64,000 bases of DNA, taken from positions 310,001 through 374,000 of the forward strand of contig NZ_MWQN01000004.1 of the NCBI RefSeq assembly GCF_002024165.1, in the 5' to 3' direction. The translations under genes and the position numbers were made by a program. The DNA is from Embleya scabrispora (lineage in GTDB: Bacteria; Actinomycetota; Actinomycetes; Streptomycetales; Streptomycetaceae). Below, in pieces: positions 1-64,000 of this stretch; the first letter of the stretch is position 1, and the number at the start of each line of letters is the position of its first letter. The notes under the pieces were generated by a model. It did not search any database. It saw only the letters and a list, made by a program, of their open reading frames with translations, and was not told the origin of the DNA.

Positions 1-113
1 GGGCCGCGGCAAGGGCCGGTACCGCGTTGACGGTGCTCGTGGTCTACGCCCTCCTGCTGCTGGCGGTCCTGGCCGTGGTGGTCGTCATCGTCGTCGCGGT
101 CGCCCGCGACTGA
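1..113 (+). CDS. C-terminal end of a membrane protein (partial)
   Basis: Only the last ~36 codons of a gene that begins before the window are present, ending in TGA at 111-113. They encode an almost uninterrupted run of Leu, Val, Ile and Ala ending in Ala-Arg-Asp, so the protein finishes with a transmembrane helix and a very short charged tail. Nothing in the fragment identifies a family. Confidence 0.5.
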   Translation, partial: AAARAGTALTVLVVYALLLLAVLAVVVVIVVAVARD

Positions 114-253
114 GGCCGGAGGAGGGCCGGCGCCGCCACGGCGGTCTGCCCAAGCCCCCGGGATGGCGTGCGATCGGTTGCCGGATGACGGATGGCGTGG
201 TGGGTCTTGTCAAGGGGTCATCAAAGGGATTCGAACAGCGAGTTGGTTGAATC

Positions 254-283
254 TTGACAGAGACTTGCCCACCTCCACATACT
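254..283 (+). promoter_or_regulatory. Predicted housekeeping-sigma promoter
   Basis: A perfect -35 box TTGACA (254-259) is followed after 18 bases by CATACT (278-283), a good -10 box. It points toward the lyase gene at 454. Short inverted elements TACTAC (near 280) and GTAGTA (near 310) flank the likely transcription start and could be an operator. Position and spacing are read from sequence; activity is inferred. Confidence 0.5.
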
Positions 284-453
284 ACGGAGCGAAGTCCTTC
301 CGTCACATGTAGTAGTTGACAAGGTTTTCGCCTGCCGGCATGTCACGTCGTCCGTCTCGGCGTGGGCCGTGTCGCGCCGGGCCGAAGGCCTCGACTGCAC
401 GCTCTCGCGTACCCGTCGCGGCGGAAGGACTCGCTCTCGATTTCGGAGGAACC

Positions 454-1317
454 GTGACTTACGGCAGCGCCCTGCGCGAAGAGATCTCCCGTCCCCGAAC
501 GACGCCTCTCATCGGCATCTACGACATGTACTCCGCATCCATTGCGGCGCAGCACTACGGAGGCTTCTTCGTCTCCGGTTTCGGCTTCGCCGCGTCCCAC
601 TACGGGTTGCCCGACATCGGTTTCATCGCCTGGCCCGACATGGTGCACTTCGCCGAGCGCCTACGGCTGGCCTTCCCTCGGCACCACCTGCTCGTGGACA
701 TCGACGACGGTTACGTCGATCCCGAGGTCGCCTGCCACGTCGTCCAGCAGCTCGAACGGGCCGGCGCTTCCGGAGTCATCCTGGAGGATCAGCAACGTCC
801 GCGCCGTTGCGGTCACGCGGACGGCAAGCAAGTGCTGCCGCTGGACGACTACTTGACGAAACTGAATTTGGTTCTCGAATCGCGTACCGACCTGCTCGTC
901 GTGGCACGTACGGACGCGACGGAGGAGAAGGAGATCCTGCGCCGCGCCGCCGCGCTCGCGGAGACCGATGCCGACGTGGTTTTGGTGGACGGGGTCCGCA
1001 GCATCGAGTGGATCAGCCGAATCCGGGCCGTGATCGGCGACAAACCGTTGTTGTTCAACCAGATCGCGGGCGGCAAGTCACCACGGCTCTCGCTGACCGA
1101 GCTGACCGAACTGGACGTGGACGTCGCGATCTACAGCACGCCGTGCCTGTTCGCGGCGCACAGCGCCATCGACGCCGCGCTCGCCGACCTCGCCTTCGCC
1201 GACGGGCGGCTCCCGCAGGTGAACGAGGGTGCCGGCATCGGTGTCCGCGAGTCGACCGAGCTGTTGGAGAAGAACATCAGCCGCCACCACTCGGCCCGGG
1301 ACGCGGTTTCGGTGTGA
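454..1317 (+). CDS. PEP mutase / isocitrate lyase superfamily enzyme
   Basis: A 287-residue protein of the phosphoenolpyruvate mutase/isocitrate lyase superfamily. These are TIM-barrel enzymes that cleave or form C-C or P-C bonds in 2-oxo acid substrates using Mg2+. Family hallmarks are visible: an acidic DIDDGY segment near residue 90, GVILEDQ followed by the active-site loop RRCGH near 110-120, VARTDA near 150 and FNQIAGGKSP near 200. The CGH loop with Cys is as in 2-methylisocitrate lyase and related lyases. I chose GTG 454 because GGAGGA lies 4 bases upstream and the segment 5' of it does not look like family sequence. The open frame extends back to a TTG at 316. Substrate is unknown; phosphonate genes are not nearby, so a lyase or oxaloacetate-hydrolase role is likelier than mutase. 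Confidence 0.85.
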   Translation: MTYGSALREEISRPRTTPLIGIYDMYSASIAAQHYGGFFVSGFGFAASHYGLPDIGFIAWPDMVHFAERLRLAFPRHHLLVDIDDGYVDPEVACHVVQQLERAGASGVILEDQQRPRRCGHADGKQVLPLDDYLTKLNLVLESRTDLLVVARTDATEEKEILRRAAALAETDADVVLVDGVRSIEWISRIRAVIGDKPLLFNQIAGGKSPRLSLTELTELDVDVAIYSTPCLFAAHSAIDAALADLAFADGRLPQVNEGAGIGVRESTELLEKNISRHHSARDAVSV

Positions 1318-1402
1318 CCGTGCCGATCTGGTCGCCCACCCGTGCGACCACCCACGGCCACCACCGCCGGCTGCCTCTCCCCCGACGAGGAGCCCCAAGC
1401 AC

Positions 1403-1669
1403 GTGCGAGCTCTGAACACTCTCACCGTCACCACACTCGCGGCCGGCCTGCTGTACGCGGCAAGTCCAGGGGCATCGGCTGCGGCCGCCATCGCGGGAGG
1501 ACCGGCGACCGCACCCGCGGCCCCGTCCGCCCCGGTCGTGCAACTCGCGCCCACCGTGGCGGTGTTGCCGGTCGGCACGTTCAAACCCGATTCGGTGCTG
1601 GAGATCGATCGATCACTCGACGCGGCGACCGGCGGCGTCGTCGGCAGCGACCTCGAAGGAGGGGACTGA
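1403..1669 (+). CDS. Small secreted or membrane-anchored peptide, unknown
   Basis: An 88-residue open frame starting at GTG 1403 with GAGGAG about 11 bases upstream. The N-terminus (Arg, then a hydrophobic run, then Ala-Ser-Pro-Gly-Ala-Ser-Ala) reads as a signal peptide. The mature part is rich in Ala, Pro and Val and ends in an acidic Asp/Glu/Gly tail. No family is recognised. It lies between the lyase and the symporter on the same strand, 85 bases after the lyase stop, so it may be co-transcribed with them. Coding status rests on the signal-like N-terminus and the ribosome-binding site only. Confidence 0.5.
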   Translation: MRALNTLTVTTLAAGLLYAASPGASAAAAIAGGPATAPAAPSAPVVQLAPTVAVLPVGTFKPDSVLEIDRSLDAATGGVVGSDLEGGD

Positions 1670-1765
1670 GTCCGGCGGCGGTCGAGCGGTTCGCTCCCGA
1701 CTCGGCCGCCGCCTCCGGCCCGACCCCCGTACCACCCACGCCCCACCACAGCACCGAAGGAAGCC

Positions 1766-2881
1766 ATGCAGGACGACACGCCCGGCCACCGTTCCCGGCT
1801 CCTCGGGGCAATGCGGCGACTGCCGATCGATCCCTACATCGCGGCCCTCCTCGGCACCGTCGCCCTGGCCGCGGTCCTGCCCGCTCGGGGTCACGCGGCC
1901 TCGACATTCGGCGTCGGCGCGGACGTGGCCGTCGGGCTCCTCTTCTTCCTCTACGGCGCACGACTGTCCACCGGCGAAGCGGTGGCCGGACTCCGCCACT
2001 GGCGGCTCCATCTCACCATCGTCTGCTGCACGTTCGTCGTCTTTCCCGCTTTCGGGCTGGCCGCCTCGGGTCTGGTTCCACAGGTTCTCACCCGGGACCT
2101 GTACGTCGGACTGCTGTTCCTGTGTGTCGTCCCGTCCACCGTGCAGTCCTCGATCGCGCTGACGTCCGTCGCGCGCGGAAACGTGCCGGCGGCGATCTGC
2201 GCCGGTACGTACTCCAGCCTGCTCGGCATGCTCGCGACGCCGTTGCTCGCCGCGTGGTTGATCGGCTCGCGCGTGGACGTCTCCGCCTCCGGACTGATCT
2301 CCATCGGCACGCAACTGCTCGCGCCGTTCCTTGCCGGTCAACTTCTGCGCCCCTGGCTGGGCGCGTTCGTCACTCGTCACAAGAGGTGGCTCGGGCTCGT
2401 CGACCGCGGTTCGATTCTGCTCGTCGTGTACTGCGCGTTCAGTGCCGGAATGGTCCAAGGCGTCTGGCAGCAGGTCACGCCGGCACGGCTGGCGGCACTG
2501 TTCGCGGTGACCGCCGCGCTGCTGGGCGCCACGCTCGGCTTGACGGCGACATTGTCCCGACGCCTGGGCTTCGCGGTCGAGGACCGGATCGCCATCGTAT
2601 TCGGCGGCGCCACCAAGAGCCTGGCCGCGGGCCTGCCGATGGCGGCGGTCCTGTTCGGCGCCCACGCCGGGACGACGATCCTGCCGCTGATGCTGTATCA
2701 CCAACTGCAACTGATCGTCTGCTCCGTACTCTCGGGCCGCTGGGCACAACGCCCGGACGACGTCCGCGACTTCGGCCACGTCCCGGCCCCGCCGACGCCC
2801 TGCGCCGCCGAGGCGACCGCGGTTCCCGTCGGGGACGACAACCGGCCTCGAGCCGGCGATCTCGCGCCCGAACACCCCTGA
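1766..2881 (+). CDS. Bile acid:sodium symporter-like membrane carrier
   Basis: A 371-residue polytopic membrane protein of the SBF-like group (bile acid:sodium symporter superfamily, YfeH type). About ten hydrophobic segments run from residue ~20 to ~330. A VPSTVQSSIALTS segment near residue 130 is the broken, polar helix characteristic of the family, and FGGATKSLAAGLP near 285 is the second such segment. Bacterial members move organic anions with Na+ or H+; the substrate here is unknown. ATG 1766 is preceded by GAAGGA. It follows the lyase and small secreted ORF on the same strand, so it might import or export the lyase substrate. A strong hairpin follows the gene at 2955-2978. Confidence 0.85.
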   Translation: MQDDTPGHRSRLLGAMRRLPIDPYIAALLGTVALAAVLPARGHAASTFGVGADVAVGLLFFLYGARLSTGEAVAGLRHWRLHLTIVCCTFVVFPAFGLAASGLVPQVLTRDLYVGLLFLCVVPSTVQSSIALTSVARGNVPAAICAGTYSSLLGMLATPLLAAWLIGSRVDVSASGLISIGTQLLAPFLAGQLLRPWLGAFVTRHKRWLGLVDRGSILLVVYCAFSAGMVQGVWQQVTPARLAALFAVTAALLGATLGLTATLSRRLGFAVEDRIAIVFGGATKSLAAGLPMAAVLFGAHAGTTILPLMLYHQLQLIVCSVLSGRWAQRPDDVRDFGHVPAPPTPCAAEATAVPVGDDNRPRAGDLAPEHP

Positions 2882-2954
2882 GCCCCATCGCCGAGCCCCT
2901 TCTCGAGAGCCGGCCCACACGTCGGTCAGACCCACGGGGGTCCCCTGTGGGCCT

Positions 2955-2978
2955 GCCACCGACATCCGTGTCGGTGGC
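2955..2978. terminator. Bidirectional hairpin terminator with UNCG-type loop
   Basis: Perfect 10-bp inverted repeat GCCACCGACA / TGTCGGTGGC with a four-base TCCG loop. As RNA this is a UNCG tetraloop, an exceptionally stable cap. It lies between two converging genes (symporter ending 2881, MocR regulator ending 3045). A weaker imperfect hairpin (CCCACGGGG / CCCCTGTGGG) lies just before it near 2932-2952. There is no long U tract, which is usual for high-GC actinobacteria. Confidence 0.7.
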
Positions 2979-3044
2979 GTCGCCGGCAGCATGCCATGGG
3001 AGATGCCGTATCGCAGGCGGTGTCGCAGGATGACGGCCGTAGGG

Positions 3045-4475
3045 TCAGCCCTGCCCGGTGAACGCCCGGTGCAACCGCTCGACGCCCTCGACCAATTGCT
3101 CCGGGCCCTCGGGGTAGGAGTAGGCGACGCGCAGATACGGAGCCGGCGGCTCTGCGGTGAAGTACGCCGGTCCCGGCGTCACCGCGACACCGGCGCGCAG
3201 CGCGGCGGAGGTCAACGCCGTCACGTCCTGCCCGTGGGGCAGCCGCAACCAGAAGTGGTAGCCGCCGTAGGGCAGTCGGTCCGGTAGCAGTTCCGGCAGC
3301 CGCCGCTCCAGCGCGCCCGCCAGCACTCGGCGCCGATCGCGCAGCGCCGCGCTCAGCGTGCGCAGGTGTTGCGGCCAGGCCGGCGCGCCGACCAGTTGCA
3401 GGGCGGCCTCTTGGAGGGGGCGCGGAACGAAGAAGCTGTCCACCGTCTGGACGGCGCGCAGCCGCTCGAAGGCCGGGCCGTGTGCGGTCAGGGCGGCGAC
3501 GCGCAGGCTGGGTGAGGTGGGCTTGGTCAGCGAACGGATGTGCACCACCACGCCGTTGGGATCGTCTGCGGCCAGCGGCGCGGGCAGCGGCGGCGCGTCC
3601 GCGTGCACGAGTCGGCGGGAGAAGTCGTCCTCCACCACGAACGCGCCCGCCGTGTGCGCGATGTGCCGCACCTCGGCGCGGCGGGCGACGGACAGCACCG
3701 TGCCGGTCGGGTTCTGGAACACCGGCTGGCAGACGAACGCCCGGGCCCGGGTGGCCGCGAACGCGTCGGCGAGCAGGTCGGTGCGTACGCCGTCGCCGTC
3801 CATCGGCACCGGCACCGGGCGCAGCCCGGCGGCCTGGGCAACGGCCAGTACGCCGGGGTAGGTCGGCGATTCGACCAGCACCGGCGAGCCGGGTGCGACG
3901 AGCGAACGCAGCGCCGTGGTCAGGGCGTTCTGGCCGCCGGCGGTGATCAGCACATCCGACGTGGCCACCGTGCCGCCGATGTCGCGGGCGAACCACGCGC
4001 GCAGTTCCGGCAGGCCCTCCAGCGGCGGACGCTCCCACGCGCCCGGGCGGCGGCCGGCGCGCGCGAGGGCGGCGGCGAGCGCGCGTTCGGGTTGGAGGGA
4101 GGCGTGAAGGTAGCCGCTGTTGAGGTCGACGACCTCGGCCGGGGCCACGACGAGCGAGGACAGGACGCCGGATGCGTCCGGGCTGCGCTGCGGCGGCAGG
4201 CCCGGTTCCGCACTGAGCGCGACCTCCTGCCACGAGGTGTCGCCGGTCGGCGCGAGCGGACGGCTCGGCGCGGCGCGGTAGACGCCGGCGCCGGGGCGGG
4301 AGACCACGAGTCCCTCGGCGGCGAGCGCGGCGATCGCGCGGGACACCGTCACCGGGCTGACTCGATGGTGCTCCACCAGGAAGCGACTGGACGGCAGCTT
4401 TTCGCCGGGTGAGTAGCGGTTCAGCTCCCGACGCAGGATGGCCACAAGATCGACGGGGCCGCTACTCTGGTTCAT
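3045..4475 (-). CDS. MocR-family regulator (GntR HTH + aminotransferase-like)
   Basis: A 476-residue MocR/PdxR-type transcription factor. A GntR winged helix-turn-helix (residues ~8-75, with PSSRFLVEHHRVSPVTVSRA) is fused to a type I PLP-dependent aminotransferase-like domain (~110-470). The SLTKPTSPSLRV segment near residue 317 carries the Lys expected to bind PLP, and FQNPTG near 235 is a family signature. Such proteins sense PLP or amino-acid ligands and usually control a divergent gene. Here that gene is the DMT-family carrier at 4474, whose ATG overlaps this one. The open frame extends upstream to 4847, but the extension only mirrors the carrier gene. Its start, ATG at 4475, has no Shine-Dalgarno but has TATCTT 8 bases upstream, so the mRNA is probably leaderless. 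Confidence 0.88.
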   Translation of the reverse strand: MNQSSGPVDLVAILRRELNRYSPGEKLPSSRFLVEHHRVSPVTVSRAIAALAAEGLVVSRPGAGVYRAAPSRPLAPTGDTSWQEVALSAEPGLPPQRSPDASGVLSSLVVAPAEVVDLNSGYLHASLQPERALAAALARAGRRPGAWERPPLEGLPELRAWFARDIGGTVATSDVLITAGGQNALTTALRSLVAPGSPVLVESPTYPGVLAVAQAAGLRPVPVPMDGDGVRTDLLADAFAATRARAFVCQPVFQNPTGTVLSVARRAEVRHIAHTAGAFVVEDDFSRRLVHADAPPLPAPLAADDPNGVVVHIRSLTKPTSPSLRVAALTAHGPAFERLRAVQTVDSFFVPRPLQEAALQLVGAPAWPQHLRTLSAALRDRRRVLAGALERRLPELLPDRLPYGGYHFWLRLPHGQDVTALTSAALRAGVAVTPGPAYFTAEPPAPYLRVAYSYPEGPEQLVEGVERLHRAFTGQG

Positions 4476-4496
4476 GACAGCACAAGATAGCGCTAT
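4463..4496. promoter_or_regulatory. Face-to-face leaderless promoters and operator palindrome
   Basis: The two start codons share the tetramer CATG at 4473-4476. For the plus-strand carrier, TACTCT (4463-4468) sits 5 bases before the ATG. For the minus-strand regulator, TATCTT (complement of 4485-4490) sits 8-9 bases before its ATG. Each -10 therefore lies inside the other gene's first codons. The perfect palindrome ATAGCGCTAT at 4487-4496 overlaps the regulator's own promoter and is the best candidate for its binding site. Sequence elements are observed; leaderless initiation and autoregulation are inferred. Confidence 0.55.
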
Positions 4497-5382
4497 TCGG
4501 CCGGTGCCGATAGCGATCGGCGGCACCGCCCTCGCCGCGCTCGCGATCGTGACCTTCTCGCTCAGCTTCCCGGCGACCGTGTGGGCCTTGGACGGCTTCG
4601 GCCCCTGGACCGTCACCGGGCTGCGCGGGCTGCTCGCGGCGCTGTTCGCCGGAGCGGGCCTGCTGGCGGTGCGGGCTCCGCTGCCCGCGCGGGCGGACCG
4701 GCCCGGGTTGGCCGTGATCGCCGTGGGCTGCGTACTCGGCTGGCCGCTGCTCACCACGCTCGCGCTGCAGACTTCGTCCACGGCGCACTCGGCGGTGGTG
4801 GTCGGTCTGCTGCCCCTGGCCACCACGGTCTGCGCGGTGCTGCGCACCGGTGAACGGCCGAGTCGGACCTTCTGGGCGGCGTCGGTCGCGGGCGCCGCCG
4901 CGGTGTTCGCGTTCGCCGTGCAACAGAGCAGCGGTGGTGTCGGCCTCGCGGACGTATACCTGTTCGGCGCACTGGTGTTGTGTGCTGCCGGCTACGCCGA
5001 GGGCGGCCGACTGGCTCGGCACATGCCCGGATGGCAGGTGATCGCCTGGGGCGTGGTGCTCGCGGCGCCGGCCACCGCGCTGATCTCGGTACTGGGACTG
5101 GCCACCGAGCCGGTCCACCTCGATGCCCGAAGTGCGGGCGGGCTGGTCTATCTGGCGGCGGTGTCCCAGTTCCTGGGCTTCGTCGGTTGGTATCGGGGGA
5201 TGGCGGTGATCGGCGTATCGGCGGCCAGCCAACTGCAGTTGGGCCAGCCGCTGTTGACGTTGGTCTGGGCGGTGCTGATCCTGGGCGAGACGTTGTCGCC
5301 CGCGATGCCGATCGCCGCATTCGCCGTGCTCGGCTGCATCGTGCTGACCCAGCGCACCAGGTCGGCACCCACCCGAACCTGA
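4474..5382 (+). CDS. EamA/DMT-family metabolite exporter
   Basis: A 302-residue drug/metabolite transporter superfamily protein with two EamA repeats of about five transmembrane helices each. The second repeat contains the typical VSQFLGFVGWYRGMAVIGVS and QPLLTLVWAVLILGE stretches near residues 230-275. Relatives export amino acids, their derivatives or vitamins. Pairing with a MocR regulator is a recurrent arrangement, in which the regulator's PLP domain senses an amino-acid-like effector. I prefer ATG 4474 over the in-frame ATG at 4438 because the latter would place the start deep inside the divergent regulator gene. Substrate unknown. Confidence 0.85.
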   Translation: MTAQDSAIRPVPIAIGGTALAALAIVTFSLSFPATVWALDGFGPWTVTGLRGLLAALFAGAGLLAVRAPLPARADRPGLAVIAVGCVLGWPLLTTLALQTSSTAHSAVVVGLLPLATTVCAVLRTGERPSRTFWAASVAGAAAVFAFAVQQSSGGVGLADVYLFGALVLCAAGYAEGGRLARHMPGWQVIAWGVVLAAPATALISVLGLATEPVHLDARSAGGLVYLAAVSQFLGFVGWYRGMAVIGVSAASQLQLGQPLLTLVWAVLILGETLSPAMPIAAFAVLGCIVLTQRTRSAPTRT

Positions 5383-5384
5383 CC

Positions 5385-5396
5385 CGTGTCGACACG
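5385..5396. repeat. 12-bp perfect palindrome after the DMT gene
   Basis: CGTGTCGACACG is a perfect palindrome without a loop, 3 bases after the DMT stop codon and within the 151-bp gap between two converging genes. With no loop it is a poor hairpin; it could be a protein-binding site or chance. Nothing else notable is seen in this gap. Confidence 0.3.
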
Positions 5397-5533
5397 AACC
5401 CCGCTTCAGGAGGGGTGAGTTCGGCGGAGGTGGCCGCCGGACAGCGACATGCGGCTTGCCACGCGAAACCTCCTCGGGCGACCACCGGCATCGGGGAGTG
5501 GTTCGCACGCTTCGTTTCTCCGGGACAGGCAAA

Positions 5534-7060
5534 CTACCGGCGGGTGTCGTCGGTCAAATGCCGTGATCGGGACAGGCGTCGCAGCGCATCGCCGATGGTC
5601 GCGATGCCCTCGCCGATTTCGGTGGGCGTACGCGCGGCGTAGCCGAGGACCAGGCCCGGTCGGGTCGGGCGTTGGCTGTGCCAGGACAGCGGCTGCACCT
5701 TCACGCCGCACGCGAGTGCCGCGGCGGCGAGGTCGACGTCGGCGAACCCGGCATCGAAGGTGATCGTCAGGTGCAGGCCGGCCGCCGCGCCGTGGACGGC
5801 GGCGCCCGGGAGGTGGGTTCCGATCGCGTCGATCATGGCGTCCCGGCGGCGGCGGTGCCGGGGGCGGAGGAACCGCAACTGGCGTTCCATGCCGCCCGAT
5901 TCCATCAGTTCGGCCAGGACCAGTTGGGGCAGTACGGCGTTGCCGAGGTCGGCGAAGCGTTTGGCGTCCACGAGGGCGTCCCGGTACTTCGGGGGTGCGA
6001 GCACCCATCCCACCCGCAGCGCGGGGGCGAGCAGTTTGGACACGCTGCCCGCGTAGCAGACGTGCTCCGCGAGCATCGACCGCAGGGCGGGAACGGGAGG
6101 CCGGTCGTAGCGGTGTTCGGCGTCGTAGTCGTCCTCGATGATCAGTCCGCCCTCCGTGTCGGCCCAGCGCATCAGGTCGCGGCGTCGTTCACCGCCGAGC
6201 ACCACTCCGGTCGGGAACTGATGGGCGGGGGTCAGGAGGACGACCGGAGCGCCCTGGGCGCGCAGCGCGTCGACCCGGATTCCGTCGGCGTCGACGGGGA
6301 TCGGCGGAGCCTCCAGGTGCCAGTGGTTCAGATGTTGGCGGGCTCCGAGCGATCCGGGGTCCTCGACGGCGACTTCGCGGATCCCGTCGTCGCGGAGCAC
6401 CTGGGCGAGCAGGCCGAAGGCCTGGGCGGTTCCGGCGACGATGACGACCTGGTCCGGGTCCGCCCGGATCCCACGATTGCGGGCCAGCCAGTTCGCGACG
6501 GCGTGCCGCAGCGCCGGTGTGCCGCGAGGGTCCCCGTATCCGAAGTCGGACGGCGCGAGGCCGCCGACCACGGTGCGTTCGGCACGCAGCCACGCCGTTC
6601 GCGGAAACGCCGCCAGGTCGGGCATACCGGGTGTCAGGTCGATGCGAGCCGGCGCCGCGCGCAACGCGTCGTAGACGTCCGCGCCCGGAGCGGCGACGAA
6701 CAGTGCGCTCGTCGACGGTGGGTCGACGGTCTCGCGCGGCCCCCCTGCCGCCGGCGCCGACACGGGAGCGGCCACCACGACCGTTCCGCCACGTCCGCGC
6801 CCGGCGACGTGTCCGTCCTCGATCAGCCGGTGGTACGCCTCGGTGACCACGCCACGGGAGACGCGGAGTTCGCCGGCCAGGACCCGAGTGGCCGGCAACC
6901 TGCTTCCGACCGGCAGCCGGCCGTCAGAGATCGCGAGCCGCAGTCGCCGCGCCAGCCAATCGGACAGCCCGCCCGCCGGCGCGTCGCCGACGTTCAACTG
7001 AAGGAAGTCCGACCCCGATGTTTTGGACCGGTCGGCAACGTCGCCATTGGACCTGTTCAT
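5534..7060 (-). CDS. Second MocR-family regulator
   Basis: A 508-residue MocR-type regulator, not closely similar to the one at 3045. Residues ~30-100 form the GntR helix-turn-helix (GSRLPATRVLAGELRVSRG). From ~140 on is the PLP-dependent aminotransferase-like domain, with TPAHQFPTG near 255, IIEDDYDAE near 290 and YAGSVSKLLAPALRVG near 335 giving the PLP Lys. Start ATG 7060 is chosen over the longer frame to 7156. TACATT lies 6 bases upstream of it on the minus strand and no Shine-Dalgarno is present, so a leaderless transcript is likely. It is divergent from the methyltransferase at 7089 with only 28 bases between them; TTGGACC repeats there probably form its operator. Confidence 0.87.
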   Translation of the reverse strand: MNRSNGDVADRSKTSGSDFLQLNVGDAPAGGLSDWLARRLRLAISDGRLPVGSRLPATRVLAGELRVSRGVVTEAYHRLIEDGHVAGRGRGGTVVVAAPVSAPAAGGPRETVDPPSTSALFVAAPGADVYDALRAAPARIDLTPGMPDLAAFPRTAWLRAERTVVGGLAPSDFGYGDPRGTPALRHAVANWLARNRGIRADPDQVVIVAGTAQAFGLLAQVLRDDGIREVAVEDPGSLGARQHLNHWHLEAPPIPVDADGIRVDALRAQGAPVVLLTPAHQFPTGVVLGGERRRDLMRWADTEGGLIIEDDYDAEHRYDRPPVPALRSMLAEHVCYAGSVSKLLAPALRVGWVLAPPKYRDALVDAKRFADLGNAVLPQLVLAELMESGGMERQLRFLRPRHRRRRDAMIDAIGTHLPGAAVHGAAAGLHLTITFDAGFADVDLAAAALACGVKVQPLSWHSQRPTRPGLVLGYAARTPTEIGEGIATIGDALRRLSRSRHLTDDTRR

Positions 7061-7068
7061 CGGACCAA
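7023..7068. promoter_or_regulatory. TTGGACC repeats, candidate MocR2 operator
   Basis: TTGGACC occurs at 7023-7029 and again at 7047-7053. An inverted near-copy GGACCAA (complement TTGGTCC) lies at 7062-7068. The direct copies are 24 bp apart, a little over two helical turns. MocR regulators are known to bind direct repeats plus an inverted copy in the space shared with their divergent target, which fits. The last copy overlaps the regulator's own -10 (complement of 7065-7070). Confidence 0.5.
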
Positions 7069-7088
7069 TGTAACGCGAGGGTGAAGTC

Positions 7089-8054
7089 ATGAACATCGAT
7101 CCGGCCACCGCCCCTCCCACCGTCGACGCACGGTCCCCATCGCACCATCTCGCCACGCAGGCGCACGACGTGTGGGAGCGGGACGTGCCGAAGCCCGGCT
7201 ACGTGCACGGATACTCGCCGGTCGAGGCCCGCCGACTGAACGATCAGGCGGATACCCTGGCGGCCCTGCTGCACGCCGGCACCGTCTACCCGGCCGGCAG
7301 TCGCGTCCTCGAGGCCGGATGTGGGGTGGGGGCCCAGACCGCGCACCTGGCATCGGGCAGCCCAGGGGCGCACATCACGGCGGTGGACGTCTCCGAGGAC
7401 TCGCTCGCGCAGGCCCGCGCCCGCCTGGCGGCCCAGGCGCCCGGGGCCCGAGTGCGGTGGCGGTGTGCCGATCTGTACGAACTGCCCTTCCCAGACGCGA
7501 CGTTCGACCACGCGTTCGTGTGCTTCGTGCTGGAACACCTGAAGGACCCCGAGGGCGCGTTGGAGGAATTGCGGCGCGTACTGCGACCCGGCGGCACCGT
7601 CACCGTCATCGAAGGCGACCACGGATCGGCGTTCTTCCACCCCGACAGCGCCTACGCCCGCGCGGCGATCGACCGCCAGATCCAACTGCAATCCGCAGCC
7701 GGCGGAAACGCGCTGATCGGCCGACGGCTGGAGCCCCTGCTGTCCGCGGTCGGGTTCACCGATGTCGCGGTCCGCCCGTGCACGCTCTACGCCGACCGGT
7801 CCCGGCCCGGGTTGGTCGAAGGATTCACCCGCAACACCTTCATCGCCATGATCGAGGCCGTCCGCGACAACGCCCTGACGGCGGGTCTCACCACGCGGAC
7901 CGAATGGGACCGCGGCATCGTCGACCTGTACCGCACGGCGGAGCCCGGCGGGACCTTCCACTACACGTTCTTCAAGGCGGTCGCCGTGAATCCGGGCTCG
8001 CCCACCGACGCGCAAGCCGCCGCGTCGCGTTCGAGGACCGCCTCATGTGGGTGA
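7089..8054 (+). CDS. Class I SAM-dependent methyltransferase
   Basis: A 321-residue methyltransferase. The N-terminal ~60 residues precede a Rossmann-like SAM domain with motif I VLEAGCGVGAQT (near residue 75), an acidic ribose contact in AVDVSE (~100) and LPFPDATFDHAFVCFVLEHL (~135-155), typical of small-molecule methyltransferases of the ubiE/menaquinone-like group. The C-terminal segment (~200-300) probably shapes the acceptor site. GAGGGTGAA lies just upstream of ATG 7089. It is divergent from, and presumably controlled by, the MocR regulator at 5534. Its stop overlaps the start of a small His-rich ORF by 10 bases. Acceptor substrate is unknown. Confidence 0.85.
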   Translation: MNIDPATAPPTVDARSPSHHLATQAHDVWERDVPKPGYVHGYSPVEARRLNDQADTLAALLHAGTVYPAGSRVLEAGCGVGAQTAHLASGSPGAHITAVDVSEDSLAQARARLAAQAPGARVRWRCADLYELPFPDATFDHAFVCFVLEHLKDPEGALEELRRVLRPGGTVTVIEGDHGSAFFHPDSAYARAAIDRQIQLQSAAGGNALIGRRLEPLLSAVGFTDVAVRPCTLYADRSRPGLVEGFTRNTFIAMIEAVRDNALTAGLTTRTEWDRGIVDLYRTAEPGGTFHYTFFKAVAVNPGSPTDAQAAASRSRTASCG

Positions 8055-8350
8055 CACTCGGCTTCCTCGCGGCGATCGCGCTCATCGGCGTCGCCTCGGC
8101 TACCGGACGCGGCGTACGCGACAGCCGTGATACGGCCTACGGACTGCGGGTACCCACCGCGACACCCCCACCACCCGTATCCCAGCCGGCCGCGACATCG
8201 CATCCCACGAACCGCCACCCACCCGCAGCCGTCGAGGTTGCGGTCGAGGTCGTGTCGGACATTCGACGTCACCACCACCACCGTCACCACCACGTAGTCC
8301 GCCGGCGCAACGGCTTCGGCCTCGCCACCACAGACATTCGTCGCGCTTGA
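8045..8350 (+). CDS. Small His-rich membrane protein, hypothetical
   Basis: A 101-residue open frame whose ATG lies inside the last codons of the methyltransferase (10-base overlap), so translation may be coupled. Residues 1-18 are hydrophobic (a membrane anchor or signal). A Pro/Thr-rich middle follows, then near residues 74-88 a run of seven His broken by one Arg and flanked by Arg clusters. The His cluster could bind metal or nucleic acid. No family is recognised. It ends 11 bases before the stop of the converging LysR gene. Coding potential is moderate. Confidence 0.45.
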   Translation: MWVTLGFLAAIALIGVASATGRGVRDSRDTAYGLRVPTATPPPPVSQPAATSHPTNRHPPAAVEVAVEVVSDIRRHHHHRHHHVVRRRNGFGLATTDIRRA

Positions 8351-8361
8351 CCTCTCGCGCG

Positions 8362-9264
8362 TCAGTCCGCCGGCCAGTGCAGCTCGCGCGCCAGGGTTTT
8401 GGCGACGGCACGGATGCGGCGGTGTAGCGGCGACTGCTCGCGTGGGAGGACCAGGTGGATCGTCAGGCCGGGCGCGCCGCGCAGCGGTCGCCAGGTGAGA
8501 CCGGCCGGTTGCGTCGTGACCGCGGCTTCTCCGGCCGGGGCGAGAGTGTTTCCGTCGAGCAGGTCGCGCTGGGACATGTCGAAAGAGACCGCGGGCGTAT
8601 GGAATCGGGGGCGCGGCCGGGTGTCTCGAAACAGCGCGGACAGCTGATCGTGGATCACGGGGTTGGCCGCACGATCCGGAAGCCGCAGCGGATACGCGGC
8701 CGCGTCGGCGATCTCGATCTCCGGGTGCTCGGCCAGCGGATGGTGCCGCGCCAACTGGACCCCGATGCGCTGACGTCGCAGCAGATACCGGCGCACGCCA
8801 CGGCCCGGCTGTTCACCGCGGGTGATCCCGGCATCGATGCGGCCGTCGGCGACCGCGGGGGAGATCTCCGGTGTCGCCATCGGGACCGCGCCGACCCGGA
8901 GCCCGCTGTTGCCGCGCATCAGCCTGTCCACCAGGGCCGGTACCGTCTCGGCCCCGGTGCTGAGGCTGTATCCCATGCGCAGCGTGCCCAGTTCACCGGC
9001 CGCCGCGCTGCGGGCGGTGTCCCACGCCCGGTCCAGCGCCGCCAGCGCGGGCGGCGCGGACTCCGCCAACGCCGCACCGGCCGTGGTCAATGCGACGCTG
9101 CGTGTGTTGCGGACCAGCAGAGCCGTGCCGAGTTCCGCCTCCAATCGGCGCATCCGGGCGCTGAGCGCGGGCTGTGCGATACCGATCCGTGCGGCCGCGC
9201 GGGTGAAGTTCAACTCCTGCGCCAGCACCAGGAAGTACCGCAGGCTCACCGTGTCCGGCGCCAC
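8362..9264 (-). CDS. LysR-family transcriptional regulator
   Basis: A 300-residue LysR-type regulator, the usual length. An N-terminal winged HTH (residues ~1-62, LNFTRAAARIGIAQPALSAR) is followed by a periplasmic-binding-protein-like effector domain. GTG 9264 is preferred because AAGGGG precedes it and family alignment starts there; the frame extends to 9339. It is divergent from the DUF1330 gene at 9453 across 188 bp containing ATTGATAACGAT (about 9280-9291), an AT-rich near-dyad that could be a LysR box. It probably controls that gene and itself. Confidence 0.85.
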   Translation of the reverse strand: MAPDTVSLRYFLVLAQELNFTRAAARIGIAQPALSARMRRLEAELGTALLVRNTRSVALTTAGAALAESAPPALAALDRAWDTARSAAAGELGTLRMGYSLSTGAETVPALVDRLMRGNSGLRVGAVPMATPEISPAVADGRIDAGITRGEQPGRGVRRYLLRRQRIGVQLARHHPLAEHPEIEIADAAAYPLRLPDRAANPVIHDQLSALFRDTRPRPRFHTPAVSFDMSQRDLLDGNTLAPAGEAAVTTQPAGLTWRPLRGAPGLTIHLVLPREQSPLHRRIRAVAKTLARELHWPAD

Positions 9265-9452
9265 ACGCCCCCCTTGGCGATTGATAACGATCCGTTCTGA
9301 GTCTATCCCGTACCGGTCTTTCCCTCGTCCGCGCATCAAGCCCTAACCTGCGCATACGACGATCCAACCGACGGCGGTACCCGTCGCCGGAATCGATCGA
9401 TCCGAGCGTCGATTCGAAGTCGGACGTGTCCGGCCGAACACAGGAGGTCTCC

Positions 9453-9746
9453 ATGGCCAAGGGCTACTGGGTCAGTGTCTACCCCGCCATTTCCGACCCC
9501 GAGGAGCTGACCGCCTACAACAAACTGGCGGGCCCGGCCGTCCGGGCCGGGGGCGGGCGCGTCCTGTCCAACTTCGGTCGAGTCGTCGCCCACGAGGCCG
9601 GAATCGCGGAACGCGTCGTTCTGATCGAGTTCGACACCTTCGAACAGGCCGTCGCGGCATACGAGAGCGAGGCATACCGGCAGGCGCTGACGGCCCTCCC
9701 CCACGGCTTCCAGCGCGACTTCCGCATCATCGAAGGCATCGACTGA
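9453..9746 (+). CDS. DUF1330 family protein
   Basis: A 97-residue protein of the DUF1330 family, a small dimeric alpha/beta-barrel (ferredoxin-like) fold. It starts with the typical KGYWVSVYPAISDPEEL. GGGRVLSNFGRV in the middle and RVVLIEFDTFEQAVAAYES near residue 65 are hallmarks. ATG 9453 follows a clear AGGAGG (9442-9447). Biochemical roles in the family are mostly unassigned. Divergent orientation from the LysR gene suggests control by it. Confidence 0.85.
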   Translation: MAKGYWVSVYPAISDPEELTAYNKLAGPAVRAGGGRVLSNFGRVVAHEAGIAERVVLIEFDTFEQAVAAYESEAYRQALTALPHGFQRDFRIIEGID

Positions 9747-9845
9747 CCGGCGGGCCGGCCATGGCCGGACTTCGGCTCTTCCGGTCGTCGCAGTCCACGT
9801 ACGAGACCTTGAGGCCGCGAGTGGCCCATGGCACGCTCATGCCGC

Positions 9846-10430
9846 ATGATCGACGAATTCGCGAAGGACAACCTGCACGGGAGACTGCGGCGGGACCGCG
9901 AGGCGCTGCTCTGGAAGCTCGACGGCTTGTCCGAATACGACGCCCGCCGACCATTGACAGTGACCGGGAGCAACCTCCTCGGCCTGGTCAAACACGTGGC
10001 CGGCGTCGAGGCCAGGTACTTCGGCGAAGTCTTCGATCGCCCTTTCCCGAAACCGCTGCCCCGGTGGCAGGACCACGACGGCAGCGATCTGTGGGCGACC
10101 GAGGACGAGACCCGCGATCGAATCATCCAGTTCTACCGGCGCACGTGGGAACACTCGGACGCGACGATCAACGAGCTTCCCCTCGACACCCCCGGCCACG
10201 TGCCCTGGTGGCCGGATCCCCACTCCGACACGAACCTGTTCGCCGTCATGGTCCACGTCCTCGGCGAGACCAACCGGCATGCCGGGCACGCCGACATCCT
10301 GCGCGAAGGCATCGACGGCCGAACCGGGATGCGCCCCGAACACGAGACGCAGATAGATGAGGAAGCCCGCGCCGCCTACTGCGCGACAATCGAGCAGGCC
10401 GCCCGATCCGCCGCATCGGCCGTCGCATAG
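9846..10430 (+). CDS. DinB-family protein (DUF664 type)
   Basis: A 194-residue DinB-like four-helix-bundle protein of the DUF664 group. Likely metal-binding His residues are in LVKHVAGVEARYFG (near residue 45) and in NRHAGHADILRE (near 145). Relatives include mycothiol- and bacillithiol-dependent transferases and uncharacterised stress proteins. ATG 9846 (Met-Ile-Asp-Glu-Phe) is chosen because homologues characteristically begin there. An in-frame ATG at 9828 would add six residues. No strong ribosome-binding site is seen for either. Confidence 0.8.
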   Translation: MIDEFAKDNLHGRLRRDREALLWKLDGLSEYDARRPLTVTGSNLLGLVKHVAGVEARYFGEVFDRPFPKPLPRWQDHDGSDLWATEDETRDRIIQFYRRTWEHSDATINELPLDTPGHVPWWPDPHSDTNLFAVMVHVLGETNRHAGHADILREGIDGRTGMRPEHETQIDEEARAAYCATIEQAARSAASAVA

Positions 10431-10600
10431 AGGTTCTGTGCGATGTGACTCGAAGGTCGAGGCTCGACCGCAAGGTGGCGGGACCGCTCCGCGCGACAAG
10501 GGAGCGGTGTTCGAAGCCATGGCGTACGCGGTCGTCGTCGGGGTACCCGCAGTGCCTCCCTTGGATTGCGGAACGGGCTTACGGTGAGGAGATGGCCAGG

Positions 10601-11464
10601 ATGGATCCACGCACCGATATCCGAGAGTTTCTCAGCTCGCGTCGCGCCCGCATCGCACCCGAGCAGGCGGGCCTGCCCGCTTACGGCGGCAATCGCCGGG
10701 TCAAGGGTCTGCGTCGCGAGGAGGTGGCGCTACTGGCGGGGGTATCGGTCGACTACTACGTGCGCATGGAGCGCGGCAGCCTCGCCGGTGTCTCCGATGG
10801 CGTGCTCGACGCGTTGGCCTCCGCCCTGCAACTCGACGAGGCCGAACGCGACCACCTGTTCCACCTCGCGCGCCGGGCGCCCGGTGGCCCACGCCGCCGG
10901 CACAGCCCCGCCGTGACGGTGCGCTCGACGCTGCAACAGGTGCTCGACGCGATCTCCGATGCGCCGGCGTGGATCGGTAACGGCCGTTATGACGTGCTCG
11001 CCATGAATCAACTCGCCCGCGCGCTGTATTCACCGATGCCGGCCGACCCGCGACGGCCCGCGAACACAGCGCGGTTCATCTACCTGAACTCGGAGACGGC
11101 CAAAGATTTCTTCGTCGACTACGACCAGATCGCCGCCGCCGTGGCCGCGAAGCTACGCATGGAAGCCGGCCGCGATCCGCACGACGAGAAGCTGATCGCC
11201 CTGGTCGGCGAACTGTCGACGGGCAGTGAGCTGTTCCGACAACGGTGGGCATCCCAGGACGTGCGACTGCACCGCTCCGGGCGCAAGCGTGTACACCATC
11301 CGATCGTGGGCCGGCTCGACCTGGACGTCGAATCCCTGGAACTACCGGCCGACCCCGGCCTGTACCTCACCGTCTACACCGCACCCGCGGGCACACCGAC
11401 CGCCGACAACCTGGCACTCCTGGCATCGTGGGCCGCCACCCACCACCCAACGTCGTGTCGGTAA
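10601..11464 (+). CDS. XRE-family regulator with MmyB-like ligand domain
   Basis: A 287-residue regulator. Residues ~1-85 form an XRE-type helix-turn-helix (RVKGLRREEVALLAGVSVDY, then MERGSLAGVSDGVLDALASAL). Residues ~100-280 match the MmyB-like ligand-binding domain found in many actinobacterial regulators, thought to bind fatty-acid-like ligands (RYDVLAMNQLARALY; RFIYLNSETAKDFFVDYD). GAGGAG (10586-10591) is 9 bases before ATG 10601, which is why I chose it over ATG 10592. No obvious target gene lies next to it; downstream is the gene-free inverted-repeat block. Confidence 0.85.
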   Translation: MDPRTDIREFLSSRRARIAPEQAGLPAYGGNRRVKGLRREEVALLAGVSVDYYVRMERGSLAGVSDGVLDALASALQLDEAERDHLFHLARRAPGGPRRRHSPAVTVRSTLQQVLDAISDAPAWIGNGRYDVLAMNQLARALYSPMPADPRRPANTARFIYLNSETAKDFFVDYDQIAAAVAAKLRMEAGRDPHDEKLIALVGELSTGSELFRQRWASQDVRLHRSGRKRVHHPIVGRLDLDVESLELPADPGLYLTVYTAPAGTPTADNLALLASWAATHHPTSCR

Positions 11465-11518
11465 TCGCCATCACGGAAACTGCTGCGCTGAATGGCACTG
11501 CATCATCGGGTACTGGGG

Positions 11519-11722
11519 TTTGCGCTTGTGGTTGCGGGTGGCCGGTGCGGGGTTGGTCCGAGTCGGTGGTGGGCCGCCGCCGGCGTTCGGGGCTCCGAGA
11601 CTCGAAGTTCCCGGCGAGGCGGACGTGTTGGTCGGCGAAAACCGGCCGGCAGCGGGGGCGGGGAGGCGGGTCGGGTCGAGTCCTCCGGGGAGCCTTCTGG
11701 AGTGGGTCGGGCGTTTCCGGCG
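11519..11722 (+). repeat. Long inverted repeat, left arm
   Basis: This ~204-bp segment is the reverse complement of 12078-12290 at roughly 85% identity by eye. Long exact blocks include the stretch around 11574-11600 and the G-rich stretch 11633-11680. It is very GC-rich and lies in a ~1-kb block (11465-12540) with no credible gene. Open frames across it merely translate the repeat. Arms plus spacer (~770 bp) resemble a non-autonomous mobile or intergenic repeat element rather than coding DNA; no transposase is present. Confidence 0.75.
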
Positions 11723-12077
11723 GGTGATGGCATGTGGGTGACGAAGGTTCATGAACCCGGATTGGGTGGGGTCCCGGAGCCTTGGCGTACGGGAAAACCG
11801 CAGTTCAGCGTGGAGGGCGGCTACTCCTGGTGCCTCGGGATCCGGTTTCGGACCCTGCTGGACACTTCCGATCTCTTCGACGGCCTATGGAAAGTGCAGC
11901 GTCCGAGGCCGATCCCGATCGGGCAGTTTGGGTCTTCTCGCCGGTTCGAGGAGGCCCGAGCACACGAAACCGGCACTCGACGCCCGACTTTCCACCCCGA
12001 CGCCACAAAACCGCAGGTCACCGAAGCCCGGAGCCCACAACCACCCATCGCGATCCGGTTTCGAACCCCAATCCCCT
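11723..12077. other. Spacer of the long inverted repeat, no gene
   Basis: 355 bp between the two arms. No coding signature was found. It contains an internal direct repeat, GATCCGGTTTCGGACCC near 11838 and GATCCGGTTTCGAACCC near 12051, the second copy bordering the right arm. This suggests the element was assembled by duplication of smaller units. Confidence 0.5.
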
Positions 12078-12290
12078 CCAAACGCCCCCGAAACGCCCCG
12101 ACCCACTCGGGAACCCTCCCCGGAGGACTCGACCTGACCCGCCTCCCCGCCCCCGCTGCCGGCCGGTTTTCGCCGAGCAACACGCACGCCTCGTCGGGAG
12201 ACCTCCGTCTCGGAGCCCCGAACGCCGGCGGCGGCCCGCCACCGACTCGGACGGACCCCGCTCCAACCGGCCCGCAACCACGAGCGCAAA
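12078..12290 (-). repeat. Long inverted repeat, right arm
   Basis: Right arm of the inverted repeat described at 11519. Differences from the left arm are scattered substitutions and a few short indels, indicating that the arms have been diverging for some time. The ~250 bp that follow (12291-12540) contain no gene I can support; a minus-strand frame there looks like a possible decayed protein tail but matches nothing I recognise. Confidence 0.75.
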
Positions 12291-12540
12291 CCTCAGTAGT
12301 GGCTCGCCACGCGGGCTTGGTCGGGTGATCGTTCCGGGTTCGGGTCGGTGAATCAGTGGCGAAGTCGACCTTGGGCCGTGGTCGAATGTTGTGCCGGCAG
12401 ACGTAGCCGGTGATGGGGGCGTTCCGCTCGGCGTGGCTGCGGTGGTTGGGGCGGACAGGCGCGGACAACGGCAACAGGCGGGCGTTCAATGGGGTTTCCG
12501 TCGACGCTGTGGATCGCATCCGCCACTACCCTGTCGGCCT

Positions 12541-12963
12541 ATGCGCCCGATCTTCCGGCTTCCGCCCGGGTCCCCGCTCGCTGCCGCCGTTTCCGAGGAC
12601 TGGGGTTTGATCCCGCTGCGTGTCCCGGCCGGTTGGAACGTCATCTACAACGGCGTCTCGGCCCGACGCCTGTCGGACGGAAGAATCGAGGCCAACGACT
12701 CCGAGGACCTGTACTGGGCGCGTACCGCACCACCGCCGTGGCGGACAGCGGGCGAGGTGGCGGCTATGAACGGCCTGGAGACCCGGGAGATCAACATGGA
12801 CGCCGGCTGGTATGGCGGCCAGGGCTTCCGAGTCGTCGTCCTCGATCCCGGCTGGGAGCAGATACGGGCTTCCCACACCACCCCCGACCTCCACGAGTTC
12901 ATCGCCACCCTCGAGGCGTGGATGTCCTTGATCACCGAGCGAGGGAAACTCCCGGAATCGTAA
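12541..12963 (+). CDS. Hypothetical protein (140 aa)
   Basis: A 140-residue soluble protein of unknown function, starting at ATG 12541 and ending in TAA, a rare stop in this window. It is acidic and Trp-rich with an alternating beta-like pattern (VPAGWNVIYNGVSARRL, then DSEDLYWARTAPPPW, then GWYGGQGFRVVVLDPGW). Compact, acidic, Trp-rich orphan proteins of this size are often immunity proteins or phage-type accessories, but no partner toxin is adjacent. No membrane segment or signal peptide is present. Upstream is the repeat block, which suggests acquired DNA. Confidence 0.55.
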   Translation: MRPIFRLPPGSPLAAAVSEDWGLIPLRVPAGWNVIYNGVSARRLSDGRIEANDSEDLYWARTAPPPWRTAGEVAAMNGLETREINMDAGWYGGQGFRVVVLDPGWEQIRASHTTPDLHEFIATLEAWMSLITERGKLPES

Positions 12964-12989
12964 CCTCCGGTGCTGCCGAGATCCGCCGG

Positions 12990-13232
12990 CTACCGCCGCA
13001 TCCGGCAACGTTCACCCTGTTGTGACGCGACGCGCGGCGCGTGCTCCGGCCCACCCGGACGGCCGGACTCGTCCGCCTCCTCGGCTCGTCGCGATACGGC
13101 GATTCCCCGCAGGTCGAGTTCCGCGCACTCCAGCGCCTGGCACAGTTGGACGCGACCCGGTGCGGGCCCGGGGAGATCTCGCCGGTACGTCATGACATGC
13201 GCCTCCAGGGCCGGTTCGGCTCGGATCCGCAC
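12990..13232 (-). CDS. Small hypothetical protein
   Basis: An 80-residue minus-strand frame starting at GTG 13232, with GGGGGAGG 8 bases upstream. It carries an ordered pattern (VRIRAEPALEAHVMTY, then a Gln-Leu-Cys segment, then AELDLRGIAVS) that looks like real protein. The same frame remains open upstream to about 13430 with plausible sequence but no start codon, so this may be the tail of a truncated larger gene. Family not recognised. Confidence 0.3.
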   Translation of the reverse strand: MRIRAEPALEAHVMTYRRDLPGPAPGRVQLCQALECAELDLRGIAVSRRAEEADESGRPGGPEHAPRVASQQGERCRMRR

Positions 13233-13431
13233 CCGGGCCACCTCCCCCGATGGGACGACCCACGCGGTCAGGTCGAGCGCGTCGCACGAAGAACCATTGT
13301 CTCCCCGAGGGATCGGGAGGCGCGGCGTCGAGAAGTCCGTGCGCGGCTCCGGCCGTGTGCTGCGCTCGGGCGGCCGGGCGACCCGGGGCCCGGCCGGTAC
13401 ATCGCCTGCGCGAGATCCGCCGCCACCGCGA

Positions 13432-14349
13432 TCATGGCGCCCATGCGGCTTGGCCGCGCAGGACGTCGTGGTCGGTGACCGCGAGGTCGTGGCCGCCGAC
13501 GGAGGCTGCGCGATCGACGAAGTGCGCCGCGCTCAGGAACACGTGGTCCAGCTTGACGGGCGTGGGTCCGCCCGTGCCGAACGTCGGCGCACCGCTGCGG
13601 CATTGTGCGGCCGGCGGAGGGCAGGCCGGGGTGAAGTACGCCTTGTTCGTGTCGTCGACCTCGACGAAGCGCCCGTGGCCCCCCGAATGGGAGTACATGC
13701 CGTCCAGGCCCGGATGCTCGGGTGTCAGGTTGAAGTCCCCGCCGACGATCACCGGCGTACCCGACCGCACGACGTCGTCCACGATCGCGGCGAGTCGTCG
13801 ATTCTGTTCCACACCGGCCTCGTCGGGAGTGGGATGTCCGCTGCACACGTGGACCCGGCGGCCCTGGAGTTCGGTGTCCGTGCACAACAGGCCGAAGTGT
13901 TCGACCGTGGTGTTCGGAGTGGTCAGATCGTGGAACACGCCGACGCCGACCCGGCCCTTGACGAGCACCGCGATGCCCTCGGGGGCGGTGCCGTCGGTGT
14001 CCGGCCGGCAGCCCGAGCCCTCCTGCAACTGGCTGTGGAAGACCCCGGTGTAGCCGAGCGGGGCGAGGTCGTCCAACAGCGCCCGGAACTGCACGCCGCA
14101 CACCTCGCTGAGGAACACCGTGTCGGCGCTCCACGTGGTGATCTCCCGTTCGACCTTCGCGACCCGGCGGGTGACCTCTCCCGCCATCGACGGGTCCACG
14201 GTGCAACCACCCCAGCCACCGCAGATGTTGTACTGGAGAAAGTGCAGCACGGGTGGATCGCTCGCGGCGGAACCCGCCGCCGAACCCGCGGTGAGTCCGA
14301 ACGCCAGGACGAGGGTGGACACGACGGACAGGAACGATCTGGTACGCAC
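13432..14349 (-). CDS. Secreted endonuclease/exonuclease/phosphatase family protein
   Basis: A 305-residue exported hydrolase of the endonuclease/exonuclease/phosphatase (DNase I-like) fold. A signal peptide occupies residues ~1-30. Catalytic elements appear in order: FLQYNICGG (Asn), FLSEVCG (Glu, metal), CSGHPTP, GGDFNLTPEHPG (Asp and Asn), LDHVFLS and VTDHDVL (Asp-His at the C-terminus). Several Cys pairs suggest disulfides, fitting secretion. Start GTG 14349 has GGGGAT a few bases upstream; the open frame extends to 14733 without family-like sequence. The substrate (DNA, sphingomyelin or a phosphoester) cannot be told from sequence. Confidence 0.85.
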   Translation of the reverse strand: MRTRSFLSVVSTLVLAFGLTAGSAAGSAASDPPVLHFLQYNICGGWGGCTVDPSMAGEVTRRVAKVEREITTWSADTVFLSEVCGVQFRALLDDLAPLGYTGVFHSQLQEGSGCRPDTDGTAPEGIAVLVKGRVGVGVFHDLTTPNTTVEHFGLLCTDTELQGRRVHVCSGHPTPDEAGVEQNRRLAAIVDDVVRSGTPVIVGGDFNLTPEHPGLDGMYSHSGGHGRFVEVDDTNKAYFTPACPPPAAQCRSGAPTFGTGGPTPVKLDHVFLSAAHFVDRAASVGGHDLAVTDHDVLRGQAAWAP

Positions 14350-14575
14350 GTACGATCCCCGAGGGTGGAATGACGGGCAAACCTTCTCCGGGCAGGCGAA
14401 GTTCACGCCGCGGCGGTCGGGTCGATGTCGGCGGTCAACGAGACACCGAATCCATGTGATCATCACACGACGACGCTCCAAAACGTTCGAGGCGCACCGC
14501 AGACAATCCAGGCATATCAACCACCGCCGCGTCGAAGCCCTCAACCCCAACGCGTGCGGGTTCATCGATGCAAAT

Positions 14576-14996
14576 GTGCCGGCATCAAGCCATGGCAACA
14601 CAAGCGGCCGGTCCCCCCGACGGCGTAACCAGGTGCTCTCCCGGGAGCAAATCACCGCCACCACCGTCGAACTGCTCGACGCAGGCGGCGAGAGCGCACC
14701 GACGATGCGGACGCAGACCGAGCGCCTGGCCACCGGGTCCGGGGCGATCTACTACCACGTGGGCAACCGGGACGAACTGCTGGAGACGGCAACGGAAACG
14801 GCCGTCACCGCGGGCGCCACCGTGCACGGCACCGCGCCGAACGACCTGTTCGACACCTACACCGGCGAGCGCCACCCCGTCGGCGCCGCCGTCCTCGACT
14901 GGTCCCGCGCCCAAGTGGCGACGATGAAGCCGGGGCCCAACGCCCCGGCCCTGCGCCGGCTGATCCGCGATCTGAAGAGCACCCCGACGGCGCCAC
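14576..14996 (+). pseudogene. TetR-family regulator, broken N-terminal part
   Basis: A GTG at 14576 opens a frame encoding a recognisable TetR/AcrR HTH (LSREQITATTVELLDAGG, then SGAIYYHVGNRDELLETA). A better N-terminus (ATG 14592, Met-Ala-Thr-Gln) lies in another frame across a C6 run, so an early frameshift is likely. After about 80 residues of regulatory domain the frame runs into unrelated sequence derived from a monooxygenase. The gene is therefore truncated at its C-terminus and probably non-functional. It is not intact in any single frame. Confidence 0.6.
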
Positions 14997-15262
14997 GCAC
15001 GTCTACCGCAGGACGTCGGGACTGTTCAATCGGTACGACCCGGCCGACGACCAGCCGCTCGTCGGCGCACCGCGCCCGACTTCCGCTTCGAGAACGGCAG
15101 CCGGACCCGGTACGCCGCGGAACCGGTCCACAACGACCTCGGCTTCACCGCCCTGCTCGTCCGCCCGACGGCGTCGTGGCATGGGCAAGCGAGCGAACAC
15201 GCCCCCCGACATGAGGCGTTCACGCAGGCCGGCACCCGCTGGTTCGGCGCGCCGGCAAACTA
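14985..15262 (+). pseudogene. FAD-dependent monooxygenase C-terminal remnant
   Basis: Three frames read in succession recover the C-terminal end of an aromatic-ring FAD monooxygenase (PheA/TfdB group). A segment RTSGLFNRYDPADDQPLVG is followed, after a frame change near 15080, by PDFRFENGSR and ALLVRP. After a second change near 15166 comes DGVVAWASERT, and back in the previous frame TRWFGAP. The LVRPDGVVAWA signature and Trp-Phe-Gly end are characteristic. At least two single-base indels within 100 bp make this clear decay. It adjoins a TetR remnant; such regulator-monooxygenase pairs are common, so an ancestral locus may have collapsed by deletion. Confidence 0.6.
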
Positions 15263-15391
15263 CCGAGGCGTTCCCGCGTTCCCGCGTAGCGCTCGGTCGT
15301 CGCCCGAACGCCCGCGAATCCGGACCGCCCGGCACCTTCGAGGGTCAACCGTGCGCCGTGCTACCCGACTTCGGTAGCTGCTGCGCCCACC

Positions 15392-16597
15392 TCATCCTTG
15401 CCGGCGGAGAGCGGGTGTGGGGTGTTCGCCTTCGGTTTCGAGACGGTACTCGTCACCGTCGAAGTGTTCACGATGGGCGTCGATGACGTCCTCGCTCGGG
15501 ATGTATCCGGGGCCGTTGAGGGCTTCCTGCATCTTGGTGAAGCGTTCGTGGGCCTCGGCGACGAATCCTTCGCCGAGGGTGGTGAGGTCGATCTCGGTGG
15601 CCAACGCCTCGCGGACGTATTCCTTGTTGGGCTCGAAGGTGACGGGCGCGGGCAGTGCGGGGGCGAGGATCTCGGCGGGGTCGCGTCCGTCGTGACGGCG
15701 CATGAGATCGGCGGCGATCTGCAGGTGGCCCAGTTCCATGTTCAGGTGCAGTTCCCAGATCGCCTTGATCCGCGGGTCGGGCTCGGTCTGCATGAACGAG
15801 TGGTAGAGGTAGCACTCGTTGTACTCGTGCGTGACCAACTGCTCCCACCACGACTCGCCCTGGTCGACCAACGACTCGTAGTGGGTGACGTGTTCCTCCT
15901 CCACCATCGCGATCTCCTGGTAGAGACGTCGCGCGATCGGTTCGATGGCCAGGGGGCCGACGTTCATGTAGTAGTTCATCGTCTGCTGCTCGGCCGACAT
16001 GATCGTCAGCGCGTGCAGCTTGGACAGCGGGTCGACCGTGCCCCGGTCGTAGGGGGTGCGCAGATTGTCCACCGGGTGGCGGTGGTGCAGGCGGGTCGGG
16101 CGACCGGGCATGATCTCGGTGAGGCCGTCGACGATCTTCTCGGCCTTGCGGTGTTCGATGATCTCGTACAGGTTGGCGTACCGGTACAGGTGGTCGAAGT
16201 CCTCCAGCAGCCCGAACCGGTAGCACTGGGTCAGGTAGGGGTCGGGTTCCATCCGGGCCACCCACGAGGTCAGGTCGACGGCGACCTGCTCGTAGGCGAT
16301 CGTCGTCTCCAGGACGGAGTTGAGTCCGGGCAGGAGCCAGTTGACGACCTTCTGCTGCTGCTGTTCGAAGTAGCGGACCTCGGCGAGCTTGCGGCGCACC
16401 TCGGGGTCGGGGCAGTGCCGGGAGAAGTTGTGGCTGAACAGGATCGCCTCGGTCTCGATCCCGTTCATGGTGATGATCCGGCATCGGGTGTACGGGTCGG
16501 CCTTGTCCGGATCGATCGGCTCCACGTCCAACTCGCGCCAGTTGCGCAACTGGCCGTCCAGCGGGATGCCCTTGTGATCGAGGGGATTGAAGGTCAC
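15392..16597 (-). CDS. Ferritin-like diiron-type protein
   Basis: A ~401-residue, largely helical protein rich in Glu and His. Putative metal ligands fall in helices carrying EEEHVTHYE (near residue 230), HEYNECYLYHSF (~250) and HLNMELGHLQIAADLMRRH (~285-305), an ExxH pattern like that of ferritin-like diiron proteins. GTG 16597 is preferred (GGGA 6 bases upstream); a TTG at 16609 is in frame. Gene order suggests a stress-response group with the hemerythrin downstream on the same strand. Activity (oxidase, iron storage or sensor) is not determinable. Confidence 0.65.
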   Translation of the reverse strand: MTFNPLDHKGIPLDGQLRNWRELDVEPIDPDKADPYTRCRIITMNGIETEAILFSHNFSRHCPDPEVRRKLAEVRYFEQQQQKVVNWLLPGLNSVLETTIAYEQVAVDLTSWVARMEPDPYLTQCYRFGLLEDFDHLYRYANLYEIIEHRKAEKIVDGLTEIMPGRPTRLHHRHPVDNLRTPYDRGTVDPLSKLHALTIMSAEQQTMNYYMNVGPLAIEPIARRLYQEIAMVEEEHVTHYESLVDQGESWWEQLVTHEYNECYLYHSFMQTEPDPRIKAIWELHLNMELGHLQIAADLMRRHDGRDPAEILAPALPAPVTFEPNKEYVREALATEIDLTTLGEGFVAEAHERFTKMQEALNGPGYIPSEDVIDAHREHFDGDEYRLETEGEHPTPALRRQG

Positions 16598-16692
16598 GGT
16601 GATTCCCAACTGTCGTATGCGGTTGTCGTACGCCGTTGTCCTGTGCCGCGGTCGTACGCCGGGGTCGTACGCCGTCGAAAGGTGTCTGTGGC

Positions 16693-17280
16693 TCAGGCGT
16701 TGCCCGCGGTGTTCTCGCCTCGCACCTTGCGGATCGCGTCGCGCACGCGGTCGGTGAGGGCCAGGACCGGGCCGGCGAGCATATTGGCGGCCGCCGACTC
16801 GGCACCGGGGTGCGGATGGGTGGGGGCCATGGCCATGGCGGCGCGCATGGGCGGACCCGCCGCCTTCAATGCGGTGGGGGCCTCGCGTTGCAGTTTGGGG
16901 AGTTCGTAGCGTTCCTCGCTGCGAGCGTGCTTGAGCACGTTCAACCGCAGGGCGTCCAAAGCCGCCGGGAACGCGGGATCGTCCGTGCCGAGCCGCTCCA
17001 GGTCGCTCAACTGCTGCTTCGCGACGTACTCCTCGGCCAACCGGGCGTCGACCAACCCCGAACCGCCCGCGGTCGCGGTCCGGGCCAAGGGGTGGATGAT
17101 CTCCTCTTCGCCCGTCTCGTGCACGGCGAGCAGCCGCACGAGCCGATCGAACGCCGCTCGGCGCTCCGCACCGCGCGCCGCGTCCACCTCGTCGAACAGG
17201 TCTCGTACGGCCGCGTGTTGGCGACGAATCAGGTCGATCACATCCGGGCCCGTGTCGTCGGGTCGGCGACGCTCACTCAT
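16693..17280 (-). CDS. Hemerythrin-domain protein
   Basis: A 195-residue hemerythrin HHE-domain protein. Iron-ligand candidates appear in order: QHAAVRDLFDEV (His near residue 22), VHETGEEEIIHP (His, Glu, His near 55-65) and KHARSEERYELP (His and Glu near 118-125). A ~60-residue C-terminal tail rich in Ala and Met follows. Actinobacterial hemerythrin-like proteins bind O2 or NO or protect against peroxide. GAGGGATC precedes ATG 17280. It lies between the DUF1360 gene and the ferritin-like gene, all on the minus strand. Confidence 0.85.
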   Translation of the reverse strand: MSERRRPDDTGPDVIDLIRRQHAAVRDLFDEVDAARGAERRAAFDRLVRLLAVHETGEEEIIHPLARTATAGGSGLVDARLAEEYVAKQQLSDLERLGTDDPAFPAALDALRLNVLKHARSEERYELPKLQREAPTALKAAGPPMRAAMAMAPTHPHPGAESAAANMLAGPVLALTDRVRDAIRKVRGENTAGNA

Positions 17281-17394
17281 GACGATCCCTCGGGTCGACT
17301 GTCTTTGGGTACGTCCCGCTACCCGAGCACGGACTCGGCATGCGGGCGGATCCTCGTCCGATCCGGCGACTTCGGCGTCGCGATGGTGGCGTGG

Positions 17395-17841
17395 TCAATC
17401 CGCGTGTCGGGCGCAGGCGGTGTGTGCGTACTGGAGGAAGTCCGAAAGGGCCAGCATGGCCAGTGTGGAGGTGGCCAGGCGGGTCACGCGGGGGGCGAGC
17501 ACCAATCCCGCCGTGATGCCGGTGGCAGCCCACATCCCCAGGCAGAACGGGCAGGTGAACAGTTCCCCCACGGTACGTCTGGCCCCGGAGCTCTCCGCCG
17601 CGGGCTCGTGGGTGGTCGGCGACGTGAACGGTGCCCGCAGCGGGGAGGTGACGGCTTCGCGGCTGATCAGCCGGGAGAGTTTGTGGGCCGCCAACCCACC
17701 GAGGATCAGGTCCTTGGCGGCCAACTCGTCCGGGAGGCGCGCACCTTTACGGCCGCCGACAAAGAAGGTGCCACCCACGGCCGCTCCGAACACGGCCAGG
17801 GTCGTCATGTAGCGCGTCGTGTCGTTCGCCTCGTCTTCCAT
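17395..17841 (-). CDS. DUF1360 family membrane protein
   Basis: A 148-residue membrane protein of the DUF1360 family (relatives occur in Bacillus spore operons as YjcA-like proteins). It has an N-terminal transmembrane helix (residues ~10-25), a DLILGGLAAHKLSRLIS segment near 45, the diagnostic GELFTCPFCLGMWAA with a CPFC motif near 98, and a C-terminal helix. The Cys pair might be redox active or bind metal. Start ATG 17841; the frame is open far upstream to 19203, but that extension is antisense to other genes. Membership of the oxidative/iron stress block is inferred from position. Confidence 0.75.
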   Translation of the reverse strand: MEDEANDTTRYMTTLAVFGAAVGGTFFVGGRKGARLPDELAAKDLILGGLAAHKLSRLISREAVTSPLRAPFTSPTTHEPAAESSGARRTVGELFTCPFCLGMWAATGITAGLVLAPRVTRLATSTLAMLALSDFLQYAHTACARHAD

Positions 17842-18002
17842 GGCCCACCGATTACCCCCACGCGGGGCACCAAACGTGACCCACCGCAAGGTCTCCCCGC
17901 GCCTCGCTCGGACCCGGGCCGCGAAACGCTCGGGGACAGAAGCGCTCGGGAGCACACACCGATGGGCACCGGAAGCCTGCCCGGTGCCCACCCGGTGTTC
18001 GG

Positions 18003-18515
18003 TCAACGGCGATGGGACTGGTGGGCGCCGTGCACGTCGGCGCTCCATTCGGTTCCCCCACGTTCCGCGTCGGAACGGACGCCCACGTGGTGGTCCTGGA
18101 CGAGGGACCAGCCCAGGAAGCCGGCGGCGAGCATGGACGCGACACCGATCGCCGCCAACGTGATGCCCAGGGTCGCGCTTCGCGCGGGCCCGTTCCAGTG
18201 GGACGCGTACACGCCCAGGACGATCGCGAACAGGGCCAACGACAACACGTTCAACGCGGCGTGCCTCATACCCACACGCTTGGCCGGATGTCCCTTCGGG
18301 ATACCCGCGGCCAGGTCCACCAGACCCGGCAACGCGGCCAGTACGGCGCCCGCGACTCCGACGACGTTCATCAGGATCGAGAAGTTCAACCAGAACTGGC
18401 CGTCTCGCACGGCATAGACGATGAGGCCCACCAGGGTTCCGGTGTACCCGGCGATCGGAAAAGCGACGAGCATCGGATGAAGCGGATGTCCGGCAACACG
18501 CGCCTTGCTGTACAC
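18003..18515 (-). CDS. DUF2231 family membrane protein
   Basis: A 170-residue protein with four transmembrane helices matching DUF2231. The start motif GHPLHPMLVAFPIAG with conserved His residues (near residue 10) is diagnostic, and GHPAKRVGMRHAALN near 85 is the second conserved loop. The His residues may coordinate heme or another metal. I place the start at GTG 18515 because AGGAGG lies 5 bases upstream; an in-frame GTG at 18545 lacks a ribosome-binding site. The C-terminal ~25 residues are His/Asp-rich. First gene of the minus-strand block running down to 15392. Confidence 0.8.
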   Translation of the reverse strand: MYSKARVAGHPLHPMLVAFPIAGYTGTLVGLIVYAVRDGQFWLNFSILMNVVGVAGAVLAALPGLVDLAAGIPKGHPAKRVGMRHAALNVLSLALFAIVLGVYASHWNGPARSATLGITLAAIGVASMLAAGFLGWSLVQDHHVGVRSDAERGGTEWSADVHGAHQSHRR

Positions 18516-18811
18516 GGGGGCCTCCTGGAACTCGATCCGGGCCACAGCCGGCCCGACGCTCCCCCCGTTGCCCGTTGCCGTTGCCCCTACACACAGCCCT
18601 CTCGGCGGAGGCCCGCCCCAGCAGCCGGGTCTCGCGTCGGCCTGCGTCCGGCGCCGCCGCGGATGACCCGAGGCCGAACGGGTAGAGGCAGAATTCGCAG
18701 CGTCTGCGGCAGGCCCTGAGCTTTCGGGTCGAACAGTCGAACACTGGACCTTTCGGGTCGACCACTGGACCCCGAAGCGCGGACCGACGTACGGAACGGT
18801 TGAAACGAATC

Positions 18812-19534
18812 ATGGACGTACCCTTCGCCCACCGGCTCCCCCGGTTGGCCCTGATGCTCGCCACGCCCGCCCTGCTGGGGACGCTCGCCGCCTCGCCGGC
18901 GATCGCGCAGCCCTCCCCCGGCCCGGCGGACGACGGCCGCCCGACCCTGACGGCCGACCGCGCGGACGCCCTGGATCCCGCCGACGACCGGATCACCGTG
19001 ACGGGCCACGGTTTCCGGCCCGGGACCCAGGTACGGGTGACGGCGTGCGACCCCGCCCAGGAACCGGGCAAGGCCTGCGACTCCGAACGCGCCGAAGACG
19101 GCGTACGGGCCGGCCCCGACGGTTCCTTCGCCCGGCAATTGCGCCTGCGGGCCGCGTTCGGGCCGGTCGATTGCCTGCGCACCCGCTGCGCCGTGGCCGC
19201 CACCGAAGTCGACGGCGCCGGCGCCCGTGGGCGGGACGCCTACCTGCCGATCGGGTTCCGGGGTGAAACCCCCGGACTGCCGGCAACCTGGGCTCCCGCG
19301 CCGGCGACCACCCCCGGCGGCGAGGGATCCTCCCCCGCGTCGCCCCGGACGGCGAGCCCCTCGTCCTCCGTCGACTCGGCGACCTCCACCGCGCAGGACA
19401 ACGACGCGCACAGGAATCCCTGGGTGCTCCCGGCCGTCATGGTCGGCGTGATCGCGGTCATCGCGGTGATCGTGGTATTCGTGCTCCGAAACCGTCGCCA
19501 AGCCGGCACCGGACGAGGCTCCGGCGACAAATGA
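18812..19534 (+). CDS. Membrane-anchored neocarzinostatin-fold protein
   Basis: A 240-residue exported protein. A signal peptide (residues ~1-32) precedes a ~110-residue domain that follows the neocarzinostatin-family pattern: DRITVTGHGFRPGTQVRV, a first Cys pair in TACDPAQEPGKAC, then FGPVDCLRTRC with the second Cys pair just before the closing strand. A Ser/Pro/Thr-rich linker leads to a C-terminal transmembrane helix (~212-230) with a basic end, so the domain is tethered outside the cell. Classical members bind enediyne chromophores, but no enediyne genes are here. ATG 18812 is chosen; a TTG at 18800 is in frame. The kinase at 19634 follows 100 bp downstream. Confidence 0.75.
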   Translation: MDVPFAHRLPRLALMLATPALLGTLAASPAIAQPSPGPADDGRPTLTADRADALDPADDRITVTGHGFRPGTQVRVTACDPAQEPGKACDSERAEDGVRAGPDGSFARQLRLRAAFGPVDCLRTRCAVAATEVDGAGARGRDAYLPIGFRGETPGLPATWAPAPATTPGGEGSSPASPRTASPSSSVDSATSTAQDNDAHRNPWVLPAVMVGVIAVIAVIVVFVLRNRRQAGTGRGSGDK

Positions 19535-19621
19535 CCCCACGCGCGCTCGACCACGTCCCCCGCGACGCACGGCCTCCACGCGTCGGACTCCGCGGCCGAC
19601 GCCCGACGTGGGCGGCCCGGC

Positions 19622-19627
19622 TATATT
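19622..19627 (+). promoter_or_regulatory. -10 box for a leaderless kinase transcript
   Basis: TATATT, a near-consensus and strikingly AT-rich hexamer in this GC-rich region, ends 6 bases before GTG 19634. There is no Shine-Dalgarno sequence between them. The spacing would start the mRNA at or next to the start codon. Confidence 0.5.
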
Positions 19628-19633
19628 CCATGC

Positions 19634-21028
<1,395 letters not shown>

Positions 21029-21203
21029 CCGCCGGCCACGGTGCACGATCCGCGCACCGGGAAGTGGAACCACCGCGCCGACCGGTGGGGACCCACTCCC
21101 TTTACCGCCTTCTCCCATGGAACCGGAATCGTGGTAGCCGACCCAGGTACGGCCCTGATCATCGGGAACAGCAATATCCCTGTGCTCGACATAATCGATC
21201 GTC

Positions 21204-22073
21204 ATGGGAAACGATTTTCAGATCTCCGACCTGCGCGCCTTCGCCGCGGCGGTGCGGGCGGGCAGTCTCACCAAGGCCGCAGTCGCGCTGGAGTCGAGTC
21301 AGCCGGCGATCAGTCAGCGAATCCAGCGCCTGGAACGAGCCGCCGGCACACACCTCATGATCCGGGACACGCGCGGCGTGCGACTCACCGAAACCGGTGA
21401 GTCGCTCCTGGCCTACGCCGAACGCATCCTCGCCCTCCACGAGGAGGCCCGCGCGTCGATCGGGCATCGCGGCGCGATACCCACCGGCCGACGCACCATC
21501 GGCCTCCTCGAAGACCTCGCGATCACCACGCTGCCGACCGCACTCGCCGACTTCGCCGTGCTCTACCCGCGCATCGACCTCGAAGTGCTCATCGGCCCGG
21601 CGAGGGAGTTGCGCCGACACGCCGAACGCGGCGGACTCGACCTCGTGTTCGGCGACCCGAGCGTCATGGGCGAGGCCGCCCTGCGCTGGCACCGTCGGGT
21701 GCCGCTGACCTGGACCTGTGCTCCCGGTTTCGATCCACGGGCCGACCCGCTGCCGCTGGTTCTCTTCTCCCAGCCCTGCCAATGGCGGCAGCCGGCACTC
21801 GACACGCTGAGCAGGCACGGCCGCCGATGGCGGATCGCCTTCCAAAGCACCAGCCTGCCCGCCGTACAGGCGGCGATCTCCGCCGGGATCGGCGTCGGTG
21901 CCCTGCTGGCGGAGAACCTGCCCGCGGGCGCCGTGCGGCTCGGCGCACAGCACAACCTCCCGCACGCCCCGGCAGTCGACATCGCCATCTCCCGCCGAGC
22001 CGACACGGACACGGACGACGCCCTCGTCGCCCTGGAACGCATCCTGCGCCGTGCGGTGGCCGCCGCCGAGTGA
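21204..22073 (+). CDS. LysR-family transcriptional regulator
   Basis: A 289-residue LysR regulator with N-terminal HTH (FQISDLRAFAAAVRAGSLTK, then SSQPAISQRIQRLERAAG) and a C-terminal effector domain. CATAAT (about 21190-21195) lies 8 bases before ATG 21204, and there is no clear ribosome-binding site. No divergent neighbour exists (the kinase upstream is co-directional), so its target is unclear. Confidence 0.85.
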   Translation: MGNDFQISDLRAFAAAVRAGSLTKAAVALESSQPAISQRIQRLERAAGTHLMIRDTRGVRLTETGESLLAYAERILALHEEARASIGHRGAIPTGRRTIGLLEDLAITTLPTALADFAVLYPRIDLEVLIGPARELRRHAERGGLDLVFGDPSVMGEAALRWHRRVPLTWTCAPGFDPRADPLPLVLFSQPCQWRQPALDTLSRHGRRWRIAFQSTSLPAVQAAISAGIGVGALLAENLPAGAVRLGAQHNLPHAPAVDIAISRRADTDTDDALVALERILRRAVAAAE

Positions 22074-22543
22074 ATCGCCCCGCGGCCGGGACGGTCGCGG
22101 CAGTCCCACCGCGCGCCGAGCACTCGGCCGACATCGAGTGCACGAGACCGACTCCCTGTGCGGTCGTTGGGCGTACGAGGCCGAGCAGTCCCGCATTTGC
22201 CGATCCGGGCGGGCCGGGCGATCCGGGTCGGGCCGGGTCTCCGAAGAACTGACCAGGGCAGCGACACCAAAGTGACCCTCAGCGGGCGTGACCGTCTGCC
22301 CGGGGCCGCCACAGGGGACCCGCCTCGGGCAGACGGCGATGCATCAGGCGCCCTCGCCCGCGGATGCGGCGGTGGCGGAGGCGGTAGCGGATCGTGGAAC
22401 CACCCGCGCTGCCGACGGCGAGAAGACGCGGACCGCGGCCGATGCCGAAACAGCCGCCGGGTTGCTCCCGCATCGGCGCGGGCCCGCCCACCCCGGGAAA
22501 GGCCCCTGCGGACAAGGGTTTCGATCGGTCGGCGGTGCGGGGG
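22074..22543. other. 470-bp gap without a recognisable gene
   Basis: Between the LysR gene and the end of the RNase gene I see no frame with family-like sequence, no tRNA-like fold and no obvious repeat. It contains GC-rich stretches only and would hold the 3' ends of two converging transcripts. Confidence 0.4.
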
Positions 22544-23002
22544 TCAGGAGCAGCCCGAGGAGATCTCGCGGAAGTTGGCGTAGTGGTCGTCGGTGTACCA
22601 GACGACGTGGGTGGCCGGGTCGCGGACCAGGCGTTCGGCGTCGCGGTGTTGGCCGGGGGTGCGGGGGTTGACGTCGTACTCGCGGTAGTGGCCGTCGGCG
22701 GGGAGGTCGCCGCTGCGGTTGCCGTAGACGTTGCTGCCGCGGATGACCAGGGCGGTGTCGGGCACCGGGTAATCGGTGGGGCGCGCCGCGGTGGGCCAGT
22801 GCAGGCCCCTCCAGATGGCGCAGGCCTCCTTGACCTGTCCGGGAAACGCCTCGACGGGCAGCGGGGGATCCAGGATCGACAGCGGCGCGTGGGACACGTG
22901 GGCGGGTGTCGCCGCGACCGCCGAGGGCACGGTCGGGGCCAGCAGGGACGTCAGGAACAACGCGGCGACGGCGACAGGGCGCAGGCGAGCGAGAGCGGTC
23001 AT
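22544..23002 (-). CDS. Secreted guanyl-specific ribonuclease (RNase Sa/barnase type)
   Basis: A 152-residue exported RNase of the microbial N1/T1/barnase family. A signal peptide covers residues ~1-31. The C-terminal ~95 residues follow the RNase Sa pattern: YREYDV (catalytic Glu), an Arg in DAERLVRD and DDHYANF (catalytic His), with a Cys near each end of the domain for the known disulfide. ATG 23002 is preceded by GGGAGGG at short spacing. No barstar-like inhibitor is adjacent, consistent with an enzyme active only after export. Confidence 0.87.
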   Translation of the reverse strand: MTALARLRPVAVAALFLTSLLAPTVPSAVAATPAHVSHAPLSILDPPLPVEAFPGQVKEACAIWRGLHWPTAARPTDYPVPDTALVIRGSNVYGNRSGDLPADGHYREYDVNPRTPGQHRDAERLVRDPATHVVWYTDDHYANFREISSGCS

Positions 23003-23197
23003 ACCCTCCCAACGCCCGAACACCACCTTCGGACACGCCCCCGCATCCGTCTCGGGCCTTCCCGTCGTCGTTCGCGTCGCGCGTTTCGGCGTTCCACTCG
23101 TTCGGCCCATGTCCGGTGGGGCGTGGGGGCGGGGTGGCGGAGACTTTGAGTTGCGTCGTGTGCCCGGCAGGGGATCTTCAACGGCAGGAGGATGGCC

Positions 23198-24196
23198 GTG
23201 TTGCCCACCGAGGTCGATATGCGAACCATTGCCGAGGACCTGTCCGCCACCTTGCGGCGGGTGGGAACAGACGGGCACGGTTCCGCCGTGCCGCCCCCTG
23301 CCGCCCACAGGTTGTTGTGCGAGGTCACCGCCCAGGTGGCCGAGGATTTGTCCGTATTCTCGCTGCGCGATGCTGCGGCTCGAGGCGATCAGTCCTACAT
23401 CTATTCGGGCTATCTCAGCTTTCGGGCGGTGATGGCCTATCGTCTCGCGCACGCGCTGTGGGAGACGCGCCTGCCGGACGGCCTGCCCCATCGGTTCGCG
23501 ACCCAGGCACGTCGCATCTCCGAGCACTTCCGCCTCACCACCGGCGTCGAGATCCACCCCGGTGCCAAAATCGGCCGCCGATTCGTGATCGACCACGGTT
23601 CCGGAACGCTCATCGGTGAAGAGGCGGAAGTCGGGGACGATTGCTACTTCGTACAGAACGTGGTGCTGGGTGCGCGGGACATCATCTCGAAGGCGAACGG
23701 GCGACCGCAGCCCAGGAGGCATCCGCGTGTCGGCAGCCGCGTGCAGATCGGGGGCAACGTCCACGTCTTCGGGCCCGTGCACGTGGGTGACGACTGTCTG
23801 ATCGATGCGGGCGCGCGCATCACCACCGACATTCCGGCCGGCTCTCGGGTGCGCGTCATCACCACGATCCAGGTCAGCGTGTCAGAACCGGCGCCCGTCG
23901 TACACGGATTGGCGCGCGTGGGTGAGCACATCGTGATCTCCGGGTCGCGGCTGGACGGGCTGGTTCCGGTGGTCCTCGACGCGGAGCACACACCTCGGGC
24001 GGCCCTCACCGTCGCCACGGCGAGCGCCACGGAGATTCACTGCACGCCGACCGAGCGGTGCCCCGTGCGTCCTGCCGCCCTGGGGCTTCTCCGCGACGGC
24101 CGGCTGGTCTGCTCCATGGAACCGGCCGCCCACCTGCTGGACGCGCTCACGGCAGGCGAGCGGCCGACCGGCCGGCCCGTGTCCCCACTCGAGTAG
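23198..24196 (+). CDS. Serine acetyltransferase-like enzyme with extra C-terminal domain
   Basis: A 332-residue protein. Residues ~25-215 match CysE/EpsC serine O-acetyltransferase, which makes O-acetylserine from acetyl-CoA: a helical N-terminus (YLSFRAVMAYRLAHALW), then left-handed beta-helix repeats with GVEIHPGAKIGRRFVIDHG (catalytic His-Asp region), GTLIGEEAEVGDDC and GGNVHVFGPVHVGDD. Ordinary enzymes end near here; this one has ~110 more residues of beta-rich sequence of unknown function. GTG 23198 lies 6 bases after AGGAGG; ATG 23192 abuts it and is less likely. It is 49 bases upstream of the PGM1-type ligase, so the pair is probably co-transcribed. I infer a role in making a serine-derived precursor rather than bulk cysteine. 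Confidence 0.8.
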   Translation: MLPTEVDMRTIAEDLSATLRRVGTDGHGSAVPPPAAHRLLCEVTAQVAEDLSVFSLRDAAARGDQSYIYSGYLSFRAVMAYRLAHALWETRLPDGLPHRFATQARRISEHFRLTTGVEIHPGAKIGRRFVIDHGSGTLIGEEAEVGDDCYFVQNVVLGARDIISKANGRPQPRRHPRVGSRVQIGGNVHVFGPVHVGDDCLIDAGARITTDIPAGSRVRVITTIQVSVSEPAPVVHGLARVGEHIVISGSRLDGLVPVVLDAEHTPRAALTVATASATEIHCTPTERCPVRPAALGLLRDGRLVCSMEPAAHLLDALTAGERPTGRPVSPLE

Positions 24197-24245
24197 CCAT
24201 CCCGGTTCCAGCGGCGCCGCCGCATCGGCAGGAAGGGCCGTCGCC

Positions 24246-25772
24246 ATGCCCCAAGACCCTCTCATCCGCCGCATCGACCGTTTCGAAGCCCATGTGGCGA
24301 GTCGGCCCGGCCTGCGGCTACGGGTCGCCTGCCCCTCCCAGGAGTTCTCCGAACTCGAGATGCAACAGGGTCTGGGACGCTGGCTGTCCTGTGTGCGGGG
24401 CCTGTGGGAGTCGCTGGGCGTCGCCTCCCGGCCGGACCTGGCCATGCTCATGTTCCAAGCGCCTCCGGTGCCCGCGTCCGTCGAACGGTACCTCCTGGCG
24501 CTGCGACCGGCGGAGGGCCGGAACTCCGTGGCCGACCGGCTTCTTCGGCACGCCCTGATCGGTTTGCCGGACGCTTCCGACCGACACCTGAGCGAGAAAC
24601 TGCTGGAACGGCCCGAACTCCTGGACCGGGTCGGGGCGCTGATCTCCCGGGCACGCGCGCGCGGGCAGGTGGTGGAGCCGTTGTCGTGCTACCAGGCGAG
24701 CACCCGCATGGACGAGGTGGCCGAGCGGATCGGCGTGGAACGCGGTGAGACGCCGAGCAGGACCTTGACGTGGGGCTCGAAAGCCGGTGGCCGCAAAGTG
24801 TTTCGTGCCGGCGGTCTGGCCCACGCCCCGGGCGGTTACGAACCCGTCCACGACATGGCCGCCCTCGCCCGGCAGGCGACCGAACTCGTACGCGTACACG
24901 GGACGAAGCGGTGGCTGGTGAAGATCAACGACGGCTACGGCTCGGGCCACGGTCTCGCCGCCTTCACCCCCGCCGACGCTCGGTATCGCACAGTGCTCAC
25001 CGCCCTGCGGCAGTTGCAGCCACTGACCGAAAACATCTCGCGCGACCGGTTCCTCGAAAGCCTCACCGCCGAAGGGGCGATCATCGAGCAGTATCTTCCG
25101 ACCCCGCCCCGCGGTGAGAAACGCTCGCCGAGCACCCTGCTGTACCTTCACCACAGCGCCGACGGCGGCTTCGACCTACAGTTCCTCGGAACGCACGAAC
25201 AGGTTTTGGGAGCGGACCTGCAATACCTCGGATGCCGCTTTCCCGCCTCGCACGAGTACCGCGGCACCCTCGTCGACATGTCCCTCACGGTCGGCAAGGA
25301 ACTGGGCTCGGTGGGTGTCCGCGGACATGTCGGCATCGACTTCATCGCCCGCAAGGCGGCCGACGGCCGGTGGGACGTCCACGCGATCGAACTGAACCTG
25401 CGCCAGACCGGTACGACACATCCGCATCGAACCGTGCGCGCCCTCCTGCCGGGCACGTGGCCCGAGGACGGACTCTTGACGCACCGGGGCTCCGTCGTCC
25501 ACTACACGGGAACCGACGGGCTGATCTCCCCCGCCTACCGGGGCCTCACACCGGACTCCCTGATCGAGGAGTTGCGGCATCGGCCCGGCCTGGCCTTCGA
25601 CGCGACGTCCGGACGTGGCGTCGTACCTCACTTCTGGACCGCGTTGCGGCCCTACGGGAAGATCGGCGCCACGTTCATCGGCACCTCGCGGGAAGAGTGC
25701 GATGTCCTCCAGCGGGAATTCACCGATCTGCTGGACGGCATGGCCGGGTGTGCGCCGGCGGCGCGGGGGTGA
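24246..25772 (+). CDS. PGM1-type ATP-grasp peptide ligase
   Basis: A 508-residue protein resembling the pheganomycin ligase PGM1 family. ATP-grasp enzymes join a carboxylate to an amine through an acyl phosphate. Visible landmarks: TLTWGSKAGGRKVFRAGG near residue 178 and HAPGGYEPVHDM near 197; the nucleotide-binding stretch WLVKINDGYGSGHGLAAF near 225; IIEQYL near 280; LGTHEQVLGAD and YLGCRFPA near 315-330; and GHVGIDFIARK with HAIELNLRQTGTTHP near 360-390 (metal/ATP Glu-x-Asn). The acyl and amine partners are unknown. Its 3' end overlaps the converging WS/DGAT gene by 53 bp. Confidence 0.8.
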   Translation: MPQDPLIRRIDRFEAHVASRPGLRLRVACPSQEFSELEMQQGLGRWLSCVRGLWESLGVASRPDLAMLMFQAPPVPASVERYLLALRPAEGRNSVADRLLRHALIGLPDASDRHLSEKLLERPELLDRVGALISRARARGQVVEPLSCYQASTRMDEVAERIGVERGETPSRTLTWGSKAGGRKVFRAGGLAHAPGGYEPVHDMAALARQATELVRVHGTKRWLVKINDGYGSGHGLAAFTPADARYRTVLTALRQLQPLTENISRDRFLESLTAEGAIIEQYLPTPPRGEKRSPSTLLYLHHSADGGFDLQFLGTHEQVLGADLQYLGCRFPASHEYRGTLVDMSLTVGKELGSVGVRGHVGIDFIARKAADGRWDVHAIELNLRQTGTTHPHRTVRALLPGTWPEDGLLTHRGSVVHYTGTDGLISPAYRGLTPDSLIEELRHRPGLAFDATSGRGVVPHFWTALRPYGKIGATFIGTSREECDVLQREFTDLLDGMAGCAPAARG

Positions 25773-27033
25773 GCAGGTCGTGCAGGGCGGCGGCCCACAG
25801 GCGGGGCAGGTCGTCGATGCCGTCGAGGTCGGGGTGGGCGGTGAAGGACACGCACGCGGCGTCCTCGTAGGTCATCAGCACGACGGACAGGACGTGGTCG
25901 GCGGGGAGGAAGTTCAGCGGGACGACGCCGTCCACGACCCGTCCGAGCGGACGCAGGCGCCGGGCGGGTCCGGGCACGTTGGTGACCATGACGGTGAACG
26001 AGCGAGGGCGGAAACCGCGCAGCATGACCCAGGCGATCACCGCGCGCGGGCACACGCGCAACACGGTTTCCACGCAGGGGTGGGCGAAGGCGCGGCGGAC
26101 GCGACGCATGCGGTCCGCGATCAGGGACAGGCGGCGGCGTGGGTCCGGTTCGTCGACGGGCAGGCGTGCGCGGGTGGCGGCGAAGCGGTTGCCGACGGTG
26201 GTGTGGTGGTGCCGGTGGATGTGGACGGGGATCAGGGCCACGACGTCGGCGGGGAGCGGGTGTCCGCGCTGGGTGTACCAGGTGCGCAGGGCGCCGGTGA
26301 GGGCCGCGAGGTGCACGTCGTTGACGCTGGTTCGGCCGTGGGTGGTCGCGGCGCGCAGTCGTTCGAGGGGTACCCGGGTCCACGCGTGGCGCTGGGGTGT
26401 GGTGGCGGTTCGTGGCGGGAGGGCCTGTAGGCGTGCCGCCGAGGGGACGGCGAACGCGGGCGTGAGCAGTGCCGTGATCGCGCGTGCGGTGGCCTGTGGT
26501 GTTCGCAGTGTCCGGTGCCAGGGCGTCGGGGGTGGAGGGGCGGTCGCGGGTGCGTCGGGGGCGGGGGTTTGGTCCCCCGCCAGTACCGCGGCGATGTGGT
26601 CGACCATGGTGCTGCCCGATACGCCGTCCATGAGCCGGTGGTGGACGCGCGCGACGAGGGCGAACTGTCCGCGGGCGTGGCCGTGGACGATCCACAGGCC
26701 CACGCCGGTGTCGGGCAGCGGGTGGGTGGAGATGTCGTCGAGGGCCGCGCGCAGGCCCGGTTCGCCCGAGCGGGCCGGCGCCGTGACCTCGAAGAGGTGC
26801 CGGTCCGCTCGGGCCGTCTCCCGTTCGACGGACGGCTCGCCGTCTCCCGGCCGGGCGAGGCGGTCCAGGACCAGGTTCGCCAGGGCGCGTGCCTCCTGCC
26901 GGGTGGGCAGTGGTCCGCTGCACAGGAAGGCGCAGCCGAACACCAGGGTCTGGTTCGGGCGGCGGCGTTGGTAGCGGTCCAGCCCGGCCGTCCACGGGTC
27001 GACGTCGGTGGTGGGGGTGGTCGTGGGGGTCAT
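25720..27033 (-). CDS. WS/DGAT-type acyltransferase
   Basis: A 437-residue member of the wax ester synthase/diacylglycerol acyltransferase family. These transfer acyl groups from CoA (or in relatives, carrier protein) to alcohols. The catalytic HHxxxDG motif is intact in VHHRLMDGVSG near residue 135. Conserved C-terminal features include TVMVTNVPGP near 350 and VPLNFLPADHVLSVVLMTYED near 370-390. ATG 27033 overlaps the PKS stop codon (ATGA), so the two are translationally coupled. That strongly suggests it releases or modifies the PKS product, as PapA-type acyltransferases do for mycobacterial polyketide lipids. Its 3' end overlaps the PGM1 gene on the other strand by 53 bp. Confidence 0.87.
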   Translation of the reverse strand: MTPTTTPTTDVDPWTAGLDRYQRRRPNQTLVFGCAFLCSGPLPTRQEARALANLVLDRLARPGDGEPSVERETARADRHLFEVTAPARSGEPGLRAALDDISTHPLPDTGVGLWIVHGHARGQFALVARVHHRLMDGVSGSTMVDHIAAVLAGDQTPAPDAPATAPPPPTPWHRTLRTPQATARAITALLTPAFAVPSAARLQALPPRTATTPQRHAWTRVPLERLRAATTHGRTSVNDVHLAALTGALRTWYTQRGHPLPADVVALIPVHIHRHHHTTVGNRFAATRARLPVDEPDPRRRLSLIADRMRRVRRAFAHPCVETVLRVCPRAVIAWVMLRGFRPRSFTVMVTNVPGPARRLRPLGRVVDGVVPLNFLPADHVLSVVLMTYEDAACVSFTAHPDLDGIDDLPRLWAAALHDLLTPAPPAHTRPCRPADR

Positions 27034-30000
27034 CGGGGGGCGGCGGTCGTCGAGGGTGCGGGGTGTGGGTGGGCGGGTGCGGCGCCGTCGTGGTCGGGGT
27101 GTCTGCTGGAGGGCACGTCGACGGGGGTGGGCCGGTCCAGGCCGAGGCGGGTGTGGGTGATGCGGGCGATGTCGGCGATCGTGCCGTGACTGCGCAGGAG
27201 TTCCATGGGTGGGATCTCGACGCCGTGGCGCTGTTGGAGGGCGATGAGGAGTTCGGCGCCCATGAGCGAGTCGACGCCGTATTCGTCCAGTCGCCGGGCG
27301 GGGTCGAGCCGTTCGGGGTCGGTGTGCAGGATGTCGGCGAGCATGGCGGTGACGCTTGCGGTCAGCGCGGCCAGGGCGTCCGCGGCGGACAGCGTTTCGA
27401 GGGTGTCGCGGCGTGTGGCACCGGCGGAGCCGGCACCGGCGGGGATCATGGCGGCCATGCGCGGGCGGGTCGCCGACTGCATGATCGCGGCGATCCGGTC
27501 CCAGTTGTAGCGGCCGGCTCCGGCGGCGGCCAACGGCGTGCGCAGGAGGCGTTCGGCGGTGGTGAACGCCTCGGCGGGGGTGAGCGTTTCGATGCCCAGG
27601 CCGTGCAGGCTGGCGGTCAGGTCGTTGCGGGCGACGTACCCGGTGCCGCCGATGGCGCCCCAGGCGGTGGCGAGGGCGGGGCGTCCGTGTTGTCGGCGCC
27701 GGCGGGCCAGGGCTTCGAGGAAGAGGTTTCCCGCGGCGTAGGGGGCCTGGGTGAGGTTTCCGATGGTCGCGGTGCCCGAGGAGTAGAGGAGGAACAGGTC
27801 GCAGTCGCGGTCGCGGGTGAGGCGGTCCAGGACCATCGCCGCGGCGATCTTGGGGGCGAGGACGGCGGTGATGCGTTCGGCGTCCAGGTCGGTCAGCGGG
27901 GCGTCGTCGAGGTGCATCGCGCAGTGGACGACGCCGCCCAGGCGTCGCCCGGCGGCGTCGTATCCCTCGACGAGGGCGCGCATGGCGTCCCAGTCGGTGG
28001 CGTCGACGGCGTGCGCGCGGGCGGTGACGCCACGCGCGCGGAGGGCGCGCAGGAGTTCGTCCGCTCCGGGGGTGTCGGCGCCGCGGCGGCCCACCAGGGC
28101 GAGGTGGCGGGCGCCGAGGTCGGCCAGCCAGTGGGCGGTGGCGGCGCCGAGGCCGCCGAGGCCGCCGGTGATCAGATGGACCGCTTCGGGGTCCACGGCG
28201 AGGGGCTCGGTGGCCGGTTCGATCGTGGCGGGTTCGTCCAGGGGGTCGAAGGCGACCACGACCTTGCCGAGGTGGCGCGAGTGCTGGATCAGGCGGAAGG
28301 CGTCGGTGACTCGGGCCGCGGGGAAGACGCTGTGCGCGAGGGGATGGCACACGCGCTCGCGGATGAGATCGCCGACTTCGGTCAGGAGCGGGCCGATGCG
28401 TTGCGGATCGTCCAGGAGGGCGGTGAGGTCCACTCCGAAGAAGGCGAGGTTGTCGGCGAAGGGCCGTAGCGACAGCGACTTGTTCGCGTAGATGTCGCGC
28501 TTGCCCAGTTCGAGGAATCGGCCTCCCGGGCGCAGGAGTTCCAGGCTGCGGGGGATCGCTTCGCCGGCGAGGGAGTTGAGGACGATGTCGACGCCCTTGC
28601 CGTGGGTGAGTTCGCGCACGTGGTGGGCGAAGTCCAGGGTGCGGGAGTCCAGGACGTGTTCGACGCCCATCGCCTCGAGGTAGACGCGTTTGAGGTCGGT
28701 GCCGGCGGTGGCGATGACGTGTGCCCCGTGGGCGCGGGCGTATTGGATCGCGGCCAGGCCCACCGCCCCGGCGGCGCCGTGGACCAGGACGGTCTCCCCG
28801 GGTTGGATCCGGGCGAGCCGGCCCAGGCTGTAGACGACGGTGGCGTAGGCGACCGGGACGGTGGCGGCCTGGGTGTAGGTGATGTCGTCCGGGATGGGCC
28901 ACATCGTGGAGGCGTGCGCGATGGTGTGCGTGGTCAGTGCGGCGGGCGCGGTGCCGGCAACGCGGTCGCCGGGTCGCAGGTTCGTGACGCCGGGGCCGCA
29001 TGCGGTGACGACGCCGGCGCATTCGAAGCCGGGGCCGAGGGTGGGGCCGCTGACGTCGGCGGGCAGCAGTCCGGTCACCTGCATCACGTCGCGGTAGTTC
29101 AGGGCGGCGGCGTGGACCTCGATCGCGACCTGGCCGGGGCCCGGCCTCGGGGGGTCGATCTCGTGCCAGCCGAGACGGTAGCCCAGGCCCTTGTCGCGCA
29201 CGCGCAGCGCGAAGGGTCGGCCCGTGCCGGGGACGGCGGGTTCGCCGAGGTGCCGCTCGCGGGGGACGAACCGGCCGCGGGGGGTGAGGACGATCTCGTC
29301 CTCGTCGGTGGGTTCGAGGAGTTCGTCCGCCAGGCGCCGGGCGTCGTCGAGCGGGTCCGGGCCGGGCTCCAGGCACACGCGGCGCCCGTCCAGGTCGGGG
29401 TGTTCGTTGGCGACGCACCGTGCCGTCGCCCAGGCCGCGGCGTCCAGGGGATGGGTGACGGCGGCGAACGTGGGCACGGCGCCGCAGGGTCGGGCGACCA
29501 ACCACAGCCGGGTGGGTGTGGTGCGCGGCACACCGTCGAGGGCCGCGGCGACGGCGCGCAGGAGCAGGGTCTGCGCGGTGGCGTGGGCGAGCGCGTCGCG
29601 GGGGTCGTCGGTGTCGGGGCCGCCCAGGAGTACGACGACGTCGACGGCCTCCGGCAGCTCTGTGGCGGCCGGGGCGGGAACGTCCGGGGCCGGACGCGGG
29701 GCCGGCGTCGTCGGCGATCGCAGCAGGTGTTCCCACGCGGCCGGATCCGGTTCGGCGGGCACCACGCGTGCCCGGGCCGCGCCGCTGACGCGCAGTCGCT
29801 CCGCGAGGGCGTGGGCGACCTCTTCCCGGTCGGGGGTGTGCGCGACGACGAGGAAGAGCGTGTCGGAGCGGGCGGGGGTGCTCGCCGGTGCGACCGCGAC
29901 CTCCGGCGCGGTGGCCAGGAGCACGGAGTGGTGGTCGCGGGTGGGCGCGGTGTCGTCTCCGGTGTGGACGATGTCGGTGTAGCCGCAGCGCTCCAGCAGC

Positions 30001-33000
30001 GCCGGCCACCGCTCGCGCGGCAGCAGCGGGGACAGCGGGCGCAGCGCGGTGTCGGTGTGGGCGTGGAAGCTCTCGAGGGTCCCGAAGAGGGGGGCGAGCA
30101 TCTGCGGGTCGTGCGACTCGCCGGCCAGGAGCCGGCCGCCGGGGGCGAGCAGGCGGGTGAGCAGGCGCAGCGACGCGTGGAGGTCCTCGGCGGTGTGCAG
30201 CGCGTTGACGGCGACCACGAGGTCGAACCCGTGTGCGGGGTGGCCCTGTTCGACCGGGTCGGCGTTCAGGTCGAGGACCTGGTAGTCGACGAAGTCGTAG
30301 GCCCGGAAGCGGGTGGCGGCGCGGGAGAAGAACGTCGGGGACACGTCGGTGAAGCGGTACGTGGTGCGGTCGGCGGGCAGGATCGGCAGCAGCGCGGCGG
30401 TCGTGCCGCCGGTGCCGGCGCCCACCTCCAGCACGCGCAGCGGACGGTCCTCGGGCCAGTGGCGCACCATCTCGCGCAGGAGTGCCTGGGCGAGGCGGTT
30501 GTGGAAGCGGCACACCGGTGCGGTGTCGTAGAACTGTTCCAGGACGGTGGTCACCGGGTCCGAGACGAGCAGATCGAGCGGGTCCTGGGCGCCGCGCAGC
30601 ACGCGGTCGCGGTGCGCGGCCTGATGGATGCCCAACGCGCTGTCGACGACGAAGTGGGGCAGGCTCGCGGCGGTGTCGCGGGCGAGTGTTTCGACCGGGA
30701 AGCGCGGCGCGGTCAGCCGCCACCGGCCGTCGGATTCGCCGGCGAGGACCCCGTGGTGTTCCAGTTGGGGGGCGAGCATGGTGATCAGTCGGCGGTGGCG
30801 CGCGAGCATGCCGGCGTCGACCAGGTCGTCGACGTCGAAGGGTTCGGCGGGATCGGTGAGCAGTCCGGCCAGGACGTTGCCGAACGTGCGGGCGGTGTAG
30901 TCCTTGTACGCGTTCACCAGGTGCTCGTAGCCCGAGTGTCGCCAGGCGACGCGCAGCGCGTCGAGGCGGGGTGCGGCGGTCTTCGCCAGGTCCCGCGAGG
31001 GGGGCAGCGGGCAGGGGGCGGCGGGCGCGGTCGGGCGCGGTGCCGCGCGCAGCACCGTGTGGTGCACGGTCAACGCGGTGCCGCGGGGGGCGGCGAATCG
31101 GCGCAGGCGGCATCGGTCCAGTCGGATCGCGACGGTGCCGTGGTCGTCGGTGACCGTGACGTCCCAGCACACCTCGTCGTCGCCGCGAGAGTGTTCGTGC
31201 ACCCACACGTGGCCGGTGGGGGCGGGGGTGTCCCAGATGCGCACCGCGCCGATGGACGCGGGCAGGAATGCCTCCGCGTCGCGGCCCCGGGCGCGCAGCA
31301 GGGGGGCTCCCGCCTGCAGGGCGGCGTCGAGGAGCGCGGGGTGGGCGGTGTAGGGGGTGCCGGGGGCGTCGTGGTGGTAGCGGGCGAGGACGTCGCGTTC
31401 GCCCGTGTGCATCTCGCGCAGGCCCCGGAACGAGGGCCCGTAGTCGAGGCCGGCTTCGGCGCACGCGCGGTAGTGCTCGCCGGCGTCGACGGTGTGCGGG
31501 CAGCGCTCGCGCAGTGCCGTCGGATCCTGGGGGGCGGGGCGGGGCTCCAGGAGGGTTCGTGCCCGGGCGCGGGCGTGTCGGCGCGGTTCGCCGTCGTGGT
31601 CCTCGGTGCTGGTCACGGTCACGATGCCGGTGCCGGGGTCCACGCCCACCTGGGTGCGGACGCGGGCGGGGTCGTCCCAGGGGATCACGAGGGCGGTGTC
31701 GATGCGCAGGTGGTGGAGTTCGACGGGGCCCGGTTCGAGAGCCTGGTGGGCGGCGGCGGCCATTTCCACGAATCCGGTCGCGGGCAGCAGGACCGAACCG
31801 GCCACCTTGTGGTCCTCCAGCCACGGGAGCCGGGCGGGTTCGAGGGTGTTGAGCCACAGGGGTTGCGGCGAGGGCAGTCGTTCGCCGAGGAGCGGGTGGC
31901 GGAGCACCGCGTCGCCGCTGGAGCTGATCCAGTCCTCGCCGGTGCCGCTCCAGTGGCGTTCGCGCTGCCACGGGTAGGCGGGCAGGTGGGTGACCCGGCC
32001 GGGGGTGGGAAAGTACCTGCTCCAGTCGACGTCGGCGCCGGCGGCGATCAGCGTCGCGTGCGTGTCGGCGAGGGCGCTCGGCCCGTCGGTGTCGCGGGAC
32101 AGGGTCGACAGCACGGCGGTGTCGGTGTGCGGGGGCCGGGCGGCGACGCGGCGCAGGTAGGTCCCGAGCACGGGGTGCGGGCCGATCTCCACGAGGATGT
32201 CGGCACCGTCGTCGACGGCTCGTTCGACGGCGGCCGAGAACAGCACGGGCCGGCGTACGTTGTGCCACCAGTACCGCGCGTCGAGTTCGGCGCCGCGGAT
32301 CCCGGTGCCGGTGACGGCGGAGTGGAACGGGATCGCGGGCTGCTCGGGCGTCAGGTCCGCCAGTGCGGTCAGGATGGGGTGTTCCAGGTCGTCCATGGAA
32401 CGACTGTGGAAGGCGTAGTCGAGGGCGAGGTCGCGTACGAACACCCCGCGCGCGGTGAGTTCGGCGAGGAGCTCGGCCAGGGCCGCGGCCTCGCCGGTGA
32501 CCGTGACGTCGTGCGGCGAGTTGAGCGCCGCGATCTCCAGACGACCCTGGTAGGCGGCGATTTCGTCGCGGGCCTGTTGTGGTGACAGTGCGACGGCGGC
32601 CATCCGGCCGCGACCGCGCGCGGTGGCCTGCGCCCTGCTGCGCTCGACGATCACGCGCGCCGCCTGGGCGAGGGTCAAGGCTCGGGAGCAGTAGGCGGCG
32701 GCGACCTCGCCGACGCTGTGTCCGAGCACCATGTCGGGTTCGACGCCCCGATCGGCCAGGGCGTCGACGAGCGCGACCTGGATGGTGAACAGCAGGGGTT
32801 GGGCCACCTCCGTGGCGTCCAGGTCCCAGGTGTCGGCCGGCGCGGCCAGTGTGTGTGCCACCGACCAGCCCAGCAGCGGGGTCAGTTCGGCGTCGACGCG
32901 GGCCACGGCGCGGGCGAACGCCGGGTCTTCGCGTGCCAGGTCCGCGCCCATGCCGGCCCATGGGGCTCCGTTGCCGGCGAAGACGAACGCCACGCGGCCC

Positions 33001-34634
33001 TGCGGGACGGCCACCGCCCGGCCGGCTCCGTGGGCCGGCGGACGACCGGCCGCTGCTTCGCGGGTCGCGTCCTCCGGTTCCGCGCCGGCGAGCCGGGTGA
33101 AGCCGTGGGCGGCGTCGGCGCCCCCGGACGCCAGCACGACCGCGCGATGCGCGTGCCGGCCTCGGCGCCGGCAGGCGGTGTAGGCGATGGCGCGGAATTC
33201 GTCCGGCGGAGCGGCGATCACGCGCTCGGCCATGGCGGTCGCGGCCGCGGTCAGTGCCGCCTCGGTGCGCGCGCTGACCATGATCGGCAGCCCCTCGGGC
33301 GGCATGGGGGGCGCGGCCGGTTCGACGACGGTGGGGGCGGCGGTGAGGACGGCGTGCGCGTTGGCTCCGCCGAACCCGAACGAGTTGACGCCCACGACGG
33401 GGCGCCCGGTCTCGGGCAGCGCCAGGTTGTGGGTCTGCACGCGCAGGCCGAGACCGGCGAAGTCGATGTCCGGGTGCGGCCGTTCGCAGTGCAGCGACGC
33501 GGGCACCATCCGGTGCTCGAGGACCAGCAGCGCCTTGCACAACCCGACCAGCCCCGACACCGGCTCCAGGTGGCCCAGGTTGCTCTTGACCGACCCGATC
33601 GGCAACTCGCCGGTGACGCGCCGGATTCCCAGGGCCCGGCCCACCGCCGTGGCCTCGGCCGGATCGCCCACGGGAGTGCCGGTGCCGTGCGCCTCGAAGT
33701 AGACCAGTTCGTCGGGTCCCACCTCCGCCCGCGCGTACAGACCGCGCAGCAGGTCCTCCTGCGCCTGGGGGTTGGGCAGTGCCAGGCCCAGGGTCCGTCC
33801 GTCGCTGTTGGTCGCGGTGCCCAGGATCACGCCGTGCACACGATCACCGTCGCGCAGCGCGTCCCGGAGGGTCTTCAGGACGACGACCACGCCCCCCTCG
33901 GCGCGGACGAAACCGTCGGCGTCGGCGGAGAAGGAGGCGCATCGGCCGTTCGGCGAGAGCATCGAGGCCTGGGAGAAGCCGATGTACTGGTAGGGCGACA
34001 ACAACAGGTTCGCGCCGCCGCACAGCGCGGTGCGGCTGACCCCGTTCCACAACGTCTCGCAGGCGCGGTCCAGGGCGACCATCGACGACGAACACGCGGT
34101 GTCGATCGCCATGCTCGGGCCGCGCAGGTCGTAGGTGTACGAGAGGCGGTTGGCGGCGATCGCGGCGGAGGCGCCGGTCATGGTGTAGGCGTTGATCCGG
34201 CGCACCGACTTCAGTTGCATGAAGCCGTACGAGTTGTCGCAGATGCCCACACAGACCGCGGTGTCCGATCCGGCCAGCGACTCGGGGGCCAGCGCCGCGT
34301 CGTCCAGGGCCTCGGCGGTCAGTTCCAGCAGCAGGCGCTGCTGGGGGTCGATCTGGCCCGCCTCCTTGGGGGAGATCGCGAAGTAGGCGGCGTCGAAGGA
34401 GGTGATGTCGTCCAGGAAACCCCCGGCCGCGGTACGGCTCTTGCCCGGCCGAGGGCGGGTGGCGTCGACGAACCGGCCGGGGTCGAAGCGGTCGGCGGGC
34501 ACGGTGCCGACCAGGTCCCGACCCTGTTCCAGCGCGCTCCACAGACCGTCCAGGTCCACGAGCCCGCCGGGCAGTCGACAGGCCACCCCGACCACGGCGA
34601 TGGCTTCTCGGTGTTCGGTCTCCCGGTCATGCAT
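27030..34634 (-). CDS. Highly reducing type I PKS with C-methyltransferase
   Basis: A 2534-residue single-module synthase. In order: KS (~10-435; DTACSSS with Cys ~178, EAHGTGTP ~315, KSNLGHLEP ~355); AT (~550-870; GHSVGEVAAAY with Ser ~638, and YAFHS, suggesting malonyl-CoA); DH (~905-1190; EDHKVAGSVLLP with His ~940, HPALLDAALQ); C-methyltransferase (~1320-1560; VLEVGAGTGGTT); ER (~1800-2110; VHGAAGAVGL ~1948); KR (~2150-2330; TGGLGGLGA, LDD motif of B-type KRs, PYAAGN with catalytic Tyr ~2297); ACP (~2420-2500; GVDSLMGAE with the phosphopantetheine Ser). All active-site residues looked for are present. There is no loading module, docking segment or thioesterase, so I infer iterative use, giving a saturated, possibly methyl-branched chain. 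ATG 34634 is 9 bases after GGGA. Confidence 0.92.
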   Translation of the reverse strand: MHDRETEHREAIAVVGVACRLPGGLVDLDGLWSALEQGRDLVGTVPADRFDPGRFVDATRPRPGKSRTAAGGFLDDITSFDAAYFAISPKEAGQIDPQQRLLLELTAEALDDAALAPESLAGSDTAVCVGICDNSYGFMQLKSVRRINAYTMTGASAAIAANRLSYTYDLRGPSMAIDTACSSSMVALDRACETLWNGVSRTALCGGANLLLSPYQYIGFSQASMLSPNGRCASFSADADGFVRAEGGVVVVLKTLRDALRDGDRVHGVILGTATNSDGRTLGLALPNPQAQEDLLRGLYARAEVGPDELVYFEAHGTGTPVGDPAEATAVGRALGIRRVTGELPIGSVKSNLGHLEPVSGLVGLCKALLVLEHRMVPASLHCERPHPDIDFAGLGLRVQTHNLALPETGRPVVGVNSFGFGGANAHAVLTAAPTVVEPAAPPMPPEGLPIMVSARTEAALTAAATAMAERVIAAPPDEFRAIAYTACRRRGRHAHRAVVLASGGADAAHGFTRLAGAEPEDATREAAAGRPPAHGAGRAVAVPQGRVAFVFAGNGAPWAGMGADLAREDPAFARAVARVDAELTPLLGWSVAHTLAAPADTWDLDATEVAQPLLFTIQVALVDALADRGVEPDMVLGHSVGEVAAAYCSRALTLAQAARVIVERSRAQATARGRGRMAAVALSPQQARDEIAAYQGRLEIAALNSPHDVTVTGEAAALAELLAELTARGVFVRDLALDYAFHSRSMDDLEHPILTALADLTPEQPAIPFHSAVTGTGIRGAELDARYWWHNVRRPVLFSAAVERAVDDGADILVEIGPHPVLGTYLRRVAARPPHTDTAVLSTLSRDTDGPSALADTHATLIAAGADVDWSRYFPTPGRVTHLPAYPWQRERHWSGTGEDWISSSGDAVLRHPLLGERLPSPQPLWLNTLEPARLPWLEDHKVAGSVLLPATGFVEMAAAAHQALEPGPVELHHLRIDTALVIPWDDPARVRTQVGVDPGTGIVTVTSTEDHDGEPRRHARARARTLLEPRPAPQDPTALRERCPHTVDAGEHYRACAEAGLDYGPSFRGLREMHTGERDVLARYHHDAPGTPYTAHPALLDAALQAGAPLLRARGRDAEAFLPASIGAVRIWDTPAPTGHVWVHEHSRGDDEVCWDVTVTDDHGTVAIRLDRCRLRRFAAPRGTALTVHHTVLRAAPRPTAPAAPCPLPPSRDLAKTAAPRLDALRVAWRHSGYEHLVNAYKDYTARTFGNVLAGLLTDPAEPFDVDDLVDAGMLARHRRLITMLAPQLEHHGVLAGESDGRWRLTAPRFPVETLARDTAASLPHFVVDSALGIHQAAHRDRVLRGAQDPLDLLVSDPVTTVLEQFYDTAPVCRFHNRLAQALLREMVRHWPEDRPLRVLEVGAGTGGTTAALLPILPADRTTYRFTDVSPTFFSRAATRFRAYDFVDYQVLDLNADPVEQGHPAHGFDLVVAVNALHTAEDLHASLRLLTRLLAPGGRLLAGESHDPQMLAPLFGTLESFHAHTDTALRPLSPLLPRERWPALLERCGYTDIVHTGDDTAPTRDHHSVLLATAPEVAVAPASTPARSDTLFLVVAHTPDREEVAHALAERLRVSGAARARVVPAEPDPAAWEHLLRSPTTPAPRPAPDVPAPAATELPEAVDVVVLLGGPDTDDPRDALAHATAQTLLLRAVAAALDGVPRTTPTRLWLVARPCGAVPTFAAVTHPLDAAAWATARCVANEHPDLDGRRVCLEPGPDPLDDARRLADELLEPTDEDEIVLTPRGRFVPRERHLGEPAVPGTGRPFALRVRDKGLGYRLGWHEIDPPRPGPGQVAIEVHAAALNYRDVMQVTGLLPADVSGPTLGPGFECAGVVTACGPGVTNLRPGDRVAGTAPAALTTHTIAHASTMWPIPDDITYTQAATVPVAYATVVYSLGRLARIQPGETVLVHGAAGAVGLAAIQYARAHGAHVIATAGTDLKRVYLEAMGVEHVLDSRTLDFAHHVRELTHGKGVDIVLNSLAGEAIPRSLELLRPGGRFLELGKRDIYANKSLSLRPFADNLAFFGVDLTALLDDPQRIGPLLTEVGDLIRERVCHPLAHSVFPAARVTDAFRLIQHSRHLGKVVVAFDPLDEPATIEPATEPLAVDPEAVHLITGGLGGLGAATAHWLADLGARHLALVGRRGADTPGADELLRALRARGVTARAHAVDATDWDAMRALVEGYDAAGRRLGGVVHCAMHLDDAPLTDLDAERITAVLAPKIAAAMVLDRLTRDRDCDLFLLYSSGTATIGNLTQAPYAAGNLFLEALARRRRQHGRPALATAWGAIGGTGYVARNDLTASLHGLGIETLTPAEAFTTAERLLRTPLAAAGAGRYNWDRIAAIMQSATRPRMAAMIPAGAGSAGATRRDTLETLSAADALAALTASVTAMLADILHTDPERLDPARRLDEYGVDSLMGAELLIALQQRHGVEIPPMELLRSHGTIADIARITHTRLGLDRPTPVDVPSSRHPDHDGAAPAHPHPAPSTTAAPR

Positions 34635-35042
34635 GTGAACCGTCCCTGTTCGAGTCGGCGAAAGGGCCGTGCGGTGCCCTCGCCCGCGTTCGCGCCGGCG
34701 CTCGACCGATCGTGGCAGCGCCGGGGACGGCGAGGAAACGCGGACGTCACCGAATGGCCTATCGCGGTCCGGGCAGCACGCCCGCCGGGAACTCGTTCGG
34801 GTGAAGTCCGATTCCCCACCGCCCCCGTATCTCCCACCGTCCGAGCCAACCGAATCATCGTTTGGGTGAAGTTGCGCCGACGTCCGGTCCCACACACCCC
34901 GCGGATCGGCAATGATCGCTCGCAACCCGACGCATGCGCTCGCCGCCCGACAGCGACCATGCCGGCGCCCGCGACCCGGTGCGCCGACCACCGCGGTCGA
35001 GCCCGCGCCGCCCCGCCCGGCCGGATCCGCCAGGAGCCTCGA
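34635..35042. promoter_or_regulatory. Divergent PKS/reductase promoter region with direct repeat
   Basis: 408 bp between the divergent PKS and reductase genes with no credible ORF. TCGTTCGGGTGAAGTC (34793-34808) and TCGTTTGGGTGAAGTT (34858-34873) are a direct repeat matching at 14 of 16 positions, 65 bp apart (about six helical turns), so a regulator could bind both on one face of the DNA. AGGAG at 35032-35036 is the ribosome-binding site of the reductase. Confidence 0.45.
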
Positions 35043-36164
35043 TTGTCCGTCCTGTTCACCGGCGCCACCGGTTTCCTCGGCAGCCGCCTGCTGCGCCGCC
35101 TCCTCGACGACGACGATCGGGACGAGCCGATCACCGTCGTCGGGCGCGCGGCCCCGAGCGTGTTGCGTCCGCGCGTGGAGGCCGCCCTGCTGGCGGCGGG
35201 ACGACGGCCCCTTTGCGATGGGGCGCTGCGCCGGTTGCGCTACCTCGCGGGCGACTTGACCGTCCCCGGGCTCGGCTGGGACGCCCGCACCCGCGACGCG
35301 GCGACCGAGGACCTGGACACGATCTGGCACTGCGCCGCGGTGCTGGCCCTGCGCGGGGACCCCGTCCCCCTGTTCAAGACGAACGTCGGCGGCGCGCGCT
35401 CCGTCCTGGCGCTGGCCGAACGAGCCCCCGCCGCCCGTCTGTTCCACGTCAGCACCGCCTACGTCGCGGGCCTGCGACACAGGGGCCACATCCGCGAGTG
35501 CGACCTGAGCGAACGCCACGGATTCCGGACGTACTACGAGGAGACCAAGTTCAACGTCGAACGGCTGATCCACGCCTGGTCCGCGCACCACGAGCGACCC
35601 GCCACCGTCTTTCGGCCCAGCCTCCTGGTCACCGACCGACCGGCGCCTCCGGGCCTGCCCGCCCAGCCGCTGAGCGCCTACGCCCGACTGATCGACGCGA
35701 GCCTGCGCGCGAGGGGCGGGCCCGGCTCCGACGGCGCGGGAGCCACGGCGGACGTACATCTGGCGTTCGACCCGCTCGACAACCTCAACCTGCTCCAGGT
35801 CGACTACGCCGTCCACGCGATGATCCGCGCCGCCGCACACCCGCTCCCCGCGTCGTCGCGGGTGCGCACCCTGCATGTCACCCACCCGCGCAACACCACG
35901 CTGACCGAGGTCCTGCGCGGGTTCGAACTGGCCTGCCCCGGACTTCGCGTGCGCGCTTCGTCTCCGACCCGGACACGTACGCCCAACACCCTGGAGGCGC
36001 TGCTCGCCGACCGGTTGCCCCCGCTGTCCTCCTTCGTCGGGCAACGCCGCACCTACGACCGCGCCAACCTGCTGAGCGCCGTGGGCGACCTGCCCGATCC
36101 GCCCGCCGTCGACCGCGACTACCTCGCCCGCGGCCTGCACCCACGCCCGCCCGAGCCCACCTGA
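35043..36164 (+). CDS. Extended SDR / thioester-reductase-like oxidoreductase
   Basis: A 373-residue NAD(P)-dependent extended short-chain dehydrogenase resembling thioester reductase and fatty acyl-CoA reductase domains. The start of the Rossmann fold LFTGATGFLGSRLLRRLL is at residue ~4, FHVSTAYVAG is near 138 and the catalytic YYEETKFNVERL near 165-175. TTG 35043 is chosen because AGGAG lies 6 bases upstream and the Rossmann fold starts four codons later. It is divergent from the PKS. Family knowledge suggests reductive release of a carrier-bound acyl chain to aldehyde or alcohol. Here it could supply the alcohol for the WS/DGAT, but a 3-beta-HSD-like role on a free metabolite is not excluded. 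Confidence 0.8.
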   Translation: MSVLFTGATGFLGSRLLRRLLDDDDRDEPITVVGRAAPSVLRPRVEAALLAAGRRPLCDGALRRLRYLAGDLTVPGLGWDARTRDAATEDLDTIWHCAAVLALRGDPVPLFKTNVGGARSVLALAERAPAARLFHVSTAYVAGLRHRGHIRECDLSERHGFRTYYEETKFNVERLIHAWSAHHERPATVFRPSLLVTDRPAPPGLPAQPLSAYARLIDASLRARGGPGSDGAGATADVHLAFDPLDNLNLLQVDYAVHAMIRAAAHPLPASSRVRTLHVTHPRNTTLTEVLRGFELACPGLRVRASSPTRTRTPNTLEALLADRLPPLSSFVGQRRTYDRANLLSAVGDLPDPPAVDRDYLARGLHPRPPEPT

Positions 36165-36212
36165 CCGGGTGCGGCACCGCCCTTCCATCCGCGACTCTTC
36201 GGGAGCGTCCGC

Positions 36213-36848
36213 ATGCCCGTCTCCGACCCGCCGGCCCCGCGCGTTCGTCGCGCCCGGCGCGCGCATCCACACACCGAGGTGCGCCGTTTCGCGCTGATCG
36301 CGACCGGCGCCCTGGCGCTGTCCGCCGGCACGCTGTGGGGCACCATCGCCGCCGGCGTACCCGTCTCCTTCGCCGTCTCCGGCGGCACCTTCCGCATCAG
36401 CGCGGACCACCTGTCCGGCAAGGACGCGGTGCAATTCGCCTCCTACCGCACCGACGCCGGCGACCGTCGACATCCGGTGGCGGTGGCGGGCATCGCCGAC
36501 GCCCGCCTCACCAATTTGTGCCAGTCCTCGGTCGCGCACACCCCTTTCGGGGATCTCACGCTGACCATCCGTTCGGGACCGAACACCGCGGTACGGGCCG
36601 AGCACCTGGTCATCGACCTGGACCGACTGAACGGGGACATGACCTTCGGCCAGGTACAGATGGGCCGCGACGCCGCCACCCTCGACGCCGTCCCCGGAGT
36701 CGTCGGAACCCCCGGCGCCTACGGACAACAGGCCCGCACCCTGGAGATCGACAAGCTGCGCGTCCAGGCCAGATCCATCACCGCCGGCACCTTCAGCCTC
36801 ACCGACGCCTCCATGTCCATCACGGCGGGCGACCACTCGTGCCCGTGA
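36213..36848 (+). CDS. DUF6230 family exported protein
   Basis: A 211-residue protein matching DUF6230, a Streptomyces-type surface protein family sometimes labelled cholesterol esterase without evidence. A basic N-terminus precedes a transmembrane/signal segment (~28-52), followed by a beta-rich exported part with FAVSGGTFRISADHLSG, VAVAGIADARLTNLCQS and AGTFSLTDASMSI. GGGAGC lies before ATG 36213. It begins 49 bp after the reductase and its last codons overlap the DUF6114 gene (GTGA), so the run 35043-37929 is probably one operon. Confidence 0.8.
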   Translation: MPVSDPPAPRVRRARRAHPHTEVRRFALIATGALALSAGTLWGTIAAGVPVSFAVSGGTFRISADHLSGKDAVQFASYRTDAGDRRHPVAVAGIADARLTNLCQSSVAHTPFGDLTLTIRSGPNTAVRAEHLVIDLDRLNGDMTFGQVQMGRDAATLDAVPGVVGTPGAYGQQARTLEIDKLRVQARSITAGTFSLTDASMSITAGDHSCP

Positions 36849-37237
36849 CCCCCGCCGCCCCCGCGCCGCGGCGACCGCTCGACCGTCCCGTCCTCGCGGC
36901 GGTGGCCATGACGGCGGCGGCGATCGAACTGGCCTACCTCCCGTTGCGCCGGCCCCGACTGCTCGGCCTCCAAGGCGTCGGCGCCACCTCGTCCGTGCTC
37001 ATCGCCTGCGGCCTGTTGGCCTGTGCCGCACTCGCCCTGTGGCGTCCGGGACGGGCACGCGCGGCCGGTGCCGGGGCCCTCGTCCTGGGTCTGCTGTCGT
37101 GCCCCATGTCCAACCTGGGCGGGTTCCTGATCGGCATGCTCCTGGCAGTTCTGGGTGGATCGCTCGCCCTGGCCTGGCGCGAGACACCACGCCACACCCC
37201 GGAGGAGCGGCACGCGTCGGCGGAGCCCGCCCCGTGA
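36845..37237 (+). CDS. DUF6114 family membrane protein
   Basis: A 130-residue protein with about four transmembrane helices matching DUF6114, the usual partner of DUF6230. The SNLGGFLIGMLLAVLGGSLALAW stretch near residue 82-104 is characteristic, with a short charged tail. GTG 36845 overlaps the previous stop and its own stop overlaps the next start, both as GTGA. Function unknown; with DUF6230 it probably forms an envelope complex. Confidence 0.8.
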   Translation: MTPAAPAPRRPLDRPVLAAVAMTAAAIELAYLPLRRPRLLGLQGVGATSSVLIACGLLACAALALWRPGRARAAGAGALVLGLLSCPMSNLGGFLIGMLLAVLGGSLALAWRETPRHTPEERHASAEPAP

Positions 37238-37929
37238 GCGCACCGGGCGCACATCGCACCGTGCCGACGCTCCTGACCCTGGCGGTCGCCCTGGCCCTGA
37301 CGGCAGCCACGATCGACCCCTCCCCCGGCGCGGTCCTCCCGCCGCCGACGCAGTTCCCGCCACCCGACGCCGCGTCGACGCAGGGCCCACCGCAGACCGA
37401 ACTCCGCTGCGTTGCCTCGGCGTTGGCCTCGTCGTCCGCGTTTGGCCCCGAGCAGATCCACGCGTTGGCCGCGTGTCCGGCCGCCACGAACCGGCCACCA
37501 CTGCGATCGGCCACCGCGCGGGACCGGTTGACCGCACGAAGGCTGATCATCGTCGGCCTCGACTGCTCCCGGGCGGCCCTCGCGGGCGGAACCTGCCACG
37601 CGCTGTCCATCACCTTGGACGACGTCACCCACCTGCACGGACGCCCCGACGGCGGCTGCCTGCACGTCGACCACGTCACCGCCCGCGGCGCGGTACGCCT
37701 GAGAGCCGACTCCTTCACCGGCCGACTCTTCGGGGTCCTGCCGATCACCCTCTCCACCCGCGCCGTACCGCCGATCCCCCTGCCCCACCTCGTATTGACC
37801 GACGTGCACGCCGACGGAATCGCCCTGTCCGCCGACGAGGTGCACGCCGGGCACACCACCTTCGCCGGCGACGAGCGGCCCGAATGCCACGACCCGCGGC
37901 CCGAGTTCGGCGGGACGGCGGCGCGGTGA
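37234..37929 (+). CDS. Secreted protein in the DUF6230/DUF6114 operon
   Basis: A 231-residue exported protein of unknown family. An N-terminal signal segment (residues ~8-30) is followed by a Pro-rich linker, then a Cys-containing beta-rich domain (CSRAALAGGTCHALSITLDDV; LVLTDVHADGIALSADEVH). The repetitive beta-strand pattern recalls DUF6230, so it may be a distant relative. GTG 37234 overlaps the DUF6114 stop (GTGA), indicating coupled translation. It is the last gene of the reductase operon. Confidence 0.65.
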   Translation: MSAPGAHRTVPTLLTLAVALALTAATIDPSPGAVLPPPTQFPPPDAASTQGPPQTELRCVASALASSSAFGPEQIHALAACPAATNRPPLRSATARDRLTARRLIIVGLDCSRAALAGGTCHALSITLDDVTHLHGRPDGGCLHVDHVTARGAVRLRADSFTGRLFGVLPITLSTRAVPPIPLPHLVLTDVHADGIALSADEVHAGHTTFAGDERPECHDPRPEFGGTAAR

Positions 37930-38154
37930 CCACTCGCATGCCGCGCCTGCCTCGCGCGCGATCGCATCGCGGGACGCCTCGTTCCCGGGAGGTCTCCTCC
38001 TTGCCGACCGACTCGGGGTCGGACTCGACGTCGTCTTCCCGGGGTGATCCCGGCTCGGCGCACCGGTCGGGCGAATCCGGTGGTCGGCTCGGCCGCGGCC
38101 GGGCCGCCGAGGATGCCCATGTCTTCAGGAATTCCCTGCGAGGAGGGTGCCGGC

Positions 38155-39336
38155 GTGCTCCGTCGACCGGCGTTCGAGGACTTTTCGCTGTTTGTCCTCT
38201 ACGGCAGTCAGTTCTGGTTCGGCGCGTGTATGTCGGCACTGAATCCCACGGTGATCGAGGCGCAGCGGGACTGGCCCATGACATACACGGTCGTCGGTGC
38301 CTATCCGTCGGTCCTGGCCGCCTCGACGGTCGTCTCCGGCGCGGGCTATCTGCGCTGCGTCCGTCGGTGGGGCCGACCGCGGGTACTCACGGCGACGGCG
38401 GTGGGGGTGGCCGGGTCGGGACTGCTGTTCGCCCTGGCGGTCGGTCCCGTCATGTTGTTCGTCGCCGCCGCCTGTCTGGGCTTGTTCAACGCGCCGGTGC
38501 AGACCGCGGTGATCGCTGCCCTGGAGGAACGAGGGAAGGCCGGTCGGCCGAGGCGGTTGGCGGGTGCCGCCCTGTGCGCCTCGGTGGGGTCGCTGACGGG
38601 CTCGTCCTTCGTCGCCGTCATGGCGAGTACGGGCATCGGATGGCGTGCCGCTTGGGTGGTGCTCGCCGCCGCCTTCGTGGTTCTCGCCGTACTGCTGCCG
38701 CGTTGCACGCGCGCGGTCGGCTCCCGCGACGACGAGAAGTCCGGTTCCGAAGCGCGACTGCCGCCGAGGTACTGGCTGATGGCGACGGGGGTGATGGCGG
38801 GAGTCTCGGGAGAGGTCTGCATCGGCTTCTTCGCGCCCCGATTGTCGACCACGCACGGATATCCCTCGGCGGCTCTGGTGCTTGCCCTGTACTACTCGGG
38901 GGAGGTGTGCGGCCGGGTCGCCGCCCTGTGTTCTTCGCTACGGCCCTCGCGTGAACAGCGCGCTCTCGGCATCTGTTTGGCCCTTTCCCTCACGGGTTCC
39001 GCGGTCTTCCTGCTGCCCGGCCCCGAACCGTGGCGGCTGATCGGGCTCGTCGTCGCGGCGGGCGGGATCGCCAATCTCTTCCCCCTCGGAGTCTCGGCCG
39101 CCTCGGGGGCCGCCCCCGGAGCAACCGATCGGGCGGTGGCCCGAGTGCAGTTGTTGGTGGCCACCGGAACCTTCTGCGCTCCTGTGCTGCTGGGCACGCT
39201 TGCCGATCGCACAAGTCTGCACACCGGTCTCGCCCTGGTTCCGCTGTGCTTCCTCGTCATGGCCGCCCTGCTGGCGACCGCCGGCTTCCTGAAGCCCCGC
39301 GCGCCGACGCCGACTCTGGCGGGGAGACCCACGTGA
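38155..39336 (+). CDS. MFS transporter
   Basis: A 393-residue major facilitator superfamily protein with about twelve hydrophobic segments. The loop between helices 2 and 3 contains YLRCVRRWGRPRVL, a degenerate form of the MFS motif. GTG 38155 has AGGAGG 8 bases upstream; the open frame reaches 38044 without membrane-like sequence. It may export a product of the adjacent polyketide region or be unrelated. Confidence 0.82.
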   Translation: MLRRPAFEDFSLFVLYGSQFWFGACMSALNPTVIEAQRDWPMTYTVVGAYPSVLAASTVVSGAGYLRCVRRWGRPRVLTATAVGVAGSGLLFALAVGPVMLFVAAACLGLFNAPVQTAVIAALEERGKAGRPRRLAGAALCASVGSLTGSSFVAVMASTGIGWRAAWVVLAAAFVVLAVLLPRCTRAVGSRDDEKSGSEARLPPRYWLMATGVMAGVSGEVCIGFFAPRLSTTHGYPSAALVLALYYSGEVCGRVAALCSSLRPSREQRALGICLALSLTGSAVFLLPGPEPWRLIGLVVAAGGIANLFPLGVSAASGAAPGATDRAVARVQLLVATGTFCAPVLLGTLADRTSLHTGLALVPLCFLVMAALLATAGFLKPRAPTPTLAGRPT

Positions 39337-39595
39337 AGGCATCGACGACGGGTGGCGGTGCCGCGTCCCCCGCCCGACCGGGAGCCGGCTCGGGCGAAAG
39401 GCATCGGCTCTCGGCCGGTTCGATCAACGCAAGGGGTGGCGTGAGGCGGTCGAAGGCTTCGCGCCGGTCCGAAACCGGCTGCCGTCGGCGCGCCCGCTCA
39501 TCGTGGGCGTCGTGTCCGACGAGAGCACCACACGTCGGCCGACCGAGGTGGCCCGACGATCTCGCCTCCGTGGCTTCGAAAGGTGTCCGTCCCTC

Positions 39596-40693
39596 GTGAG
39601 AATCGCGACCATGGTGCGTGCCTATCTGCCCGTCCCCCGTCCGCCCGACATTCCCTACGCTCCCCTCGACGTTGCCGTCGACGTCGCCCTCGGGTTGCAG
39701 CGCCGGGGTCACGACGTGGATTTCTACGCGCCGCTGGGCAGTGTCCTCGACGTCCCCGTGAAGACGCTGGGCATGCGGTCACTGGTCACCACCGTGGACG
39801 AATGGGTCGCCTGGCTCGCGGACATCAAGCCGCACCTGCATTACGTCGCCTGGCTCCGCGACTTCGCGATGGCCCGCGACATGTTCGAGTGCGCCTCACG
39901 CGGTGTCTACGACGTGTTGCTGTTCCATCACCCCGAGGTCGCCCTTCCGTTCGTGGAACGCTACCCGCGGGTCCGCGTCGTCTCCGTCCTGCACGACCCC
40001 CTCTTCCCCTGGTACGCGGACATGTTCGCGGCGCACCGCTCCCCCGCGTCCCACCTGGTGTCGATCTCGGACCGCCAACGAAACGGCCGCGACGACCTGC
40101 CGTTCGCGGCCACCATCCATCACGGCGTCGACGTCGATACGTACGCGTTCGGTGTCGCGGAAGCCGACGCCCCCTTGTTGTTCGCCGGGCGGATCACCCC
40201 GGAGAAGGGCGCGGCGGAGGCGGTGCGGCTGGCGCTGGCCGCGGGCCGGGAACTGGTGTTGTGCGGCGGGTACTTCCCCGCGCAGGAGAAGTATTTCGAG
40301 GACACAGTCCGACCGTTCCTGGGCTCCCAAATCCGGTATGCCGGCTACCAGGAGCGGGAGAACCTCGTGTCCTACGACCAGCAGGCGAGCGCGCTTTTGG
40401 CACCGATCGACTGCGAGGAATCATTCGGCCTGACCATGATCGAGGCCATGGCCTGCGGAACTCCTGTACTGACCCTGGACCGCGGCTCCGTCCCGGAGGT
40501 GGTCAAGCACCGGGAGACCGGTTTCATCGCCTCCGACCTCCGAGAGCTGGAGCGATCGATCACCGGGATCGCCGACATCTCCCGACGGAGATGCCGGGAA
40601 CACGTGGTGGGGAACTTCACCACGGACCACATGATCACGCGCTACGAGAACCTGTTCACCGACCTCGTGTACGGCGGGCACACCCGAGCCTGA
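39596..40693 (+). CDS. GT4-family glycosyltransferase
   Basis: A 365-residue retaining glycosyltransferase of the GT-B fold, GT4 type. The N-terminal acceptor domain starts with MVRAYLPVPRPP and GLQRRGHDVDFYAP. The C-terminal nucleotide-sugar domain shows LLFAGRITPEKGAAEAV near residue 188, AGYQERENLVSYDQQASALL near 248 and the E-x7-E type signature EESFGLTMIEAMACGTPVL near 275-293. GTG 39596 is preferred (AAAGG upstream); the frame extends to 39503. Sugar donor and acceptor are unknown. Confidence 0.85.
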   Translation: MRIATMVRAYLPVPRPPDIPYAPLDVAVDVALGLQRRGHDVDFYAPLGSVLDVPVKTLGMRSLVTTVDEWVAWLADIKPHLHYVAWLRDFAMARDMFECASRGVYDVLLFHHPEVALPFVERYPRVRVVSVLHDPLFPWYADMFAAHRSPASHLVSISDRQRNGRDDLPFAATIHHGVDVDTYAFGVAEADAPLLFAGRITPEKGAAEAVRLALAAGRELVLCGGYFPAQEKYFEDTVRPFLGSQIRYAGYQERENLVSYDQQASALLAPIDCEESFGLTMIEAMACGTPVLTLDRGSVPEVVKHRETGFIASDLRELERSITGIADISRRRCREHVVGNFTTDHMITRYENLFTDLVYGGHTRA

Positions 40694-40758
40694 CCCACAC
40701 GCCCGGCGGGCCGGGGTTGACGTGCCGCGAGACGGCGCCCGATGTTCGGGGATCGACT

Positions 40759-41076
40759 TCACGCGCCCCTCGACGTCGAGTCTTCCTCGGCGGAGTTCTC
40801 CTGCGGCAGTCCGAGGTTGGCGCATTGGTTCGCGGGCCCGCTGATCGGCAGTGCCAGGGCGTGGCCGCCGATGATGCCCTGGGCGTGAGTGGTGATTCCG
40901 GTGGCCGCGGTGGCGTCATCGGTGGTGTTGACACAGGCGTTGCCGAACGTGCCGTTGAAGCCGCCGATCACGGTGGTGGCCGAGGCCGCGCCGGCGGTGA
41001 GTGCCTCCAGGGCGGTTACCGCGATCACGGTCGCGGACAACACGGCGGTGCGGCGAGCGGACGGGGATGGCGACAT
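40759..41076 (-). CDS. Small secreted rodlin/chaplin-like protein
   Basis: A 105-residue exported protein. A signal peptide (residues ~1-34, ending in AASA) precedes a ~70-residue mature part with two Cys, in VIGGFNGTFGNACVN and LPISGPANQCANLGLPQ. The first resembles the end of a chaplin domain (LNPAFGNxCVN) and the second the start of one, or the Cys-containing parts of rodlins, which coat aerial hyphae. The match is partial, so the family call is tentative. GGAGG is 7 bases before ATG 41076. Confidence 0.5.
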   Translation of the reverse strand: MSPSPSARRTAVLSATVIAVTALEALTAGAASATTVIGGFNGTFGNACVNTTDDATAATGITTHAQGIIGGHALALPISGPANQCANLGLPQENSAEEDSTSRGA

Positions 41077-41148
41077 GATGTTCCTCCAAGAGGTGCGGGG
41101 GTCGAAGGGGGGTGCGCCTTGCCGCGAGGTGCGTCGGCGGCGCGGAAT

Positions 41149-42054
41149 TCAGGTCAGTGCGTCGTCCAGGGCCAGCGCGAATGCGCGAATGGTGGGAAAC
41201 CTGCGTGTGGGTTCGCGGTCCAGCGCCGTGCGCAGCACACCCGGCAGCGCCGGCCATCGGCGGGCGGGCCATCCGGTGGCCGGCCTCGACCGTGTCAACG
41301 AACCGGCCGACGGCGCGGGTTCGTCGAGGACGGCCCCTCCCGGACGAGGGCTGTCGCCGTCCAGGAGCCTGCGCAGCACGGCGGCGAGCGCGTACTGTTC
41401 CGAGGCGACCGTGGGCGGATGGGTGAGGTATGGCTCCCGCCCGTCGTCGGGGAACAACTCGGGCGGCAGGTAGGCGCGGGTCGTCTTGCGCCGAACGACG
41501 GCCGGTGCACCGGCGGGACGCCGACGAGGCGAGTCGGCGGTGGTCAGGCGGTGGGCGCTCTCGAAATCGATGAGCGTGGCGGACCCGTCGGGCGCCAGCA
41601 CGATGTTCGCGGGGCTCACGTCGCCGTGGGCGACGCCGTGGTGGTGCAGGTGGGTGAACGCCGCGCCCACCGCCGTCGCCGTCGCCGCGAACAGGTCCGC
41701 ATTCGCCTCCGAGTCGACCGCGCCCAACGGGCCCGCGTAGCGCGCCAACCGCTCCAGCGTCACTCCTGGCCGCCACGCGATCGCCAGGTAGCGGGCGTCG
41801 CCCGCCTCACCCGCGCCGAGCAGGTTCGGGGCGATCGGGCTGTGTGCCAGCAGGGTCAGGAACGCCCTCTCGTTGTCCAACCGATCCCGTGCCGAATCCG
41901 ACGCCCGGGCACACACGACCTTCAACACGACACCGGCACGTGCCTCGTACACCGCGACGCACTTTCGCGCCCGCACCCGGCGCACCACGACATGCCCACC
42001 CACCACGCCCGGATCCGAACCCCGACCACACACGTGCGCCGGCTCGGTACCCAT
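41149..42054 (-). CDS. Atypical protein kinase-like phosphotransferase
   Basis: A 301-residue single-domain kinase-fold protein. A short N-lobe carries the candidate ATP Lys in VVLKVVCARAS (~residue 45). The catalytic loop reads HGVAHGDVSPANIVL (HGD instead of HRD) and the metal loop LIDFESAH (DFE instead of DFG), near residues 128-155. These variants are shared with small-molecule kinases and the kinase domains of class III lanthipeptide synthetases. No transmembrane segment is present. ATG 42054 has GGAGGGAG about 11 bases upstream; the frame is open to 42369 but that part overlaps the divergent promoter. Substrate unknown. Confidence 0.7.
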   Translation of the reverse strand: MGTEPAHVCGRGSDPGVVGGHVVVRRVRARKCVAVYEARAGVVLKVVCARASDSARDRLDNERAFLTLLAHSPIAPNLLGAGEAGDARYLAIAWRPGVTLERLARYAGPLGAVDSEANADLFAATATAVGAAFTHLHHHGVAHGDVSPANIVLAPDGSATLIDFESAHRLTTADSPRRRPAGAPAVVRRKTTRAYLPPELFPDDGREPYLTHPPTVASEQYALAAVLRRLLDGDSPRPGGAVLDEPAPSAGSLTRSRPATGWPARRWPALPGVLRTALDREPTRRFPTIRAFALALDDALT

Positions 42055-42359
42055 CGCGTCGTGTACTCCCTCCACCGCGCGACCGCCGATCCGCTCCCTG
42101 CGAACGACACGCGAACATCCAACTGCCCGGTCCAACGAGCCGAACGCCTCCGGGACACGCTCCGACTGTCCGCAAGCACTCGCGCCGCGCGGTAGGAACG
42201 GTGCGCGTTCTCCCGCTCGGCGCGCGCGCCGAACAGACGGACGAACAGTGTGCGTGCGGGGCCGCTGCCGCATGCGCGCGATGCCGACGCGTGCGGGCCT
42301 GTGGTTCGTATGCGGGGAACGGACCCCCGACGTCGACGTGGAACTTCTAGGCTCGGCCG
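42055..42359. promoter_or_regulatory. Divergent promoter region, kinase-like / acyl-CoA dehydrogenase
   Basis: 305 bp without a gene. TAGGCT at 42348-42353 lies 6 bases before GTG 42360 with no ribosome-binding site between, suggesting a leaderless acyl-CoA dehydrogenase transcript. No operator-like symmetry was noticed. Confidence 0.35.
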
Positions 42360-43472
42360 GTGACTTCACCGTTTGCGGTTCCCCGGGAAGAACAGCCGTT
42401 CGTGGACGCGGCGCGGGATCTGGCCCCGCGGTTCGCCGCGGCGGCGGACGAGCACGATCACGAGGCCACCCTGCCGGTCGCGAATCTGACCGCGTTGCAC
42501 GAGGCCGGCCTGGACCTGGCCGTGATGCCGCGAGACCGGGGCGGTCGTGGACTGTCCTACCAGGCGCTCGGAGAGATCCTTCGCATCGTCGGCAGGGCGT
42601 GCCCGTCGACGGCGTGCGTCTGGACGATGCATCTGGGCGCGGCGCAGGCGCTGGTCGGCCACGGACCGCCGGTCTATGCGGAGGAGTTGGCCGCGGGCAA
42701 ACGGTTCGCGAACGCGCTGTCGGAGCCGACCGGCGGCAACCTGTTCTTGATGCCGCTCCAGCGGGCGCAACCGGTGGACGGCGGTTTCCGGCTGGACGGC
42801 GCGAAGCGATTCGTGTCCGGGTGTGAGATCGCGGACTATTTCCTGGTCAACGCGCTGCTCGAGGACGGACCGGCGTTCTTCGGGGTGAGCCGGGACGACA
42901 GCATCGAACTGGTGTCGATCTGGGACTCGATGGGCCTGCGCGGCACCCGCAGCCAGTTGGTGGAGTTCCGCGACACACTGCTGCGCCACGAGAACCGATG
43001 CCACATCGTCGACCCGACGGCGCCGAACATCATCGCGCTCGGCCTGCCGTGGTTGTCGATCGGCGTTGCCGAGGCCGCGCTCGAGGCGTGTACCGACCAT
43101 GCCCGCAAGCGCGTCGTGCCCAGCACCGGCAGGCCGGTCGGCGACATGCAGTGGGTCCATTTCGACGCCGCCGACGCGCACGTGAAGCTCCTGGCCGCAC
43201 GCACCCTCGCGGAACGGTCCATGTGGCTCGCCGACCGCAACGCGCCAGGCGCCCTCGACGCCGCCGTGGAGGCGAAGCTGTACGCCAACCAGGTGGCCAA
43301 GGAAATCGCGGAGTTCGCGCTTCGGGTCGGCGGCGGCTCGGGCTTCCTGCGTTCCTCCCCGATCCAACGGCACTTCCGTGACGCCCAGGCCGGCGCACTG
43401 ATGGCCTTCTCGGTCGAGGTCTGCCGGGACATGATCGGCAAACGTCTGACCGGCGGCGATCAGCCCGGATAG
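42360..43472 (+). CDS. Acyl-CoA dehydrogenase family flavoprotein
   Basis: A 370-residue protein of the acyl-CoA dehydrogenase fold. A helical N-domain (~1-115) is followed by a beta middle domain with SEPTGGNLF and FRLDGAKRFVSGCEIADYF (FAD/substrate contacts, ~120-150), then a C-terminal helical bundle with LRVGGGSGFLRSSPIQRHFRDAQ near 325. It may be an acyl-CoA dehydrogenase or a flavin-dependent monooxygenase of the same fold, and the catalytic base could not be assigned by eye. It converges, with a 37-bp gap, on a ferredoxin reductase-ferredoxin pair. Confidence 0.82.
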   Translation: MTSPFAVPREEQPFVDAARDLAPRFAAAADEHDHEATLPVANLTALHEAGLDLAVMPRDRGGRGLSYQALGEILRIVGRACPSTACVWTMHLGAAQALVGHGPPVYAEELAAGKRFANALSEPTGGNLFLMPLQRAQPVDGGFRLDGAKRFVSGCEIADYFLVNALLEDGPAFFGVSRDDSIELVSIWDSMGLRGTRSQLVEFRDTLLRHENRCHIVDPTAPNIIALGLPWLSIGVAEAALEACTDHARKRVVPSTGRPVGDMQWVHFDAADAHVKLLAARTLAERSMWLADRNAPGALDAAVEAKLYANQVAKEIAEFALRVGGGSGFLRSSPIQRHFRDAQAGALMAFSVEVCRDMIGKRLTGGDQPG

Positions 43473-43509
43473 GCGGCGTCCTCGGCGGTGGTGTGAGGGA
43501 TGCCGGCGC

Positions 43510-44715
43510 TCAGGCGGGGATGGCCATAAGGCTCTCGGCGAGGACGCGTCGGTGGCCCGCGAGCCTGCCGTTGCGGCCCACGGTGAGGGCGCCGACCAGT
43601 CGGCCGGCCCGGGCATAGGTGATCTCCAACTTGCGTGTGTACAGGGCATTTTCGGCGACCCGGACTTCGTCCGCGATGGCCGGAAGCCCCACGGCACGCA
43701 AGGTGACGCCGTGCAGGTCGCACCAGAACGAGGGGACGCCGGCGAACGGCCTGGGCCGCGCGGGATGCAGGAGGTTGTACGCCGCGGCGGCGGCCTGCTC
43801 GGCCGCGTTGTTCCAGTGGCCGAGTCTGATGGGTGTTCCGCCGGTCAGCGGATGCGGCCGGCTGACGACGTCGCCCGCCGCGACGATGCCGCGTGCCGGG
43901 GTGCCGTCCGCGCGCAGGACCCGCAAGTGCTCGTCGCAGAGCACGCCTTCGTCGACCACGAGACCTGCTGCGGCAAGCCATTCGGCGTTCGGCCGGGTGC
44001 CGAGGGCGAGCACCGCGAGGTCGGCGCCGATCTCGGTGCCGTCGGACAGTTCGACCGCCGCGAGCCGTCCGCTGTCGCGGAAGCCGGTCGCGCTCCGGCA
44101 GACGACGACGGTGATCCCGGCGGCCCGGTGCAGTGCCGTGACGAAGCGGCCCGCCGCCTCGCCGATCAGTCGTTCCAGGGGGTGCGGCGTGGACACCACG
44201 AGGGTGACCTCCAAGCCGCGGTGGCGGGCGGTCGCGGCGACCTCGCTGCCGAGGAGGCCGCCGCCGACCACGGTGATGCGGCGGCCGGGGCGCAGTTCGG
44301 CGCGCAGCGCGTCGGCGTCGTCGCGGTCGCGCAGCGTGAACACGCCCTCGGGTGGCGGCGTCCCCGCAGTCGGCAGCGGCCGCGCGGCCGCCCCGGTGGC
44401 GATGACCAGGCCGTCGTACGCCAGTTCGCCGCCGTCCTCCAGGTGGACGGCCCCGGCGGCCGGGTCGAGGCCGACCGCGCGGGTGCCCAGCAGCCACTTC
44501 GCGTCCAGGCCGGCGGGAATCGGCAGGGCCGGGTCGTCGGCGGGCGCGTCATCGGCTCCGGCGGCGAGCCACTTCTTGGAGAGCGGCGGACGATCGTAGG
44601 GCGGATACGGCTCGGCACCGACCAGGGTCAGCGTCCCGCCGAATCCTTCGGCGCGCAGCGCCTGCGCGGTGCGGAGTCCGGCGAGCGAGGCGCCGACGAT
44701 GATGATGCGCCTCAT
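43510..44715 (-). CDS. FAD-dependent ferredoxin reductase
   Basis: A 401-residue NAD(P)H:ferredoxin oxidoreductase (rhodocoxin/putidaredoxin reductase type). The FAD-binding dinucleotide fold starts at IIIVGASLAGLRTAQALR, with EPYPPYDRPPLSK near residue 37, the second Rossmann motif ITVVGGGLLGSEVA near 148, and the FAD/Asp motif RGIVAAGDVVSRPH near 275. ATG 44715 overlaps the ferredoxin stop (ATGA), so the two are co-translated. They form a two-component electron chain, normally feeding a cytochrome P450 or other oxygenase, but none is encoded nearby. Confidence 0.9.
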   Translation of the reverse strand: MRRIIIVGASLAGLRTAQALRAEGFGGTLTLVGAEPYPPYDRPPLSKKWLAAGADDAPADDPALPIPAGLDAKWLLGTRAVGLDPAAGAVHLEDGGELAYDGLVIATGAAARPLPTAGTPPPEGVFTLRDRDDADALRAELRPGRRITVVGGGLLGSEVAATARHRGLEVTLVVSTPHPLERLIGEAAGRFVTALHRAAGITVVVCRSATGFRDSGRLAAVELSDGTEIGADLAVLALGTRPNAEWLAAAGLVVDEGVLCDEHLRVLRADGTPARGIVAAGDVVSRPHPLTGGTPIRLGHWNNAAEQAAAAAYNLLHPARPRPFAGVPSFWCDLHGVTLRAVGLPAIADEVRVAENALYTRKLEITYARAGRLVGALTVGRNGRLAGHRRVLAESLMAIPA

Positions 44716-44909
44716 GACGGCTCGGCGGTGGTGCTGATGGCGCGGGCGGGGCACAAGTGGACCGCGGCACGGACCGTGTCGGCGAACACGTCGGCAGGCT
44801 CGCTCTCGTAGATGAGACAGTCGTCGTCGTCGAAGGCGAAGACGTCGGGGACGGCGAAGACGCACTGGCCGTGGCTCTCGCACAGCTTCACGTCCACGGT
44901 GATGCGCAT
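44712..44909 (-). CDS. 3Fe-4S-type ferredoxin
   Basis: A 65-residue acidic ferredoxin with cluster ligands in LCESHGQC (Cys-x5-Cys) and a distal HLCPARA. This is the three-Cys pattern of actinobacterial P450-type [3Fe-4S] ferredoxins, with His where a fourth ligand could sit. ATG 44909 is 7 bases after GGAG. It shares an operon with the reductase downstream (4-bp overlap). Confidence 0.88.
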   Translation of the reverse strand: MRITVDVKLCESHGQCVFAVPDVFAFDDDDCLIYESEPADVFADTVRAAVHLCPARAISTTAEPS

Positions 44910-45252
44910 GGGCGGGCTCCGTTTCCGGGTCGGGCGGGTCGGGTGGGTCGGGCGGAATCGCGCACGGCGGGATGCTCGTTTCCTCCGATGTGGATACGGT
45001 CGCCGACCGGCTTGGCGGCGGTTCCGCCCCGGCCTTGCGGCTCGTCGACGAATCTATGTCCGGTAACGGGGGCGGACGGGGGACCGGGCACGCCGGCAGG
45101 GACATACGATGCGCCACCACCGGGGATGAACGGCGTCTGCGGCCGGGCGGGCGGCGGACCCCCGGAATGGAGGGCATGCGCGCCCTGGCGGCCCACGGAC
45201 GTTTTCGGCTTCCGGGGCCTCGCGTTCGACGCCGTGCGGACGAACCGGTCGG
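44910..45252. other. 343-bp intergenic region
   Basis: It lies between the end of the AraC gene and the start of the ferredoxin gene, so it should hold the promoter of the ferredoxin-reductase operon. I see no credible ORF, repeat or operator-like symmetry. Confidence 0.4.
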
Positions 45253-46293
45253 TCAGGTGGGGATGGTCAGGGACCGTCGGACGTCGGCGGGTGGGGCGCC
45301 TTGCCAGCGGTGCATCGCGCGACGGAGGGTGCGGGGGTCGCTGAAGCCGGCGCGGGCCGCGACGGCGCGAAGGGGGATGGTGCCGTCACGGAGGAGCTCC
45401 AGGGCCAACTGCTCTCGGACGGCCTGGACTTCGTCACGCCAGGTGGTGCCGTGCTCGGCGAGGCGGCGCTGCAGGGTGCGGGGGGTCGTGGCCATGCGGC
45501 GGGCAACGGTCGCCAGCGAGAGGTCGGCGTTGTGGATGGCGGCGTGCAGCGCGATGCGGAAGACGGCGTGCCAGTTCAACACGGGTCTTGCCGCGGCGAT
45601 GACCAGTTCCGCGTGGTTGCGGAGGACTTCGTGCAGGCCCGGCTGGGTGTGCGGGAGCGGAGCGTGCGCGTCGTCGGCGAGGAAGGTGATGGTGTTCGCG
45701 GGAGCGTCGAAGTCGATGTTCCGGGTGCCCAGCAGCTCGGTGAGGGCGTCGGTGCCGGTGCCGGTGGGGGCGCGGTGTCGGAACGTGACACGCACGGGGG
45801 CGACCGGGCGGTGCAGTGCCTCGGTCGCCCGCCGGGTGAACAGGACGGCGGCGAACTGCTCGACGGCGGCGACCACATCGGCTCCGGCCGGCCCCGTACT
45901 GTGCGACAGGATCAGCAGGCGGCCGTCGTCGACGACGGATATTCGCTCGGCCTGCGGGTCGCCGATCACGGTGACGTAGCCGCCCACGCTGTTCAGCGAC
46001 TCGGCGAGCGTGGCGCCGGAGGTGAACAGGTAGTCCCAGACACCGAAGGACCCGAGCGGGGCCATGGCGGCGGCGCGCAGTCCGGCGTCCGGATCGGGTG
46101 ACCCGGCGATGATCTCTTCCCACAGGACCAGCGCCGCGGACGTCGGCACTCGCACGAACTCGTCGGCGAGGATCTCGGCCCCGAGCCCGGGCAGGCGCCC
46201 CAGCCGCTCGGGCGGCATTCCGGCCCGACGCGCGAAGTCCACCATGAAGCGCCCCATACGGGCCGAGACGGTTCCATCGAGCACGGTGTCCAC
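45253..46293 (-). CDS. AraC-family regulator (OruR-like)
   Basis: A 346-residue AraC/XylS-type regulator. Residues ~15-210 form the arabinose-binding-like sensor domain of the OruR/ArgR-type group (LPGLGAEILADEFVRVPTSAA; SFGVWDYLFTSGATLAESL). Residues ~235-335 hold two helix-turn-helix motifs (ATVARRMATTPRTLQRRLAE; AVAARAGFSDPRTLRRAMHR). Start GTG 46293 lacks a clear ribosome-binding site. It is a paralogue of the regulator at 52278, sharing the VWDYL segment, a GTRNI element near residue 185 and overall length. Confidence 0.87.
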   Translation of the reverse strand: MDTVLDGTVSARMGRFMVDFARRAGMPPERLGRLPGLGAEILADEFVRVPTSAALVLWEEIIAGSPDPDAGLRAAAMAPLGSFGVWDYLFTSGATLAESLNSVGGYVTVIGDPQAERISVVDDGRLLILSHSTGPAGADVVAAVEQFAAVLFTRRATEALHRPVAPVRVTFRHRAPTGTGTDALTELLGTRNIDFDAPANTITFLADDAHAPLPHTQPGLHEVLRNHAELVIAAARPVLNWHAVFRIALHAAIHNADLSLATVARRMATTPRTLQRRLAEHGTTWRDEVQAVREQLALELLRDGTIPLRAVAARAGFSDPRTLRRAMHRWQGAPPADVRRSLTIPT

Positions 46294-46488
46294 GCTAGAT
46301 GATCACGCCCGTCCCCGTCGGTGCACGTCGTCCACGATCGTCCCGATCCGGTCGCGGACCGTGCCGAACGGGCCTCCGTACGCCACCCGATCGGCGGATA
46401 GCGCGGGGCCGAGCGCAGGACTCACTGTGCCTGAAGGCCCGTTCTGTGTCGGATGGGCCGATTCCGCGTCGCAAGAATGGGACCGCTC

Positions 46489-46941
46489 ATGAACCTTGAC
46501 CCGACTCGGCCTCGATCCCGTCGTGAGGCCCCGGCGCGCAGCGCCCCGGCCGTGCTTCTCGCCGCCCTCGGATTGGCCGTTGCCACCGCGTTCGGTGCGT
46601 CCGCGTCACCGGCCGCAGCGACCGCCGCACCCTCGGCTGCCCCCGTGATGCGTTCATCCGCCTGCGGCTCGGGCCATGTCTGCATCTACAAGGGCGACAT
46701 CTGGGACGACAGCCCGAATCACCCCATGGTGTACAACTTCTACCGCTACGGCACGTACAACGTGAGCAACCTGGTCGGTGACTACACCGTGGTGAACTGC
46801 CAGACGGGCGGAGCCGGGATCAAGGGGTTCACCGGGCGAGACGGCACCGGAAAGGTGGCCTGGGACCTCGACATCAACAACTGCAACTCGGGCCTGTGGA
46901 CCAGTTTGACCTCGACGAACTCCGTACGCGTGTACGCCTGA
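46489..46941 (+). CDS. Secreted Cys-rich protein (peptidase inhibitor I36-like)
   Basis: A 150-residue exported protein. An Arg-rich n-region and Ala-rich hydrophobic stretch give a signal peptide to about residue 48. The ~90-residue mature domain contains CGSGHVCIYKGDIWDDSP, VVNCQTGG and DINNCNSGLW, four Cys likely forming two disulfides. This is the pattern of beta/gamma-crystallin-like peptidase inhibitor I36 proteins of Streptomyces. GGGA is 6 bases before ATG 46489. Its role outside the cell is unknown. Confidence 0.65.
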   Translation: MNLDPTRPRSRREAPARSAPAVLLAALGLAVATAFGASASPAAATAAPSAAPVMRSSACGSGHVCIYKGDIWDDSPNHPMVYNFYRYGTYNVSNLVGDYTVVNCQTGGAGIKGFTGRDGTGKVAWDLDINNCNSGLWTSLTSTNSVRVYA

Positions 46942-47061
46942 CCACAGGCGCCGGCATCGTGGCGTTTGCCGCGGTCGTCACAGGGACGCCGGCCGTTCGG
47001 CACGTCGGCGAGGGCGTCGCGATGGGCCTCACCCAGGCCGGCGGCGGGTGCGTGAGGTGGG

Positions 47062-48180
47062 TCAGGATGCCTTGCGTTTGCCCGTGCGGGACCCGGTCCT
47101 GCCGCCGTCGCCGGCGGTGCGAATCGCCTTCTCGAGTTCGTCGCGGGTCATCTTCGAGCGTCCGGGGATGTCGAGGTCGGCGGCCTTGCGGGCCAGTGCG
47201 GACTTGGTCAGCCCGGACAGCTCCTCGGCGTCGCCCTTGGTGGTGGCGCCGCTGCGACCGGCCTTTGCGGCCTTCGTGTCACGGGGGCGAGTCTTGCCGC
47301 CGCCCTGGGTGGCCTTCTTGCCGCGTGGGTGCGTCGATTTCGCGCTCGCGCGGCGCTTCGTCGAGCTCCGCCCGCCCTTGCCGGAGCCGCCTCTGCCGCG
47401 CGAGGCGGCCGTGTCGACGCTGCGGCGCAGGGCTTCCATGAGGTCGACGACGTTCGTGGGTTCGGGGGCGTCGTCGGCGGCGACGGTTTCGTGGCCGCGG
47501 CGTTTGTCGTCGAGGAGCTGTTCGACACGTTCGCGGTAGGTGTCGTGGTAGTCCTCCGGACGCCAGGGGGCGGCCATGGCCTCGACGAGCTGCTCGGCCA
47601 TGGCGAGTTCGCGGTCCTTGAAGGCGGTCTTCTTCGGGAGGTGGTCGAGTTCGGCGGCGGGGTCGCGGATCTCGTCGGCGAAATGCAGTGTCTGCAGGGT
47701 CAGCGTTCGGCCCTGGGCGCGCAGCGCGGTCAGATATTGGCGCCCGCGCATGACGAACAGGGCGATGCCCGCGCGGTTGGTGCGCTCCAGGGCCTGGAGG
47801 AGGAGGGCGTAGACGCGCTCGTACTCGGGTTGGGTGGGGGCGAGGTAGTAGGTCTTGTCGAAGTGGATCGGGTCGATCTCGGCGAGGTCGACGAAGTCGC
47901 CGACGTCGATGCTGCGGGAGCGGCCCGGTGCGATGTCGGCGAGTTCTTCGGGCTCGACGGTGAGGTAGTGACCGTCACCGACGTCATAGCCCTTGACCAC
48001 GTCGGCGTAGTCGACCTCCTCCCCCGTGCGCTCGTTCACCCGCCGGTTGCGCACCCGGTCGCCCGTGCCGCGCTGGAGTTGGTGGAAGTGGATCGTGTGG
48101 TCCTGTGTCGCCGAGAACAACCCCACCGGCACCGTGACCAATCCGAAGTTGATCACGCCCGTCCAGATCGCACGCGCCAC
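47062..48180 (-). CDS. ku: Ku protein of bacterial NHEJ
   Basis: A 372-residue Ku homologue that binds DNA ends and recruits ligase D for non-homologous end joining. The core (~1-255) begins with the canonical VARAIWTGVINFGLVTVPVG and contains RVNERTGEEVDYADVVKGY and FDKTYYLAP. A Lys/Arg/Ser/Gly-rich linker (~285-330) leads to a SAP-like segment near 335-365 (LTKSALARKAADLDIPG; MTRDELEKAI), a DNA-binding extension of many actinobacterial Ku proteins. GTG 48180 is 9 bases after GGAG. No ligD is adjacent. A striking 28-bp palindrome lies ~95 bp upstream. Confidence 0.95.
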   Translation of the reverse strand: MARAIWTGVINFGLVTVPVGLFSATQDHTIHFHQLQRGTGDRVRNRRVNERTGEEVDYADVVKGYDVGDGHYLTVEPEELADIAPGRSRSIDVGDFVDLAEIDPIHFDKTYYLAPTQPEYERVYALLLQALERTNRAGIALFVMRGRQYLTALRAQGRTLTLQTLHFADEIRDPAAELDHLPKKTAFKDRELAMAEQLVEAMAAPWRPEDYHDTYRERVEQLLDDKRRGHETVAADDAPEPTNVVDLMEALRRSVDTAASRGRGGSGKGGRSSTKRRASAKSTHPRGKKATQGGGKTRPRDTKAAKAGRSGATTKGDAEELSGLTKSALARKAADLDIPGRSKMTRDELEKAIRTAGDGGRTGSRTGKRKAS

Positions 48181-48274
48181 GACCGAACACTCCTCTCGTC
48201 GAAGAACCAGCGAGGCGATCGGAGCGGCCACGGCGCCTCGGCGTCCGCCGGAACGACGACCATTCGATCCACAT

Positions 48275-48302
48275 CACTATCACCCATTTATGGGTGATAG
48301 TG
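48275..48302. repeat. Perfect 13-bp inverted repeat upstream of ku
   Basis: CACTATCACCCAT, a TT spacer, then ATGGGTGATAGTG: a flawless 28-bp dyad and the most AT-rich spot in its surroundings. It lies ~95 bp upstream of the Ku start and ~108 bp after the ManD stop, both genes being on the minus strand. A two-base loop and lack of a U tract argue against a terminator; dimer-binding operator for ku is the better reading. Confidence 0.6.
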
Positions 48303-48409
48303 CCGCATTTAGCACCTGTCTTCGGCTGTCGTGGGAACTGCCGCCGTGGGCCCGGCCGCACGGTGGCCTCGGGGTGGGTCCGGCGGTACAGGTGGCCCGG
48401 ACGGGCGGT

Positions 48410-49639
48410 TCACCAGTCGTGCACGGTGCCGTCGGCGAGCCTGTTGAAGGGCAGGTATGCCTGTTGGTAGGGGTGGGCGGCGGCGGCCTCCTCGTCCAGT
48501 TCGACGCCGAGACCGGGGGTGTCGCCGGGGTGGAGGAGGCCGTCGCGGAACGTCAGGGAGGGGCGGAAGACGGTGTTGGTGGCGTCGCTGTGGCCCATGT
48601 ACTCCTGGATGCCGAAGTTGTGGATGGCCAGGCCCAGGTGGACCTGGGCCGCCAGGCCGACCGGGGAGATGTCGGTGGGGCCGTGGAAGCCCGATTTGAT
48701 CTGGTACTCCGCCGCGGTGCCCATGAGTTTGCGCAGGGGGGTGATGCCGCCGAAGTGGGTCGCCGCGGCCCGGACGTAGTCGATGAGCTGCTCGGTGATC
48801 AGGGTCCGGAAGTCGGCCGCGTGGTTGAACACCTCGCCCACCGCCAGCGGGGTGGTGGTGTGGTGGCGGATGAGCCGGAACGCCTCCTGGTGTTCGGCCG
48901 GGGTGACGTCCTCCAGCCAGAACAGGTCGTAGGGCTCGAGGGCCTTGCCCAGCTTCGCGGCCTGGATCGGCGTCATGCGGTGATGGCCGTCGTGCAGCAA
49001 CGCAAGCCCGGGGCCGAACTCGGCGCGTACGGCCTCGAAGACGGTGGGCACGTGGCGCAGGTAGGCCCGGGTGTCCCAGTCCTCCTCCGTGGGTCGGCTG
49101 CCTCGCCCGGCCGGTTCGTGGTCGTAGCGCCGGCCCGACGCCTGCGCCTGGGCCGCCACCCCGTACAGCGCGGTGATGCCGGGGACCGAGCTTTGGACGC
49201 GGATCGCCCGGTGGCCCTCCTCCAGGTGCCGGCGGATCGAGTCGAACAGTTCGGGCAGGTCGCGTCCGGACGCATGACCGTACGTCGTCAGGCCGGTGCG
49301 GGCGGCGCCGCCGAGGAGTTGGTAGACGGGCAGGTTCGCGACCTTGCCCTTGATGTCCCACAGCGCCATGTCGACCGCCGCGACCGCCGCCATGGTGACC
49401 GGCCCGCGCCGCCAGTAGGCGCTGCGGTAGAGGAATTGCCAGGTGTCCTCGATGCGGTGCGGGTCGCGGCCGACGAGGAGTTGGGCGACGTGGTCCTTCA
49501 GGTAGGCGGCGACGGCGAGTTCGCGGCCGTTGAGCGTCGCGTCACCGAGCCCGGTGACACCCTCGTCCGTCGTGATCTTGAGGGTGACGAAGTTTCGCGT
49601 CGGGCTGGTGACGACGACGTCGGCCGAGATGATCTGCAC
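48410..49639 (-). CDS. ManD/RspA-type sugar-acid dehydratase (enolase superfamily)
   Basis: A 409-residue enolase-superfamily enzyme of the mannonate dehydratase group, which dehydrates D-mannonate or related sugar acids with Mg2+. The length and conserved stretches match: [21 protein letters not shown] near residue 20, [16 protein letters not shown] near 85, [10 protein letters not shown] near 205 (metal Asp, then His), [19 protein letters not shown] (metal Glu) and LAVGEVFN (third metal Glu), and a C-terminal [14 protein letters not shown] 49639 follows GAAAGG by about 6 bases. A LacI-type palindrome lies ~150 bp upstream. Some members are low-activity or use gluconate, so the substrate is a family inference. 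Confidence 0.85.
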
Positions 49640-50025
49640 GTCTTGCCTTTCGTTTCCGGTTGGGGGCGGTCGTGTGTGCCCGGTGGCCGGCGGGCGCATC
49701 CCACGCTTGTCCGCCGCGCCGAAGGCGGCACGCAGGGCTCCTTCATTGCCCGGGTTCAACAGCCATTACGCCGTTCGCCCGACTCGGGCGGCAACCGGTT
49801 GCCAGATGTTGTCGGAGTCGACTCGACCACCCTCGGCGTCATTGCCGAATCCGACGCATCGGCGACCATCGGCGAGCCGCGACGACCGCCGTCGAAGCGG
49901 TGACCGCCCGGTCGGGGCCCGGTCGGGTCGTCGCGTGTACGGCAAAGGCGATCCGCGCTTCGCGCGCGGGACATCCGACGCCCGGGCGGACCGGCGCACA
50001 CCGTTCCGCCCGGGCGTACGCGAAC
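49640..50025. promoter_or_regulatory. ManD upstream region with LacI-type palindrome
   Basis: 386 bp without a gene. GGCAACCGGTTGCC at 49790-49803 is a perfect 14-bp palindrome with the central CG and AACCGGTT core typical of LacI-family operators, 150 bp upstream of the ManD start. No lacI-type gene lies in the window, so the regulator would act from elsewhere. Confidence 0.45.
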
Positions 50026-51621
50026 TCAGCCCAGGCGCGCGGACGGCGGCGAGGCCACGCGTCGGTCGTCGGCCTGTGCGCGGCACGTCACGTCCGCGCC
50101 GGGAAGTCGTCCGGTGACGAGATAGGCCGTGGTCGTCTCGTCGGCGCAGCGGTTGCCCGCGAACAGGTAGACGCCGTGCCCCTCGCCCTCGTCGACCGTG
50201 ATCATGCGGGAGCCCTTCAGCGATCGGTGCATGGACCGCGCCCCGGACAGCGGGGTCGCGGGGTCCCATTCGTTCTGCACGATGAGCGCGGGCACACGAT
50301 TGTCCACGACGGTCACCGGCTCGCGGGGACCGGCCCAGAACGCGCACGGCATGATGCCGGAGGCGAGGTCGCCGAAAACCGGGTATCGCACCGAGTCGCG
50401 GGCGGAGTCGGCCCGATAGCGCTGTACGTCGCGAGGCCAGTCGACGTCGCCGCAGACGACGGTCAACGAGGCGGAGGGGTCGGGCGGGGAAGCCTGCGGC
50501 AGTTCGGGGGTGGGCTCCCCGGCGGCCCCCTGTTTCACGACGACCACCCACTTCGCCGCTTCCGCGACGGTGGCGAACATGGGTCGAAGCGTCTGCCGGA
50601 TCTGTACGCCGTTCACGGGTGTGCCGCCCAACACGATCGGGTCCCGGTCGGCGCGCGCGATCAGGTCCCGAAAGCCGGCCGCGACCTCGTCGGGCGTGTC
50701 GCCGAGGTGGTAGGTCGCCGAGCGTTCCGCCGTCCAGCGCGTCCAGCGCCGGAACTCGGCCTGGGCCTCCGGGGCCCAACTGCGGAACTGCCCGCGCCAC
50801 ATCATGTCGGGGCCGACCGAACTGTCCAGCACGAAGCGGTCGGCACGCGTGGGAAACATCTGCGTGTAGACCGCGCCGAGGGCCGTGCCGTACGACAGGC
50901 CCAGGTAGGAGATCCGCTTCTCGCCCAGCACCGCGCGGATCACGTCCATGTCGCGCGCGGTGTTGCGGGTGGTGACGTACGGGATCAGGTCGCCCGCGTG
51001 GGCACGACACTTGTCGGCGACGCCGCGCGCCCATGCCACGTTCGCGTCGAACGTGCGGTGCGGCCGGAAGATGTTGTATTCGTCCGCGGTGAGGCCGCAG
51101 TCGACGGGAGTGCTGCGGCCGACGCCGCGCGGATCGAAGCCGATTCGGTCGAAGCGGTCCTTCACCGACTGCGGAAAGGAGGAGTCCAACTCCCAGGGCA
51201 GGCCGAGCCCGGGACCACCGGGGCCGCCGGGGTTCAACAGCAGGACGCCCCGCCGCCGGTGCGAGTCGGCCGCCTTGATCCGGGAGATCGCCACCTCGAT
51301 GCGGCGACCGCCGGGATCGCGGTAGTCCAGCGGCACCTGGACGGTGGCGCACTCGAACTCGGCCGGGGCGTCGGCCGCGCACCGCTGCCACGTCGGATGT
51401 TGCCGTTCGTAGGCGTCGAGTCGGCCTGGTGCGTCGGCCGCGAGCGGCGCCGCCTGCGCCGCGCCCGCGGCGAGGGCGGGGGTGAGACCGGCCGACAGGG
51501 CGGCGCCGAGCAGCAGCGCGACACGGCGCCCGCGCACCCTCCTCCACCAGGGCCGATTTCGTTGCGCCGCAGGGGACTTCGTGGAATTCCGTCGAGCGTG
51601 AGGTATTCCCGGTGATGGCAT
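50026..51621 (-). CDS. Secreted alpha/beta-hydrolase, tripeptidyl aminopeptidase type
   Basis: A 531-residue exported alpha/beta hydrolase of the TAP (Streptomyces tripeptidyl aminopeptidase) family. A basic N-terminus and signal segment cover residues ~1-57. The oxyanion region LLLNPGGPGGPG is near 130, the nucleophile elbow GLSYGTALG near 240, NEWDPATP near 450 (Asp) and EGEGHGVY near 480 (His), with the TAP-like C-terminal domain at the end. Paired Cys suggest disulfides. Likely removes N-terminal tripeptides from extracellular peptides. Confidence 0.88.
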   Translation of the reverse strand: MPSPGIPHARRNSTKSPAAQRNRPWWRRVRGRRVALLLGAALSAGLTPALAAGAAQAAPLAADAPGRLDAYERQHPTWQRCAADAPAEFECATVQVPLDYRDPGGRRIEVAISRIKAADSHRRRGVLLLNPGGPGGPGLGLPWELDSSFPQSVKDRFDRIGFDPRGVGRSTPVDCGLTADEYNIFRPHRTFDANVAWARGVADKCRAHAGDLIPYVTTRNTARDMDVIRAVLGEKRISYLGLSYGTALGAVYTQMFPTRADRFVLDSSVGPDMMWRGQFRSWAPEAQAEFRRWTRWTAERSATYHLGDTPDEVAAGFRDLIARADRDPIVLGGTPVNGVQIRQTLRPMFATVAEAAKWVVVVKQGAAGEPTPELPQASPPDPSASLTVVCGDVDWPRDVQRYRADSARDSVRYPVFGDLASGIMPCAFWAGPREPVTVVDNRVPALIVQNEWDPATPLSGARSMHRSLKGSRMITVDEGEGHGVYLFAGNRCADETTTAYLVTGRLPGADVTCRAQADDRRVASPPSARLG

Positions 51622-51844
51622 GAACGGAGGCTACGAATGCGGAACGCGCGCCACCTCATCCGCCGGAAGGAAGGACCCGAGTACCGGTTCCGGGCACGAT
51701 TCCGCCGCGCGTCGTCCGTAGGGACGAGGACTTCCGTACCAGGCCGCGCACAACCGGCCCCGCCCCCGGCGCGACCGCCCCCGCCCCGGGCCCGGGCCTG
51801 TTCGCCCGGCAGGATCACCTGCCGGTCGCACCGTCCGAACGCGG

Positions 51845-52090
51845 CTGTCGCCACCCGAGGTGCCGGCCGCGGTCGACGCGATCGTCACCTTCGTCGACGC
51901 CGCCGCGGCGGCCCGGGCCGAACACGCGCAGGCCTCGGCCGTGAGCGGCGAATCCGAGGGCCAGTGGTGATCCGCCCGGCAGGACTTCCGGGACGAGGTC
52001 TCCCACCCGGACCGTTGCCCCGCCGTCGCCGCTCGTGGGCCGACGGCGGTTTCGACCGCGACGCCGAGGACAGGGTCGCGGGGCGGCGCG
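51845..52090 (+). pseudogene. TetR-family regulator, C-terminal remnant
   Basis: One frame reads LSPPEVPAAVDAIVTFVDAA and onward to SGESEGQW, then an in-frame TGA (51968-51970) exactly where relatives have a second Trp, then ARQDFRDEVSHPDRCP. After a frame change near 52030 it continues WADGGFDRDAEDRV. Together these are the last ~80 residues of a TetR/AcrR regulator of the tetracycline-repressor-like C-terminal type, interrupted by a nonsense change and an indel. No N-terminal HTH is recognisable upstream (51622-51844). Confidence 0.55.
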
Positions 52091-52277
52091 CTCACCGCGC
52101 GAGACGTCCGAGGCCCGGCGCAGCCCTCGTGCGCCCGACGACCACGGCCCCGCGAGGGACGCCAACCCCGGTCCTGCCGGCGCGCGGGCGCTCCCGGTCG
52201 AGACCGATCGCGGCCTTGTGCGGTTTCGATCATGATTTCGCAGCGGGGGACGAAATCCGCATCTAGGATTGCCGACC

Positions 52278-53327
52278 GTGCACGAATGGACGGTTTCGGC
52301 GCACTGCGCGCGGTTCTTCCGCGCCCTTGTGCGCGACTCAGGCGGGGATTCCGCCCGGTTCGACGAACTTCCGGGGCTTTCGTCGGAGGACCTCGGCGAT
52401 GATCTGATACGCGTGCCGACCGCGTCGGCGGTCGCGCTGTGGGAGCAGTTGGTGGTGGCCGGATCCGGTCCCTTCGTCGCGCTGCGCCTCACCGACGCGG
52501 CCGACATCGGGACGTTCGGCGTATGGGACTACCTGAGCACCTGCGGCCCCGATCTGCGTACGGCGTTCGCCACCGCCGCGGAGTATCTGAGGGTGGTCGG
52601 CGACGCGGACACGCGGATCGAGGGCATCGAGAGCGGTTCGCTCTACACGCTGCAACAGTCCGTCGGGGTCGACGTCCCCGATGTGGCCGAGGCATTCGAC
52701 CTGATGACGCTGGCCGTGTTCCTGCGCCGGGCGGGCGAGGCCACCAAGACGCCGCTCGTCCCGCTGAAGGTGACCCTCGCCCATCGCGCCCCGGCCGGGG
52801 TCCGCCGGCACGCCGAGCATTTCGGTACGCGGAACATCGAGTTCGAGGCGGCGGCCAACTCCGTGACGTTCCGGCTCGACGACGTCCGGCGTCCGCTGCC
52901 CGGCTTCCAGCCCGGCCTCGACCGGTTGCTGCGCGGTTGCGCGGACCGGATCATGGCGACCTCTCGCGCCACGCCGACCTGGCAGGAGCGCTTCCGCGCG
53001 GCCTTGGACTCCGCGTTCCGGGGCGACGCGGTCGCCCTCGACCACGTCGCCGCCCGCCTGCACATCAGCGGCCGCAGCCTGCAGCGCAGATTGTCCGCGC
53101 TCGGTACGACCTGGCGAGGAGAGGTCTCGGCCGCCCGTGAGGAACGCGCACTGAGGCTGCTGCGGGAGACCGATCTGCCGCAGCAGGCCATCGCCACCCG
53201 CGTGGGCTACACGGACGCACGTACGCTCCGCCGGGCGATGCTCCGATGGCAGGGCGAGACTCCGGCGGCGCTGCGGGCCAGGCCCGACACGACCGGACCG
53301 GACATCGCGCAGCCTGTGTTGGGCTGA
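52278..53327 (+). CDS. AraC-family regulator (OruR-like), paralogue of 45253
   Basis: A 349-residue AraC/XylS-type regulator with the same two-part layout as the gene at 45253: an arabinose-binding-like sensor domain (LPGLSSEDLGDDLIRVPTAS; FGVWDYLSTCGPDL) and a double helix-turn-helix C-terminus (VAARLHISGRSLQRRLSALG; AIATRVGYTDARTLRRAMLR). TAGGAT (52264-52269) lies 8 bases before GTG 52278, with no ribosome-binding site, so a leaderless start is likely; a TTG at 52269 is in frame. It converges on the MBL hydrolase through a strong terminator. Its target is not evident. Confidence 0.87.
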   Translation: MHEWTVSAHCARFFRALVRDSGGDSARFDELPGLSSEDLGDDLIRVPTASAVALWEQLVVAGSGPFVALRLTDAADIGTFGVWDYLSTCGPDLRTAFATAAEYLRVVGDADTRIEGIESGSLYTLQQSVGVDVPDVAEAFDLMTLAVFLRRAGEATKTPLVPLKVTLAHRAPAGVRRHAEHFGTRNIEFEAAANSVTFRLDDVRRPLPGFQPGLDRLLRGCADRIMATSRATPTWQERFRAALDSAFRGDAVALDHVAARLHISGRSLQRRLSALGTTWRGEVSAAREERALRLLRETDLPQQAIATRVGYTDARTLRRAMLRWQGETPAALRARPDTTGPDIAQPVLG

Positions 53328-53450
53328 ACGTCGCGAACCGGCCGAACGCGGTGGCGCGGGCCCGCGCGACGTTCGGGCTGTACGGACCGACCGCCCCGGG
53401 CCGCCGGCCGTGGGGGCGGCGGGTGCACGGCGTTCCGGCGCCGCGCCGGG

Positions 53451-53480
53451 GCCGCCGTACCGGGGGACCGGTACGGCGGC
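53451..53480. terminator. Strong bidirectional hairpin terminator
   Basis: A perfect 13-bp inverted repeat, GCCGCCGTACCGG / CCGGTACGGCGGC, with a GGGA loop. It sits between converging genes (AraC ending 53327, MBL hydrolase ending 53529). There is no U tract, which is normal for this GC content. Confidence 0.7.
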
Positions 53481-53528
53481 CGTTCTCGGCGGGCGGGAGG
53501 CGCGGGGCCGGTCGAGGGGTGACTGCCG

Positions 53529-54377
53529 TCAGGACGCGGCGAGTTCGGCCGCGACGGCGTCGGCGCCGAGGGCGATCATCCAGGACAGCGGGGCGTCCGG
53601 CGCGTACTTCTCCATGGCACGGTCGAGTTCTTCCTTGGCCTCGGCGGTGAGGGACGGCTGCCCGTCGGCCAGACGGGCGACCTCGGCGCGGTAGCAGAGC
53701 AGGTAATCGCGCTGTGCGGCGAGGACCTCGACGCCGGTCGGTGCGCCGTGGCCGGGCAGGAGTACGGCGGCGTCCGCGAGTTCGGCGGCGAGGGTGTCCA
53801 GGGCCTCCAGCCACTGGGCGCCGTGGCCGTCGGCGGTGTAGGGGTGGGTGCCGTGGAAGGCCAGGTCCCCGATGAACGCCACATCCCGATCGGCGCCGTC
53901 GGCCTGGACGAGGAAGACGCTGTCCGCGTGGCTTTCGGCGGGGCCGAGGTCGCGGGCGGTGTAGCGGACACCGTCGAGGGTGACGGGGTCGCCGTCCTTC
54001 AACTGCACGGTGGGGAAGGCGGTGACGGCGGGCCATTCGTCGCCGTAGACGGGTCCCCATTGGGCGCGTTTGGCGTCGGAGATGTCGCGGATGACACGGT
54101 CGACGGCTTCGGTGGCGTAGACGGGGACGTCGCGGCCGTCGACGAGGGCGTGGACGCCGTTGAAGTGGTCGGGGTGTGCGTGGGTGACGAAGACGCCGAG
54201 CAGTGGCTTGCCGAGTGCGTCGACCTTGGCGACGAGTGCGGCGATCTCGGAGTTGAGGAGGTTGGTGTCGACGACCACGACGCCTGCGCCGGTCTCCACC
54301 AGGTACGAGTTGACGAGCAGGCCGGCTTCCGAGGCCGTATGCGTGTGGATGGTCAGGCCGTGGGTGTCAAGGGCCAT
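53529..54377 (-). CDS. MBL-fold metallo-hydrolase
   Basis: A 282-residue metallo-beta-lactamase-fold hydrolase. The zinc site is THAHPDHFNG (HxHxDH, residues ~64-73), with the bridging Asp in FIGDLAFHG near 168 and a further His in LLPGHGAP near 205. The N-terminal strand contains VNSYLVETGAGVVVVDTNLL. No signal peptide is evident. GGAG lies 8 bases before ATG 54377. Substrates in this group range from lactones to thioesters; position beside an NRPS is suggestive only. Confidence 0.85.
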   Translation of the reverse strand: MALDTHGLTIHTHTASEAGLLVNSYLVETGAGVVVVDTNLLNSEIAALVAKVDALGKPLLGVFVTHAHPDHFNGVHALVDGRDVPVYATEAVDRVIRDISDAKRAQWGPVYGDEWPAVTAFPTVQLKDGDPVTLDGVRYTARDLGPAESHADSVFLVQADGADRDVAFIGDLAFHGTHPYTADGHGAQWLEALDTLAAELADAAVLLPGHGAPTGVEVLAAQRDYLLCYRAEVARLADGQPSLTAEAKEELDRAMEKYAPDAPLSWMIALGADAVAAELAAS

Positions 54378-54646
54378 GGTGGATCTCCAGAGGACGACGC
54401 GTGGGGGCGAAGGACGGTGCGCAGCGCGGCCGTTGCGAGTCCTCCGGGCGTGCCGGGGTGTTCCGCGTTCGCCGCTCGGACGGGACGTCGACGGGGATCG
54501 AGATCACGTTCCCCGGCTGCGGAACGAACCTAACTCCGCACCGGCCGGGCACCGTTGGACACGATGCGTCGCCCGGCGGACGGAACACGCCAACCGCTCG
54601 GGGGAGTCGCGACCACCCGACCACCGCTCCCCCGCGCCGAGCCTTC

Positions 54647-57600
54647 TCACTCGCCGATGACCACGCGGGACACCTCCTCCGCGCGGTCCTTGACGAAGTA
54701 GTGGCCCGCTCCGTCGATCACGTGCAAGGTCACGTCGTGGGCGTAGCGCTCCCAGGCCCGGTAACCCGTCGCGTAGCCGTCGGTGAGTGGGTCGTCGGTG
54801 CCCAGCAGGGCCCGAATCGGGGTGCGCAGCCGATCCCGGTCGGTGACGCTCTCGCGCAGGAATCGCGTGGCCTCGGCCATGTCGTGGCGTACGACGGTCA
54901 GGACACGGCGGCGATCCGTGTCGTCCAGGGCTCCGGAGAAGCCGCCCAGCGTGTGGAGCAAGGCGTAGAGCCGCTCATCCGCGACGTCCGCCGCCTCCGC
55001 GACCTCCGGCACGTCCGTCGCCCGGCCGTCGGTCGGGTCGCCCGGGGGGAACGCGGCTCCCAGGACGATCCGCGAGGGGGCGGCGCCGCAGTCCTCCAGG
55101 AGGCGGGCCACGCGGACGGCGAGCAGCGTGCCCGCGCAGTGCCCGTAGAGCGTGTACCGGCCGCGCACGGTCCGCACGATCTCCTTCGCCAGCAGCTCCG
55201 CGGTCTCGGCCCAGGGCCGCGGTGGCTCGTCGGGGCGCACCGGGTCGTGCCCGGGCAATTCGACGGCCCACAGATCGGCGTGTTCGGCAACCTCCCGGGC
55301 GAGGGCCCGGTAGGCGGTGGCGTTGCCCCCGCCGTACGGGATGCAGACGACGGTGTGCTCGGGGTCCGTCCCGTCCTCGCGGTCGGGGGTCAGGCGGTGC
55401 AACAGCCCGGATGAGTCGGCCGACGAGACCAGACATGCGGCCAGTCGACGGGGTGTGGGGTTCTTGAAGACCTCGACCACGGACAACCCCCGGCCGATCG
55501 CACGGGCCAGGGCGACCGCCTTGAACGAGTCTCCCCCGGCGTCGAAGAAGTCGTCGTCGATGCCCACGCCGTCCCGGTCGAGGTCCAGGACGCGGCTCCA
55601 CGCACGGACGACGTGCAGTTCCAGATCCCCGGAAGGCCCGGCGGCGGCGGGGTCCGACACGGTGCGCGTGGGCGCGGGCAGGGCCGCGTGGTCCAGTTTG
55701 CCGTTGCCGGTCAGGGGGATGCGGTCCAGCGACACGAAGGCGGCGGGGACCATGTAGTCCGGCAGCAGCCCGCGCAACTCGGCGCGCAGCGCGGCCGGTT
55801 CGGGCAGCGCGTCGGAACCGGCCCGGACCACGTACGCGATCAGCGCCTTGTCCCCCGCCGCGTCGACGCGCACGGCGACCCGCGCGTCGGCCACGTCCGC
55901 CCGCGCGAGGAGCGCCGCCTCGACCTCGCCGGGTTCGATCCGGAACCCGCGAAGCTTGATCTGGTCGTCGGAGCGCCCGACGTATTCGAGTCGGCCCGAC
56001 CGCGTCCAGCGGGCCAGGTCGCCGGAGCGGTAGAGGCGGCTGCCGGGCGGCCCGTACGGGTCGGCGACGAACCGCGCCGCGGTCAGCCCCGGACGGTTCG
56101 GATAGCCACGGGAAAGCTGGTCCCCGCCGACGTACAGCTCCCCCACGACCCCGCGGGTACGGCGCGCAGCGCCCCGTCGAGCAGGCGCACATCCAGTCCG
56201 GGCAGGCCGGTACCGATCGCACTGCCCGCGCCGGCGTGCGCGAGCGAGGGGTCGAGCGGGCCGTGGGTGACGTGCACGGTGGTCTCCGTGATGCCGTACA
56301 TGTTCACCAACCGAGGGGCGTCGGCGGGGTGCCGCTCGTACCATTCGACCAGCCGCGCCGGATCCAGTGCCTCGCCACCGAACACCACCGTGCGCAGGGC
56401 CGATCGGCGACCGGCCTCGGGGTTCTCCCGATCCGCGCGGATGAGTTGATAGAACGCCGACGGGGTCTGGTTGAGCACCGTCACCCCCTCGCGCACGAGC
56501 AGCGCGAGGAAGTCGTCCGGCGACCGGCCGGTGTCGTCCGGGACCGTCACGAGGCGCCCGCCGTGCAGCAGCGGCCCCCACAGTTCCCACACCGAGAAGT
56601 CGAAGGCGGGCGAGTGGAACATCGTCCACACGTCGTCGGCGCCGAAGTCGAACAGGTCCCGGGTCCGGGTCATCAGGGCGAGTACGTTGCGGTGGGTGAC
56701 CAGGACGCCCTTGGGGCGGCCCGTGGAGCCCGAGGTGTAGATGACGTAGGCCGCGTCGTCGGTGCCGTGGGTGCCGCGCTCGTCCGCGTCGAGGTCGTGT
56801 CCCGGCAACGCGGCGAGCGCGGCGTCGGAGCCGGGGGCGCCGATGACCACGCACGGCGGTCCCGACGGCAATCGGTCGGTGAACGAGGTGTCGGTGACGA
56901 CGAGTTCGGGGCTTGCGTCGCTGAGCGTGTACGCGATGCGGTCGACCGGGTGGCCCTGGTCGATCGGCAGGTACGCGGCGCCGGTCTTCAGGACCGCGAC
57001 GAGCGCGACGACCAGTTCGGCCGAGCGGGGCAGCGCCACGGCCACCAGTCGGCCGGGGCCCGCACCGCGCCCGCGCAGCAGGCGGGCCAGGCGGTTCGCG
57101 GCGGCGTTCAGCTCCGCGTAGTCGAGCGTTCGTGCTCCCCCGGTGACCGCGGGCCGCCGCGGGTGCGCCGCCGCCGTCGCCTCGAAGGCCTGCCCGAGGG
57201 TCAGGTCGGGGACGGGGTCGCCGGGGCCGCCGCCGCGCGACCAGGCACTCAGGAGCAGTCGCTCCCCCGGTTCCAGTACGTCCACCGCGCCGACGCGCTG
57301 CGTGGGATCGGCCACGAGTTGTTCCACGACCCGCACGAAGCGGTCGGCGAGGCGTTCGACGGTGTCCCGATCGAACAGGTCCGTGGCGTATTCGAGGTGG
57401 CCGACGACGCCCTGCCCGGCCGCGTCGACGAACAGGTTGAAGCACAGGTCGAACTTGGCGACGCGGCTGCGCAGCGGCTCCAGGTCCACCCGCAGCCCGG
57501 GCAGCATGAGGTTCTTCCGAGTGAAGTTCTGCCAGGCGAGCACCACTTGCACCAGCGGCGAATAGGACGTCGAGCGCTCGGGGTTGAGGACGTCCACCAG

Positions 57601-60600
57601 GCGTTCGAAGGGCAGGTCCTGATGGTCGTAGGCGTCCAGCGACTTGCCGCGCACCTGGTCGAGCAGGTCCAGGAAGGCGGGGTTGCCCACCACCCGGGCA
57701 CGCAGGACCCAGGTATTGACGAAGAAGCCGATCAGGTCGACGAGGTTGTCGTCGGTGCGGTTGGCGATGGGGGAACCGATGGCGATGTCGTCACCGGAGC
57801 CCAGCGCGTGCAGCAGGACGGCGAGCGCGGACTGGAACACCATGGACGCGGTGGCACCGCGGCCGCGGGCCAGTTCCTCGACGGCGGCGGCCGTGCGCGG
57901 GTCGATGGCGAACTCCACGACGTCGCCCCGATGACTCGCGACGAGAGGGCGCGGGCGGTCGGTGGGCAGCTGTAGGGGCTGCGGCAGGCCCGCGAGTTCT
58001 GCCTTCCAGTAGTCGATCTGTGTGGTCAGGAGGCTGTCGGGGTCGTCGGCGGAGCCGAGCAGCTCGCGCTGCCACAGCGTGTAGTCGACGTACTGTACGG
58101 GCAGTTCGCGTCGGCGCGGCGGCTCGCCGCGCAGGCGGGCGGTGTAGGCGGCGGACAGGTCCCGGGCCAACGGCGCCAAGGACTCTCCGTCGGCGGCGAT
58201 GTGATGGATCATCAGGACGAGGACGTGTTCCTCGGCGGCGAGGCGCAAAAGCGTGGCGTGGATCGGGATCTGCGAGGCCAGGTCGACGGGACGGGACGCC
58301 GCCGAGGCCACAGCCCGCTCCAGGTCCCGGGGGGCGACGTCGAGGACGGGCAGGTCGATGGTCGCCTCCTCGGCGTCCAGGACGTACTGGTACGGCTCGC
58401 CCGCGGCGTCCTCGGGGAACAGGGTGCGCAGGCTCTCGTGGCGCCGCACCACGTCGCGTAGTGCCTCGGCGAGCGCGGTCGCGTCGAGCCGGCCGGTCAG
58501 GCGCAGCGGGAACGGGGTGTGGTAGGTGCTCGATCCGTCCTCGAACTTGTCCAGGAACCACAGGCGGCGCTGCGCGAAGGAGAGCGGAACCGTCTTGGGG
58601 CGCGATGCGCCGGGCCGCAGCGGGGCACGGGTGCGGGGGCCGTGCGGCAGGTGCTCGACGAGTTCGACGACCTTGGGGGCCGCGAACAGCACCCGCAGCG
58701 ACAGCTCGATGCCGAGGACGGAGCGGACCCTGCCCGCCAGCCGGGTCGCCAGCAGGGAGTGGCCGCCCAGGTCGAAGAAGTCGTCGTCGATGCCGACCCG
58801 GTCCAGGCCGAGCACCTCGGCGAACAGCGCGCACAGCAACTCCTCCAGCGGGGTGCGCGGGGCTCGCCCGCCGGCTGTGGGCGCGAAGTCGGGGACGGGC
58901 AAGGCTCGCCGGTCCAGCTTTCCGTGGGGTGTCAGGGGCAGTGCGGCGACGGCGATGACGGCGGCGGGGACCAGATGGGCGGGCAGTCGCTCGCCGAGCC
59001 GGCCGCGGAGCGAGCCGACGAGCATGTCGATGCGGGACGCGGCGGACGGGTCGGTGGCCAGTTCCCGATCGGGGCGCGCGGTGGACGCGGGGCACAGGGC
59101 GATGGGCCGGTGGCCGCGTGGGAGGAGCACGGCGTCGAAGCGTTCGGCGCCTGTCGCCGACCCGGTGAGCCGGGCGGTCAGGGTGCGCTCGGCCGCCCAG
59201 GCGAGCACGTCGTGCGGGTCCAGGGCCGCGCCGACGGCGTCCGTGCGCCCGGCAGCGGGGTCGGTCGCGCTCCCGGCCGTGGGACCGGTCAGCCCCAACT
59301 CCGCCGCCAACGCCGCCTCACCGGCGAGCCGGGCGTTGGGGATGCCCGTGACGACCAGCGCACCCTCGTCCTCGCGCGTGTGCCACAGCCGGTCCAGGTC
59401 GTCCGGGCCCACCGCCTCCGGGCCCCACGACACGCGCGGAGCGTCGTCGAGGACGAGGACGCCCGCGGGGAGATCCGGGCACAGGACGACGTCGTAGCGG
59501 TGCCGGGTGAGTTCGTTGTGGACGCGGCCGGCCTTGAGCCCGACGTCCACGCTCGCGACGCCGTGCCGCCGGGCCCAACGCAGGAACCACTCGGGGTCCA
59601 GGGCCAGTTCCGGTTCCAGCAGGACCGCGCGCCGTACCGCGGTGCGGGCCGCCGCCGGGGAGTCGTCCGGACGCCGGGCGCGGTGCGTTCCGGCGCGGAA
59701 CAGCCACAGCGTGGCCGCGTTGCGCACGTCGCCGACGAAGAGCCGTCCGCCGGGTGCGAGCAGCGGCAGGGCCCGGGCGAGCACCCGGTCCAGGTAGTCG
59801 GCGTCGGGGAAGTACTGTGCGACGGAGTTGAGTACGACGACGTCGAAGCGGCCGTTCGGCAGGCCGGTCACGTCGTCGGCCGCCTGCCGGCGCAGGGTGC
59901 ACCGATCGGCGTACCCGGCCTGCTCCACCTCGCCGGTGAGTCGTGCGATGACCTCGGCGGACAGGTCGGTGCCCCAGTACTCGGCGACCCGATCGACGAT
60001 CGACGACATCAACAGGCCGGAGCCCACCCCGAGTTCGAGCACCCGGCGCGGCTCACCCGCGATGATCCGGTCCACCGTCGCGGCCCGCCACTCCCGCATG
60101 TCGGACGGCGGGATCGGCCGGCCCGTGTAGCTGGAGTCCCAGCCCGAGAAGTCCTGCCCCCACGGGGCGCGCGCGTTGGCGTAGATCCGGTCGTAGATCT
60201 GCTCCCAGCCTTCGATGCGCTGTACCTCGTCGACGGCGGGGGGAAGGTCGGCGCCGGGCACCACGTATCCGGCCAGGCGGCGCTCGCCGGTCCGGTCGGC
60301 GACGATCGTCACGGCGGACTGCGCGACGCCGGGGTGCGCGCTCAGCGCGGCCTCGACCTCCCCCGGTTCGACGCGGAAGCCGTTGATCTTCACCTGGGAG
60401 TCGGCGCGGCCACGGAAGTGCAGCCGCCCGTCGGGGGTGCGCACGACGATGTCGCCGGTACGGTACATGCGCTCCCCCGCGGGCCCGAACGGGCAGGCCA
60501 CGAAGGACCGGGCGGACCGGGCGGCGCGCCCGAGGTAGCCGCGCGCCAGGCCGGCGCCCGCGAGATACAGCTCGCCGGGGACCGAGTGCGGGACGGGTCG

Positions 60601-63600
60601 AAGGGCCGTGTCCAGGACGTAGGCGCGGGTGTTGCCCCTCGGCCGGCCGATGGGCAGCGTGTCCGGCACGCCCGCGACGGCGGGGACGGGGTGGTGGACG
60701 CAGAAGCTGGTGGTCTCGGTGGGTCCGTACGCGTTGGAGATCCGGATGCCGGGGCAGGCGGCGAGGACCCGGGCCACGGCGGTCGGGGACAGTACGTCGC
60801 CGCCGACCAGAATCTCGCGCAGGCCCGCGAAGCTCTCCGGCTCGCTCTCGGCCACCGCCTTGAACAGCCCCGCCGTGAAGCACGCGAGCGTCACCCCCCG
60901 AGCGGCGACGAGAGCGGCGAGCGTGGTGGTGTCCAGGGGCCCGGCGGGGCCAGGACTAGGGTGCCGCCGCGCAGCAGCGGGGTCCACAACTCGTAGGTGG
61001 AGGCGTCGAAGGCCTGCGCGCAGTGCATGAGGATCCGCTCGTGCGCGCCGTTCGCGAAGCGGCGGTCCAGGGCGAGGCTCGCCACGGCGCGGTGCGTGGC
61101 GGCGACGCCTTTCGGGGTGCCGGTGGAGCCGGAGGTGTACATGACGTACGCCAGTTGGTCGGGGTGGTGCCGCCACCGCGGGACACGATCGGTGGACCGC
61201 GCGATCTCCTGCTCGACGGCCGGCTCGTCGACGACCAGCAACGGGCGGTTGTCGCACGGGAGTTTCGCGGCGATCCGGGTGTCGGTGAGGACGAGGGCGG
61301 GGGCGGCGTCGCGCAGCATGAACGTGAGCCGTTCGGCCGGGTAGTCCGGGTCGAGGGGCACATAGGCGCCCCCGGCCTTGAGGATCGCGAGTGTGGCGAC
61401 GATCAGGTCGGCCGAACGCGGCAGCGCCAGCCCGACCGGCGTGTCCGGACCCACCCCTCGTGCGGCGACGACTTGGGCGAGCCGGTTGGCGCGGGTCTCC
61501 AACTCGGCGTAGGTGAGCTGCCGTTCGCCGTCGACGACGGCGACCGCGTCCGGGGTCTCGGCGGCCCGCTCGGCGAACAGTTCGTCGAGGGTGGTCTCCG
61601 GCAGTGCCGTCGCGGTGTCGTTCCACTCGGTCAGGAGTCGGTCGCGGACGGCGTCGGCGAGGACGTCGATCGCGCCGACCGGCGTGTCGAGGTCTTCGGT
61701 GAGACGGCGCAGGATCCTCGCGTACGCGGTGACGATGTCGGCCGCGCGCTCGCGGTCGAAGAGGTGGTTCTGGTACTGGATGGCCACCTTCAGGTGCGGT
61801 TCGGCGAGGGCGACGACCGCCATCGGGTAGTGGACACCGCTGAGCGGGCTCAGGCCGGTGATCCGCATCCCGGCGGCCGATGTCGCCTCGCTGATGGCCG
61901 CGCTGTCGACGGGGAACGACTCCAGGACGACCAGCGTGTCGAACAGGGTGCTCAGGCCGAGGTCCTGCTGGATGTCCAGGAGCCCGTGGTGCTGGTGGTC
62001 CAGCAGGGAGCCCTGTCGGCGGTGCAGGTCGGTCAGGATGTCGCGCAGCGTACGGCCGGGGGCGCAGTCGACGCGCACCGGTAGCGTGTTGATGAACAGG
62101 CCCACCATCGAGTCGATCTCGGGGAGTTCGGGCGGGCGTCCGGAGACGGTGCTACCGAAGACCACGTCCTGGCGGCCGGTCAGCCCGGCCAGGAGTACCG
62201 CCCAGGACCCCTGCAGCAGTGTGCCGGCGGTGACCCCCAGTGCGGCCGCGGTCCGGGCGAGGTCACGTGCCGCCCGCGGCGGCACGGGCACCTCGATCAG
62301 CCCGATCCCCGCACTGTGCCCGTCCGCGGGCGCGTCGGGGACCAGCAGGGTCGGCTCTTCGATCCCGGCCAGTTCCCCGGCCCAGGCGTCGGCCGCCGCG
62401 CGCCGATCCCGCCGCGCGAGCCAGGACAGGAAGTCGCGGTAGCCGCGCACCGGGGGCAGCGCCGTACCGTCGCCCGCTGCCGCGTACAGAAGCGGCAGTT
62501 CCTTCATCAGCAGTGGCACGGACCAGCCGTCGAACAGTATGTGATGGGCCGTCAGGACCAGTTCCCAGCGGTCCGCCGCCACCTTGACCAGGGAGAGCCG
62601 CAGCAGTGGTGGCACCGCCGGATCGAAGTACGCGGCGTGGTCGGCGGCCAGGAACCGCTTCAGCTCCTCGTCCCGGTGCGGTGCCTCCAGCGTGCTCAAG
62701 TCCAGGTGGCACCAGGGAAGTTCCACCTTTCGCGGCACTACTTGGCGCCACTCCCCCGACCTGTTCGCGGGGTACGCCGCGCCGAGGTTGGGATGCCTGT
62801 CGAGCAGGGCCTGCCCGGCCGCGCGCATGCGCTCCGGCTCCACCTCGCCGGACAGGTGGAAAATGAGCTGCATGTGGTATGCGTCGACGGACGCGCTGCC
62901 GGTGAGCATGGTGTGGAACAGCAGACCGGACTGCATCGGGGTCAACGGCCAGACGTCGAGCAGCCCTCCGTATCGCGCCTGCCAGCCGTCCAGTTCGGCC
63001 TGGTCGATGTCCACGAGAGCGGTGTCGGACGGGGTCGGCCCGCCCGCGTCGGGGCGGCTGCCGTGGTCGGCGAGTGCTTCCAGCGCCGTGCGCCACAGGT
63101 CCGTCACGTTTTGTACGTCACGGTGGGACAGCAGGTTCTCGGGGTAGCCGATCCTGGCTTCGAGGCGGGGGCCCTCGGGGAATTCGTCGACGTACGCGGT
63201 GATGTGCAACGAGGCGGGCGCGGGCAGGTCCGGCGCGGGCCCGGGGACGAGGCCCGTGGTGCCCGCGCTCGGTGTGAAGCCGAGGCCGTCGAGATCGTCG
63301 GACGTGTCCCCGACCGCGGCGGGCCGGCCCACGTAGGTGAAGGCGATCTGCCCGGTGGGGTGCGGGCGCAGGACTTCGCCGGTCTCGGGGTTGAGGTGGC
63401 GCAGCAGCCCGTATCCGATGCCGTTGTCCGGGATGCCCGCGAGCTGTTCCTTGACGGCCTTGACGGCGGCTCCGGCGGCCGCCCCGCCGGCGAGCGCTTC
63501 GTCCAGGTCGACCCCGCCCACGTCGAGGCGGACGGGGAACACGCTGGTGAGCCGGCCCACGGTGCGGGACAGGTCGGCGCCCGGCACGATCGCCTCCTCC

Positions 63601-64000
63601 CGGCCGTGGCCCTCGACCCGCACCAGGAGCGAGGTCTCGGCGATGCCCCGCCGCTTCCGCCACCGAGCCAGCGCCAGCGCGAGCGCGGTGAGCAGGCCGA
63701 CGTCGACACCGCCGCGGAACGCGGTGGGCAGGGTGGTGAGCAGCGTCCGGGTGAGGGGTGCGGGCAGGTCCAGGTGTACGTACCGGACCGTGGACGTCAC
63801 GTCGAGGGCCGGGTCGAAGGGGCGCGGGCCAAGGTCGGGGTCGGGTCCGGTGACCACGCGTCGCCACAGGGCGAGTTCGCCGGTGCGTCGGGGCGAAGTC
63901 GCCTCCTCGGCGAGGGCGTGCGCCCACCGACGTACCGAGGTGGCGATCTCGGCGAGGCGCGGAGTGCGGCCGTCGCGGACCTGCCGCCAGGCGGCGGCCA
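54647..64000 (-). CDS. NRPS, C-terminal two modules plus TE; partial, two frameshifts
   Basis: The 3' 9.35 kb of a nonribosomal peptide synthetase entering from beyond the window. In translation order with approximate coordinates: end of an epimerization domain (64000-63110; [10 protein letters not shown]); C (63000-61650; HHILFDGWS); A1 (61600-60240; [11 protein letters not shown]) interrupted by an N-methyltransferase (60230-59400; VLELGVGSG), its last A motif near 58920; PCP (DLGGHSLLA, 58765); C (58600-57270; HHIAADGES); A2 (57200-55700); PCP (DAGGDSFKA, 55530); TE (55370-54647). By eye the A2 pocket code is DFWNVGMVHK, matching Thr. A1 reads D-A-Y-C-L-G-A-S, not recognised. The TE has GHCAG (Cys nucleophile), Asp in GTDDPL and His in GAGHYF. 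Predicted product end: D-residue, N-methyl residue, Thr. The frame is lost near 60945 and at 56149-56152; restoring one base at each rejoins the protein. Confidence 0.88.
56149..56152 (-). other. Apparent -1 frameshift in NRPS domain A2
   Basis: A run of four C on the plus strand (four G in the coding strand) falls where the A2 core motif should read [14 protein letters not shown]. As given, the frame changes after AVPAG and continues in the next frame with VVGELYVGG. One additional base in this run restores a single frame. Either a sequencing or assembly homopolymer error or a real inactivating deletion. Confidence 0.75.
60943..60947 (-). other. Apparent -1 frameshift in NRPS domain A1
   Basis: The coding strand reads through RGGTLVLAP in one frame, while the continuation [13 protein letters not shown] is in the next frame. 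The junction is a G/C-rich GGCCCCGCCGGG stretch in which one missing base explains the shift. Upstream and downstream frames both encode intact A-domain sequence. Confidence 0.75.

Follow-up and report, generated by a model that had tools for sequence, protein, structure and literature searches.

The window, a 64-kb stretch of Embleya scabrispora DNA, carries a cluster of six genes, all of which were confirmed at the stated positions. Two of them lie on the minus strand. The first encodes a stand-alone type I PKS of 2534 amino acids (27030..34634), and its stop codon overlaps the ATG of a gene for a WS/DGAT-type O-acyltransferase of 437 amino acids (25720..27033) in the sequence ATGA (CGATGACC). 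A divergent intergenic region common to the PKS and SDR genes (34635..35042) is followed on the plus strand by genes for an extended SDR (35043..36164), a DUF6230 protein (36213..36848; PF19741, 151 bits), a DUF6114 membrane protein with several hydrophobic segments (36839..37237; PF19609, 77 bits) and a secreted protein (37234..37929). The DUF6230 and DUF6114 genes overlap by 10 bp, and the DUF6114 and secreted protein genes by GTGA. The original prediction had described both the ATGA overlap and the divergent SDR followed by three coupled genes, and the sequence, coordinates and overlaps bear this out. The main Pfam model for each PKS domain, WS_DGAT_cat, WS_DGAT_C, NAD_binding_4, DUF6230 and DUF6114 all score above their gathering cut-offs. 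The SDR frame, which stops at 36164, may start at ATG 34959 or TTG 35043; the latter is more likely, as AGGAG lies upstream of it and the frames of homologues start at the equivalent position. The intergenic region measures 408 bp with the TTG start and 324 bp with the ATG. NRPS-type ORFs lie some 18 kb away within the window.

The PKS is a complete single module encoded alone, with the predicted order KS-AT-DH-cMT-ER-KR-ACP. Its Pfam domains are, by residue and by minus-strand position, KS (10-384, with a C-terminal extension at 386-500; 33345..34607, PF00109/PF02801), AT (550-864; 32043..32987, PF00698), DH (913-1184; 31083..31898, PF21089 and PF14765), methyltransferase (1402-1502; core at 30129..30431, PF08242), ER (1832-2127; 28254..29141, PF08240/PF00107/PF13602), KR (2151-2328; 27651..28184, PF08659) and ACP (2428-2491; 27162..27353, PF00550). 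No TE was matched by Pfam in this protein, and since the KS begins at residue 10 neither a loading module nor a docking segment could fit in front of it, as had been claimed. The active-site motifs are read as intact: TACSSS, EAHGTGT and NLGHLE in the KS, GHSVG in the AT, HKVAGSVLLP and LDAALQ in the DH, LEVGAGTGG and NALHTA in the cMT, glycine motifs in the ER and KR, S-Y-N in the KR and GVDSL in the ACP. By the motif rule the AT (YAFHS) is presumably of the malonyl type. The glycine motif of the cMT is changed in three relatives (G180, G228 and G124), so that methylation need not be general among them. In none of the three congeners does the methyltransferase region have a close counterpart; two gave no match, and in the third a different PKS matched at 35%.

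In the KS tree, the homologues group together as a single clade of actinobacterial stand-alone PKSs, comprising 34 rows with the window included and thus 33 others (support 100/100). The clade is separated from 22 modular KS domains from five loci, with support of 98/96 for the split, and a modular assembly-line origin of the PKS was rejected on this tree. G026 and G222 hold the PKSs most closely related to that of the window. The GTDB scan covered at least 592 stretches and at least 202 relatives, from which 79 loci were kept. L119 (a duplicate of G027), G007a (KS match too short), G175 (half the stretch) and L115 (no KS match) were dropped before the tree was built; G020 falls outside the clade, and the plasmid loci L284-L286 were left out of the counts. 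Neighbour positions were taken from tblastn results, over flanks of about 6-7 kb on each side at the GTDB loci, with short downstream flanks for G026 (2.3 kb), G027 (0.4 kb) and L116 (14 bases). The clade rows are related to one another, and P values are therefore indicative.

Among solved structures, the closest to the PKS are mycobacterial MAS (917 bits), erythromycin PKS modules (692), animal FAS (635) and LovB (603). The proposed likeness to a fungal HR-PKS of the LovB type thus holds for the domain order, but bacterial MAS and the erythromycin PKS score above LovB. LovB uses a separate ER, whereas the window PKS belongs to a bacterial clade and has its ER motif intact in cis. MAS-type enzymes are not known to have a cMT and draw their methyl branches from methylmalonyl-CoA, and PapA acyltransferases partner mycobacterial MAS and Pks2; the window shares with them an acyltransferase beside the PKS but differs in its cMT, its YAFHS-type AT and an acyltransferase that is WS/DGAT, not PapA. 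MAS makes a lipid (mycocerosic acid), which was counted towards a lipid reading. Against the MAS/Pks2 model NF041183 the PKS scores 1090 bits (curated cut-off 2400), and its best NCBIfam score, 1104.6 bits for NF045894 (PKS_plus_SDR), is also below the curated cut-off (1740). MAS and Pks2 with MmpL export are treated in PMC5064953 and PMC1238737. Iterative use has been reported or proposed for stand-alone (monomodular) Streptomyces type I PKSs (Wang et al. 2020, as cited in PMC9045324 and PMC10308959), which are likewise single complete modules encoded alone with few auxiliary genes. Another bacterial iterative type I PKS that makes a lipid chain, as proposed for the window, is PfSgaA of Pseudomonas fluorescens, which makes sphingolipids; according to PMC12134224, its chain passes to a PLP-dependent serine palmitoyltransferase-type enzyme and not to an SDR or WS/DGAT.

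The SDR was originally called thioester-reductase-like. It is a NAD_binding_4 extended SDR (PF07993, 113.4 bits against a cut-off of 20.1), with the Rossmann motif TGxxGFLG as TGATGFLG, a serine and YxxxK as YEETK, but its 97.3 bits with the thioester reductase model TIGR01746 lie below the cut-off of 213.35. At E <= 1e-12, which leaves out weaker matches in G228 (E 8e-8) and G124 (5e-7), an SDR adjoins 10 of the 34 clade PKSs and is absent from the flank seen at 24. It is found divergent from, upstream of or downstream of the PKS. A first GTDB genome scan with the SDR found no relative. Seven of 11 regions around SDR homologues contain a KS match, two belonging to clade PKSs and five to other PKS types (28-34%), with L027 and L028 forming one orthologous pair; three others of the 11 have a weak WS/DGAT match and make up one orthologous set from the window's genus.

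The acyltransferase carries HHxxxDG as HHRLMDG and scores 34.4 bits with PF03007 and 66.1 with PF06974 (gathering cut-offs 23.6 and 20.7), while its 159.5 bits for the wax ester/TAG synthase subfamily TIGR02946 fall short of the cut-off of 309.95. Its coupling to the PKS was the headline of the original prediction, and here the prediction is weakened: co-conservation with the clade was found for the SDR (10/34) and DUF6230/6114 (5/34) but not for WS/DGAT, which adjoins the PKS at two of 34 loci, the window and G214 (one of the 33 others). In G214 it lies 3.6 kb upstream of the PKS (WS_DGAT_cat 38.3 bits, HHAVHDG), making this a second locus with PKS, SDR and WS/DGAT, together with MMPL. A search of 100 relatives at E <= 1e-30 returned only two homologues (35-36% identity), of which one belongs to the genome that the window comes from. 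No WS_DGAT_C match was found anywhere in the G026 genome. As a conserved partner of the PKS, WS/DGAT was thus rejected on the homologue search and the clade neighbours, G214 excepted, and the PKS-WS/DGAT pair is the least conserved part of the cluster.

DUF6230 and DUF6114 genes lie beside five of the 34 clade PKSs (the window, G222, G234, L107 and L114); at the other 29 DUF6230 is absent from the flank seen. In Streptomyces sp. NBRC 110611 the PKS, DUF6230 and DUF6114 genes follow one another on the same strand. Their presence at four of the 33 other loci compares with 0.082 expected (P 1.8e-6), about 50 times chance, the P value being indicative for related rows. The DUF6230 protein has an N-terminal hydrophobic stretch, and Cys 103 and Cys 210 are invariant in a 19-sequence alignment. 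No solved structure was found for it, the best profile match having an E value of 0.23, and the literature searched gave no function for either family. DUF6230 occurs in 49 of 61 genomes of the sampled relatives. In 42 other DUF6230 regions, hand-chosen from 100 copies with the window and G007 C1 (known PKS/SDR loci) left out, DUF6114 accompanies it in 40, and the two are adjacent in the window; any KS match occurs in one, most pairs lying far from a PKS. A DUF6230 subfamily confined to PKSs was hinted at by the tree. Three of six close members adjoin an intact clade PKS, and a fourth (L022) has next to it a disrupted SDR and a fragment of a PKS KR. The remaining two, L317 and L318, both close relatives of the window's DUF6230, weakened the idea: neither has a clade PKS inside 10 kb; L317 has a different type of KS about 2.5 kb away and L318 has none. 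Pfam gave no match for the secreted protein, which is not a direct DUF6230 homologue (hhalign 0.5%); instead it matches the C-terminal domain fused to DUF6114 in G234 and L114 (hhalign 90.8%, E 1.2e-6, 88 columns), with single BLASTP comparisons reaching E 0.001 at best.

Other clade members have genes for MMPL-family exporters, which lie within 8 kb of six of the 34 PKSs against 0.70 expected (P 9e-5, or 8e-4 if G151b and L121 are counted once); the background is 215 matches halved, because most genes match twice. This resembles mycobacterial MmpL export at some clade PKSs though not in the window, and DUF6230/6114 sits where no MMPL was seen, unlike in the MAS/Pks2 systems. MMPL is near no DUF6230 locus, but the mutual exclusion is not significant (P 0.56). 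DUF6230 or MMPL is present at seven of 10 SDR loci against four of 24 without SDR (P 0.005, indicative for related rows), and at five of eight against four of 24 when the window and the near-duplicate L121 are removed (P 0.02). Taken alone, the association of SDR with DUF6230 is not significant (P 0.14) and that with MMPL borderline (P 0.048).

It is suggested, with slightly less than even confidence, that an iterative, methylating and reducing PKS supplies the acyl chain of an alcohol- or ester-type lipid that is placed at the envelope with DUF6230/6114. By analogy with the stand-alone Streptomyces PKSs, the single module would be used repeatedly, building a reduced, C-methylated and putatively saturated chain on its own ACP. 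This chain would be handed on rather than hydrolysed by a TE. The translationally coupled WS/DGAT may move it onto an alcohol, for which the divergent SDR is the likely source through reduction of an acyl thioester. The hydrophobic ester or alcohol would then be handled at the envelope by the exported and membrane set of DUF6230, DUF6114 and the secreted domain. Methyl branching, the order of the release steps, the ester product and the envelope role of DUF6230/6114 are all putative, and the lipid and envelope frame is better supported than a specific wax-ester product.

Two other accounts are each unlikely. The SDR alone may release the chain reductively as an aldehyde or alcohol, with WS/DGAT a recent local addition that either modifies what is released or has an unrelated substrate. 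This fits the SDR being more frequent at clade PKSs than WS/DGAT, the SDR overlapping the PKS stop in L114, and the closest relatives, G026 and G222, having an SDR with no WS/DGAT found in the stretch around the PKS (2.3 kb downstream in G026). Elsewhere the slot held in the window by WS/DGAT, overlapping the PKS stop, is taken by this SDR in L114 and by a TE in G103 and L117. The ATGA coupling of WS/DGAT to the window PKS, the second WS/DGAT in G214 and the SDR score below the thioester-reductase cut-off argue against release by the SDR alone. Equally doubtful is an account in which the PKS makes a conventional, soluble bioactive polyketide that the SDR tailors by reduction, and DUF6230/6114 lie next to it but serve the envelope independently. 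Some clade loci have none of the neighbour genes sought, while a TE lies beside five of the 34 PKSs (called by Pfam in G166, G103 and G151b and by similarity only in L117), a P450 in G142a and a desaturase in G007b, which makes it probable that relatives differ in product class. Such neighbours, and the abundance of DUF6230 away from PKSs, favour a soluble product; the enrichment of DUF6230/6114 at the clade, in which two lineages of DUF6230 and both orientations are represented, and the MMPL and fatty-acid-type condensation genes adjoining other members speak for a lipid. It is highly improbable that the PKS serves as a single module in a longer assembly line whose other parts are encoded at distant genomic sites, as nothing direct favours this besides the distant NRPS-type ORFs, and the KS placement outside the modular cis-AT group, the lack of room for a docking segment and a family search yielding 22 further long single-frame homologues with differing neighbours all count against it.

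Within the preferred reading of an envelope lipid, a bolder and rather improbable proposal is that DUF6230, DUF6114 and the exported domain linked to DUF6114 act together in streptomycetes as an envelope module for receiving or anchoring lipids made by PKSs, replacing the MMPL of sister PKSs, with a methyl-branched wax-type ester as its load here. This would be a first role for two unnamed families. The repeated recruitment of a near-obligate pair beside a lipid-type PKS clade provides a concrete substrate hypothesis. If correct, streptomycetes would possess a route for polyketide lipids of the envelope that parallels the PKS-acyltransferase-MmpL logic of mycobacteria, and C-methylated wax-type esters would be produced without methylmalonyl-CoA. 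As stand-alone iterative Streptomyces PKSs have already been reported, the new part is the recurrent link of DUF6230/6114 to the PKS clade; among the open-access matches listed, no published description combines such a PKS with SDR and DUF6230/6114 or with WS/DGAT. According to PMC9045324, a linear plasmid of S. rimosus carries a MAS-like stand-alone PKS, and S. rimosus also has a member of the clade described here (L110).

The genes described in the original prediction exist and are intact, as judged from coordinates, Pfam matches and motifs. The PKS (27030-34634, minus strand) is a complete protein of 2534 aa, to which Pfam assigns the order KS-AT-DH-cMT-ER-KR-ACP and in which all active-site motifs are legible; it has no Pfam match to a thioesterase (TE) and leaves no space into which a loading or docking segment could fit. 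The WS/DGAT gene (25720-27033), which encodes the motif HHRLMDG, starts within the PKS stop codon (ATGA). At its 3' end it is overlapped by 53 bases by a convergent ATP-grasp-like gene (24246-25772, plus strand; PF24923, 46 bits). The divergent operon opens with the SDR (35043-36164), which has a TTG start with AGGAG upstream and an alternative ATG start at 34959, and continues with mutually overlapping genes for DUF6230, DUF6114 and a secreted protein. The main Pfam scores exceed the gathering cut-offs for every gene of the locus except that of the secreted protein, which has no Pfam match. The host genome is 10.96 Mb in size; over 2.4 kb the sequence shares 91% identity with Embleya sp. NBC_00888, which makes Embleya the likely genus.

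The claim that the PKS stands alone is borne out by phylogeny. A KS tree of 51 rows resolves a single clade of 34 (support 100/100), in which the window PKS lies nearest those of two relatives, G026 and G222 (100/97). In a second tree, 22 modular KS domains taken from five loci separate from a sample of the clade (98/96). Among solved structures, mycocerosic acid synthase scores highest against the window PKS (917 bits); erythromycin PKS modules come next (692), and animal FAS (635) and LovB (603) rank lower. A methyltransferase-region query of 200 family genomes returned 23 matches at E < 1e-50, the window's included, in 20 genomes; the open frames that hold them are all at least about 2400 aa long, with the sole exception of G026. 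There (locus L021, 8260-8826) the KS and AT parts do not share a frame and are separated by about 560 bases, the gene being either broken or carrying an insert. A scan of GTDB genomes gave, among the matches listed, Streptomyces klenkii (L106), S. sp. NBRC 110611 (L107), S. rimosus (L110), Nocardia suismassiliense (L111) and S. roseoverticillatus (L114). As two of the window's three congeners have no methyltransferase-region match and the third has only a 35% match in another PKS, the cluster is accessory.

The neighbours of the clade PKSs recur unequally. The SDR is found at 10 of the 34 loci (window, G222, G026, G214, G051, G151b, L121, L113, L111 and L114), placed divergently, upstream or downstream, and DUF6230 with DUF6114 at five (window, G222, G234, L107 and L114), three divergent and two codirectional downstream. 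At G222 the whole divergent set lies next to the PKS, with a SAM methyltransferase gene (L066, 13316-14212) inserted between SDR and DUF6230. At G234 a protein-arginine deiminase family gene (L074, 11340-13133; PF03068, 242 bits) adjoins a DUF6114 fusion gene. Genes of the MMPL exporter family lie within 8 kb at six loci (G214, G051, G151b, L121, L106 and L109), and also at a plasmid locus outside the KS tree (L284); a TE is present at five (G166, G103, G151b, L117 and L121). The original prediction is borne out in part: the PKS is a genuine stand-alone enzyme, and its SDR and surface genes recur together; its pairing with the WS/DGAT is local and rare (2/34, window and G214). WS_DGAT_C is present in 15 of 23 genomes searched (20 with the PKS, three congeners without), and at a clade PKS only in the window copy; the G214 gene (WS_DGAT_cat 38.3 bits, HHAVHDG), which shares its locus with PKS, SDR and MMPL, was missed with this model and recovered with PF03007.

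Chance expectation for DUF6230 was computed for 33 loci, 6 kb on either side, from a background of 100 copies counted across 61 genomes, which total 481.5 Mb. The P-values are indicative, since the rows share ancestry: four DUF6230 loci were observed besides the window against 0.082 expected (P = 1.8e-6), six MMPL loci against 0.70 (P = 9e-5, or 8e-4 with a near-identical pair counted as one), and DUF6230 or MMPL at 7/10 loci with the SDR against 4/24 (P = 0.005), or 5/8 against 4/24 without the window and L121 (P = 0.02). Taken singly, the SDR gives P = 0.14 with DUF6230 and 0.048 with MMPL. DUF6230 (5/34) and MMPL (6/34) never share a locus, which is non-significant (P = 0.56). Parsimony on the KS tree requires five changes for the SDR label and five for DUF6230.

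Of 42 other regions, outside the clade, 40 carry DUF6230 together with DUF6114 and only one has a KS match, about 7 kb off; the pair is thus general and has been recruited by the PKS clade. One common locus has neighbours that are, by their sequences, presumably pyruvate-kinase-, acetate-kinase- and regulator-like. In a DUF6230 tree (SH-aLRT only), a long stem leads to a group of window, G222, L107 and L022 with 100% support, and G234 and L114 fall within a second group, in whose six other members no KS was found in the stretch fetched. Two groups at clade PKSs imply at least two recruitments. A dedicated PKS-linked DUF6230 subfamily is disfavoured by two close relatives, L317 and L318, with no clade PKS found within 10 kb. 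In L022 (S. cattleyicolor plasmid pSCATT, 6140-9655) the SDR-DUF6230-DUF6114-secreted operon persists, its SDR frame broken, and the divergent position holds 101 aa of the KR of a clade PKS; the locus is apparently a decayed copy of the window-type arrangement. The window's secreted protein aligns to the C-terminal part of the G234 and L114 DUF6114 proteins (hhalign 90.8%, E = 1.2e-6, 88 columns), and is therefore a domain fused elsewhere and encoded here by a separate overlapping gene.

The gene that overlaps the PKS stop, by 3 to 6 bases, differs between loci: it is the WS/DGAT gene in the window, a TE gene in both G103 and L117, the SDR gene in L114, an MMPL gene in L106 and, in L113, presumably an ATP-pyrophosphatase-like gene. 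In G151a (L095, 3261-4634) it encodes a protein of 457 aa that has no Pfam match and belongs to no known family, and an AurF-like oxygenase gene follows it. The position of the WS/DGAT gene suggests that the chain may be released in the window through acyl transfer. The SDR is a NAD_binding_4 member with intact YxxxK, but its 97 bits fall short of the 213 set for thioester reductases, so that it may plausibly reduce an acyl thioester. Of 11 SDR-homologue regions fetched, seven have a KS match (two clade PKSs, five other types), and three others, one orthologous set from the window's genus, a weak WS/DGAT match.

The AT motif YAFHS, found in 22 of the 34 clade rows, points by the usual motif rules to malonyl-CoA, in which case the cMT would be the source of methyl branches; its motif is altered in G180, G228 and G124. 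We infer that the PKS works iteratively. In G228 and G124 (L078 and L086), two KASIII-like genes, an AMP ligase and an SDR adjoin the clade PKS divergently; one KASIII-like gene and the ligase of G228 were checked with Pfam, and the other calls come from gene lists. We take this set to resemble the Ole/lipstatin head-to-head condensation genes, and the reading of the product as a lipid also gains from these putative neighbours.

The stand-alone kind of PKS is already known, iterative or monomodular PKSs having been reported in Streptomyces, as cited in passages of PMC9045324 and PMC10308959. In the open-access literature searched, no printed account of the recurrent DUF6230/6114 association and no mention of DUF6114 were found, DUF6230 being named once, in PMC12835213. 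About 18 kb from the PKS locus lie two long ORFs (56083-63857, minus strand), of which that of 1603 aa in part matches plasmid genes annotated NRPS/adenylation and that of 988 aa is taken as NRPS-type by its sequence.
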